Positions 1 to 64,000 of a stretch of DNA of 64,000 bases are shown here, piece by piece. Origin of the DNA: Microthyrium microscopicum (taxonomy: Eukaryota > Ascomycota > Dothideomycetes > Microthyriales > Microthyriaceae); the NCBI GenBank assembly GCA_010405405.1, contig MU004231.1, positions 4,400,689 to 4,464,688 on the forward strand, in the 5' to 3' direction. Within the stretch, counting starts at the first letter, position 1; each line of letters begins with the position of its first letter. The notes beneath the pieces are model-generated. The model searched no databases and was not told where the DNA came from. It saw only the letters and a list, made by a program, of their open reading frames with translations. The position numbers and the translations under genes are program-made.

Positions 1-1030
1 AATAAATAAAGTATATTAAAACTATAAAAGATATAACTACTAAAGAGCTAGTAGAACTTATAGAAAGAAGAGTTTTCTTAAAAAAAGGCCTACTAATAAG
101 TATTATATTAGATAAAGAATCTATCTTTATAAATAAATTTTAGACTAAACTATACTAAGCAAAAAAGGTAAAACGTAGGCTATCTATAATCTAGTATCTA
201 TAAACTAATAGCTAGACTAAGTAATAAAACTTAGTACTAAGATATTACCTATAAGCCTTTACTACTAAAAACTAAATAAACTAGTTAAGCCTCCTATCTA
301 TAGCATAATAAGTAATAAATATATTTTATAATAAAATACTTAACTATATCCTAAATATAGCTAAAATAAGATATAAACTAACTCTTTTAGTAGACCTTCT
401 TATAGATTCTAAGGATAAGCTTAAAGAAGAAGAAAATAAGGTAGTAATAGTAAAGTAAAGAGTAATAAGAATAGAATAAAACTAAGAAAAGATAGTAAAA
501 CGCTAAGGAAAAGCAATAGAATACTAAGCTAAGTTTTATAATAAGAAGTATACTCTAATGTTATTCTATATAGAAGATAAAGTCCTATTATTAATAAAGA
601 ATATTAAACTTAAACTACTAAGTAAGAAGCTAGCCCCTTACTATATAGGACTATTTAATATCTAAGACATAATTAAAGAATAAGCTTACTAACTAAACCT
701 CTTAATAGGCTACTAAATTTATAACGTCTTTTATATATCTAAACTTAAGCTATATTATTAAAGAGAAGGTTAAAAAGAACTAGAGCTCTTTATAGCTATT
801 AAGCTAGAAGACAAAGAAAAATAGGAGGTAAGAGCTATCTTAGATAAAAGAAAATAAAAAAGAAAAGTTAAATACTTTATCTATTAGTAAGGATATCCTC
901 TAATTTATAATTCTTAGAAATAAGAAGAAGATTATAAGAACGTATAAGACTTAATTAAGGTTTTTAAAGAAGCTAATAGACTTAAGCTTATTATTATAAA
1001 GAAAAAAAAAAAGAAGAATAAAACTATAAA
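1..1030 (+). mobile_element. Ty3/gypsy chromovirus LTR-retrotransposon fossil (3' end of pol)
   Basis: Conceptual reading of the plus strand recalls the late part of a Ty3/gypsy integrase (the core stretch preceding the fungal 'HPQTDGQTE' motif region, about 100-330), then the integrase C-terminal region (about 590-760) and a chromodomain-like segment ending in a 'GYP...' core (about 860-1000). That order is typical of chromoviruses. The copy is cut by the left window edge and is broken throughout, with dozens of breaks, as expected after RIP. LTRs were not identified. Age cannot be judged from divergence because RIP changes many bases at once. Confidence 0.6.
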
Positions 1031-4000
1031 AAAAGACATTATAAGAAAGAGGAGATTTTTATACGCTTTTTATTTATTATAGAAAAGTAACTAATTAGTA
1101 AAATAAAAAATAGAAAACTAAAAATAGAAATAGTAAAAATTATAGCTAGGTAAACTACTAGTAAGACGTAAATAAAACCTAAATAAAATTAAAGAGTTTT
1201 ATAAGAGACTAATAAGCTAGTACTATAAAAAAAGAACCCTCTTCTATAAAGATAAAAGGAGCAAACTATTAGTAAATATAATAAAAAATAAGAATTTTTC
1301 CTAAACGCTATAACTATAAATAGCAAGTTAATAAAAAGGCTAGTTCTAAAAAATATTAAGACTAGTAACTTATACCTAAAGAAATAAATAAATATAGTAT
1401 TTACGTAACTAAAATATAACCTAATTACTAAACCTTAATTCTATATATTAAGACGCTATAACTTTAAAAGTAGGTATTAGATATTATTAGTTACTTTAAG
1501 ACTACTAAGAAAAGAGTACGTAATAGATATAGCTAAAGTAATTAGTATACTATTAGTAAATAAGTAAGTAGGTAAAGAAATATTATAAGTTATAAGTACT
1601 ATAAGTATAAGAAGAAGATAAAAATAGCTAGGATTAATACTAATAAAATTAATACTACTATCTAGGTTATAATAAATAGTTACTCTACTAGTAGCATAAC
1701 ACTACTAGAATTAGTAAAGAGAGTAAGCTATTTTATTAGTATATTAAGCCTAAGCCTAAGTAGCTAAAGAGGAGCTATAAAAGAGTAATATAGTCTCTTT
1801 ATTAAACTACTTAGTCTATATACTACTTACCTCCTTATTCTTAATCTTCTTTATAGTAAGCAAATATACTATAAAGCGTAAGGTACTAATATTTAAAATA
1901 AATTTAAGAGGCATATAGACTCTAAATATAGTAATATCTTTTCCATTTTAGACTAAAGGAGATAAGAAGCAAATATAAAGATGATTACCTTATATAGACA
2001 AACCGCTAGTAAGTAAAAATAATAAAGGGTTATTAATAGTAAAACTTAGCTCTTAGTAAGAATTAAGTAGTTTAAAGCCTTCTAAGTAGATTCTTATAAG
2101 CTAGATAAGTGCTTAAACCTATAATTAAGTATAGGACATAGGTAGAAGATAATTCTAAGAATAATAGTTAGTAAAAGTATAACTTATAGATAAAATACAA
2201 AAGAACCTATACTAAAATACTAAATATTATTAACTTACTCTAGTATATTTTTAATATAACTAAGTATAGTATAAATATAGAATACTATATTTAAGGCTAT
2301 AGAATAGCTATAGCTTTCTAAGTAACCCTCTATATAATACTAAGCTATAATAAAAGTATTATAAGCTTATTAATAATACGTTAACTTCTTATTATAAATA
2401 TAGTATATATTACTACGCTAATAAAACTTAATAAAGGAACCTAAAGGCATAATAACTATAATAGAACTTATAGAGTTAAGAAATATAAAGTAAATATATA
2501 AGTAGATTAAGTTATTTATAATTTTATTAAAAACTATAAGTACCTAAATAAAGGTTAGTACGTAAGCTATATTTAAGTTACTAATAAGATACTTATAATA
2601 TTATAATAGTACTTTTAGTAAGTATAGTAATAGTACTTAATAAAGTTATTCTTATAACTATATATAGTACTCTATAAGATATAGCTACTATTAAGATAAT
2701 AATAGACTATATTATTAATAATATTCTACGAATATTAGAAGTAATATAAGAAGAGAAGTAAAGTAAGTATAGCTTAAGAGTAAGATATAATTTAAGCAAC
2801 ATTCTATAAAGGTATAAATTAGTAAAAGAATTAGGCACGTTACTTATAATATACTTACTATAAAGGCTTACTACTAAGTAGTCTAAGCTATAAAACCTAG
2901 GTCTACATTTCCTAGCTTACTAAGTAAGTTATCTAACTTAGACTTCTTACTATTTAGAAATAATATATAAAGTAGCATAAAAGTACTCTAGTAAGTAGTC
3001 TACTTTTTAATTATAAAATAAGTAGTAAGTAGCTATAAAGGCTCTAGTAATAGAGTATCCTTATAATAACGTTTTCTATTAGCTTAAGAGACGTATAGAG
3101 TATAGGTTAGCTATAAAGTAGAGTTAGTAATTAAGTTAATTATAGTAGTACTAAGAAGTACTTAGAGTAGATAATAAAAGCTATTAATACTATATTAGGC
3201 TAAATAAGAAATAAATAGCAAATTAGCACTAGTAATAATATAGCCTAAGGACAATAAGACGTAAAGAGTTAATAAGCCTCCCTAAGGCTCTAAGAAAGCT
3301 ACCTAGTTAGTAAGTTAGACTAAGTTATAATTACGTAACTTAAGTTCCTTAAAGGCGCACTAAAGACTTTATAGAGTATAAGGAGTAGTAAAACGCTAGT
3401 AAGTTATATGCTTAAAAAGTTAGCTACTACGTTACTAAGATTATTAAAACTTCTAAAAAGCATAATATATTCTTAAAGAATAATTATCTAGGTTAAGGTT
3501 AATTAACTACTTACTCTTCTATAAATCGCTATTATTAATAAAGTCGTTATTATTAAAAGAATTAATATTAATAGAGTCCTAATAAGATAAACTACTACTA
3601 TATAAACTACTAAAATAATAATAAGAAAACATTATAAAAGAATAATTAAAACGCTATTAGAATATACGTTAAAAAGTTAAAATTATTAGAAATAAGTAAA
3701 GAGAGTATAAATAAAGTATAAAAAGAGTATAAGTTAAATTAAGGACTCTAGAAAGACATAGTTTTAAAAACTTTTAAAATTTTAGATAAGTAATATACTT
3801 ATAAATTACTTATAAAAAGAAAAAGTTATAGTATTAAGAAAATAGAGTATTATAGTTTTAAAATATTTTAGTATTATATATACGCGTAATACTATTATAA
3901 TAAATAGAGTTATTATTACCTATATAGTAAGTACTATAGTAACTTTAGAAATAGAAATACTATAAGTTAAGACTATACCTACTAAAAGAAGAAAGCATAA

Positions 4001-4379
4001 TAGCTAAGTTGTTAAGAGTAATTTCCTTTAAGAGAGAAGACTTTATTATAAACTTCTATAGACTTACTATAGAGATATAGGTATTCTACTACCTTCTTAC
4101 TTACTCTACTCTTATAGTACGCTATAAGAAGACTCTTTATTAATAAACTACTAGGTTAATATAAATAGTACCTATTCTCTACTATAACGAGATAAAGCTA
4201 AAATAGAGCTAAAGATAAGTAGAAGAAGTAGCCTTACTAAAGAAGAGACAAAGAGGAGTATAAGTAAAGAAGTAGACTTAATTTCTTAGAAGATTAAGTA
4301 TTAGTCTTATCTTAATACTAGTTCTTAGAATCTATTTTCTTTGCTTTAAACTATCTTTTATAAGATCTATAATACTAAA

Positions 4380-5745
4380 ATCTAAAACTAGAGATTTATG
4401 CTACTATTAGAGCTTACTATATATTACGTATAATTCTTATACTAATAGCTACGTTTAATCTAAATCTTTACTAATTTAACGTTATAAATACCTTCCTAAA
4501 TGCTATTCTAGATAAAATAGTTCTAATTTAATACCTTAAAAGCTTTAATATTTCTAGAAAGGTCTTACTACTTTGCTATACCCTCTATAAACTACTAAGA
4601 TCTCTATTATTATAGTATTAAGATATAAGAGCTACTCTCTATATAATAAAGTTTAAGCCTATTCTAAAAGACCCCTATCTTTTTAAATATATTTAGTATC
4701 TTATCTTTCTTTTTTATTATATTAATAACTTCCTCTTTCTCTTACTAAAAGCATATTAAGTAGAAGTAGATAAAATAAAATATAAACTTAATACGTACTA
4801 CGCTATAAGGAATTTAGGCACCCTAAAAAGCTTCTTTAATATTTAAATACTTTAAGATTAAGCTAATTAAAAGCTCTAGATTTTATAAGATTAGTATATT
4901 AATAAAATTAGTGCTAAATTCTAGCTTAATGTTATAAAGAAGACTAAATACGTTATTCCTATCTTAAATTTTATTAAACTTATTCTAAATAAAGAATAAA
5001 TATCTAAAGATTAAATCTATACTTTCTAAATGCGTTATAGCTCTATAATCTACCTTATAATAGTATATAAGCTAGATATCTATTATATAGCCTCTTATTT
5101 AAGCTATTTTAATTAGAATCCTTCTAAGCTTTACTACTATAAAATTAAGAGAACTATTCTATATCTTTAAGTAATAAAATACCTTACGCTTAAGTATTAT
5201 AAAACTACTAAAGTACTTACTACTAGCAAAGAAGTATTTTTTATAGCCTATAATACTATATTTATAAATAATTAAGAGACTTAAAGATTAACCTAAGGCT
5301 TTTTATTTAACCTATTTAGAGAACCTATTAACTAGTAATCTTTATACTAAAAGATAGTCTTAACATCTATAATAGAAGTAGAACTTCTATTCTTCTTAAA
5401 TACCTTAAAAGAGCTAATCTTAATCTAACGCCTCTTCTTATAGCTTAAGTTTAATCCTAATATTAAAATACTAATATTAAATAATAATACTTAAATAGTA
5501 GGTATTATAATAAAGTAGGCTTAGCTTTTATCTTCTAGATTAAAGTATGTTAATATATATTAGTTTTAGCTTTATTAAGAGGTTATAAAGGGCTATATCT
5601 CTATTAAATAAGTTCCTATAGGAGAGATACTAGTAGATAGTTTAATAAAAGCTTTCTCTCTATAAGAATATAAGAAGTTTAGGAAGATACTAAATTTAGT
5701 AGATATAAAGTACTTAGTACTAGCTTAAGAAGATTCTTTCTAGAA
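4380..5745 (+). mobile_element. Ty1/copia LTR-retrotransposon fossil (RT-RNase H part of pol)
   Basis: The plus strand recalls the copia reverse transcriptase: a segment resembling 'FDVxNAFLN' near 4460-4510, a 'LLxALYGLxxSPRLWY'-like stretch near 4560-4610, and a region like the RT active site near 4700-4740. It is followed by an RNase H domain and the conserved tail near 5490-5740 (the 'DGLTKAL...EF' region). The copy is broken throughout by heavy RIP, with dozens of breaks. Gag, protease and integrase parts and the LTRs could not be recognised. It lies in the same orientation as the gypsy fossil about 3.3 kb upstream. Confidence 0.6.
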
Positions 5746-6189
5746 CGCTATAAATACTTCTACTACTACTATAAATTGCTAAATCTCCTATATTTTTATA
5801 TAAGCTAGATCTTTTACGCTAAGGCTATCTAATAGTACTCTTTATTTCCTATTTTAACTAATTTTAATATTTTAGTAGCTTAGTTTTAAAAAACCTAAAA
5901 ATTAATATTCCTTTATACTTAATACTAAGTATATCTTAAAATCTATAGATTAGAAACTTAGGAAGTATAATAAAAGGTTTATTCTAAACCCTAAATCTAC
6001 GCTAGTTCTAATTTAGGATTAAAAAGTAAAAATACTAAAATTTAGCCTTTATTAGCTATTATATCTTTTTGCCTTTTCTACCCCTTTCTATATATTACTT
6101 TTACCTTTATTATAGCCTAAATTCTAGGCTCTAAGAAGACACGTTTTATGTTTTTAATAGGGTATAAATACTATAGTTATTGCAGTAGT

Positions 6190-7243
6190 TACTTAATTAG
6201 ATTCTTTAATGTTCCCTTTACTAATTCTGCATTCCCTAAGCTGCACGGACCGTATTCCGTCAGTTAGGTTGTCGGAAGTACATGATAGTGAGATATTAAT
6301 ATCCGAATTATCTATTCCGTACCTGACAGCCTGTCGAATCACCCTAGGCTTACCATTTGCTGCCAGCTCACTACTCACCTACATCTTCTTCTATTATTCT
6401 CTACCACTCGTCGCTTTGTTTGGATCTGGCAGCGTTGATAACAACAATCTCAAGATCAGCTCGACTTTTTGAGGCTCAAAGGCCCCGCGCTCCCGATAGT
6501 CTAGGCCAGGAACAAGGCAATCTCGCGACTTAGCGATCCACTTAGACTTCAACGCGTCTTGACCACCACCGGCCGACCTAAACTCAACACCAACTACTGC
6601 GCATCCATCACCCTTTCTCCTACCTACACGCTACATTTCTACCCATTACTGCAAAACGTATACCTTCGACATATCCTGGAACCTTTTTCTTCTTCCCGCT
6701 GCTCCGCGAGCTCGATTATGCGCTATCCCCTCTCGATTCAGCATACGCGCTATCAAAATAAAACATCTCTCGGTTCCAACAGTCGCCCCTAATTGCTGCT
6801 GTCCTCTACAGTAAGTCTACTTTGATGTTTTATATGCACTCACATACCTGAATCGCGCATCCCATATCATGCTTCTCGATTATTCTGCGCCATCCTTGAA
6901 ACTCTTGGACCCCCTGGACAAGCTTGATGATAATCAGTCGATCAATAAGACTGTCATTCTATATGTGCCTGTCTTATTGCGCCTCAAACTCTCATCATTC
7001 AGCATTGACACGAAACAATCTTCTCATTCAACATACTAAATTATCCTAGATTCGAGCCTTGTTCCTTCACACGCTGAACTCGCTTTATTGTTTAAATTCT
7101 TCCACGATCACCTTCATAATTACTACCGCGTTCCCGCACTTGGGTGCGCGGATACGTCCAACTCAAGGGATATTACGCTCCTCGGTCTGCTGCTGCGCAA
7201 CCTATTTGCCCTTCATCTCGGTTCATCCTAGTACTGATTAATC
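6190..7243. other. Intergenic region / promoter and leader of the 7244 gene
   Basis: Ordinary base composition returns here. The stretch is pyrimidine-rich on the plus strand from about 6560 to 7230, as is common in fungal leaders. A GTAAGT donor-like site lies near 6810, so a 5'UTR intron is possible but not shown. Short open frames here have no recognisable content. Confidence 0.5.
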
Positions 7244-9125
7244 ATGGATAACTTTTGGAAACGAATTCCACGCGGAAACAAATCTCGGGATAGTCAGCAA
7301 ATTGGAAGTCCAGTTTTGGTCAACAGTTCAGTGGACAGTGAGAGGCTGCAAAACATGCCATCGGTGCACGACGCACGCCCATCTCATACTGGAAGCTATC
7401 AGCCAGCTCCAACGTAGGTCGCATGTTTTTATCTGATGTTCTAACATACTGATCCGTTCAAGGCCAACATCCTACGGCAATGCTCGAAACCAAATCAACT
7501 CTATGGCGCCAAGCGTATCGTCCGTCTACTCCCAGCCATATGATCACGTTGGAACCAATAACAGACAAGCTCGGGCTCCAGTAGCTTCATCCTACTATGG
7601 TGATGGCGATGTATCTCCTCCCGAATCGCCTCATTCCTATCCAGTCCAGCAACCACATAATGATGGCGACGTTTCTCCAATTGACAATACCCTCGAATCC
7701 GATATTCATCCAGCATTTCGAACGAAAAATAAACTAGGGGGAAGTAATATTCCTGTTCCTCGAAAAAACCCTCCAGTGGCACGCAAGGTCACCCCCCGCG
7801 CGTACAATCGAGACCCAAATCAGCCGCTCAAGTGGGACAAATATACGGGTGAACCTACCAGTCCCGATAAAGGTGTTGATTCAGGAGTAAAGCCAGAGAG
7901 CGTAGTGGCTGTACTTGAGCGTACCCGCGCTGCGCTACAAAGTGCTCGGCTCAGATCAGCTCCAGACGCGGCAGCCAATTCTGCGACCAAGAAGGTTGAA
8001 ACTCGACCTCCTTGGAAGGGTGCTAGTGGAAGAGAGGCAGTTGTCCCACCCGTTCAAGATAAACCTGGTCAAAAATTGCCTATTCCTCAACGAGAAGTTC
8101 GAAGACCAGTCGCAATGCCGACTCCACCCATGAGCTCAAGCCCTGTAATCGCGCGAACGAATGAGGCTGAACATGAAACCGAGCATGCGTCTACTTCTCC
8201 TAGACAGCCACAAGCTATAGAAACAATTAGGCCTGTAGGCACGCCCGACCGTTCCAATGCCGGCGAAACTTCATCTTATGCTGTACACCCGGTTACCAAT
8301 ACCCATCACCCCTCTTCAACACATAATGCGGCTCCTATTCCCGCTGATGCCTACAATCCACGCACACCTACCGAAGATACTCCCCGCCGTAGCGACGATA
8401 CCATTCGCAACAACGAACAGCGCAAGAGAAGTAATTCGCGACCGGATGATCAGTTCGACAGCCGCTTCAGCTGGACAACGCAAGCAACAAACACAACTTA
8501 CCAAGGACACTCTCCACCACCCAGCCCACCACCTCCTCTCCCAACAAACTTCCCGCATTACTCCTCCTTCACGAACCCACCAGCCGATTCCATCATGAAC
8601 CGCCGCCGTCCCGTTCCCGCGCGCACCTACTCTCCTCCCTCCCCCGTCAGCTCACCCATAATATCAAACAACGCCCCGCGTCGCAAACCAATCGGTCTCG
8701 GTCTCGGCGTCTCCACCCTCCATCCAACCCGCACATCCTCGCGCGCGCCCTCCATCCACAGCACCACAACAACAACCACATCCGGCGGGGACAAAGCTCT
8801 CCCACCCACACCCCAGCAACTGGCATCATCGGATCACGTCGGGCAGCTTAATGCGCAGCTCGACGATCTGCGAAACCAGCGGCGCAATCTAGACCGCATA
8901 CTGCGAGACCTTGAAGGACCGGAAGCGAAGAACCCTCTCAACACAACTTTCCGTGAAGAACGCGAACGGGAGAAAAATATTGTGGCGATTAAGAGCGAAC
9001 TTAATGAGATTAATATGCTGGAGCATGATATTGGGCTTAAACTGCATCGGGCGAATAAGAAGAGGGAGAGGGAGGAGGGGTATGAGGGATTTACGACGTT
9101 GTGGGTTAGACGGGTCACTAGTTGA
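7244..9125 (+). CDS. Hypothetical disordered protein with C-terminal coiled coil
   Basis: Two exons (7244-7413, 7463-9125) joined over a 49-bp intron give 610 residues. The intron is needed because an in-frame TAG follows the donor at once. The start at 7244 (context ATCATGG) extends a conserved-looking N-terminus beginning MDNFWKRIPRG. Most of the protein is low-complexity and rich in Pro, Ser, Thr and Arg, with a run of prolines near residue 340, so it is probably disordered. The last ~110 residues are charged and helical (LNAQLDDLRNQRRNLDR and following) and should form a coiled coil. I do not recognise a named family; a scaffold or cytoskeleton-associated role would only be a guess. No signal peptide or membrane segment is visible. 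Confidence 0.85.
7414..7462 (+). other. Intron of the 7244 gene
   Basis: The 49-bp intron has donor GTAGGT, a CTGAT branch-like site and acceptor CAAG. Joining across it gives ...PAPTPTSYG... in frame. Confidence 0.8.
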
Positions 9126-10183
9126 AGAGGGAAGGAAGGAAGGAAGGTGAGATGCCTTTGGCTGTATGTGTTTGGTGTTGAAAAGAAGGAGAGATGGGAA
9201 GACGAAGCAGATCAAGTCTACTGCTGCCAGGCTTCGGGCTCCAGATGCTGCGAGCTTGTTGTCTATGAAGCGTGTGTTTTTCAATGTCTGGATATCCACT
9301 GTCTGTTTGTATTTGATATATCCCCTGATGCTTCAATGTTAATGAACTCTCTATGTTTGAACAGCCTGTACATCTTTTGTAGTGTAGTTATGAACTTACA
9401 ATGATCAACTAATGAATCTGTATATATACGTTCAAGCTACATGAGATGCTTAAAAGAATCCCATTCAGTCATAGCCCGCTCTTTGCTCTTGATTTTCGAT
9501 TTGCCATCGTAAGCGCTCCATGAGTGGTCACACTGCGTTCTTTGAAGAGATAGTATGAGTTTGACCTGCAAAGCAATGGATCAAAAATGATGACGAGAAG
9601 ACTCGACAAGGCTTGCGATAAGGCTGAGATCTGACATCATTTGAACCAAAATCGCGAATCTGAGTGGTCAATTTCGAGTATCAAAATGTGCGTATTGTTT
9701 ACAGTCTCTTGCACCATCCAACGCAGGAGGAGTACAAACACAGCGAAAGAGGCAATGGTTTCCAGGCGAATAAGAGGCGTCAATTCGACGGAAGTAGTAG
9801 TAGTATGAATAATGTATGATGAGTGATACTCGTAGTCCTTATTCCCAATGATCCTGTGGTGGTATTCCCCCGGGAATCGGTAACAACCACTCCAATCTCC
9901 ATCGCCATTATTAATTGCGGGCCAGTTAACCCCGGAGGGCACTTGCCTCCATATTTGTTTGAAGAGTTACTGGTAGCCTTCCAAAGGGAAGCTTTTCCCA
10001 ATGTAGATAACCTGTACCTTCCCCCACATTCTACGTCGCATAGCTCACTGCGTGTTTCTCATGCTTCTTCGTCCTTCTGCTCTAGCACAACATCTACCAA
10101 AACTACTAAATAACACTCAAGCTGCTGCTTGTTTTCGCTTCACACACTCAATCCATCCCAATTTACACAGATATCTATCCACA
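9126..10183. other. Intergenic region, 3'UTR and aldo/keto reductase promoter
   Basis: No gene was recognised. The stretch from about 10061 may be translated as an N-terminal leader of the next gene (see findings). The rest shows only short random frames. Confidence 0.5.
9129..9147 (+). repeat. GGAA microsatellite
   Basis: About four tandem GGAA units lie a few bases after the stop codon of the preceding gene, in its probable 3'UTR. Confidence 0.8.
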
Positions 10184-11382
10184 ATGGCAGTACGCAGTGC
10201 TTTCGATCCCAAAGACATGGTCTTTCGCCACCTTGGACCGACTGGTCTAAAGGTGTCGGTTCTCTCATATGGCGGCTGGGTGAGTTTCAATCACAATGTG
10301 AGCTAGAGCTTCAATTAACTCTCAAAAGCTCACAGTCGGCGGTACTCAAAAAGGTGCTATCGTCAAGGAGTTGATGCAGACCGCATGGAGCTATGGTACG
10401 TTCCGTTGTTGGACTCGAGAGTTTTCGAGTCACTGACGTCAATACAGGTATCAACTTTTTCGACAATGCCGAGACATATTCAAATGGTCAGTCTGAAATT
10501 GAGATGGGACAGGCCTTTAAAGAACTCAATTGGCCTCGCGATGAATACGTGCTGTCTACCAAAGTCTTCTTTGGCACTGGTCGCAAGGAGCCAAACACCA
10601 GAGGTCTATCACGAAAGCACGTCATTGAAGGTCTAAAGAGCTCCCTTGAGCGACTACAGACTCCATATGTCGACATTGTTTTCGCTCATCGCCCTGATAT
10701 TGGGTGAGTAGTCTTCATAAATCGATACAAGAATGTTGTTAAATTTTGTAGAACGCCCATGAAAGAGATTGTGGAGGGCTTCACTCAAGCCATCCGCAAC
10801 CTGAATCTCGCCTACTACTGGGGAACTTCAGAGTGGTCAGCATCTCAGATCACCGAAGCTACTCTCATCGCCGAAAAGTACAACCTGATCGCTCCAGTTG
10901 CTGAGCAGCCACAATATAACGCCTTCCACCGTGAGCGATTCGAGGTTGAGTATGCGCCACTCTACGAGCAATTCCAGTACGGAACCACCATCTGGTCTCC
11001 TCTAGCCTCAGGTATCCTCACTGGCAAGTACAACGACGGTATTCCCGATGACTCTCGATTCGCCACCAACCCATCCTTCTTCTCTGGCACAGTCAAGTCC
11101 CTCCAAACAGACGAAGGAAAGGACAAGATCGAGAAAGTTCGCGCCCTCACCAAGATCGCCGAAAAACTTGGTGGTTCACCTTCTCAGCTCGCCATTGCTT
11201 GGGCAGCTGCAAACCCGAACGTCAGCACTGTCATTCTTGGTGCTACAAAGGTTGAGCAGTTGAAGGATAACTGCGAGGCACTCAAATTGCTTCCAAAGCT
11301 CACTGATGAAGTCATGGAGGAGATTGATGGCATCTTGAAGAACAAGCCTGCTCAGATGCCAGACTTTGGTCGCAGAAGGTAA
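10184..11382 (+). CDS. Aldo/keto reductase, Kv-beta-subunit-like
   Basis: Four exons (10184-10279, 10329-10395, 10448-10703, 10752-11382) give 349 residues, the usual size of the family. It starts with the typical '[19 protein letters not shown]' strand. The NADPH-dependent catalytic tetrad is visible: Asp in [10 protein letters not shown], Tyr in the same motif, Lys in 'LSTK' and His in 'FAHRPD'. The C-terminal '[15 protein letters not shown]' stretch is the NADP-binding signature of the AKR6/Kv-beta group. It probably reduces aldehydes or ketones; the substrate is unknown. ATG 10184 has a strong context (CACAATGG), but the frame is open upstream to ATG 10061. That extension of 41 residues has no acidic residue and looks like a mitochondrial leader. 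It is convergent with the siderophore synthetase; nothing ties the two functionally. Confidence 0.92.
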
Positions 11383-11670
11383 GGGTTCTACATACCCTGA
11401 GAGCTGGAGGGAGACACGGTCCATGTATACATGGCTAGATGTGGTCGGCTCGTGTTCGTTACCTCCTGTCTGTTTTATGGCATAGGTTACTGATACTTGA
11501 GTTCTCTTAGGACACCGAAACCAAAGAAGTCAAAAGCCAATTTGTAGGAGCAAAGAGATAAAAGCTAGATAAACTACGTAGGAAAACGAAACACTTTTAC
11601 AGTCCTCTTACTCCAGAATCCTAGAAAGTCAAGTAAACCAAGCATGCATAACTTTTCCACCTCCAGTAAA
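11383..11670. other. Short convergent intergenic region
   Basis: The 3' ends of the aldo/keto reductase and the synthetase face each other here. Nothing else is visible. Confidence 0.6.
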
Positions 11671-14600
11671 TCAATCCAACTCTAAAGCACCAACTCCTAT
11701 ATCAAAAACGAAATGCTTTTCCGCCTCTTTCAAATCCATCGTTTGCTGAGGACAAAACAGTCCCACGTCTAGTCCGCCGTCTCTAACAGCAAATTCAATA
11801 TCAATACCAGGCTGTTTAACCATTAGCGCACGCTCATCGTGTTCTTCATCATCACATACCTGATAAACTCCATCATTTCCATCATTTTTTAACTCATCCG
11901 GCTCCGTAAACCCACTAACATCTCTCTCCACAATCTTCGCCCGCGCTGCCAACACCTCATCCATCTCCGCGCGCACCGTCACTGGCCTCTCCTCCCCTTC
12001 GCCTTCTTCAGCACCAAGGAAGTTTACTGTTGTTTCAATACATATACCCGTCCATTCGTATATCTGCCACATTGAAACAGTGCTGTTAGCTAGTTCACGA
12101 ATCTGCGCCAGGTCCCCTTGGATCTGGCGCGCTGTATCGACAATGCTGTTCGAGGGTGTGATTTTCAGGGGCAGGATGTTAAGTGTGGGCACGGTGCTGG
12201 GTGTGTCGGGACGGTTGGCCATGTAGATTCCTAGTACTACTGCTTCTCCGGGCTGAGTGGTGGTTTGTTGGTGGTGGTGGGCGTAGAGTGCTAGGAGGAG
12301 GGCTTGCAGGGAGATGCTGTGTTTTCTGGCGAGGGTTTGGAGAGGGGATATGTCTGGTATGTGGTTTGGTTTGAAGATTTCGATGGTTTGGCCGTTGAAT
12401 GGGGGCTGAAGTTTTGCTGGTATGGGTGGGTGGTTGGAGAGGTAGGCTGTCCAGAATGTTTTGGCGGATCCGATGTTGGGGCTTTGCGTTGAGTTGATGG
12501 CTGCTGAGTGGGCGTTGAGGTTGAACGGCGGCGGAATGGTGCTGGCGTTGAGTATATCTTCGAAACGGGTCATGAGGGTGGCCAGGCTGTAGAGATCGTA
12601 GAGGGCGTGGTGGATTTTGAGATGAAGGGTGAACTTCTTGTTCTCTGTTTCGTGGATATTGACTTGGTGTAGGCATGGCCAATTACTGCTCTTTGAGAGT
12701 TTGGAATCTCTTGGATGTTTTGTTGTACCTTGTGGTTTGCGTATGATTTGTAAGTACCCACGGCCTGAGGAGACGAAACTAGTCCTCAGAATTGGTTCGA
12801 GATTGGCCAATGTTGCCCAGGCTTGCTCGATTCTATCCATATCGACCGATCCTTGAACTTGATATTGGAACTCTGGGTAGAACAGAGCGCCTTTGGAGGC
12901 TTTCCAGATTTCTAAGAAGTATGCCTGTCCAGCACTGGCTTGATAGATTGCTTCGATATCATCTTCAGAAAGACTTGAATGACTGAGCGCTGCCTTCTTG
13001 ATATCGTCCGACAGCAAGTTTTCTTGTTGTGCTGCAATAGGTCCATTGTCAGCAGTTGTAGATTTTATGGCTTCCACGATGCCTAGAACTGTTGGATTTC
13101 GTAACAGATCACTCAGTCGCAGGTTGATATTCGACTTCTTCAGCTGAGCGCATACTTTGATGGCACTGATAGAATCTAGACCCAACGAGAATATTGACGA
13201 TGCCGATGAGATTTCTTGCTTGTCAACACCAGCCACTGCAGCCAAGGCCTCGCGAACGACATTTGCTAGAGGTGAGTTTTCTTGTTTGAGCCCGGCGACT
13301 GGTGTATCAGAGCTCATGTCTTGTAAAATCGAATCATTCAGTTCGAACTCGGGCAAGGCCGCGACAGATACCTTGTTTCCATCACCCCTGAATTGTAAAC
13401 AATCATTTTCGGGCGATTTAACCATAGCTTGTAGCACAATTTCAAGGCAGGATATGATTGACATCTCATCCTCAGCAAGCACTCCCTCTTGGCATGCTGT
13501 TCGCCATACCAAGCCGTCGGTAGTGATCTCAGCCTCGACACAGACAGCATACTCAACACTAGAGTGACTGTCCACAGACGTATAAAGATCGTCAAACTCG
13601 CTACTGCCAGCGTCCGGTCGAGCCTGGAACAAGAACAATGTATCAAATAGCGTCTTGCCCGAAAGATCCGCCAGTTTCTGTGCCTTACGTAGCGGGTATT
13701 GCTGATGTTGACGGATAGAGATGAGATCGTTCTGCACTTCACGGAGGATCTCAGCAAAAGTTCCAACAATGAACGATCTGAAAGCGATCGTGTTCATGGT
13801 GGGAAACATGACCCGTTGAGCTTCCTCGCTATCTCGGCAAGATAGGACGACCCCGTATATGACTTCGAGTACTTCGGCTTTAGATGCTAGAACGAGCGTC
13901 CAGCATGTTTGCGTCAGTGTATGCATCGTGATGCCTTGCTTTTTGCAGAAGGTGCGGAGAACTGGAACCGAGATTGCAGAAATTACCTCCTGGCGGTGGA
14001 CTCGACTTTGCTGTGCACCCAAGGCGGAGAGAAACCATGAGGGACTATCTAGCAAATAGCTACTCCAAAACGACGCGGCTTCAGACTCGGATTGTTGGTT
14101 GATATGTTCCAACACTGAGTCGTATGGGATAACTTCTACCTCCTGGTCGTAATATAATGCTTTGATGTATTCGTGCAACAGCAAGATTGACCATCCATCA
14201 TACAGAGTATGCGGAAGCGAGAGAACTAATAAATTCTGTTGACACTGAGTCACAGTTGTGAGTCGGAGGAGGGAATCGAAAGTTGTTGTGTCTTCAGCGC
14301 GATGCTTTATCTCGTCTAAGACCTTGGAAACGTCCTCGTCGTGTGAGAGCGAAAGTTCCCTCCATGCTATTGAGAAAGCAGGCAAAACAACTTGAGCATA
14401 GGTGCTGTCGATGCCTGGATCTAAAATGGCCAGGAACACAGTTCGCAGGATGTCATTATTGTCAATGGTAGATTGCCAGGCCGTTTTGAGTTTATCGAGG
14501 TCAATCCCAGGATTGATCTTTAGAATATCATGATTGTAGTACTGCGTAAAATTGGAGTTGATCATGGTTGAATACATTCCTTCCTGGAGAGGTGTCGCAG

Positions 14601-17600
14601 GAAAGCACTTGTACGAGCTACTTGCTTCCAGAACTCCAGAGGCTATGAGATACTTTTCTAAGTTGCCGCTCACTTGAGTGAGCGATGGCTTTTTTGATAT
14701 TCCATTCGATGGAAGTATAGCGTGCAATTGTTCCGTGAGTGCTTTTAATGTAGCGTATTGCATTATCATGCTCACTGGTGCATTGATGCCATGTTTCAAG
14801 AGGTTTGCTGACAGTTTAATGACATCGATGCTGTCCAAACCGAGTTCAAATATGGTCTGAGTTGAAGATATGCTGTCAACTTGAACCAACGCTACAGCTG
14901 CAATTTCAGATCGTAGCCGGCGTGCTACTTCGGTCCATTCGAAAGACTCAAGCAATGGTGCTTGATCCTCTGTAGCTCTCTTTGTCTGAGGGATTTCTTT
15001 GGTGTCTCCAGAAGGGATATCGAGCTTCTCGTTGATCGGGCGAGTAGCATCGCTGATCAATAGGCTTAAAGCTATTTCAAATCTGTCCAGTAGTCCTTCG
15101 ATCGTCCCAGTCGTAAAATACTGGCTTTGACCAGTGATACACACTGCGAGAGTCTCATCTCTTAGTTCGGCTTCGAAGTTCAAAGGGTACAATGCTCCAG
15201 GATTCTCATCTTCGAGAGTCCAAAAAGAGTTGTTGTCGTAGTTTTCAACCTCCTCATCTCTGGCCTGGAATGTGAAGAGGTTGTTGAGAGTAGTACTTGG
15301 ATTGGACCGTATAGATTTCAAGACATCTCGTAGAGGAGTTTGTTGGTAGGGGAGTGCTGAGACATTGAATTCATGGCAAGTTTTGAGGAAAGATTCCCAA
15401 GTATTGGTCCTCTGCATTCTTGGTCTGAACAAAATGGTGTTGAACATTGGTCCGATAACCTCAGAAGCTTCTTCAATGTTACCGGTTCGCCCAGAAACTA
15501 CCATTCCGATCACTGGATGGTATTTGTGATGTTCTGTCAGTACCACACTCCAGACAGCTTGTACAATGGCCTGGTAGGTTATGCCTAGTTGTCTCCTGAG
15601 TGTGTCTAGACCTTGGAGGTTTCCAAATACTTTTGATCGACACACTGGCTCATCGTTAGTTGGAGGCTCACTCAATCTTTCCAGAGAGACCGGAACTGGG
15701 CCATTCAGAACTTCTTTCCAAAATCTGTCACTGTCTGGTAGCAGAGTGAAAGCACCTTGGTGGAACAGATCATGATATCTAGGTCCGTATGAGATTTGAG
15801 GTTTCCCATCATATAGCTTTCGGACAAGTGTCAGTAGAAGACCAAGCGCTATCCCGTCGTAGATGGCGTGATAAATATGCAGGACCAGGTAAAGACAGTC
15901 CGAGCCTTCCAGTAGGACTAAAGATAATGGCTCATGCATCGTGTGTTGAAGGATGCTTGATTCAATCCATTGAGACCGAGACTTGGCAATGGCATCTTTC
16001 AATTCAGAATAGTCGCTTATGCAGATTTCTTGCCAAGGTAGAGCTTTAGACTTTAGAATAGCCTGAATCAACACCTCGGATTGAAGGAAGCATGTCCTCA
16101 AGATGTCCAGGTTTTGGTATGCATCATTCCAAGCTGTTCGCAATCTAGTCTTATCGATGTTTTCTGCCAGTTTCATCTTGAAGGTAACAAAGTAATGATC
16201 AGTTTTGCCACGTAATGTTTCGGAGACGATTCCTTCTTGTAAGGCAGTGCACGGAGTGACAACTTTCAGATCGGAAATCTTGATACCCAAAGCTCTCGAT
16301 GTCGTGGATACGTATTTGTGATGGAATACCGTGGCTCGATGCTTCTCTCTTAGAGAGTTATTACGGTCTGCTGAACTTTGGTCATGGCTTCGAAGCGCCT
16401 GGGAAAGACTTGAGACTACAGGATGCTGCAGCATCAATGAGGGTGATGCTAAATCGTATCCTGATTGCTTCAGTAAGCGTGATAGTCGAATGGCTGATAT
16501 AGAGTCTAGTCCCAGCTCAAGTATGTTTGAGGATGGAGTGATGTTTACTATTGGAATTGAGAAATTTTCTGACAGCACACTAGCAATGCGACTCTCTTCA
16601 CTGTTCAACCTCGTCCTTATATCAACCCCAAAGCTTTGGATTTGCTCTAAACTGGTCAGCTCAAATAGTGCAGTCAGTTTCTTCTTGTCCACTTTGTTAT
16701 TTGGAGTTAATGGTATGGTAGATACGGGCAAGATGTGAGTCGGTACCATGTAAGGTGGGAGCTTACTTCTGCAAGCTTCGAGGATATCAGATACTACAGC
16801 TCGACCTTGCTCATCGAATGCTAGCGATTGAGGATGCTTCCAAGTCGTTTTTACTGTTGCAATGACGAAGGACACTAATTGTTGTCGCTGCTGCTTGGGG
16901 TGGCGCAGGACAAAGGTTGCAACATCGTGAACTCGTGAAAAACTTTTGATAACATTGTCGATCTCGCCTATCTCCAGTCTTTGGCCTCGAAGTTTGATCT
17001 GGTCATCTTTGCGACCCAGAAACTCGTATGTGCCATCATGAAAAAGTCGAACCAGGTCTCCTGTCCGGTATACTCTTTCTCCAAAGCGTCCCAGAAAGGG
17101 AAACTTGACGTCAGTCAGTCTCTCGTTATTAAGATAGCCTTTACCAACGAGCTTCCCAGAGCAACACAGCTCACCAACGCCACCTCGAATAACGGGAATG
17201 TCTGTACCAGGCTTAAGGACAAAACAGCCGACGTTGTCAAATTGATGTCCTATATTCGAAGGCTTGCCATTCTCAGGCACACGACGAAACATTGTACAAC
17301 CAATGGTGAGCTCTGTAGGACCATATCCATTGAATATGGCACTTTTGGCTCCCCAAATATCCAGTATATCCTGGCGAAGAGCTTCTCCTCCAGTGATAAA
17401 TACACCACCGCAGAGCGAAGGGATCTCGTCGGGGCTAGTCAATGTTGCAGCAAGACTCGGAGTCAGGTCAAGGTGCGTAATTTCTACCTTCTTGATAAAC
17501 CCTTCAATATCTTCAAGAATAAGATCTCGTGGAGCGGAAACAACACGAATGCCTTCTGACCAACTCCAAAACTGCTCCATGACAGACACATCAAAGTGGA

Positions 17601-20600
17601 ACGAGGCAAATTGGAGCCATTTTGATCTTTTGTTCCAACGGCCGGCGAATTGGATTGAGAATGCTCGCATGGCTTGCACGGCATTTTGGTGTGTCAACTC
17701 GCAGCCTTTCGGAAGACCTGTTGAGCCGCTCGTGTAGAGGCAATAACATAGATCGTTTGGAGATATAAATACTGCTTTGGGCTTGGGATCAATATTATGT
17801 GCCGGCAAGCTGTCTGCTAGGATGACTTTGACCGAGTTCAAGTCTAAAAAGTCGAACTTGTGCTCCATAGATTTGGTGGTAAGTACGATAGTTGCTCCAG
17901 AATCACGAATGATATGCTTTTTTCGTTCGTCTGGCGCGTTTGGGTCAATAGCGACATAGCCATATCCTGCTTTAAGTATACCCAGAATTGAAAAGGAAGC
18001 TTCGGGGCATTTCTCAAAGCATATTGCCACCATGGCACTTTTCCCAGTAACTGTTTTCTGGACGTGACTTGCGATGCGATTGCCTTCAAAGTCCAGTTGG
18101 GCATAAGTCCAAGTCTGGCTCTCAATATCAGGACCATGGATACTGGTGATAAACTCCAAGGCTATATTCCGGGGGTTTAACTCTGCTTGCCGTTCCACGA
18201 ATTGATGCAGTAAGGATACTGGGCTTGAAAGTGCCTTGACCTTTGGAGGAAGAACAGAAATAAGACTCTGGTGGAAATTCACTTCTCTAGAATCATTTTG
18301 GTCGAGAAGCTGATAAAATAGTTGGTCAAACTGCCGCAACATGATTTTGGCTTGCTTTACTGGTAATTTTGCTTCATCGAACGTGGCTCTTATCAAGAGC
18401 TCACCAGAGCGACGTGGTTCCAACTCAATAGAAACAGTGTACTCATCAGTGGCAACTTCCTCCACAAGCTTCCAAGATACACTCTCAATATCTAGTGGCA
18501 ATTGCTGAATTACAACTATAGTATCAAAGAGGGGTTCATTTGGAAGTCCAGCCCAGTAAGATATGTCCTTGCTCTGGCAAAACTGATGTCGACGTATCCC
18601 AGAATTGAAATTCATGATGCTTTTCAAAAGCTGTTCATTGTCATTCGTAACTCGACATGAAAAAGGTACTGTCGTGAGACAGGGAAAAACAGCGTTCTCG
18701 GCTTCGGGAATCACATCTCTTCCAGAGAGAACAACACCGAACATGACTACTGGTTCATTTGTATATGCAGAGAGTATATGAGCCCAGGTAGCCTGAGCAG
18801 CGGCCTGCAACGAAATCCCAGCAGCTCTCAGTGAACCGTTCAGCTGATCCATTGTCTTAACTGATGTTATTTCCTCCATTTTTGTGTTGGATGGATAGCG
18901 AAGTGGTGATAAATCCGGAAATCTGGTTGGGCCTGCCTCTCCGATGGAGCCTTCGCCTAGATGCTCTCCCCAAAATGTAGCATGAGAGCTAGACTTGCTC
19001 AAAGTGTCTTCTGCTAGACTACCTGCTATGATTGAAGAAATGATGAGATCACTGGAATCTGGAGCAGGCAGAGGCAAGTTTTTCTTCGTGAATAGCTCTG
19101 CTAGGTCTCTCAAGAGCATTTGCAGACATTGAGCATCAAACAAAGCATGCAACAGACCCATGTGTAAATGCAAGCGTTGCTTTGACTTAGTGATCATATA
19201 CCTCCAAGGGGGACGGGTAATGTCCTGATGACACCTTGCAATCGTGTCTTTTCGCCATTGAAGAATCTGTTCTCTGGTAAGCAGTAGAGCTGTATGATTC
19301 TCTGGAAAATGGTCAATCTGTTGGTAAATAACCATGGAAAATTCAGATATCTTGCTTTGGTTGGGAACAAATCCAGTTCGCAAGATAGCGTGCCTGGCAA
19401 CCAATTGTGTAAATGCTGTCACCACATATGACACAGTTGTCCCGTGTGGTATTTCGAATGTCATACAGTTGAAATAACGATTCCCAGTTCTAATGAATTG
19501 TGCCAGAAGTCCTGATTGTGCTGGAGTGCAAGGCCTGATGCTTTCTATACGTTTGTCGAATTGAAGTGGACTCAACGCTAGCGTTTTGGTGACATTGGCT
19601 TTAGACGCCTCCTCGTACTCTGCCAGGTTGAATGGTAATGGGGAAGGCTCTGGCTGATTATCGAGTCCTTCATCCATGAGCTTTGCCAGATCTCTAAGAA
19701 CCGGTCTTTCAAGAATATCTGAGCTTGCTACTCTTCTGCCAGTAGCCTTACTAATCTCCACCGCAAGCTGTATGGCACCGATACTGTCCACTCCTAGGTG
19801 ATAAATGGATGTCGAAGGACGTATATTACTATAAGAAACTCCGGTGAATGCTTGTAATATGCTGAAAAGACTTGTCTCCGCCGTAGACAAGGAAATAAAC
19901 GGGGTATCTTGGGTATTTGTTGAATTTGTTGATGGCTTAGAGTATAAAATAGAGGCAAGTGCCGGGTATCTCAAGGGGGTATCTTTTTTGGCGTTCATCA
20001 TTGAAGAAGATGGGAATCTTAAGAAGTTATTAAAAATGGAAACAAATGACTGGCACATTTCGGTGGCACAATGGGGAGAGATAATTTGCCTAAAGAGTCA
20101 GTTTAGGGATATATACTCATATGCGTTCTTTTTAACTTACGAATCATAATGCAAGTTCAGGGATAAAGAGTTGCTCGAGGCTTGGGGAACGACTTCAAAC
20201 ACTAGAGGGTACTAGAATTTTGTCAATAGTTGTCTTCTCGGATTGAAGAGGAAACTGACTGCCATGTTTCCCACATCGGACTGAAGAGTCCAAACCGTTT
20301 CATCGAGTATGTAAGATTCATGCTGTACGAGTAATAAAATGTTGAAAAGGCCAGCCTGGGAAAACCCCAAGTGAGACTGTATAGCGCGAAGTGGAGTCAA
20401 TTGATATTCCTGTGATTCAATTGAAAGATTCTGCAGATCTTGGATCAAACTCAGTGCTTCGGAATATTCAGAGATATCGACTCTGACGGGGATAGTGTTG
20501 AAAGTAGGAAACACTAGGCGCTCGAGGCCATCCAAAGGGTATATACGACCACTAACAATAGTGCCAAAACAAATGTCGTCTTTTCCGAATACAGATCCAA

Positions 20601-23600
20601 CAACATTGGCCAAGGTTGCTTGGCTTGCCGACAGCAGTGAAGCAGAGATATCATAGCTCTTTCGGTTGAACAGGCTTAGGTCAATAATATTAGCTGTAGT
20701 AGACTTGTATGGTTTTCTGGTTTCTGCTCTGAAAAGTGTTGGAGAAAATGAATCCAGTTTTTTAGCCCAGTATTGAAGATTCTTTTGCGAACGCTGAGCT
20801 TGAATACGATTCAAGAATGGCTCAACCGGAATAGCCTTTGGTAAAGGCGTCCCTCGATAGACCATTTCTACCTCATTGATGACTTGTTGTATTGCTGTGG
20901 CATCATAAACAGCATGATGGCATGCAAACTGGAGATGGTCGTGAGAGCCTATTTTGGCGAATCGTAGATACACTGGAGGCAAGTGGTGCTCTAAATTTCT
21001 GAGGACCAGTATCGGCAAATTCCTTCCGAGTTCGCTATTCATCACTTCACTGTTGGTGTTTTCATCCCCATCAGCCCAGTGATCCGACCAGCCGTCCAAA
21101 ACTACCTGGACAAAAGGATAATCTAGATTGCTGGACTGAACAAACGCCGTGCGAAATATTTCATGCCTCTGGAGAACCACAGTCCACGCTGCCTTAAACC
21201 TCTCGACTGAGCCAGTCAAATGAAACTGCATAACGTTGCAATAAGCATCGGATGATGAATCGGTAGCTGACAGCATGGCTTCTTGAAGTGGTGTACATGG
21301 CAACATCTTGACAACACGCAAATCGTTCTCGCTGAAGAAGGATAGGACTTGTTGTTTGTGATCGTCAGAAAGAAATGGATCGACGAATGCCGGTTTGCTG
21401 TCCTGTAGGCCATCTACCGAGCTTTGAAGAGCCTTTGCCAGCTTTCTGATAGTTGGATTTTCGAGGATGAGAGCAATAGACGCGTTTTCATATCCCAAGT
21501 CGCGCAGGCTTTTTGCAAGGGAGATGGCTTGTATCGAGTCAATTCCGTATCTTGACATAGGAGCGGCACTGTTAAACTTCGATATTGGCGTTTTCGTGAT
21601 CTGTTGAATCAATCGCCATATCTGATCCTCTTCTAGGGTGCTTTGATACTCGATATCTTCCAATGCGGTGTGTTCTATTACTGTTGAGTCCATATTGATG
21701 TTACCATCGCGAGACATGATGCTCGCCCAGTCATCCGATACCAACTCTGGTGGGAGATCTAGAACCATGGTATTTGGGGTCTTTACGAATAGCGCAGCCA
21801 GCTTGTCAACATGCTGAAGAAACCAGGAAGCTGAGTTTTGATCGAAAACAGAGGTATCATAGACAAGTTTTCCAGCTAATTCTGATTCTTGCGGCTCGAT
21901 CTCAAGTGTAAGCTTAAATTCCAAATGGTCATTAGAGCTCTCAACAATAGCCACATCTGATTCTTCGATATCATTGCTGACTAGTGATTCCTGCCAGATG
22001 AACAAGGCCTCTGTAATAGGCTTGCCCAGTGGAATTTCGGCGGCTTTTTTAAGATCACTCATTGACGCTAGGGAGTTCTCAACTAGCCTTCGATTCAAGA
22101 GATGTAACCTGGCTAGGAGATCAATGACCTCTCTTGCATGATTTATGTTGATTCTTAGTGGCAGTGTTGTCATACAAGGTCCAACCACGGATTCCAGTCC
22201 CGATATTGGCAGTGTTCGACCAGACGTGACAGCACCTAGGATAACCTCGGCCTGTTCGACTTTGGCAGCAATAAGGCAGATAAATGCAGCTTGAAATACG
22301 CATTGCGGGGTGACACCCATACGTGCTGTGTAAGAGCGCAGCTTGTCTAGGGGAAGGGAGAAGGATGTTGTTGCCACTCCCGGTTCTGATGATTTTGTGG
22401 GAGATGAGCTTGATATCAGCGTTGGTGAGCACTGCGAAAGATGCCGCTGCCAGTAATCCAACGAAGGGCCTTTATCTGCTGTGTGATAATACTCCTGGAC
22501 AACGCCATAAGGGACTCGGGGTGCTAATGGCAGGCCGGAGCATAGATCTTGTAGGTCCTTGAGAATGAGATCCATTGACCAGCCATCAAAGCAAGCATGA
22601 TGTATTGTAAGGTGGACACGAGTAGAACCTTGTCTTCGTTGGACCCAAAATTGAACGGGCAAATCCAGTGATAGTGTTGTATCATTTCCTTCATCAAATA
22701 AGATCGGCACTGAGGTTGCCTGGCGAACCAATTGCACAAATGGAAAGCCATCCACTGGTGTCTCGGTAAATCCAGAACGTAGTATTTCATTCTTCTGAAC
22801 CAAATCTTCAATGATTGATTGTATTTCTGGATTTGATAGTGTACTCGGAAACTTGATTGTGAACCAATTCCAGTAGGCGTCGGGATTTTTGAGAGATTCG
22901 ATGAGCATTCCTAGTTGTATTGGCGAGCATTTCCGGACACTTTCAGCGTCAGTCCAGGTGGTCCGGAGGTGCTTCTGGTATTCCGGCCACTCTTCCAGCC
23001 TTTCGAGACTTGGGCTGGGCTTCTCCTGTGTGAGAGTGGGTCTGATGTCAGACTGAACCATTTTGGCAATATCTCTGACATATCTACACTTCATCAGCTC
23101 AACAGGAAATACCTCGATTCCTGCATCTCTAAGTTTGGATGCCACTACGATTGTTAACAGAGAATCGATACCAGCTCCAATCAATGATGAATGGACATCA
23201 AATTCTCTCCCAATGCATTCTTGAACGATGCGGTGAATCTTGCGACTATTCTCATCAACATTCTCGTCACTGCTTCCTGATTGTCCAGTATGTTGTCTAT
23301 ACTGGGTTTCAAGTGCTGTTTTATCCACTTTACCAGAAGACAAATGCGGAAAATTTGGCAGAAGGACTACATCTCCAGGAATCATGAAAGATGGTAGCCA
23401 TTTCTGACAAGCTGCTGTTATATCCTCTTCACTTACATCCTTTTCAGCGCAACAGAAAAGTACAAGATTGTTAGAAATGATACTTGCGGCAGCGACTTTA
23501 CAGCCAGGAGCGAGCAAGGCGGTTTGTTCAATTTCACCCAATTCTACTCGCTGCCCTCTCAATTTGACTTGACCGGTTGAAATCCGACCCAAACACTCAA

Positions 23601-25350
23601 TTGAGCCATTTGGCAAGATGCGAGCTTTGTCACCAGTTCGATAAAGTCGCCCCAATTTAGGATCATCAATAAAGGCTGCACTTGTTTGATCCGGTCGATT
23701 GATGTATTTGTCTGCGAGTTGAGGACCACCAACGGCAAGTTCACCCACAAACCCAACTGGAAGAACTACCAACTCATCGTACAACTCCGAGCTTGCAGGG
23801 GCAACAACGCAAGACAATACGGAGTCCAGGGGAAAGCCAATGTTGCCAACTCTATATGAAGACTTGAATGCTGGTTGTAGGGTACAGTGGATGGCTGCTT
23901 CAGTAGGACCATACATGGCCCAAAGTATCGGTTCTTGAACATCACTACCACCAAACTCTTCAATCACAGGCTTGGTAAGCATCTCGCCAATCGTCAGCAG
24001 TAGCTTGAGTTTTGGCACTGCCGATCTGCGCTGTAGTAAAGAGCTAGCAACGGTTGGTGTCAATTCCGCCGCATCGACATCAAGTGCGTTCATGAACCCA
24101 GGCAAGTCATTGAGAAGAGTTCGCCTATCACAGCATATCAGAGTAGCTTGTCGATAGAAAGTGAAGAATATCTCAAAAAGTGAAACGTCGAACGTGGGAG
24201 CTGCGAATTGGAGAAACCGATAAAATTTGGGAATGTGTCGATCGTGGGCTAGTAAACTTTGTGTGGCTGCTCGATGAGAAATTGGCACGCCTTTGGGTTT
24301 GCCAGTGCTTCCACTGGTGTACATGATATATGCAGTTGATTCGGTGGTAATCTGATAGACAGGTTCATGACTTTTGCTCGCTGAATTGTTTTCATGTTTG
24401 TCGACTATCAAACAGGGGCAACCAAGGGACTTTAGACGATCGGAACTTGCTTGGGTAGTCAGCACCAAAGGCGCAGAGATATCGGCTACTATAAATTGTA
24501 GTCTCTCATCTGGCGCGTCCGAGTTGATAGGACAGAATGCACATCCACTCTTCATGATGGCTAGCTGGGCAATGTAAAGATCGACGGATTGCGGCAATAA
24601 TATGGCAATCGATGGCTGAGAAGAAAAAGATGCATGCTGTAATGAGGCCTGTATGCGCGCTGCAAGCTGGTCACTGCGATTTTGTAGTTCATGATATGAT
24701 ACCACCATCCTTACACCATCAGCATCTTGATACTCTATTGCACAGTCTGCTCCGTCGTGATCGACCAAATCATGGAGCAACTCCGGGCCTAGTAGAACTT
24801 GTGGTCTGGAATTGAGAATGGCTGAGCCTAGACTCTTGAGATGAGATATTGGTATATCTTGTGACCCATGTTGTTGAATCCATTGCAAAGCGAGACGTAA
24901 GTGCTCTGATATCTGTTGAAGATGATCGAGAGGAACTATTCCATTACATTGAATCTTGATTTTCTGAGCCTTCACGTCGCAGAGTATTGCTAGAGAGACT
25001 TCTTGCTGGGCTTGAGGCTGGAAGAAGATACCTGTCAACCTGCTTTGGTAGCTTTTCGTATTTGATGGGTTCGATTCCAGTTTCTCCAGGGTCCATGGAT
25101 TTGTTGTGATCTTTACGATTCCAGCGTCCGTGAGAAATATCAGCTCTTCGTTTCCTGTGTATGACTTTAGGACAGAAGCCCAAGCATAGAGAAGTCGCTC
25201 CTCATCATCGGACTCGAATCTCATGTAGACCTCTTCGCGTCTCAAGGCTCCATGATCTTCCGGTTCTTCAAGAAAAAGACTTGGAAAGCGCGTAGGACCC
25301 GTAACGCGTCCCATTACATGATGGTTCGGCTGAGAACCCATGACGCACAA
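11671..25350 (-). CDS. Ferrichrome-type siderophore nonribosomal peptide synthetase (SidC/Sib1 family)
   Basis: Three exons (25350-20260, 20211-20141, 20089-11671) give 4526 residues. Introns of 48 and 51 bp fall inside the second condensation domain; without splicing the locus looks like two NRPS genes. The order read from motifs is A1 (YTSGSTGKPKG ~347), T1 (~723), C1 (HHACFDG ~922), T2 (~1270), C2 (HHAVYDA ~1480), T3 (~1822), C3 (HALFDA ~2037), A2 (YTSGSTGLPKG ~2511), T4 (~2914), C4 (YHAIYDG ~3129), T5 (~3474), C5 (PHTLYDG ~3684), T6 (~4027), C6 (HHALYDL ~4221). There is no thioesterase. Repeated terminal T-C pairs mark the intracellular ferrichrome/ferricrocin synthetases, which build cyclic hexapeptides from hydroxyornithines and small amino acids. 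By eye the specificity residues read about DVFELIMIH for A1 and DVMDIGGIG for A2; the latter resembles hydroxyornithine pockets. The family's usual middle A domain is missing. The start at 25350 precedes the typical GPTRFP N-terminus; ATG 25341 is an alternative. Confidence 0.93.
20090..20140 (-). other. Intron 2 of the siderophore synthetase
   Basis: The 51-bp intron has donor GTAAGT, branch CTGAC and acceptor TTTAG. Splicing gives LNLHYDSQIISPHCATEM, the typical end of a C domain. Confidence 0.88.
20212..20259 (-). other. Intron 1 of the siderophore synthetase
   Basis: This 48-bp phase-0 intron has donor GTCAGT, branch-like TTGAC and acceptor CTAG. The acceptor TAG itself would be an in-frame stop. 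Splicing joins ...SDVGNMA to YPLVFEVVPQ, a normal condensation-domain stretch. Confidence 0.85.
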
Positions 25351-26489
25351 GTCGCGAGCGAATTTGAAGTCAACATATATCTCTCATAAAAAAATGAAAC
25401 ACTGCAAAAGGTTCTTGCAAAGCTTTCAGTTGTCTAGGTCCATAATAAAGTGCCGACGTCGGCATGCTTAAATTCAAGGCGAAGCAATAATCATGCTTCT
25501 GGCCAACAATGGCAGGCAGGAGGCTTCGTTTTCCAGCAAATAAGTGGGGGCGTGACGACAAGGACAAGCCTTGACTAACAAAAGTCATCACGTCATAAAA
25601 AGCAAACAAGAAATTGGATTCATGGCATAAATCTAGTCAATTTCGTCTATCTGTAGGAACTTGTATGCTTTATCAAATTCAGGTGCTACTAGATATCTGT
25701 AGTTGTTTTGACTGCTAGCATTAATAGCTAGGGCGCCCTCTACGCTGTCAGTCCCGCCCAAGAGAGGGCGGCTCACAACATTCTAACTCCTTTGTTATAT
25801 CTCGTCAAATGCTGTGAAGTTATATATTGGATTCTTCAATTCTGCGCAGAGTAGTTAAAATACCAATGATAACACTAAGATAAACCGACTATCTTTTTCG
25901 CATTGCTTTATGGTTGAACAGAACCTTGGTTAGTGAAGACCATTATAGCTCTTGCCCTTCATTGTGATTGGCTGTGCTGGCTAGAAGACAGCCTTGCGCC
26001 CAGCCTAATGGTCTAATTTAGGCCATCGGTCCCAATTTCTATAATCATGTTAACGATTTGAACCAAATTGATGGCACCAAATGAGCGACAAACCGGAGTC
26101 ATAGATGAAGGTGCCCACGTACCAAATATAAAACTTGACCTCGACTGCACCTTAAATAGCTGGCTCGATGGTACTGACTGTTTGGGCCAGTCGCTCTTCA
26201 CCTTTTATGCCAGTCACTGCCATATTGTGCATCCATCTTTCACTTCTACACCCAAGCATACTGCTATCTTAGACTTTTGCTTTGCGCATAACCTTCTTTA
26301 TTATTAAACTACATACCAACATAGTGCATCATCAACAACCCGCATCGCATTTCTTAATCAAGCGATCTATCTGCAGCAATAGCTTGCTACCGTCTTCTCC
26401 AAACAAGTCTTGTCGCAAAGCGCAGTAGCCCGCGATAGCATCGCCAAAACTAAGTCCAGCAGAGCAACACCAGCAAGACACCAGAGACC
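25351..26489. other. Divergent promoter region between the synthetase and the 26490 gene
   Basis: No gene was recognised. The notable content is a cluster of three GATA-type sites at 25867-25894, about 520 bp upstream of the synthetase start. Confidence 0.6.
25867..25894. promoter_or_regulatory. Cluster of three GATA-factor sites (HGATAR)
   Basis: TGATAA at 25867-25872, AGATAA at 25878-25883 and, on the minus strand, AGATAG at 25889-25894 lie within 28 bp. Iron-responsive GATA repressors (SreA/Urbs1/SRE) bind such cores upstream of siderophore genes in fungi. The extended ATCWGATAA form is not present. Nitrogen or light GATA factors could also use these sites. Confidence 0.35.
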
Positions 26490-27491
26490 ATGCCTCCAAT
26501 TCGGCTGTCTCCGTTTCACGATGCAGCGGGTGCTGAACAGTCGCCTAGACGAGCAGGCTCTTCACAGCGACGGTGAGTCTTTCCTCCTTTCGTAGTCTTG
26601 ACTTCCATGCTCGTGATGGATGCTCATCCTCACCCTCCTACTACACCATTTCCACTACCCTCAAGAGCAACAGCTAACCCATCATCCAGTCCCACCCGCC
26701 GTCGCTCCCCAACACCAGAACCACTAAGTAGGGAAATCCCCTACGAATCAGATTCTGAAGACGGCTATGTCTTCTCCCGTGTGCGCGCCCGCCCAGATCG
26801 CCGCGGTCGCGAGCGCTCCGAGGATATAAACGTCGACTTCTGTGACGATTCGGACTCCGATGAGTCTTTCGTCGATATCGGCACCTCCCGGCCAACCGCC
26901 CAGGTCCGCAGTGACGCCTTGCACGCTGTCGCGACGCTACCACTTACGCGCCGTCAACATTTGCGCGCGGTAGTCACGACCGTGCTAAATAATCTGGAGT
27001 TGCCGTTCTTGGTCGAGTACGCTACCGCGGTATTCGACCACTACCATAATCGCCACGGCCTCCCCTTTCCCAGTAGTGTGCCCTTTACGCTCCGCTTGGA
27101 TGCTGTGCGTGCTTGGTTATCGAGCCAGGATGAGGAGGAGGTGTATCCAGAGGGCGAAGAGCCAAGTGAGTGGTTTGAGGAACTCGCGCGGCGGCGCTCG
27201 GAAAGCTGGTTGGGCACAGTGGATCGCGTGGTCTATAATGCACATCTTGCTGCCGGTGCCGCATCCGGGTATGCACGGCGGGGCGCATCTGTGGCAGGGC
27301 AGGTGGCATCGCTAGGTGCGGATATCACGATGATCGTGGGTAGACGGGCGGTGACTGTGGCAGGAGAAGCGGCTGCTACTGGTGGGCAGGCTGCTTTGGA
27401 TGCGGCTAGTCAGGCAGCGACGGCTGCGACAGGAGCTGCATCGAATGTTGCGCAGGAGGGAATTAGACGTTGGCGCGGTGACTCGTTATAG
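26490..27491 (+). CDS. Hypothetical protein with alanine-rich amphipathic tail
   Basis: Two exons (26490-26572, 26666-27491) over a 93-bp intron give 302 residues. The start at 26490 (GACCATGCC) is a good context, and the phase-2 join yields ...SQRRATANPSSS. The N-terminal ~100 residues are rich in Pro, Ser, Arg and acidic residues and look disordered. Residues ~115-200 look folded (LRAVVTTVLNNLELPFLVEYATAVFDHYHNR split by aromatic residues). The tail (~225-295) is an Ala/Gly-rich run of small amphipathic turns, reminiscent of lipid-surface-binding 11-mer repeats. I do not recognise a family. The frame stays open for 62 codons after the TAG stop (see findings), so the true C-terminus may lie further on. 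Confidence 0.75.
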
Positions 27492-28077
27492 AAGCGTGAG
27501 GAGCTGTGTGCGCAGATGAACCAGGAGATTGACGACGTGTTCGATTTATATGGCCCCGTTGGGTCGCGGGAAGACTGGCGACGATCAAAAGGAGGCTGGT
27601 CGGCTTTATCTTGTTATGCCAGCGACGACTCGCTTGAACATAGTGAATATGTGAAGGGATTAGCGGTCATCATGTATTGAGATGCCTAATATAATACAAC
27701 CAATATGATGAACGAAAACGACATCCCTCGTGTATAAATCAAGCATGAATGAATAATGGTTGAAGATTTGGAGCCTACGACCAGTCTCCCCGATGTTTCT
27801 GTTGATATCGTTGACCAGATTTGCCGGACAACGCAAACTGCATATTCTGGCACTTTCGAGATATTCGCAATAGCTCGGTACATATTTTTTGCGATAGTAC
27901 TACCAAAAGAGCTGCAGGTTTGCTGAGAATCTAGCGCAATCAAGGTAGTAAATTCTACTTCAAGAAATTCCTAGAGCTAACCTGACATCCTGGGTATTGT
28001 TACCGAACGCCCTTGCTCTTATGAATGCCAACGGAACGAGAGAAGCCGAACTAGTTTTGCCAACGATAAACATTATA
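27492..28077. other. Intergenic region with open frame after a stop
   Basis: Positions 27492-27677 continue the preceding frame for 62 codons before TGA at 27678. The rest is the shared 3' region with lunapark, which is convergent. Nothing else is visible. Confidence 0.5.
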
Positions 28078-29293
28078 TTATTCTTCAGCACTGTATGCTT
28101 CCATACTGCTCTCAACGCTTGTACTACGGGGTCTATCATTAGATCCCAGCAGATCAGGTGAGGGTATTCCCGCTCCAGATACTGCTTCGCTTGGATTTCT
28201 CGAATGATGCTTGGTCGCGTCCTTGACCAATTTTGCAGCATCAAACTCTTCACCATTCCATCCTGAACATGAGCTACATCGCCATTTCCCCAGTTGCTCT
28301 GGTGTCTTCACTCCAGGAGGTGCCAAGCCATTTACCACTTTACAGTGCTTGCAGACCAAGGCGAGTCGGTTTCGTGCTTGCGTCTCGTCCTCTCCCAGAA
28401 GAGCATCAAGTATTCGATCGTACCAATGTGACTCTGGCATGACTTGCGAAAAGTCGGGAACGGTGGGCGACCCATCGAAAGCATTCGGCGCAAACTCCTC
28501 CTGAGGCTGAGACCTCTTTAGGAGAGCTTGACCAGGCCCAGATGAATTTGACATTGATGATGGTTGTAGTGGGGAGGACGGTGGTAGAGCTGGCAGAGCA
28601 CCTAACTCGGGAATGCGCTGGGCGCTTTGTGCTCGGGGGATGTTCGCGGTTGGTGGAGGAGGAAGGCCAGTGCGACCACCAACTGAATGTCTGGAAGTAT
28701 GGTTCCGTGCAGGTTGTGATTTGCCATCTGGAGTTTTCTCTGGAGCTTTTGCAGAGCCATACTTCTCGAGAAGTTTCTGTGTCGAGTTGTATTTCGTCGC
28801 TTGCTTCAACTTTTCTATTGTCTCATCGCGTTCTTTTTGTAGGCTGTCGAGATATGCCTGTGAGTTGGATGTGCGGTAATTGTACCATGAGTTCAATAAG
28901 AATCTCACTCCGTATAGTCTGCAAACATGTTAGAATCCTAGACAAATCACTGTTGGGCCCAGAGTCCACATACAGCACGGGACCACCCGCGATTGTGGTG
29001 TATTCCGTTGTTCCCCAATTCTGCCAGCCGGTAACCAATGTTAGGATCAGGAAGGCTAGAATGTATGTGACACCGCCGTATAGAATCCATCCAACTTTGA
29101 GCTTACGAGCTCGTTGTCTCAAGCTATCATTTTGTGCGGTAGCTTTGGATATCTTGGTGGCGATGACGGAGAGGGTCTTTTCGAATGATTCGGCGGAGGT
29201 GGTATCTTTCTGTTTTCGGAAGTGTAGTGTTAGCAGTTTGCGCCGCGTAGTCTGTAGCGCGAGACATACCTTCCAAGGCCAAAAGGACACCAT
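28078..29293 (-). CDS. LNP1: Lunapark family ER three-way-junction protein
   Basis: Three exons (29293-29270, 29209-28974, 28918-28078) give 366 residues. The first exon is only 24 bp (MVSFWPWK). The order matches lunapark: a short N-terminus, coiled-coil residues, two membrane segments (VGWILYGGVTYILAFLILTL, and the GGPVLLYGVRFLL hairpin arm), a second coiled coil (LDSLQKERDETIEKLKQ), a Pro/Ser-rich linker, then a zinc ribbon with CKHC and CSSC about 22 residues apart preceded by YDRILDALLGEDE. Lunapark stabilises three-way junctions of the tubular ER, opposing or balancing reticulons and Sey1/atlastin. It shares a 369-bp divergent promoter region with the Imh1-type golgin. Confidence 0.92.
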
Positions 29294-29662
29294 ATTGGTG
29301 GTATTTGTAGGTTAAAGGCCGATCATATGAGGAGAAGGGTTGTATGAGTTGAAGAGAGGAGGATAGAATAATAGGCGGCGTAGGATCATTCAAGGCAAGC
29401 AAGCAGGCTCCTCCAAGTTCCGCAGTTGGTAAGAGCAGCCAAGCGGTATTCATTGGTGGTGACAGTCCAGACAAAGCGCTTGGACCATCTGATGTCGTTT
29501 GGAAACTGCAAGTCTGGTACGTTGACAGCTTGCATCAATACACCTGCTATTATTCATACAATTCCTCAATTATCCTTTACTATCATGATCTTCGCCATCT
29601 GAACAATTATCTACCTTTTGCTCAACTATCAGGCATGAGAATATCTTTCTAATCCCTCCACC
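29294..29662. promoter_or_regulatory. Divergent promoter of lunapark and golgin genes
   Basis: The 369 bp lie between two start codons pointing away from each other. No clear TATA box or other known site was found by eye. Confidence 0.5.
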
Positions 29663-32600
29663 ATGTGGCAAGTACGTCAATACCTCCTATTCAGCCTCAT
29701 AAACTGCAACTCATACTTTCTCTAGGGTTTCCAGAAGTTGAAGGATAATATCGATGCTCGCATCCAAGAAGAAACTACGCGCCAAAAGACTACACAGCAG
29801 CGTCCATCTTCCTCTTCATCCTCCCCTCGAGTCCGTCCACGTGCTGGATCTCGTCCCATTTCCCCATCGCGCCGCTCTAGAAGAACCGATGCCGATGGAT
29901 CAGCTGTCAACTCTTCAGAATCAGACAGAACTGCTATACCCGCTCGCCTGAAACCTGCGTCGGAATTCGAGCCCGAGTTTGTTATTGGAGATGCTAGCGA
30001 AGCAAGTACAAGAGTAGGCACCCCTGTGCCAGGAGCCAAGAAGCCACGCGATGCCGGCACAGACGACAAGATGAACAACGATTCCACAGAAAGGACACAA
30101 GATGGCCAAAATGAATCGGAAAAAACTTCTGAGCAAAATGAGGATGAGAACAATAGAAAGAACACGGCGGAGCTGTCTCCTGAGATCAAACTTCGGTTAA
30201 AGAAGATGGATCGCCTCGAGCCAAAGTACTCTGAACTTTTGAGGTCATATCGCATAGCGCATGCACGAATATCTTCAATAGAACCTTTTGAAGCTACCCT
30301 ACGAGAACATACACCTTTGACATCCATTAATGATCCTGGCGCATTGGTGGAGTTTCTACAGCAAAACAACTTCAAATCTACAATTTTGACAGATGAGCTC
30401 AGAAAGGCGGTCGAAGAGAAGGACGCTTTCAAGAAGAAGCTCGACCAAGCTGAACTCAAGGCCAAAGAGCTAGAAGAGGAACTAGAAAAAGTTAAAAGTG
30501 GTCAGAAAGCAAATGATTCCCAAGATGAGGACAAGGGTCCAAAGAAGCCACCAAAGAAAGACGACTCGGAAGACTTTTTCTCTTATGAGGACGAAATTCA
30601 GAACGAAGTCAAAGAGCTTGAAGAACAGGTGTCCACTTTGAAATCGGAGAACACTACGCTGAAGAGTGATTTGGCTGCCGCAAAAGAATCCACTGAACAA
30701 TTATCTCGAGACCTCGAATCTTCCAAGGCTAGCCTTTCTTCGATAAAAGAGGATAAAGCAATGGTCGAGTCGCAGTTGAAGGACCAGGGCCAAAAGCATG
30801 CAGGCATAGTCTCTGAACTAGAGATGAAGCTGAAAATTGCAGACAAATCTCTTGCCGATCAATCTGAAGTATCCAAGAAGCATCGAGAAACCCTCAAGGG
30901 TCTAGAGAGTCAATTAGCGAAGGCGCAATCCGGGGATTCCAAACAGTCAAAGGACCTCGAATCCAAGATACAACGTCTAGAAAAGGACATTTTAGAAGCA
31001 AAAGAGGTTACTGCGCAACAAGAAAAGAGAAATGAGACTCTCAATGGACTCGTCCAGACTCTAAGGAGTCAACTGCAGCAATTCCAACAATCATCAAATG
31101 ACTTGGAGTCAAATCAGAATGGCACAAATCCAGATGCGGCAAAACCAGTAGAAGCACCAAAAGCTGAGGCGACTAGCACTGCAGCGAAAAAGAAGAAGAA
31201 CAAGAAGAAGAAGGGAGGCAAAGCAAACAATGAAGCTTCCGCAGAACCTCAAGCTGCCGAAGAAGAAAATGCAACTGTGTCTACCTCATCAAATCCCCCA
31301 GAAGTACCCGCTGGTCAGATAGACCTTCTTCAGAAGGAACTTGAGTCTTTACACGCACTTTGTGAAGACAAGGACGCAACTATTACACGGTTGCAATCCA
31401 AACTCAGAGATCAGGACGGCTTGATTGAAGAGATTGAAACTCTTCGCGATGATATGGTTCACGTAGGCCAAGAGCATGTTGAAGGCAAAGACAAGATCAA
31501 GGAATTACAGGCAGAAAAATCTGCTTTGGAGGAGACCATCTCAAAGCTAGAAAAGGAGGTCACCGAACTCAAAACTCATCATGATACACACTCATCAACT
31601 ACAGAAGCCTATGAATCCCTCACTTCTGACTTTCAAAGGCTCAAGAAAAAAGCAGATGCGCTGGAAACAGATCTCGCGGCTGCTCAAAAGCTTGCAGCTT
31701 CTCGATTCAAGGATCTTACTGATCTGAGGGAAGTGCTTCAGAAAGCACAACCAGAGCTACAATCTCTTCGTTCCGAAGTATCAGAACTACGCAAGTCCAA
31801 AGAAGAATTCCTCTCCAAATCCACTGAAGTGCGCAAACTCGAAGGCCGCGAAAAGGACCTACGCAATGAAATCACGCGCTATAAGAAGCAACTGACGGAA
31901 CGCGACACCGATATGCGCACTCTTAATGACAAACTCTCCACAGCCAACAACAGCCGACGCGAAACAGAAGACATCCTTCGCAAGGCACAACGCGATCTCA
32001 AAACCGCCACCAACGAGCGCAAAGACGCTCTCGACACCAAAGACCAACTTACCAAAGATCTTTCCAAATCCCAAGAAGATCTCACATCTACCCGCACTCA
32101 ACTTTCCAAGTTGGAATCCCAGCTTGCCAAACTCACCACAGACTCGTCCGCCCTCCGCGATGATCTTACACTCAAAGCTGCCCAGTATGCTAGTGCCCAA
32201 AGCCTCATGACCAGCATGCAGGATCAAACCCAAGAACTCTCAGCGCAAATGAAAGAAACGAGAGAACGTGCTGAATCACTCGAAGAAGAGCTTGCCGACG
32301 CGCACCGACTACTCGGAGAACGTGGCCGCGAGGCCGAAACCATGCGCCGTCTACTCGCTGATGTTGATGGACGTGCTGAGCTGCGTGTCAAGGATATGCA
32401 GGCGCGTCTTGATGCGGCTGTGGATGAGCGGGATCGTGCTGAAGAACTAGCTAATAGTATGGGCCGCAAACGCGCTAAAGAGCTCGAGGAGCTGCGCGCT
32501 CGTGTGCGTACCGCTGAGACCGCCCTCAAGACTGCTGAAGCACAGAATGAAGAACTCGAGAGCCAGCGTGCTGAACTTGGACGACAGAAGGCGGAGATTG

Positions 32601-33138
32601 AAGAGCGATCTAAGCGTGTAGATGGCGAGGTGGCGGAGGTGCGTGAAGCGATGGGGCAATTGCGCGACGCGCTTGATGAGACTGAGCGGACGGCGCGAGC
32701 ACTCGAGAAGGAGAAAGCAGACTTGCGCACAACTCTAGACGAGACGACGGGCAAGCTAGAGAAGCTACAGCGCAGTAGCAAGACGCTCAGTGAGGAATTG
32801 AAAGCCTTGCAAGCTCAACATGGCGTGGTGGGAAATACATCACGCAGTTCTCTCGAATCTACACAGTCAATCAATCGATTGACATCACCACCACCGCGCA
32901 ATACAGGATCGCCAGCCGCATCGAGTAAGGTTGATTATGTCTATTTGAAGAATGTGCTGTTGCAATTCATGGAGCAAAGGGATAAAAAGCATCAGGTAGC
33001 GCTGGTTCCTGTCCTGGGGATGTTGTTGCATTTTGACAAGTAAGTTCCCTTGAGTCATTATCTAGAGAAAGCCGAAAGCTAACGATATATGCTAGAGCGG
33101 ATGAGCAAAAGTGGATGGCAGCTATCAAGTCTACTTAG
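29663..33138 (+). CDS. IMH1: GRIP-domain golgin, Imh1-like
   Basis: Three exons (29663-29671, 29726-33039, 33096-33138) give 1121 residues. The first exon encodes only Met-Trp-Gln; GFQKLKDNIDARIQEE follows, a typical golgin N-terminal helix. After a Ser/Arg-rich linker almost the whole protein is heptad-rich coiled coil (about 150-1020) with a lysine-rich break near 485-500 (KKKKNKKKKGGK). The C-terminus holds the GRIP domain (YLKNVLLQFMEQRD...VALVPVLGMLLHF), whose conserved Tyr binds Arl1-GTP at the trans-Golgi. The last intron cuts the very end of the domain. It tethers endosome-derived vesicles at the late Golgi. The frame is clean, and the length is close to fungal Imh1 proteins. Confidence 0.92.
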
Positions 33139-33268
33139 CGGGCATTTTATTGGCATTTATGGTGTCTTTGGGTTCCCAGTATCGCGATTTTCTCATTGAT
33201 ATCAATATTAGACAGTACAAATCGCCCTTATTGTTGACCTCTGGCTCAACGCGCCAGCTGGGTAATCA

Positions 33269-33433
33269 CTACATGAGAAGAATTTTTGAAGAAGCGCTAT
33301 GCTGAGCAATGCTTGCCTCGTTGTGCTCCCCGCCTTGGTTATAAAGATGCATTATGGCATTATTCTTGTGCCAATATTCAACGAGCAACTGCTGTACCTC
33401 TTCTCTCGTAACCATTCTCGTATGGCTAGCCAT
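33269..33433 (-). CDS. Possible small ORF, 54 residues, unknown
   Basis: An ATG-started frame (MASHTRMVTREEVQQLL...) runs 54 codons to TAG. The N-terminal half could form an amphipathic helix and the codon use is not obviously random. There are no homologs I recognise, and it may be an exon, a relic or chance. Confidence 0.2.
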   Translation of the reverse strand: MASHTRMVTREEVQQLLVEYWHKNNAIMHLYNQGGEHNEASIAQHSASSKILLM

Positions 33434-33583
33434 GATTGTATAATGACCAACAAGCTCTAATTAAGAAAAAAGATTTGGAGGAGCTACGTTTTTGGGGAAT
33501 AGCGATTTGCTGTAGGGGCGATTCGGCAGGTGAAATACATGAAGAGGAGAGCAAGAGGTTCCGCCCCATAATGATTAATCGAG

Positions 33584-33815
33584 CAGGCGCGATGTCCGAT
33601 ATGCTCCTGGAGTCCTGGTCGTGGAAGGTGCAAAGTACTGCCCATCGAATGCGGTGGGATTTAGAGCAGCTTTTCTTTAAGAAGTGCGATGGGAGACATG
33701 ATACTTGATGGGAGCGCGCTATTTATCTCAGCGCCCGGTTGAAGGTCCACCTCAAAATGCCTAGATGAGAAGGCGCCATGTCCGATATGCTCCTGCCTCC
33801 TGGTGGTGCACTGGT
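33584..33815 (+). repeat. Imperfect direct repeat, two copies 187 bp apart
   Basis: AGGCGCGATGTCCGATATGC at 33584 recurs as AGGCGCCATGTCCGATATGC at 33771, and similarity continues for about 20 more bases (TCCTGG.. TGGT/CGT). The origin is unknown; it may be an internal duplication or a transposon trace. Confidence 0.6.
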
Positions 33816-34088
33816 GGAAGATGCTCCTTCTTGGTGTCTTGTTTCATACTATTACACTTTTCCTAGGTAGATAATGTCTCATCTATCAAACGAATATGCG
33901 CTGAATCTTGTACCTCTATATTGTACATCTAAGATACTAAGGACTTGTCTCCTGGAAATACCGACAAGACAAAGCTAACATCAATTTCATGCTTACATCC
34001 CTCCAACAAATCCCACCACGCGGTCCACGCCCCACTGTTGGTTGCGCTCTCTCTGATCTTCCAGACACCAACACACCCCACCATCGGC

Positions 34089-34165
34089 TCCTGTCTCCTT
34101 CTTTCTTTCTCTTCTTTTCTTTAGTTTCTGTTTCTCTGTGACTTTTCCTGTCTCTTTGCAGTTTC
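34089..34165 (+). promoter_or_regulatory. CT-rich tract upstream of the kinase gene
   Basis: A long pyrimidine run on the coding strand (CTTCTTTCTTTCTCTTCTTT and flanks) lies ~320-400 bp before the start codon. Such tracts are common near transcription starts of well-expressed fungal genes. Confidence 0.45.
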
Positions 34166-34485
34166 GCTGCCTTCTTCAGATGGTCTTTCTGTTAAATCCT
34201 ATGTTCAGCCTCCTCCGGCCTCCAAAGTAGAGCCCGTGCCGAACCCAACGCTTTCCGGGTAGCCAACCAGTTACCAGCCCAAGCATTGTCTCCAGAGCTC
34301 CTGAGTCGACCACCAGCCGCCCATCTCATCGCCTCACCCAGAGCAACCATCCACGACCCAGAGCCGGCACGCCAACCTCTACTTACTGTAACAGCCTGCG
34401 CTTTCTTTCTTTCGCCTTCTGCTAGACACTGTCTTGCTCTTTTCAACATATACCATACTGCAGTCTCACCTGCTAAATACCTACA

Positions 34486-36764
<2,279 letters not shown>

Positions 36765-37484
36765 TTGCGACGATGTCATTCCTTGACGAGGAAGAGATAG
36801 ATGATGACGATGATGATGATGGCAAGACACGTTATAATAGTTGATGAGTAAGGAGGAAGCATATCGTCCTTTCACCACGATTTCAGATGCCGCCAAGCGA
36901 AGCAAGCGAAGCTGAAAAAGGATATGAGAGAAAAAAGAGTTGTCAAATGTCTTTTGTGTACTACCTTCTTCCGCTTCTTGTTCTGGATCTGTTTTTTTGA
37001 TAGACCACATTACTCATGAATGATGCTGTGCATGAACTTCAATCACTTTCTGAACAAACATAAAGATTCTTTTGAGATTAGCACTGATTCAAATGCAATG
37101 TTAAATATTTTGTGTCATTGGTTGCATGTTCTCTAGAGCAATGTTATTATTTCTTGATAACAAATAGTTTCTGATCAGGGATCGTGGACACAGGAGTTAC
37201 ATTTTGCAATTTATGAAAATCGATTGCGAAGTACGATATGATACATTATACTGAAATGAATAATTGACAAGCCTGGAAAGTAGCTTTCCTTTTCTCTATG
37301 CCTGAGATGATACCCCTTTCCGCGCGCCAGAACCAAAAACTCCGCCATGCAAATAAAAGCTATTCGTTTATATACTCGTCCAACAAAATCCCAAACGCCA
37401 CATCAACATGACCGCCTCAACCACCATCCCAAGTCTGCGTGCTCTCGTTCATTCTCCAAGACACTCATCGCCTTCGTAGTCTCA
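36765..37484. other. Convergent intergenic region
   Basis: The 3' ends of the SRPK and Inn1/Fic1-like genes face each other. From about 37010 the DNA is AT-rich. No gene was recognised. Confidence 0.5.
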
Positions 37485-40400
37485 TCATCCTCTAAACCCC
37501 AACAACCGCCGTCCCCCAACTCGTCTCGCACCATTCCCATCTCCAAGATCAATACTCTGCATCTCCGCACTAATCCGATCAACATCACCGCCCATCCGCG
37601 CTCCATACCTAACCACACTGCCCCCATCATCCAACGGGATCTTCGCTGGTAACGGAGGCGCGCTTCCTGCTCCATTACTGCCCCATGGCGAGAACTCGTT
37701 CTGCGGCGCATACTCGTTCTGTGGCACATATCCATTCTGAGGCGAGTATTCATTTGTGGGACTAGCGCCCCATGACCCTCTGCTGCGCTCATCAACAGCC
37801 ATACTTTGAGGACGCGCAGGTTTCCGTAAACGATTTCGCGTCGAGCGGGGCTCTTCGTAGGGTTCTGGCGCACTACCGTAGACACTATGTCGGGTAGGAC
37901 GGACATTGGACGCGTTGCAGGAGACGTTGACTGCGATACTGCTGCTACTTGCGCCTGGGTCTCTTACACCTGGATCTCGACCGCCTAGAGCGCGGGGTCG
38001 AATGGTCGCTAGAATACGACGGGGTTGTTGATCGGAGCGGGAGACTGGCTCGGGTGCCCAGGCGGATGGCGGAAGCGTATCGGATGGGTCTTTGGTTGGT
38101 GAGGATTTGGGGACTGGTTCTGGAGCCCAGGAAGTTTCGGGCAGACGGTCCGAGGGGTCGATAACGTTGCCGTGGAAATCTACTATGGGTCCCTGGGGCG
38201 CTGAGGCCTTGGCAGAGGGAGTTGCGGGGTTGAGGACGGCGAAGGAGTCGGGAGAGTAGGCGGAGAATGCGGGACGGCCGTCTGAGGAGATTGGGCGAGG
38301 GGACACGGATTTGCGTGTTGTGGGTGTTCGCGCGGATGGCCGTGGGAGGCGGTCTGTTGAGCTGGGAGTTGTGGGTTTTCGGGGTGAGATGGCGAGGGGC
38401 TTGATGAGTGGTATTGGGTCGTATGATGAGGCATGCATTGAGTGAGGGTGGGATCGCTGCTGCTGGTAGTTATGGTGGCCATTGGGCGAGCTAGAGAGGT
38501 TGTGTTCTTGCGAGAGTGGATGGGGTTTCGTCGGCGAGCTGTTGAGATTGGTGGTAGAGTTGTTCATAGAGTGCGGCGAATAGGGCGGCGAGCAGCCATA
38601 TGGTGAGCGCTGGACTGGAGGATATGTGGGCGTGTGATGTGGCTGATGGCGCGAGTTTCGAGAGTTGGAGCCAGTGGATGATACCGAGTGGTAAGAATCT
38701 CGACGATCAGGCGACTGTCCATAACGGTCGAGGCCATCACTCATCGGGGTTCTGGGAACTTCCTTCCGAGCTGGAGTTGAAAAGGACTGTTCCTGGGGAT
38801 ATCCATAGGATCTGTCTTCAGAGAAACCACGATGCCGCTGCAACGCCATGTGATCTGGCTGCGGGTCATGAGATCTGGTACTCTCCGACTGTCGCTGGAA
38901 AGATTGATCATCCCGAAAACTCATTCTATCATCTTCGGGTTGATGATATCTCGACAACGACAACTCGGATCTAGATGTGAGATGCCCACGGACTTGTTTT
39001 CTGTTATCGACTGGGGAATTGGAGAATGAACCCCCCCTTTGCTGGTCTTGAGCTTGCCAGTCGCTATGGTTCTGTCCGTAAACAGGGGACGAGTTCCAAT
39101 CGTGGTTTCCTGCCGCAGACAAGGTGTTCCGGTGAGCAGGTGGGGGTGGTGGTGGTGGCTCTTCATGAGGCATATCCTGAAAGTCATCCTGACCGTCATT
39201 ATGGTAGTTTGACTCGTTGCGGTACTCCTGACTAATCTCTTCATAGGATCTCAAGCCCACGGGCTGATCAAGTGGTGGCTCATGGTTTGGGATGTACTGG
39301 TCGTGCTGGTCTTCATACTGTGGTTCCCAGTCATTGTGCGATTGATGAATATAAGGATCAGTTTCAGCGTGGTGGAGCGGAGGGTGGCCAGACTCCAGAG
39401 AGGAATGGCGACCTAAAGCTGCGGACGCTGACTGGGAGTGATCCATCGGGGGCGGTCGATGAGGCTCTGGATAATCATTCCTGGCTTGACTACGTCTTCC
39501 TGGGGTACCATCTCGAGATCTAGTCATTGGTGGCAGTTGAGGCAGAAAGTCCGCGGGATCATTGGGTATTTGATGACCCGATGCGGAAGACACATAACTA
39601 GTGTTTTCGTAAGGATCATCATGCTGATGATACTCAGCACCAGGTTCAGCTCCATAGTGTTCAGGGCCTTGATCGTCATTGTAATAATCTGGGTGGTCCT
39701 GTACAACAGGATCTTGTTCCTGGTCGTAAAATTGATTAGGGTCGACTGACGGTTGACGATATCTGTCAGCTGGCTGAGGCATGTTATTATTGTATGCCGT
39801 TGACCTATGACCGCTAGTTGTTTGCTCGATTGCTCGAGGTTGAGGAGGCGCTCCAAGCTCCCGTGGTCCAGATGCAAACACCCGCGGGCGTTCAACGGAT
39901 CCCGGATTTGACGGCAAAGGTCTCCGCCGAACAGGTGGTGTATTATTCCTTAAGCTTCCTGCTGGGCTTTGTTCGTCTGATGGCATTCTACCGGGCGATT
40001 TCTTTGGTATTGGTTTCTCGGTCTTGGGGCGTGAATCGTAATAGGTGAGTTCGAGTCTGACTTCTCCAGCATAGCGCCCCTTGCACTTGAGGCCTTGCCA
40101 GAGTTCATGTTCACCACCACCAGGCACAATGATATCCTTGAGATCAACAAAGGCCTCCCCGATCAGCTCCGTTTTCTTTCCTTCATCGAATACGGAGACT
40201 TTTAGGGCATAGTAGTCGGGCGACTCGCGAACGAGAAATCGAAGTTCTTGGTCCCTATTATGAGGTTAGCTAGGCTGCAGCGACGAATACTCGAAAGGCG
40301 AACTTACCATCTCGGTGTTTGCCCACCCCGTTTATCGGGATTTGTCTTTTGGGCCTCCTTGCCCAAGCGTGCGCTACAGTAGGGATCTTGTTTGCCAATG

Positions 40401-40531
40401 GTGCGTCGATTGGGCAGGTTCTTGCCTTTGTCAACAATGCAGACTAGAGTTCCTATCTGAGGTCCGTCCAAGGCCATATCCGCATAGATGCCGGCGGTAT
40501 GCACCGGAGCGAGTTTCGATATGGGCGCCAT
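37485..40531 (-). CDS. C2-domain cytokinesis protein, Inn1/Fic1-like
   Basis: Two exons (40531-40308, 40254-37485) give 997 residues. Residues ~10-150 form a C2 domain (GTLVCIVDKGKNLPNRRTIG, KQDPYCSARLG, ELRFLVRESPDYYALKVSVF, ELIGEAFVDLKDI). The rest is a long disordered tail rich in Pro, Ser, Gln, His and Asp with many PxxP motifs (potential SH3 ligands), including a proline run near residue 380. Near the C-terminus a PQN(G/E)Y-type pentapeptide-like motif repeats about four times (37690-37760). C2 plus PxxP tail is the layout of Inn1 (yeast) and Fic1 (fission yeast), which link the actomyosin ring to membrane ingression through SH3 partners such as Hof1/Cyk3. The family call rests on architecture and the C2 sequence; individual gene identity is not proven. 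Confidence 0.82.
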
Positions 40532-41153
40532 GGTATAAATATCGAAGATGAGGAATGCGGACGAGATGTCGGAACCGGGAAGGCTTCAACATATACACTC
40601 GTTGGAGGGTGTTTGTGGTATTATTAGGATCGAAAAAGAGTGAATATTCGGCGATTGCACGCAATCATGTCGAATCGAACGCAGAAGGGGGTTTGCGAAA
40701 GAATAACCAGGCAATTGGGCGAAAGTGTCGTTTAGGGATCCAGGCGGTAGGATTGCTGCGAGGGATTGTTTTTGTCGATGGACTCGTGAAGGAACTTGGA
40801 GGTGGTACACAACAATAAGGCTAGAGCTAAAGGTAGCTTAGCCCCTGGCTGCTAGCCTCGTCCTGCGCGTGGCTGGTTTGGACTTTGGAAGGAGCCAACG
40901 GTGGCTGGTCGCGCCTTCCTTCTTACGTCACCAAGTCACGTGCACCAACCGAGATCCAGTCAACATCACATTAATCCGCAGTTTGCAGGCATCTTCCCAT
41001 CAAAGTTATTCTTGTAACTTATGGTTTGGTTGTTTACCACTTCACGTTGGCCCAGCCCGGATAGTGCTGATGAACACGTAGCCGCCATCCTTACTACCCG
41101 CGTTGCGTGCGTCCCAGATCCCCAGTTCTCATGGAAAGCTGGCACCCATGTGG
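40532..41153. other. Intergenic region upstream of the C2 protein gene
   Basis: This is the promoter and leader region of the minus-strand C2 gene. No other feature was recognised. Confidence 0.5.
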
Positions 41154-41604
41154 CTAGCCGCTGGATCCCATAGTGTATCCGTCTCTGCAGCTCTTGCGTG
41201 CATAGAACGTGTCGTACAAGATAGGTCCCAAATCCTCATTCTTCTGCAGTATCACCATTGAAGATACTTTGACCGGGAGTTGCCACAGCAAGTCAGCGAA
41301 GCCGTTGGTCGTGCGACAGCCTTTTGGGTCTGTGCCGGTATAGGTGGACATTGTGGAGTACCCGACGGGTACTTATTATGTATCTTCGTCGTCTGGGAGA
41401 AGAGAGGAATACACCAGCCTCCATGTCTGGTCCCCGAGGTCAGTTCGACGTTGTTGTACCTGTGAAGCTGTGATGGAGGTCGGAAACCAGTCCAGTTTGC
41501 AGAGAAGCGGTTGGCTCTCGACTTCATTCTTTAGTATGGTGTTACAAAAAATGATAAGCAAACCTACAACCTCCCAATGCAATCTCCTCAACTTTGGTAC
41601 TCAT
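41154..41604 (-). pseudogene. Possible small gene or broken gene, unknown function
   Basis: On the minus strand, ATG at 41604 (AACAATGAG) opens 12 codons (MSTKVEEIALGG). A 46-bp intron (41567-41522, donor GTAGGT, branch-like ACTAA, acceptor GAAG) joins them to a coding-like stretch (ESQPLLCKLDWFPTSITASQ, then QTWRLVYSSLLPDDEDT). The frame then meets two adjacent stops (TAATAA, 41373-41378). The same frame is open again for about 70 codons to 41154 (includes LLWQLPVKVSSMVILQKNED). It may be a 60-residue protein with a chance downstream frame, a gene with an intron I did not find, or a host gene broken by a nonsense change. No family was recognised. Confidence 0.3.
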
Positions 41605-42195
41605 TGTTGTCCTTCGCAGAGGCAGTAAGTGGAGTTCGAAATATCTGGTCGAAGTGTTACATGTATGCCATTAACTCTTGGATACTCTAGTTGTGTTGGA
41701 ATATCTTTAATTCACCAATCAATCCGTTGACACTGTTGAATAAATTTAAAGTATAACATGTGATTAGATCAAGAGTGCTCTAATGCAACAATTGTTCTAT
41801 TATTGCTGATATAAAATGGGTGGAGGAGACACGGAACAATCCTCATACCGTATCCTGGAATCCACGCAACCTCCAGATTGCCACCATCACCAAACCATCA
41901 CAGCAACAACCTCAACATCATCAACCTCGTCCAAAATATTCCATCTGGGTCGCGCCTACTGTCAGGCAACTTTCCCTCACGTACCAAGAGCCAATATCTT
42001 CAACGCGATCGTCTTCGCCATTATCTCAGACTGACCTTCCCGTGCGAGCATGAATTGTTCGTCGAGTCATCAATTTCAGCCGTCAAGGCTCCACGGCTTG
42101 TGAGGATGCTCCAGAAAAGAGCATGGAGATGATAAGCAAAATCTAACTACGCGAAACCTTGATATCAGCATCTGCATCACTGAATCTGCATCACC
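41605..42195. other. Intergenic region
   Basis: AT-rich from about 41640 to 41810, then the probable leader of the 42196 gene. No gene was recognised. Confidence 0.5.
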
Positions 42196-43333
42196 ATGGC
42201 CCCTCCTGTGGTAAGCAAATAACCTGATATTGCCATGTTTTGTCGGGCTTCCCGTCCACTCAACAATCTGGTGTTTTGTTGTTATATAACGATGCCGTGG
42301 ATACGTTGATTGACTACTAATTTATGCGTTTTTTCAGACGCCGAATCCGCGTCGTTTCTTGCTCAATAACCGTGAAAATGGACGTCCAAAATCTACCCAA
42401 AGGACACCTTTCCAACCATCAGCTCTACGCAATGCAACCCCAGCAACGCCAATTCAGCCAAGGACTGAGGAGTCTATCAGAACACAGGACCAGACTCGAC
42501 TCAAACAATTCGCACAGACGCCCAAGTTCGTTTCTCAAGCCACTAGGACCGCCGAAAAAGCTCAATCGCATACCATCAAACCTCCACCAGCTTTGCAACG
42601 ATTGGAATCTCTTGATAGTGATGGAGATGCCATCCAAGAGCTTTCACAAGACCAAACCAGTGATCCCTTGCTAGAGTCTCATCGAGCGGATGGCCATGAA
42701 GAAGAAATGCTTTTTGACATTTACCAACCAACAAATCACTTACCACCACAAAGCGACTCTCCAGTAGCCAAACGTCGCCGAATTTCTCACGACTCAATCG
42801 AGCCAATGCAAATCGAGGGCAGGACGACTTCTCCCCCGAGTTCTCCTCCACTACTTGGCGGATTGAACTCTGTCAAAAGATTTCTGCCAAGGACGACTAT
42901 CAATTCTACGGTTGATTCCACTCCCATCTCTCACCGACCATCATTTGTTCTACCCGCAACTTCACCTGATACCAAAGATGTAGATCCTCTTCCATCCCAC
43001 TTTTCACCACATCGAAAATCACAGCATCTGATTCAAGGCGGTCTTGCGGATACAATGCGCGCCCATATCATAGACTTGACAGCTGGTAGCGCCCATTCGC
43101 ATTCTCATCGACCCAGTACCTGGAAGTTCCATGTATCGGAAGCGAATGCACTGCCATCCATGGCACTTGTCAAAGGAACTATGGAGAATGGCAGGGAGGA
43201 GCATCTTCTTTTGGCCAGTCAAGGCTACTTGGTCAAATCTGGTGATACGATATCCGTAAAAGGAATCAATTGGGAAGTAGAATTACAAGATAGGAAGTGG
43301 ATCGTGTGTATTGACTGGAAGGTTGAGAGATGA
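42196..43333 (+). CDS. Hypothetical protein, probably nuclear
   Basis: Two exons (42196-42210, 42338-43333) over a 127-bp intron give 336 residues. The first exon encodes only MAPPV; TPNPRRFLLNNRENGRPK follows, a basic N-terminus. Residues ~20-230 are Pro/Ser/Gln-rich and likely disordered, with a basic cluster (PVAKRRRIS) that could serve as a nuclear localisation signal. The last ~75 residues look folded: WKFHVSEAN, LLASQGYLVKSGDTISVKG, INWEVELQDRKWIVCIDWKV, suggesting a small beta-rich domain. I do not recognise the family. A role in chromosome biology would be a guess from the basic, Ser/Pro-rich style. Confidence 0.78.
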
Positions 43334-44176
43334 AGTCAGACCAGTTGGCATTCCTACAAACGAGGTTGGTAGGCAAAGCCGAACTCTGTCAATCCATCCA
43401 ATTATCTGCTGAACCACAGCTCCATGCTTGTCATCATGGTACCATTTTTGTGAAAGCGTTCCCGGGCTAGGCACGGTGCTCGGTGTTGAGCCTCTGATGT
43501 GCCGAAACCGCTCCGACGAAAATGCAAGGATACGATACAACAAGCAGCGATCATCCTTAGCAGTTCTTCTTCAAGCAATCTTTATTTTGAACAATGAAGA
43601 TAATATATCTCTGGTAGTAATATCAAAATACTTCAGATGGACCTAAAGAAGGACTAGGGGTTGGTAGACAAGCGGTACTATATATCGGAGCAGTAAAGCA
43701 GTAAGAGTAACCGGCGGTGTATCAGGCTGAACCCACATATGCCAACTCCAACATGTCGATCTTTGGGACGAATCCGCATTCAAGAATCTCTAGACCATGC
43801 AGCGGAAACCAATCCATGGCGCTGCCAGGGTGCAGTTCGCGCTGCCTTTTGAGCTAAGTTCAACAAATTGCCACTATTTGCCATGCATACTACTGCAGGT
43901 TGTGGAAACAATGACAGCAATTGGACTACAAAAACATGTTATATGAGCATTTGTCTGTCCAGGTGTGGGATTTACAAAGCCCAAAAATACTCTACATACT
44001 CGTTCTTTCCTAAAGTCAAGGTAACTAACGATATAACACCACTCCCACGTTGTGACACCTCAAGGATCCAACTTTCTACTCCGATTCATAATTGAACCCG
44101 CCAAAACAAATTATACTTCCGGCGGACCTTGTCCACGAGGAATATCAGTACTGGTGTACACCTCACAAATCACACA
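43334..44176. other. Intergenic region / promoter of the MFS gene
   Basis: No gene or known motif was recognised. Confidence 0.5.
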
Positions 44177-46071
44177 ATGGCTCGCTTTGGCAAACCAAAG
44201 CACCCGCCAGTATCATGGTCCGAACTACCTCACAAAGACCAACTCCTCCTCCTCATCCTCGCCCGGTTCTCGGAGCCACTCACAATGTCATCCATTAGAT
44301 CCTACATGTACTACCAGCTAAAATCATTTGACCAAACCCAGTCCGATGCCGCCATATCAAGTCAAGCTGGCTACATGACATCGATATTCATGTTTGCACA
44401 GTTCTTGACAGCATTCTGGTGGGGAAGAGCGGCAGACTCGGAGTACTTGGGACGAAAACGGGTGCTCTTGATCGGATTGATTGGCACAGGGATTAGTGCG
44501 ATTGGCTTTGGGTTCAGTACTAGCTTCTGGATGGCCATGGGTTTTAGGATGATCGGTGGTATGTTGAATGGGAATGTTGGTGTTATGCGGACTGTAAGTT
44601 GATCCTGAACTGTTGACATGTTCTTGGGCTAATTGATGGTAGATGGTTTCTGAGATGATCAAGGAGAAGAAGTAAGAATCGTCAGCACGTTTATGCTTGG
44701 GAGGATACTAATTCGCGACAGATATCAATCGAGAGCTTTCATGCTTATGCCGATGACAGGAAACATTGGGCAAATTATAGGGCCAATAATAGGAGGATTT
44801 CTGGCTGACCCGGTCTCCAACTATCCAGGATTGTTCGGCAAGAATTCGTTCTTTGGAGGAGATAATGGAGTTCAATGGATGATCCACTATCCATATGCTC
44901 TACCAAACCTACTGAGCGCATGTTTCCTGATAGGATCGGGATTAATTGTGCTCCTGGCTCTCAAAGAGGTAAGAAGCTCTGCAGAATATTCATAAGCACG
45001 TACTGACCGCTTTAGACCCATCCTGTTCTCAAGGAGCGACCAGATTGGGGTATCGAACTTCGCAAACTGATCATGAAAAAAGTCTTCAAACGCCAGGAAC
45101 AGGATATGAAATATATGCCAGTCCCAACCGACGAGTCAGCCTTCAACCCATTCACACCCGAGGTAGAGTTACAAGAGACTCCAGTCTCCTCGCCCACAAG
45201 GATAGCACCACGACCACCAGTAATTCGCAAAAAGACGCCACAGAAGCTTCCCTTCCGCCGTATCTTCACTCGAAATGTTGTGCTCACTCTCTTATCTCGT
45301 GGACTACTGGCCATGCACGTTGGAACATTCAACAACTTGTGGTACATATTCCTTTCTACGCCACGCGATCCTGAATCCAATAGCGGATCTAGTGGCTTCC
45401 GCTTCAACGGCGGTCTCGGACTTCCTCCTAATAGGATCGGAATCGTACTGAGCATCATTGGCGGCCTCGGCATCGCAATGCAGCTGATTATATATCCGTC
45501 TACATCACAACGATTCGGCACTATGATCTGTTATAGAGCGTCTCTGGTATTCTTTCCGGTCGCTTACTTCCTGGCTCCTTTCCTTGTGTTGCTACCAAGC
45601 AGTTCTCTCCCACCACTTCCTGCGTCAGGCTTCATCATCTGGACTGGCATTCTTTCCGTTCTATTTATATGGATTTTCGCCAAAACATTCGCCATGCCGA
45701 GCGCTGTCATCCTCGTCAACAACTGCTGTCCTCATCCGTCCGTTCTCAGTACCATTCACGGTATCTCGCAATCTGTGGCTTCGGGAATGCGTATGTTGGG
45801 TCCGGTGATGGGTGGCTGGGGTTTCGCATTGGCGTTGCAGATCAGACTAGTCATATTCCCATTTTGGACCATCATGGTCTTATCAGCGCTCGCGGTAGTC
45901 TTCAGTCTAGCTCTCACTGAAGGTGACGGACATGAGGTCAAACTAGAAGGCGAAGAGGAGGAATTCGAAGAAGCCGAGAAAGATGCCGCAGAAGCCAATG
46001 ATGTTGAGGTAGCTACCGATGAGGCTTCGAAGCGCGATGGTCTGGGCTTGAAGGATGTACATACACCTTAG
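44177..46071 (+). CDS. MFS transporter, ZIFL (zinc-induced facilitator)-like
   Basis: Four exons (44177-44593, 44643-44671, 44722-44968, 45016-46071) give 582 residues; the second exon is only 29 bp. The first half holds the MFS motif A loop (WWGRAADSEYLGRKRVL) between helices 2 and 3 and the antiporter-type G-rich helix 5 (NIGQIIGPIIGGFLADP). A long cytosolic loop follows (~285-370), then six more membrane segments and a very acidic tail (EGEEEEFEEAEKDAAEAND). The sequence style fits fungal TetA/ZIFL-like proteins (relatives of plant ZIF1 and yeast YCR023C). The substrate is unknown; metals, chelators and drugs have been proposed for the family. It is convergent with the ferroportin gene, stop codons 120 bp apart. 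Confidence 0.85.
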
Positions 46072-46191
46072 TGTGTAACCAAAAGGCTTTATAACGCATT
46101 TCACGGCGATGATTATGAGGATGCATTTCGGGTGTTTAGTTTGAACATTTATCTAGGTTCAATCGGCATCAGCTGTGAATAATACTGCAAA

Positions 46192-47772
46192 TTATTGCAT
46201 AATCTCTTGATAGTCTTGGCTTCCTTTGAGACATTTCGATATGTGGATCAAATGTCCTCGTTCTCGTCGGACGTAAGCGGCGAAACATGCTGCTCCTGTT
46301 ATCACTGCGCCTAGGCTGATGAAGACTGGTATCAGGAAATCTTTTGGCTGAGGAAATATCACGGTCGATGTGAAGGCGAGAAGTTCAAAGAAGTTCTGAA
46401 GAGCTTGTTCGGAGGTGGAGAACTCGCCACGCTTGTCTTCCGCTGTAGCCTGTAGATCAGATGATTAGCTGATAGAGCAAGTCAAAGGAACGCTCCAACG
46501 TACCTCTTGGACAATATCTTGCACTGCCAGATCTACAGCCCAAAGTCCCAATCTGCTCAAGATAATTCCGGCCGTCAATGCCGGGCCAGCTCGCCCTGGT
46601 GTGCTCTGCAGCAAGGCGAATGCAAACACCGCTCCCGTCAGAGACAATACTTGAAAGTTTATTGACCACAGACCAGCTCGGACGTCCCCCAAGTGCTTCA
46701 TGAGTGGTGGCGCAAGACAGGTGGCAAGAAGCTCAGAGATGACGGCTGCAAATCGGAAGAGACTGACTGAAACAGCGTCGAATCCATTGGAGAGCATATA
46801 TGCTTGCCATTGGGATGCGGTGGAGAGAACAGTGAGATAGAGCAGTGAAAGTGAGAAGGACGGTAAGAAGGCTGGTGAATGCGTGTAAGTTTTCCAGGCT
46901 GATAAGCAGTTGGATCTGTGGCTGGTGCCCTTTTGATGCTGCTGTTGTGAGCTTCGAGTTGCTCCTTCAGAAGCTTCCTCGAGTTCTACAGTTTGTCCTA
47001 GACTGTCATCTCTTTGTTGCGCTCTCACTGCCAGTTCTGGAACGGCACTGTAGACGCGAGCAATAGCAATGTATTCTGCAAGTACCGAGCATGTTGTTAG
47101 ACCCAACAACACTAGAACCGATATCAGGGTTGAGTATGCCTGGATCAATGAAATAAACACTGGCGCTGCTAGTTTGCAGAATAAGTCGATTCTTCGCATT
47201 GCAGCATTTAGCTGTGCTCTGTCGATGTCCAGGCTTGTAGCTATGACAATTGCCCCTGCCCAAAGTTAGCCATTACATTTTTCTCTAGTACCATGGCACT
47301 TACAGTCTCTTTCAATGGCTACAGTATTTGCAATAGAAGCGAGTTTCTCAACACAGGCCAACAGCACAGTGATTGAAAAGCATACTCCAAAGAGCAACCT
47401 TGGTAACCCATGATCATTGTTAGAATTGGTAATCATCAACAAGCCAAAAATTGCACAAGAAGTAGCGACCGGAATCCTCTGCCATATTATCGATGCTCGA
47501 ATAACAACTAGTCGATTTGAGTGATCAATATAGCTTCCGATTTTGGATGAAAGTACTGTGGCCGCAAATGCGCGTACCAATGCATAAACTGAGGAGTAGA
47601 AAAGTGTGCCTGGAGTAATACTGATGATGAACAAAATTGCGCCAAATTCGAAAGCTCTTGAGTTCCAGACGGATAGGAAATGAGAAACATAGAGTCTTCG
47701 AGTTGTGGTAGAGACTGAATGCTCTCTGTGGGACAAAGCATCGTCATCGAATCGATCTACCATCCCGTCCAT
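46192..47772 (-). CDS. Ferroportin-family iron exporter (SLC40)
   Basis: Three exons (47772-47304, 47255-46504, 46449-46192) give 492 residues, close to family length. Diagnostic stretches are near the N-terminus: LYVSHFLSVWNSRAFEFGAI, then SVYALVRAF, IGSYIDHSNRLVVIR, WQRIPVATSC, then VEKLASIANTVAIERDW, and after the first intron ATSLDIDRAQLNAAMRRIDL (split over the junction), the most conserved ferroportin motifs. About ten membrane segments are visible. In animals and plants the family exports ferrous iron (or other divalent metals) from cells or into organelles. In fungi it is less studied, and plasma-membrane or vacuolar sites are both possible. The last exon adds a membrane segment and a basic tail. 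Two introns (48 and 54 bp) hide the full length. Confidence 0.9.
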
Positions 47773-48204
47773 TTCACTGAAATACAGCTGGGGTTCGTGT
47801 TGATCAAACTGCGTCTTGCTCGGACTAGACCAAGAAGCATTTCGGAGTTAATTTATGTCGATAGTAGAAGGTCTTCGGTTGCAAATACTATGTACATAAT
47901 GTATGTAGAACTTGAAGTAGGGTTTAAGCGAAAGCGGCGGATATAATCGTATGGTCAGCACACCATAACTTCGAGTTTACTCAAACTCTTGGTGGTTGAA
48001 AAAATAAAAGCAAGACTTTCGTTCGAAGAATAATGGGCGAGTTTTAACTTCCAGTAAACGTAGCACGTAAAACTAATTTATTGCATAAAAGAACAAACGC
48101 TGCTTCAATTTCGTGTTTTGCAATCGATGTCAATATTGTTGTCGCTGGTCTAATGAATACATTTAGCTAAGAGCAATGGCTTCCTTCAGAAGTTAAACAT
48201 CCGT
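47773..48204. other. Intergenic region upstream of the ferroportin gene
   Basis: The ferroportin promoter lies between two minus-strand genes. It is AT-rich, and no clear regulatory cluster was seen. Confidence 0.5.
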
Positions 48205-49850
48205 TTAATTGCTCGGGTTGACTCGTGTGGCTGCCATAGAGTATCGAGGAGTCGCCATTGCATGTCCTATCATCATGGGCTTCGTTGGGGGAAGAACCGA
48301 TGAGCGTTTCGCATCGTCACCTTTGCCAATTTGTTCTCTCAATATTTTCACCTGCTTCTTGAGCGCAACCCAGAGAGGATACTTGTCCAACTCATCTTCG
48401 TCGTCTGGTTTGTCTTCCTCACTGGCGGAGTCATCATCTGACCCTACAACAAGCTCAAGTAATGATGCAAGGAACGCCTCCTGCATGTAGGCAAAGGAGA
48501 AGCTTTCTGTAATTTTTGCAAACGCAGGGCATAGCTCTGACGGAAATTCGATATCCATGTCACCACCTGGAGCTTCAAGACTGGCCGAATCTTCCAGCTC
48601 CTGGTTTTGAAGAACTTTGTGTCTCCAGAATTCGGCGTATTGGATTCTCTGCTCCAAATCTGGATTTGGAAAGAGGTACTTCCGGTCAAAGCGACTGTTA
48701 TTTTATTAGCTTAATCGATCAATCAGGATCTAGAAGACTTACCTGGGCCGTTTGCTGATGCCTGGATCTAGTCTTTCAAGATGATTTGTCGAGCCAACCA
48801 TCAGAATGCCGTCGTTGGCAGCAATACCATCGACCTGGTTCAAAAAGAAAGATCGCACCGAGTCTGTGACTAGAGAGTCAAGATCTTCGAACACTAGATA
48901 GCAAGGCGCCAACGCGCGAGCTTTTGAGAATATGTCGTTCAAGGCTGCTTCAGGGCCGCGAAAGTTGGCCAAAGTTTTCACATAGAGCGTAGGAACTTCA
49001 TCCTTGCGTTTGTACAGCATGTGCATGGTTGCTTTGATAGAGATCGTTTTCCCATTGCCTGGAGGACCATGAAAGATCACTCCGCGTTTCCAGGGAACAC
49101 CTAGGCGTTGGTATGTGGATCGATTGTCGTAGAAACGAGAAATATCATCTATCAGGCTCTTCTTCATTTTCTGGTCTAGGATGACATTTTTCCATTCAGC
49201 CTTCTCGATGGAGCGCCATAGTGCAGCGTCTTTCTGCCAATCTAGTAATCAAGTTAGCCTATTGTCTAGCAGTATTGGTGTGCTTCAGATAACTTACAGC
49301 CTTGATCATAGACCCAAATCTCTTCATGAAGTTGGCTGGTGAATAGACCTGCAGCTAATACGAGTGGGCTAACTTCTTTAGGTGAGTTTCCAATTATGTA
49401 TTGGTTTGTAACCGGAAACGTAGAATTGGCACCATCGCGTCCTTCGATGACAAAGACGATGTACTCCAGGCCTTTCCAGGACACGAGATATTTACCAAAT
49501 AGCGTTTTGGTTGATATATTCCCAAAGCTTCCATCTAGACGAGACGGTGGAGCAACATATTGGTGCCATTCGAGAGGACCCTCAGCTGTGCCATTGGAAT
49601 TCGGATCAGGTGTGACAATAGCTTCTCCTGACTTGCCAAAGCCTACAATGTCACATGTAGCAGGGCTCGGAACAATAGTGACATGCTTTCCAGGATACAA
49701 ATTCTTCAGTCTTTGTATGATGACCAAATCGGTGTTGATTCTGATCTCTTGGGCGTTACGAATGTAATCCGCGGCCAGTGGGTCCTGTTGTGGTTCTCGT
49801 GGAGGACGGTTAGACTCCGCCTTTGTGTCAGTCATTGTCGATTTTGTCAT
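48205..49850 (-). CDS. BCS1-type AAA ATPase
   Basis: Three exons (49850-49298, 49241-48743, 48694-48205) give 513 residues. The AAA module has Walker A GPPGNGKT (~243), Walker B LVFEDLDSLV (~300), sensor-1 GSTNHLERLDP and a PSRFDRKY second-region motif, all in BCS1-like form (KRGVIFHGPPGNGKT). The N-terminal ~200 residues match the fungal BCS1-relative layout (a WKGLEY-type middle region) but show no N-terminal membrane helix like mitochondrial Bcs1, so an Rieske-protein translocase role is unlikely. The C-terminus has an acidic stretch and a Met/Ala-rich tail. Such paralogues are numerous in filamentous fungi and their clients are mostly unknown. Confidence 0.88.
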
Positions 49851-51957
49851 TGTGAGATGAGAACTAAATCAATCAGATGGTAGTCTTATATATCAGAATA
49901 TCGCAGGTTGTGGGAGAGCAGGCTGCTGTGTAGGCAACAGCACATCAGGAGGTTGCGAGGTTAAGTTGGTGACTTCATTCGCCAGCCAAATCCTTCGAGT
50001 GCAGGGTGGTCGTACATTATCATCCTTCGCCACTTCTTCATCAGTAAGTAATGTAGCACAACAATTCTTTGGTGAAACTTTGCTTTTCAGTTCAAATCGC
50101 ACGGAATGGAAAATATTGAAAGTCATATTATTTACTTAGTGAATAATGAAGGTCGAACCAATTCAAATGCCTGTAAAAGGTACATGAACTTTAGGTGTTG
50201 ATCACCTTGAAGCCCTGCTGGAGCCTTTGATTGAGAAGTGGAAGACGCCTAATACGCACCTTTCGTATCTATTTTGATAAAAGGTTCTGAAACGATACAG
50301 GAGCCAAATTCGACGAATTGTCATCACAGATTGTGTCAAGAAAATCAATGAAAGGGACATTTTAAGCAGCATTTTGTGACATTATTTTTTGTCATTGAAT
50401 ATCCGTGGGCACGACCTAATATAACTTATCCCAAGTATTATGCAATATGAGCAGCATGTTCTTCTGGATTCCTTTTCTCGCGCTTTGACAGCTGTTGTTG
50501 TAAGCGATTTATACTCTATCCCTTGGCTGATATTTAAACAGGTTGAGATGGATAAAACCACAAAGCTGCTTGAAGAATATAGCTACTAGTATTTATTTCA
50601 CTATTTCCCAATAACTTACTCAACGGAAATTCAGTTTTGTGAGCTAATACAATGCTCGAAGCAAAAAGAAAGGTTCAGTGATGCATTAAGGTGTCAATTC
50701 ACAAGCAAGCCCTACAGGTTTTTGTTGGTTGATTCATCACGTTTATGGTAACAGGTCGTCTGATGTAACTCATTGCTTTGCTAGATGATCTAGATCGCAG
50801 CCGAGATCCTCTACCGGGAATACTTCCTTTGGCAGGTGGTTATCCAAGTTCACTGACAGCAAGACCTGGCTCAACTTTCGCCAATCAAAATGTCTAATAC
50901 TCTGTACAGGCAAGGAAAAGAATCCAACTCAGTAGCCAGGAGTCGTGTCATTGGCTCTTTATCTTGCTTGTTTGCAGATTACTCCTCATGTACAATGTTC
51001 GCGTAGAGCAGACTCCTATATGCAATTCGCAACTGCACCTCCTTTTCGAGCCAGAAAGCATCTTTGTGTTTGGATCATGTGGACAGTTCCAGCTTTCAGG
51101 ATATGCCATAAAAGATTAACGCCAATCCTGAGGCATATTCTGTTCATCCACGGCCCGTGGCGAAGCCTATTTCACATCATGAGGATTTACTGCGTGCCCA
51201 GATCGCCATGATCCTAACGTCGATCTGGCCCTTGTTCAACAGATTTCACAAGGAACTTCTTTGGTTAGCAAGCTACATAAGTCATGAAGATCAGAGACAT
51301 TAAGGTTACCCAATGATAAGAACTTTTCTAACCGATTCGAAACGCTAAACGACCATTAATTGGACAACACAAATCCTTATCGATCTACGAATCGTAGAAT
51401 CTACGCGACTGCCAAGTGTAACTTTTGTCACCTTCCAGGAGCTTGATGTTTTCCGGGAGGTCGGTTAAATTGATCTAGGAACCTATCTGCATCGCCTTGG
51501 TTCACAGCCACATTTGCGGCCGATAAGATGAATCGCGGACGTCAACTCAAGGTCTTGTAGCGGAGGATGTCGTGGGGCATTCTTATGTGACTTCTAACTA
51601 CAAGACACTGTCAAGGGCGAGGTATAGACAATATTTGTACTGTGGGATTGAAGGAGCACCTATGTGCAATAGTAAAATATGTCACTGAAGCTCAAGAGGT
51701 TGCACGAGTCGGTGACTCGACCCCAACGGCCATGATATCGCAAAACGCTGGACGCCTTCTCGACTTGTGCTAGTCGAAGAATTGTGAATACTACTCACCT
51801 CTTTCCGATCACTTGAAGCACCAGAAGCTACTGCAACATGATGGTCCATCCAAGTGATCGTGAAAAGTCTATATAATCGAGGTTATACCAAGATCAAGTC
51901 TAGGACATCCAAGTCAAAGTTCAATCATTCCACCTTTCAGACCAATCCGTTTTCGAG
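49851..51957. other. Long intergenic region, 2.1 kb
   Basis: No gene, RNA or repeat was recognised by eye. The last ~100 bp are the probable promoter and leader of the GH114 gene, with a TATATAA at about 51870. Confidence 0.45.
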
Positions 51958-52938
51958 ATGTTTACCAAATTTGCACTTACAGGTCTTTTGGCTTCTGGTG
52001 TTGCAACCGCTGCCACACTACCCAAAGCAGATGTCTGGCAACCAGAGCTCACTCCTAAATGGCAAATTATTCTGTCCAGTACTTTGAACAGCGCCTCTCG
52101 AATTGTCCCTTCCGATGCAAAGGTCTGGGATTTGGATGTGTTCGAAACGAGTGCTAGTACCATTAGCAAGCTTCAAGACGCTGGCTCCAAAGTCATTTGC
52201 TACTACAGCGCAGGAACTTCTGAAGAAGGTCGCAATGACTTGGGTGGTCTAACTAGCAGTGACTACGGAAAAGGTCTACCTGACTGGCCAGGAGAGAAGT
52301 ACATCAACATCAAGAGTGATCGAGTTTGGAGTGTCATGAAAGGCCGCATCGATATGGCCAAGGAGAAGGGCTGTGATGCTGTGGACCCCGACAACATGGG
52401 TAAGTTGCATTCAGTAGCTATAAGTGTCGTCAATATCTAACTTACAGCAGATGGCTACTCCAACGACAATGGCCTAGGTCTTACGCAAGCCGATGCTATT
52501 GCTTTCGTCAAGAAGCAATCGTCTTATGCCCACTCTCTAGGCATGTCAATTGGATTGAAGAACGCTGAGGAGATTCTTGATCAGGTTCAGGACTCCATCG
52601 AGTTCGCTGTGAACGAAGAATGCACCAAGACTGGACGATGTGCCTGGTACAATAACCTTCTCGCTGCTCAAAAGCCAGTCTTCCATATCGAGTATGGCTC
52701 CAAGAGCGACTCCAACACATATTGCCTCAAGTCAATGAGCAATGGTAACCAGTTTGCGACTGTTATCAAGCACCTGTCTCTTGACGGCTGGGTGGTAAGC
52801 ACTATGAATCGTAATCATGAGTTTGATACTGACAGCTCGTTTTAGGTATATTGTGATGGTAGTGAATACACCTCTAGTGTGGCGGACAAGAGTGTTGATA
52901 ATGGAAATGAGATTGACAGCGGGAACGAAGACGCTTAG
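51958..52938 (+). CDS. Secreted glycoside hydrolase family 114 (endo-alpha-1,4-polygalactosaminidase-like)
   Basis: Three exons (51958-52399, 52451-52794, 52846-52938) give 292 residues. An N-terminal signal peptide is clear (MFTKFALTGLLASGVATA). The GH114 fold follows: VWDLDVFETSASTISKLQ, VICYYSAGTSEEGRND, the KGCDAVDPDNM/DGYSND motif (cut by intron 1; the DPDN...DGY signature carries the proposed acidic catalytic residues), SIGLKNAEEI and FHIEYG. Family members cleave galactosamine-containing polymers such as galactosaminogalactan of fungal walls and biofilms. Length and motifs look complete. The C-terminus is acidic and short (ends NEIDSGNEDA). Confidence 0.92.
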
Positions 52939-53230
52939 ATGGGATGCATTCTCTTCGTGTACATATCTCAGCATAACATTGGAGCGCTATTCAACTAATG
53001 GTAAATGATTTTTTTTCAAACTTTGTTCCAAGTTTTTCATGCAATGCGGTATTTCGGATTAAGCATGAATTCACGTTGGGGATAGGTTGGAATGATAGGA
53101 CGGTGGGGAATTGATGACAAACTATGACAGCCGCAAGCTTCAGCAGAGATTGGCACGTGTGGGTAAAATACCGACTGATTTGATAGACATAATCTCGTTA
53201 CTTGAATGCAATAATGGGCAAGAGGCTAGA
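52939..53230. other. Short convergent intergenic region
   Basis: It lies between the 3' ends of the GH114 and EF-hand genes. Nothing else is visible. Confidence 0.5.
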
Positions 53231-54182
53231 CTAACTAGACACATTTTGTTGTGCCCCATTACCGTTGCCCCAGATGCTCGCAGAGAAATCTCCATACCGA
53301 AATACTTCTTTCTTTCCACCTAGTCCTGAACTGCCTTGACCTTTCTTGAGCACACGCCGTCCAACGAACTCACGTAATACCTCATCAACCTCTTCCTCGG
53401 TCATTGGCGAGCCAGACTCCGGAAGAGTGGTCAAGAGCGCATCTCGTAGCTCATTCACGTCGATTTGACCGGAGTCGTCATCGTCGAAAGCTCCAAATGC
53501 ACCCATCAGCTCATCTTGTCGGCTTAAATGAGCGAGATCACTAGTGAGAAGTCCAAGGTATGCGCCAAGATTGAGAGCAGGAACGCCGGGTGGGAAGTAG
53601 GTTGAAAGAGTGGAGGATGAGTTGTCAAGGCCAAGTTCAGCGAGGGCTACTGCTACGTCTCCCGGAGCAATTTGTCCACTATTTGAGCGATCCAGTACAG
53701 AGAACGATTCTCTCATGGTATGCAGATGTTGTGGAGGGATAGACGATAATGGATCGGAGTTGTTGCCTTTCAGCGATGTTGATGTGGTACTCCGTACTGG
53801 TGCAGATGGTCGCGTAGTTGCTGCTGGTGGCTGTGGAAGACCTCTAGGCTTCACATCTTCACTTGACGGGAGTCGGAACGGTATCGGGGACTTTGAAGGT
53901 GATGGCGCTGGACTCCCTTGCTTAATCCAGGATCGGTCTGTTGTTGGTGTAGATCGCGTATCGGCAGGCGGAGGATGAGATGGCGTGGCTTGCTTCAGCG
54001 GCGAGCCTTGAGGTGTAGGTGCGCGTACTGTAGAGGGAGATCGTCCCAATGGGGAATCAGGACGTCGGAAAGGCGAGGCGCGTTGTGAGGTAAAGGATAG
54101 CGAATGTTTGGAGGGTGATGATGGATTAGACTAATAATTCTTAGCAGAGTACAAATTGCCTAAGTGGATGTAAACATACCAT
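53231..54182 (-). CDS. EF-hand protein with long proline/serine-rich N-terminus
   Basis: Two exons: ATG alone (54182-54180), then 54130-53231 after a 49-bp intron (54179-54131, donor GTATGT, acceptor TTAG); 300 residues. The start exon is only the initiator codon, and the join gives M-SNPSSPSKHSLSF. Residues ~1-140 are Pro/Ser/Thr-rich and likely disordered, with several SP/TP sites. The C-terminal half is calmodulin/myosin-light-chain-like: one degenerate loop (DRSNSGQIAPGD), one canonical loop (DDDDSGQIDVNE) and a terminal region ending in YGDFSASIWG. It probably acts as a calcium-sensing or regulatory light-chain-like protein; the partner is unknown. It is divergent from the Afi1 gene. Confidence 0.85.
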
Positions 54183-54593
54183 GTCTTCCGAGTTATTCTT
54201 GTCAGGTTAATCGTATCTGGGGTTTTGGGAGAATATGCTGCTAAGAACTTGAGATAGCTGGTTTCGTAGAAGTTTTGGTGTTGTATGGTAAACAATCAAG
54301 ATGAAAGCTCCAAAACACCATGCCTTTCTGGGCTAGCTCGGGTTGATGGGCTGACGCGCGGCTAATCCTTGCGCCCTGACCCCGTAAGTAAGCGCCATCC
54401 ACAAGGCCGAGTTTACATCTTGTTCCAGTAGAAGGAATAAGGGGGATTTGATTCACACCAACCTCCGCCTCTTACATCTTCGCTGTTGAACGGTATACTG
54501 TCGCTGCATAAATACAACCCTCTTCCTTATCCAGAATAAAGAGAGCCTGATCTCGATGTCGTATTGCAAGCGAACGTCGTAACCTCTGCCGCA
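54183..54593. promoter_or_regulatory. Divergent promoter region of the EF-hand and Afi1 genes
   Basis: 411 bp lie between two start codons pointing away from each other. No TATA box or known site was picked out by eye. Confidence 0.45.
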
Positions 54594-57107
54594 ATGGCTG
54601 CCCCCGTGGCCCCGCAATTATATCGCCAGGCATCTTCAGCCTCCAATGGATCTGGCCTGCGAACGAATGGACAGAGAAACTTTGGAGATCAGGATGGCTC
54701 GCCCCAAGCTCTATCACAAAGAGGTTCCGCCCGGTCATCAATCGTGACTCCCGCGCCCTACGATGGCCCGCACCTTCGATCGCAATACCCTGCCAACTCG
54801 ACAGAGAATCATGTCGAGTATATCCTAGTGGCATCTTTCGATATCGACCGTGGTTCGATCATGGAGCATCAATACCCTGGGCCCATTTCTGGAGATGAGA
54901 ATATGCTAGCAGAGCTCATGTTGCCAGATCAGGCACATGTAAGAAGTATGGACTGGACTATCTTCTTCCTTCACAAGGATACGACCGCTGAGGAGGAAGC
55001 AAGAGAGGAAAGAAAACGCGTTAGAAAGATTAAGAAACGGCGGCGTGAGTTGGAAAAGGCTGGCGAGCCAATACCCGACGACGAAGATCTTGACCTCGAA
55101 GGTCTGGATCTTGGAGACGATGATGATGAAGATATGTACTCGGAGTCTACTGCAGATGATTCCGAAGGGCCTCCATTGATATATGTTCTCAACCTTGTGA
55201 ATACAAAGCAAGATCAAACGGTGAAGAGGCGAGTTCTCATCATCATATCACAATCTTCGCTAACGAGAACAGAGGTGCTATTGTCAAAGCGATGGCAATA
55301 TGTACGAGGCATTCATTCCTCCACATATACAAAGTAAGAATGACTATCAAAATGTGTTTTCTCTCACTAATCAGATCAGCCGTTATTACTTCTTGCGCTT
55401 GAAGAATATTTCAGAGCGCCGGTGGTAGAAACATTAGCATCTCTATACAACGCCGTCAACTCCATGGACTTGTCGCTAATGCCTCGACTTTCAAGCCTTG
55501 AAAGAAACATATTACAGACGAGCGATGTCAAAGACATGTTTGTAGAGAAATTCTCTGTTATGATTCAGCAAAAGATGGCAGATGATGAGCATCGACTCTC
55601 GCAGAACTCTGTGCCCTCGTCCACGGATTCACCAACTCCTAAAGGCAAATATCAACCACCAAGAGATACACACGAATTTGAGTCTCGTGTGCAGTATAAT
55701 GGGGTGCCGGTACCTATCAAAGTGCCAGTCGCTATTACCCCTGAAACTGTTGGCGACTTTTCTCTAGTAAAGCTTATATCGACATTTGCAACACCACACG
55801 CTTCTTCTCCACAACCATTTACTATTCATCCTCACTTGACCACATCAGGGCCATATACTCATCCAATAATTGTTTTGATCAATGCCCTTCTCACCCAGAA
55901 GCGTATCATATTTCTTGGTCACAATCAGCCCTCCGGAAGCGTTGCTGAAGCGGTACTAGCAGCTTGTGCTCTAGCGTCGGGTGGTATATTAAAGGGGTTT
56001 ACACGACATGCGTTCCCTTACACAGATCTCACTAAAATCGATGATCTTCTCAAAGTTCCAGGCTTTATTGCTGGTGTCACAAATCCAGCATTTGCCCACA
56101 AACCCGAATGGTGGGATGTGCTCTGCGATTTGCCGACTGGCCGGATGAAAATCAGTCCCAAAATTGAAGGCGCACCTGTCACAGAAGGATTACTGTTCTT
56201 CCAACAAAATGGACACGGAGCACATATTGCAAAAGAACATTCGGTACTGAACGGAGATAGCAAAAGCCATCCATCGAATGATCCTACTGGTGACACTGTT
56301 TTCATGGATTCAGTAATGAACTCCATTTCAAATCGTCATGGAGAACCGGCTGTGCGAAACAAGTTTAGAGCTTGGGTCCATCGTTTTACACTAATCGCGG
56401 CCGCTTTTGAGGAAGTCGTTTATGGTGCCTCTGCTCTCAATATCGGTGCTGCGGAAACAGATGAAGACATGTACAACTACGGGGTTGGTGGTCACGGCCT
56501 GGTCTGGGCAGACGAACCCACACGGATGCGAGAGATACAGGCGAATGTCGGAAGAGTTGAAGGTTGGCGCCAAACTCGCTCATATTACTCTCTCATTCGC
56601 GATCTGGCTAGAACGTGGGAAAAAGGAGAATGTGTTAGGGGAATCGACGTGGGCTATCAGGTCGACCGCCTCAGAACATTGCGCGTTGGTGATGCCGGCG
56701 CTGCGGATATCTACATGGCTTTAGCCAGAGCCGTGGAACGTGCAGGCGTTGATTTTGACGACCCAGATTATGAAAACCCCCTGGACCCTGACGACCCGGA
56801 TAGTGAAGATTGGCAACTAGACCCGGAAACAGAGGTGAGGCTACTCAAACGGGAGAAGGCTCGTCATGAAGTCATCAATCAATTGCTCTGTGTCATGCCT
56901 GAGAATAACGGTGGCTTGTTCTATATAGGGCTGGGCCTGTTCCACAAAGACGTGGCAGTCAGACAGGCAATTGTTGGCCTCCTTGAGCGGATCAATGCCC
57001 ATGAAGCCGGTAGGCATTTCTGGGCCCAACTTGGAAGATTTGCGAAATTGGCTTTCTTTCGAGTTAAACGCGACGGCGAAAATCCTCAGAATAGAGCATC
57101 TGGTTGA
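54594..57107 (+). CDS. AFI1: Afi1-type Arf3-interacting polarity protein (DENN-like)
   Basis: Three exons (54594-55228, 55273-55333, 55380-57107) give 807 residues. The Afi1 docking region begins near residue 75 ([36 protein letters not shown]) and is interrupted by a charged, acidic insert (~130-200). The SPA/DENN-like part follows ([64 protein letters not shown]). Afi1 binds Arf3/Arf6 and keeps the polarity axis of growing cells. Intron 1 (44 bp) uses a GC donor (GCGAGT) with branch CTAAC and acceptor ACAG; no GT donor keeps the frame. The ATG at 54594 is in good context (GCCGCAATGG). Confidence 0.9.
55229..55272 (+). other. GC-AG intron of the Afi1 gene
   Basis: The 44-bp intron has donor GCGAGT, branch GCTAACG and acceptor ACAG. 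The phase-2 join gives ...[12 protein letters not shown]. Every GT donor nearby breaks the downstream frame. Confidence 0.8.
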
Positions 57108-57674
57108 AACAAATGGAGCGGCAATTCTATGCAATTATCCGGACACACAATAGCGGCAATCCGTGCTTTGACGGATTTGTCCATAATCTGGCCCTGTAGA
57201 TGAGCCTCAATCTATTCTAGCGTGAGAACAATGCGTAGATCATCTCATTGCAAAGGAGTTTCTCTTCTCTCGGCCTACTACTCTGCAAAATCAGACTTGG
57301 CCAGAAGCAGCTGTCTGGAACAACACCCGAGACGAAATATAGGTTGGCTCAACCAATGTAAGATTACAGTATTACCATACTCTATTTTGTTGCGATGCTA
57401 ATATTTGATTAACTCTGCAGATCACCTATAATACATACTATTCGAAATCAAGTCTCCCAGAATACCTTGATTTGCATAGAACTATCTAAACAACGACTGG
57501 CATGCAATGGCCAAGTCGTCAAATGAATCCAAATTTTGTACAGTTCGCTAAACACTTCCGGTACTTTCTTGCTCATCTTTCAGATGAATGGCAGATGTAC
57601 ACGGTTAATGTAATGCTCTCCTTCAACTCTTGAGCACATCATCTTCTCCCATCGCTTGCCAATGCATTCGTCGT
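57108..57674. other. Convergent intergenic region
   Basis: 3' regions of Afi1 and of the repeat-peptide precursor. Nothing else was recognised. Confidence 0.5.
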
Positions 57675-59005
57675 TTACTTTGGGCAAGGTCCGTTACCAT
57701 CGTGGTTCACGTTTGTGGGGCAAGCATCTGGGCACGTTAGAATTGGCGCCAGCTTCATCGCTTGAGCAGCGGCTGATGGTCCGCTGATATGCTATTTGAT
57801 AATGCTTCATCACAATAACAATTCAGAAGATAGCAGGCTATGCCAGCGCTGATGACAATCGTGTATAAGATGTCTTACCATGACGTTTTTGGACCATTGC
57901 CTTTGGTGGGGGATGGTCATCGCCATCTGGGCCATGAGCAGCTCTTTTCGCAATCATGACGCAAGGACCATTACCATCGCTGCAGGAGGATTAGTTAGAG
58001 TATGTCCCAACACTGATCGCAATGGAAGTTGTCAAGCTGCCATGCTGCCAAGCTATTCTGTCTCTTTTGCAGAACAACAATGTAGCATGTCGCAAAAACC
58101 AGCGGGATGAGAACTTACTGTCTCTTCATGTTCGTGGGGCAAGCATCATGTCTCTTCATAATCTGGACGCAAGGCCTAGCACGTTGTCAGAATAAGATCA
58201 TGAGAAGGAATGACACAAGTTGACAAGCTTTGGGGAAACAAGGCAAATGTTACCAAATTGACACGCGCTGGGAAGACCAGGCGGCCAACTCGATACCATA
58301 ACTTGCTGAAAAATCATCCCAAAGTGTTTTGGTATGAGGAGACTTACCCATTACCGTCGTGACGCTTCATGTTTGTGGGGCATGCGTCGTGGCGCTTCAT
58401 GACCTGGACGCAAGGCCTAGCACATCGATTAGCAAAGATTCGCCAATGTTCACTGATAAAGTATTGTTGGAAACCAACACGCAAGAAAATGATGTTTTTT
58501 TCCTCCCGGTACGAGATCTCTCACATGTTGCAGTAGCCATAGAAGTTTCATGGGAGCCGCAACATGCTACAACATATATCAAAAGAAGATAAACTTACCC
58601 ATTACCGTCGTGACGCTTCATGTTTGTCGGGCATGCATCGTGACGCCTTGTTAGGGGCACGATATGGGGGCAAGGCCTGGCGGATCCGTTAGCAAAGGTT
58701 TACCAATGTTTACGCAAAGTTCTTCGTTGACAAATGTTCACCGACAAGTGTTGTGTTGCTGCAAGTCAGAATGCAAAGAGAAGACTATTTCTTCCTCTCA
58801 GCAAGACTGTTGCGCTCATAGCGATCACAAAGTGTTGTGAAAGCCGCAAGATGCCATGGTATCGGGACAAGAAGTTCTTGTACGGGGAGACTCACCCATT
58901 GCCATCGTGACGCTTCATGTTTGTTGGGCATGCATCATGAGGAGCGGGAGCGGCGAAGCTGCCAGCAGCGAGAACGAAGAGGACGACTTTTTGGAAGGTG
59001 TACAT
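57675..59005 (-). CDS. Secreted multi-peptide precursor with Kex2-type sites (repeat protein)
   Basis: Six exons (59005-58896, 58676-58599, 58416-58348, 58175-58119, 57979-57879, 57727-57675) give 155 residues. Each of the five introns (139-219 bp) has a GTRAG donor, CTAAC/CTAAT/CTGAC branch and YAG acceptor, and all phases agree. Residues 1-19 are a signal peptide (MYTFQKVVLFVLAAGSFAA). Five units follow, each HDACPTNM-KR-HDGNGPC plus a variable end, separated by dibasic sites at 31, 47, 57, 70, 80, 93, 103, 116 and 136. Ten cysteines, two per unit, are the only ones. Cleavage by Kex2 and removal of KR would release HDACPTNM four times, HDGNGPCVQVM, HDGNGPCVQIM, HDGNGPCVMIA, a longer first variant, an acidic spacer (118-135) and a C-terminal fused unit. 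This is the layout of fungal Kex2-processed repeat proteins (pheromones, RiPP precursors, repellents). The peptides match none I know. Confidence 0.88.
58348..58895 (-). repeat. Tandem exon-intron repeat units inside the precursor gene
   Basis: The exon 2 and exon 3 regions repeat with a period of about 260 bp (exon 3 to 4 about 240 bp). Besides the exons, intron ends are alike: TTAGCAAAGRTTYRCCAATG follows both exon 2 and exon 3 on the plus strand, and AGCCGCAA..ATGC precedes the exon 1 and exon 2 donors. Whole exon-plus-intron blocks were therefore duplicated. Confidence 0.75.
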
Positions 59006-59135
59006 TTTGGCTGATGTTTGTTGAATAGTTGTATGTTTGGTGAGAGAATGAACGTATGAGTAGGTCTACTAATGAATGAAAACCTTGATTCTTGGTGACT
59101 TGAGCATCGACCATTAGAAGGCGAGGTATGTGGTC

Positions 59136-59143
59136 TTATAAGT
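59136..59143 (-). promoter_or_regulatory. TATA-like box of the precursor gene
   Basis: CTTATAAG lies about 130 bp upstream of the start at 59005 on the coding strand. The call rests on position and sequence only. Confidence 0.3.
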
Positions 59144-61789
59144 TAGCTCTTCGCGCCTTGGACTTTCCGTCTCGCGCTTTCGATTAATCTACGGACGTAC
59201 CCCGACTATGACACTAGCATGGTTTGATTTCATCGATTTGCCTTAATTCGTTAACATATAACTGGAGATGACGGCACCAAGAATTTAGGATTGATTAAAG
59301 CTTGGAGAAGAGTACGTCGTGGCGTGAGCTTGTTAAGGTATGCGATGGCCATAACGGTCTATGTGACAGGGTTCTTTCTAGGATATCCTAAGAAAAACTT
59401 TCATTTATACGCTCGCTTTGACGACGGGACCGGCTGTCACTGCGCTCGAAAGCTGAACTAGGTATGATAACAGAATCAACCTATGGTATGATTTGCCCCA
59501 ATATGTATCCTGCATAGTGAAAATTGCTCAAAAGCATACGCGTAAGGGAAAAACCTATTTCATCTTTCCACTGGATCTAATCCAAAGTTTATCCTTCATC
59601 TTGCAATACTTAGTAACTGTTTGTTGAAAAGGCTCAACTGATGAAGGGTGAGAGAAGAGTTTTCTCAGTGACTGCTGAATCAATAATATTTCCGTGTAGT
59701 TGATTGGGCTTGAAACATCTTGAAACATTCCAGAGCATACAGCTCGACGCGAAAGCAATATTAGAACCTGGGGTTCATACGCAGTACCCACAAAACCCAA
59801 ACTGGTTGTAGATAACAGGGTTAGCGTTTTAATCAACTTCAATCTTTCGTCTAAGCGTGAAGTTAATATACGATCTTCAAATAATGCTTTGACAATAACT
59901 CAGCAGTTAAGATACAGGGTTTGATTCTCTGACGGCAGTTTGAAAGGCATCAATAACAACCTCCTGGACACCGTACCTGGTTACTATAGCTTTGGTCAGG
60001 TACACGCAACAGGGACCAGAAACCTTTTATTTTGAGGTATTTGTACTTGAGACGGTTTACCTAGAATTAAATGCAGCTCTTCAATGATATTGATCAAGGA
60101 TCGAGTAATTAAGATATTCGTGCCTAAACCTATTCATCAAAACGTATGTTGGAAATACCTGCTTGTTTACGGCCTCAACTCTTGTCGTAAACCCACAGAG
60201 CTAGGTACATTATAGATGTTTATGGGTAGCCACTATGATCTAAAAGGAAATGATAGAAAACCAATGGTCTCTTGCGTCTTTCTGCACCCACAAAACTGCA
60301 GTGTGTCCTTGTGGCAAAGCCGCAATAACGCACGAAGTGGGCATAAATTATTTTGAGATCGCCACTTGAACGGGACACATGTAGATGCAGACTATGTCGC
60401 CAGCAATCCCTTGGAAGGGGGCGAAGTTGTATTCAAATAGCCTGAATAGACATCGTGGCGACAAACGTGGGAGATCTACGTTGCTAGCGAGCAGTCCCAA
60501 AACTCGGAAGACATGTGATATCTATTAAGGACTTGCCATGACCGAGATTCTTTAGATTTATCATTAGGCGCTAGTGTATGGCGCAAAGACCTCGCCACGC
60601 GTAAATGAAAATCTGGGGAACAATATAGGCCGCTTCGCCCTTCAAACTAGCCGAAACCACTGCTTGCAAAAATCTAGGAACCTCATCGTACGTGATGATT
60701 CACTTGGTCCAATAGACGTCAATGCTAGCTATAGCCCCACAATCTAGTCCGTATTGGCCTTGAGACTGGCGATTCCATGGCTTTGGAAACACCAAGTTCA
60801 CAACGTACGAATGATATCCCAGATATTCGGGCTCAAGTTTCCAGCCACGTGCTTATGGCTATCGTATTCGTGACAGATGAACAAAGTATGCGTGCGTATT
60901 ATTCACGCTCGATGAAATCAACAAGATCACGTAGCTGCTGCCTCTTGCATTGTCCTGGCCCCTCGAAGGGCAATATGGGCAAAAGCTTATACTCGACTAG
61001 AACTCAGGGCACGATGTCTAGTGCCACCAGTCAATGAGCATAATTGAACTGTATACTGCATTTGATAAGCGCATATCATGCACAAAGATCTAAACTTAGT
61101 CACGGGCACGAGATTCCAGACCGCCATAACAGGGGTTCATTATGGCCACACAAGGGGTAATTTGACAGCTATATTATGGTCTGTCCTGCCTTCGAATCCC
61201 CGGTATTATTCTTTCGTATCTATCGAAGATGGTGTTGTCAAAATATTCATGATCCTATCAGATCAAAGGGTCGTAAATATGCATTAGTGAATAGGCCATG
61301 GACTTTACCAACCTTGCAATGCGCTGAGTTACAATATAAAGTCCAGACTTTATGCTCATACTTATATGCCTTACAGTCACTGAAGAGTCAGGCGGCTGTG
61401 TTAGTAGGGAAATATACAGCTATCATATAACCAATCAGACTCGGTTGCGTAGGCTCCAATCTATCGCATTTCTCCTGGCATTTCTGGAGCGCAGGAGTAT
61501 GTATTGGTGATGGGTTGGATCATGAAACCACCTCCAAATCTCAAGTTCAGCCTGTCCTGATGGCAAACCTGAATCATTTTCGCTGCTTTGCAAATGAAAT
61601 AATTATAAACTTTCCTGGTTCGCAATAGAAGCAAAAGATCTTGCTTATCTATTCACAGTTTTCGAATGTTCTCTTCAGGTCGTGATTAGTGGCTATCAAT
61701 CAGTGAGCTCGCATTTATTGTTTACGACTCTCCACTTAAGAGATCTAGGTCACGAAAAGAAAGGGTTATGATAGGATAGAGTGTAATAT

Positions 61790-62044
61790 TCATCCTATAA
61801 GGCTATAACTGAAGACAAGAAAAACTATTTCCTCTCTGGTAGAGCCTCCAGTCCTCCTCAGTTCGGCCACGAGCACCTCAAGGTCGGCTAGTGCACCACA
61901 ATATTGACATAATGCACATAGTCGATTGAGGATTTCCTCATCCCGACATCTTGAGGAAAGCATGCGATTGACTTCGATTTCAGCTGCTAGGTGTAGCATG
62001 CTGAGATCGCCGTGAATGGAAGTCTCGTACTGGTTTTGGCACAT
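61790..62044 (-). CDS. Possible small ORF, 84 residues, unknown
   Basis: An ATG-started frame encodes a helix-rich, charged sequence (LHLAAEIEVNRMLSSRC, ALADLEVLVAELRRTGG) to a TGA. The leucine spacing and charge look protein-like, so it could be a C-terminal exon or relic of a larger gene. No upstream exon was convincing, and no family was recognised. Confidence 0.22.
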   Translation of the reverse strand: MCQNQYETSIHGDLSMLHLAAEIEVNRMLSSRCRDEEILNRLCALCQYCGALADLEVLVAELRRTGGSTREEIVFLVFSYSLIG

Positions 62045-63856
62045 CACGAATGCTTAATGCTGTGCAATTGGCTGATTGGTTTGTCGTGGAAACTTCCCCG
62101 GCTTTGCCAATTAGTCAAGGTTCAACATGGATTTGAAAATCTACAGACATGACGATCAGCTTACATACCTCACAAAATAGAGACTTCACCCACTTTGCCA
62201 AGTGACCTTTTCGGGTATCTGTAGATATGTGCTTACAAGAGAGATGATAGCTTTTAGTGACTGAACTCCTAGAGGTAGAAGGTGCTTAAGTCTCTGAGTA
62301 CTACATTTTGTAGGATATACCATTGAAGATTTCAAATACGTGAAATGGTCAGTAAGTGAGAAGGTGTACATAAGTGTATAGTAGTTACTTGTTGTTTACG
62401 ACATGTATGGTTATCGCGACCACTAACATGACTTTGCTGCACTGCCATTCTTTTGTTATGATGAAAAAAATAGACCAGTAGCTGATGTCTGTCTAACAAG
62501 TCATTTTCTGAGCGCGCCTCGGAGAACCATTGGAAAAATATTAAGCATTGACTGTTTTCCAATATTCTCATGATTTGGCACTCGTAAGGCAGGCTAAAAG
62601 TCATCAGTTACTTCTGGATCAAGCTCCCACCTCACACTCTGGAATTACCATTGGCTTGGTGAATTGAGCAACACCACAGAGCCGCTTTATTTACAAAAAT
62701 CCGATGTGCCCGTGAAGAGGGAAGAGGAAGCGTGGTAGTCCACTATACAAGGCTGAGCTAGCATATGATTGGCTGAACTAATCTAGCTCCCTTAGTTCCC
62801 ACATTACTCTAATTCTAAGATTGCAGTAGCCTTTTTTCCGGTATATACTCCGTGATTGTTTTTGATCCGCATAAGATCCTCTATGACCTTTCTAGAAGTC
62901 ATAAAGAGGAAGAGCAGACTGGCTTACTTCTGGGTAACCTTCTGACTCCTGAGAAACGACTTTTGAACTTGTAGCAGCGCTGTCGTGGGCGAACTGGGTC
63001 TGGAACTCCTACAGCCTCGCCGGCACGACCAGCTTCCGTACTAGACTAGTTCGATACGCTACTACAAATACATAATTGGTCCTTTATACCATCATTCCTC
63101 ACGATCGTACATTATTGAATTGTCAAGACATATCTCCGATCACTCAAATTTCTGAGAAAAACTATGTTTACTCGCTGTGTCATAAGTGACGTACGCTCGT
63201 TGGCAAGAGTTAAACATTCCCGATGTTTCAGTGTATCCGAATGAAAAGTGGAGGCCGTGAAACGCGCAGGTCAGATTCGTTCTTATTTTTAGCCGCCACC
63301 ACGCCAGTTCGGGAAGTGGCCTTAACTTTGTTTCCGCATCAGATGGTTGTTGTTTTTCTCACGGAACTTGCCTTCCGTAATTGTTCGTTGTTATCGCAGC
63401 TAGATGTCATAGAACAGTAATATGTTACACATAATTGGCTAATGGATGTTGAATTACAGACAGGTCACGAAACCCTACAACAACACTAGTATTGCAAAAG
63501 TACCTAGGTATTGATTGCCGTTACGCGTAGCGATTGATGTTCTGCAGATGCTGAGGTAAGTTTGTAGAAAACAAGTGGAGTTATGTCAGATTTCTATTTT
63601 ACGAAGCAATGCGATTCGGTAACTTCCGTGCCTGGTCCTTGCATATGGCAGGATGGGGAAGGTTATGACGGGTTTTGGTTGTTGAAATCGCTTCGGGTGT
63701 TGCTCAGGGGCATCTTGGAATGGAAAGGATGTGATACTCAGCCACCTACGATTCATTGGTGAGACAAACATCACCCTATTTTCTGACCGAATCCAGTATT
63801 TGAAAAGAGCTTAAAGCTGCTTGTCTGCTGATATTGTTTCGGCGTTTCTGTTTTCG

Positions 63857-63863
63857 TATAAAA
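63857..63863 (+). promoter_or_regulatory. TATA box of the right-edge gene
   Basis: TATAAAA lies 67-73 bp upstream of the ATG at 63930 and is followed by a CT/CA-rich leader. This is a good spacing for a fungal promoter. Confidence 0.6.
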
Positions 63864-63929
63864 TCTGCTCAAATCATCTCATTATATTCCCTAACTCTAA
63901 ACCTTTAAACTTGAGCTTATATCAACATC

Positions 63930-64000
63930 ATGGTTTCTTCAAAGATCTTTGCCGCTGCCGCGCTTGCGAGTATCGCGTCTGCCATTGACCATCAGGTCAA
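63930..64000 (+). CDS. Secreted protein, 5' end only (cut by window edge)
   Basis: The ATG in context AACATCATGG starts MVSSKIFAAAALASIASAID, a textbook signal peptide with basic n-region, Ala/Leu core and an ASA cleavage site. Only 23 codons are present before the window ends, so the mature protein is unknown. A TATA box stands at the expected distance upstream. It is the nearest gene to the peptide-precursor locus on that side, about 4.9 kb away, and need not be related. Confidence 0.7.
   Translation, partial: MVSSKIFAAAALASIASAIDHQV

Follow-up and report, generated by a model that had tools for sequence, protein, structure and literature searches.

A putative KEP-type multi-peptide precursor from Microthyrium microscopicum with predicted Kex2 sites between paired cysteines

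The closest described counterparts of the gene reported here are the KEX2-processed repeat proteins (KEPs), which are defined in the accessible text of a 2019 survey by a signal peptide, the absence of a membrane helix, at least four fragments upon cutting at KR or RR, at least three similar repeats and a motif that occupies at least 15% of the protein (PMC6339444). According to the same text, two types of motif occurred in 77 of the 1193 KEPs of that survey (PMC6339444), and the available parts of another survey report 7878 KEPs, including 2560 stand-alone ones (PMC7329392). The precursor shares with this class a signal-peptide-like start, four or more KR/RR fragments and a repeated motif exceeding 15% of the protein. 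Cutting at KR/RR yields 10 fragments (minimum, four), including four HDACPTNM and four HDGNGPC fragments (minimum, three similar repeats), whose similarity was judged by eye and the first of which carries a leading PAP in this split; the octapeptide fills 20.6% of the protein (4 x 8 of 155 residues; minimum, 15%). The precursor differs from the KEPs in its two alternating peptides, in the dibasic site that lies between paired cysteines and in its uncut C-terminal unit. A Kex2 site between two conserved cysteines, together with an uncut C-terminal unit, was not encountered in the accessible text of the two surveys (PMC6339444, PMC7329392). The earlier note on this DNA had suggested a new class of peptide, a claim that does not hold, since KEPs with thousands of members are already described in those texts (PMC6339444, PMC7329392); the precursor and its relatives would instead form a new, apparently undescribed family within the KEPs. 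If true, a conserved family with a Kex2 site between two conserved cysteines would be added to the secreted peptides of fungi.

Other known systems share part of this organization. The dikaritin RiPP precursors (ustiloxin, phomopsin) are also repeat precursors with Kex2 sites; their cores hold an aromatic residue, whereas the precursor has no aromatic residue in its cores and no UstYa match nearby. The yeast killer toxin K28 is larger and is not built from repeats; its Kex2 cutting leaves disulfide-joined chains, as is proposed below for the precursor. Like the precursor, the ascomycete alpha-pheromone precursors have Kex2 sites, two cysteines per unit (Leotiomycete and Sordariomycete types) and, ahead of their first core, xP dipeptides, but they carry a WC...GQ.C core, which the precursor lacks, and in four of its five units the cysteines lie on separate predicted peptides. 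The general core pattern, C-x3-GQ-x-C, is likewise absent from the spliced precursor; the earlier note had set the gene apart from the WC..GQPC alpha-pheromone. Examples of alpha-pheromone cores appear in the accessible text of the 2019 survey (PMC6339444).

Structure of the precursor gene and protein

The precursor gene lies on contig C2 of a genome of 36.9 Mb in 20 contigs, within the window, i.e., the whole stretch of 64,000 nucleotides that was analyzed. It occupies 59005-57675 on the minus strand, and its six exons (110, 78, 69, 57, 101 and 53 bases for exons 1 to 6) give 468 spliced bases and a translation of 155 residues, under a splice model drawn from the sequence alone. All five introns are of the GT...AG type, with the donors GTGAGT, GTAAGT (three introns) and GTAAGA and the acceptors CAG or TAG, and a CTAAC-like motif (CTAAC, CTAAT or CTGAC) is located 9-15 bases 5' of every acceptor. 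The coordinates previously given (57675..59005) proved exact, and the exons of 53-110 bp with canonical splice signals were all recovered. A TATA-like stretch was observed by eye ∼130 bases upstream of the ATG.

The division of the repeat units among the exons, all on the minus strand, is regular. Exon 1 (58896..59005) encodes the signal-peptide-like start, the sequence APAP and unit 1 as far as the Gly codon preceding PC, and is followed by intron 1 (58677..58895; 219 bases, GTGAGT...CTAAC...CAG). Exon 2 (58599..58676) completes unit 1 (PCPHIVPLTRR) and carries unit 2 to the same Gly codon; after intron 2 (58417..58598; 182 bases), exon 3 (58348..58416) completes unit 2 (PCVQVMKR) and carries unit 3, again to the Gly codon preceding PC. 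Intron 3 (58176..58347; 172 bases) leads to exon 4 (58119..58175), which contains the end of unit 3 (PCVQIMKR) and the HDACPTNMKR of unit 4. Exons 2, 3 and 4 are all of phase 2-2, and their skipping would change the number of copies without a shift of frame. Beyond intron 4 (57980..58118; 139 bases), exon 5 (57879..57979) encodes DGNGPCVMIAKR, then the AAHGPDGDDHPPPKAMVQ-KR peptide and the start of unit 5, and after intron 5 (57728..57878; 151 bases), exon 6 (57675..57727) provides the remainder of unit 5, HDACPTNVNHDGNGPC-PK, without an internal dibasic site, and the stop codon.

Because exons 2, 3 and 4 share phase 2-2 and introns 1-3 interrupt the units at the same position, within the Gly codon preceding PC, the array looks like a series of tandem copies of one exon. 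A repeat search matched introns 1 and 2 at 75% over 56 bases, 37 of them intronic (at the 3' end of each) and 19 exonic. In a comparison of the five introns, which retain little similarity, none of the 10 pairs scored above the best of 200 simple shuffles, and introns 1 and 2 came closest (30 versus 32).

The protein consists of a hydrophobic start, four copies of HDACPTNM-KR-HDGNGPC, the peptide AAHGPDGDDHPPPKAMVQ-KR and finally HDACPTNVNHDGNGPCPK. Nine dibasic sites (8 KR and 1 RR), ten cysteines distributed as two in each of five units, and four identical HDACPTNM sequences were counted in the spliced translation, as the earlier note had reported. Its further statement that all five units read HDACPTNM-KR-HDGNGPC is correct for four of them; the fifth is HDACPTNV-N-HDGNGPC (HDACPTNVNHDGNGPC), whose two cysteines are not separated by a dibasic site. 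The peptide inventory of the note was incomplete in the same region, as it missed both the uncut last unit and the HGPD peptide AAHGPDGDDHPPPKAMVQ, which stands before the last unit and whose HGPD part recurs in the relatives.

The N-terminus reaches a hydropathy peak of 2.56 at residues 7-17, which is consistent with a putative signal peptide, MYTFQKVVLFVLAAGSFA (58952..59005, minus strand), and past this segment the highest 19-residue hydropathy mean is -0.3. Signal peptides are cleaved according to a small-x-Ala rule, by which MYTFQKVVLFVLAAGSFA would be removed to leave AP-AP ahead of HDAC. Beyond the signal peptide the precursor contains no Trp, Phe or Tyr.

The four 17-residue units encode the same protein sequence in spite of at least 11 base changes, all of which are silent. 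When all five units are compared and the KR/N columns left out, the tally is 11 silent changes versus a single replacement (M to V). The peptide cores look selected on this account, with a probability of ∼1.6e-6 under a null of 24% silent changes; the null is a rough one, in which changes are treated as independent and the KR/N difference of the fifth unit stands outside the count. The lower value of 1.7e-7 applies to the four units only, which were picked for their identity. The KR codons inside the four units are AAGCGT (three) and AAGAGA (one), while the other dibasic sites are encoded by AGGCGT, AAGCGC, AAGAGA, AAAAGA and AAACGT.

Relatives of the precursor

Among 5.8 billion proteins, the spliced precursor as a single query retrieved one relative, P0001 (E 2e-5). 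A profile of the two added P0002 (1.2e-14) and P0003 (1.8e-4), and a profile of the four added P0004 (E 1.4e-3), with scoring confined to the 8000 candidates that had most words in common with it. These four were all of the matches listed at E values up to 1, 10 and 10 in the successive searches. All are proteins predicted from metagenomes, in two cases on contigs shorter than 1 kb, and P0001 and P0004 seem to have been translated through introns.

On sequence grounds, the precursor and its four relatives define a family, characterized by units of the form HDxC...HDG, an acidic peptide with HGPD and a C-terminal V-N-HDG unit that stays uncut. Eleven complete units are present, five in the precursor and two each in P0001, P0002 and P0003; both cysteines are retained in all 11 and a dibasic site separates them in 7. 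The uncut C-terminal unit, with V-N ahead of HDG and no dibasic site, occurs in all three proteins that show one (the precursor, P0001 and P0002), while the C-terminus of P0003 differs and the unit of P0004 is broken off. The HGPD peptide follows a dibasic site, either directly or past AA or SP, in four of the five proteins (not in P0003). Individual members depart from the pattern in that P0001 has no dibasic site within its units and P0004 carries HDC instead of HDxC. P0001-P0004 contain two units each, below the limit of three repeats of the 2019 survey, and families of two units per protein may for this reason be under-counted in KEP surveys.

In the reverse direction, the precursor gene was the best place for P0002 in the 36.9-Mb genome (E 0.0024; 2 candidates scored), and P0003 gave no match there, the precursor gene included. 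A second locus for P0002, on contig C7, was matched once (E 1.4), versus twice for the precursor gene, and was judged to be due to chance. The precursor matched only itself in its own genome (6 exon matches), with no paralogue. A DNA pattern for HDG[ND]GPC, which misses intron-split copies, found the precursor gene and, with one mismatch, one place on contig C1 that encodes DDGNGPC.

Outside this genome, the 158 family-pattern matches among the GTDB contigs of prokaryotes included none that was confirmed, and among the 74 pattern matches in viral contigs one locus (L048), in a contig with frames read as phage-like and in a frame that overlaps one of these, was judged a chance occurrence. Solved structures gave nothing meaningful with the precursor (best E 0.15-0.33), and Rfam gave no match at gathering score. 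The Pfam entry PF25314 (nematode TNF-receptor-like) scored 36.2 bits on the precursor versus a cut-off of 27 and was rejected as a chance sum over the repeats; none of the four relatives matches it. Searches of a paper library with family sequence strings and by concept retrieved no paper; the family may be an unnamed entry in the supplement tables of the KEP surveys.

Predicted processing and alternative explanations

The residues that follow the dibasic sites provide an indication of how the precursor would be processed. When removal of xA or xP dipeptides is allowed for, His is the first residue at 20 of 24 sites (18 directly and 2 via trimming), a share that is partly search-made, as the relatives were found via shared words such as KRHD and HDGDG. 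The count amounts to 9 of 9 sites in the precursor, 2 of 3 in P0001 (leaving out one site upstream of its likely Met), 3 of 4 in P0002, 3 of 5 in P0003 and 3 of 3 in P0004, and at the four sites without His the first residues are Q, Q, D and Q. Just past the likely signal peptide, the first HD is preceded by APAP in the precursor and by LPRP in P0001 and P0002, while LPKP precedes QDDM in P0003. The genome contains genes for a Kex2-type P domain and for the DPPIV family. Together with the repeat units and conserved dibasic sites, the His starts support the earlier designation of a Kex2-type multi-peptide precursor, and cutting of this type is considered probable.

In the proposed pathway, the signal peptide would be removed in the ER, and the two cysteines of each unit, which flank KR in four units, would form a disulfide before cutting. 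In the Golgi, Kex2 would then cut at all nine dibasic sites, as suggested by their conservation, and a Kex1-type carboxypeptidase would trim the basic residues. A Ste13-type dipeptidyl peptidase would remove AP-AP ahead of the first HDAC and AA ahead of HGPDGDD, and every peptide would therefore start with His. The products would comprise four two-chain peptides, in each of which HDACPTNM is linked to a tailed HDGNGPC, together with an acidic peptide, HGPDGDD, and a loop, HDACPTNVNHDGNGPC(PK), that stays uncut; HGPDGDDHPPPKAMVQ is among the predicted peptides, its ends being fixed by the predicted cuts.

Pairing of the two chains within units, which the earlier note had also suggested for CPTNM and HDGNGPC, is proposed tentatively, at slightly less than even confidence, because of the two-Cys rule: both cysteines are kept in every complete unit, with or without a dibasic site. 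The cysteines could instead be free, serve as metal ligands or pair between units. The K28 killer toxin offers a precedent, since Kex2 cutting leaves its chains joined by disulfides, according to the accessible text of the source (PMC5666379). A putative role of the peptides as extracellular signals or interaction peptides is the likeliest use and is put forward with similar reserve. As a whole, a secretory KEP precursor that releases disulfide-joined two-chain peptides and one uncut loop, as signal or interaction peptides, is the explanation toward which we lean, by a little over even confidence.

The same N-terminal His and Cys residues, and the Met/His-rich stretches of the relatives, could alternatively mean that the precursor releases extracellular ligands that buffer, scavenge or withhold copper. 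The His, Asp and Cys residues of HDxC and HDGDGPC are candidate ligands, and Met-rich spacers were observed in P0001-P0004, with 7.5-10.4% Met and MxM or MxxM motifs (GMDMP, HHMDMG, MDHHNMQM, MAGMHM); each content has p <5e-5 versus an assumed 2.2%, in a post hoc test on chosen stretches (the first 115 residues of P0004). The precursor itself, however, has no such spacer and lacks MxM and MxxM, with 5.9% Met (p 0.011), and the Met-rich character is therefore not a conserved one. Toward the telomere, a cupredoxin that starts at 63930 is the next gene found, but it is 5 kb away and the link is putative. We regard the copper explanation as a serious alternative, if an unlikely one, and its more specific form, a Kex2/Ste13-processed family of copper ligands with His-N-terminal peptides, a two-chain Cys pair and, in some species, Met/His-rich peptides, as somewhat less probable again; if it held, fungi would possess a copper buffer or scavenger that is both gene-encoded and secreted.

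The Kex2-processed precursor favored here could also be a lineage-specific mating pheromone of the alpha type. A Ste2 receptor is encoded in the genome (E 9e-67), alpha-pheromone precursors are KEPs, and the xP-xP ahead of HD fits Ste13. At the places listed for three patterns of the canonical C...GQ.C core (6 of 6, 4 of 4 and 100 of 158), no tandem repeat was seen; 29 loci of the third pattern and 10 of the first two were read in context, so a canonical or intron-split gene may have been missed. The units lack W and GQ and give two peptides with one Cys on each. Repeated Ste13 dipeptides, a trait of alpha-pheromone precursors, were not found: xA or xP follows one of the nine Kex2 sites (AA before HGPD), in addition to the APAP after the signal peptide. 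A pheromone of this kind is accordingly held to be improbable.

A precursor of a modified RiPP, whether of the dikaritin type or made by another set of enzymes, would share with ustiloxin-type precursors the signal-peptide-like start and the repeated cores between Kex2 sites, and the accessible text of one survey reports a DUF3328 gene in the vicinity of 22% of KEP genes (PMC7329392). In this genome the UstYa (DUF3328) profile gave at least 24 exon-level matches. None of those listed lies at C2 4.40-4.495 Mb, the stretch that runs from C2 4,400,689 as far as the telomere, and the nearest one listed on C2 is at 0.67 Mb. No recognized tailoring family was observed in 25 of the 53 long window frames (Pfam), and an aldo/keto reductase is ∼47 kb away. 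With no Tyr, Trp or Phe past the signal peptide, these results agree with the earlier dismissal of an ustiloxin-type RiPP and render this explanation very improbable. Equally improbable is a small, secreted, Cys-rich protein or effector that functions in its uncut form. The ten cysteines, the signal-peptide-like start, the lack of a detected paralogue and the position ∼35 kb from the telomere could be cited for it, but against it stand the retention of dibasic sites through silent codon change and the pattern of His starts, both of which fit cutting.

Genomic surroundings

Toward lower coordinates, the closest gene is one for an Afi1/SPA polarity protein (frames 54540-57107), and no closed frame of 120 residues or more was detected from 57108 to the end of the window. 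A TTAGGG array ends contig C2 at ∼94.4 kb in window coordinates, ∼30 kb past the window. The plastocyanin-like cupredoxin (63930 to beyond 64000) appears to be secreted and has a Ser-rich tail. At the opposite end, positions 1-6000 form a very AT-rich block (GC 22-24%, versus 39-57% elsewhere), perhaps a degraded repeat block.

In the search for the alpha-pheromone, small Cys-rich, secreted-looking frames were also noted at two loci, L037 (C11:914116) and L081 (C2:2985077). Within the window, a ferroportin-like (FPN1) gene is encoded on the minus strand in two frames (46468-47847). Two adjoining long frames on the same strand (11671-25383) contain condensation, adenylation and carrier domains and represent a nonribosomal peptide synthetase, in which the frame rich in carrier and condensation domains is reminiscent of the ferrichrome-type synthetases.
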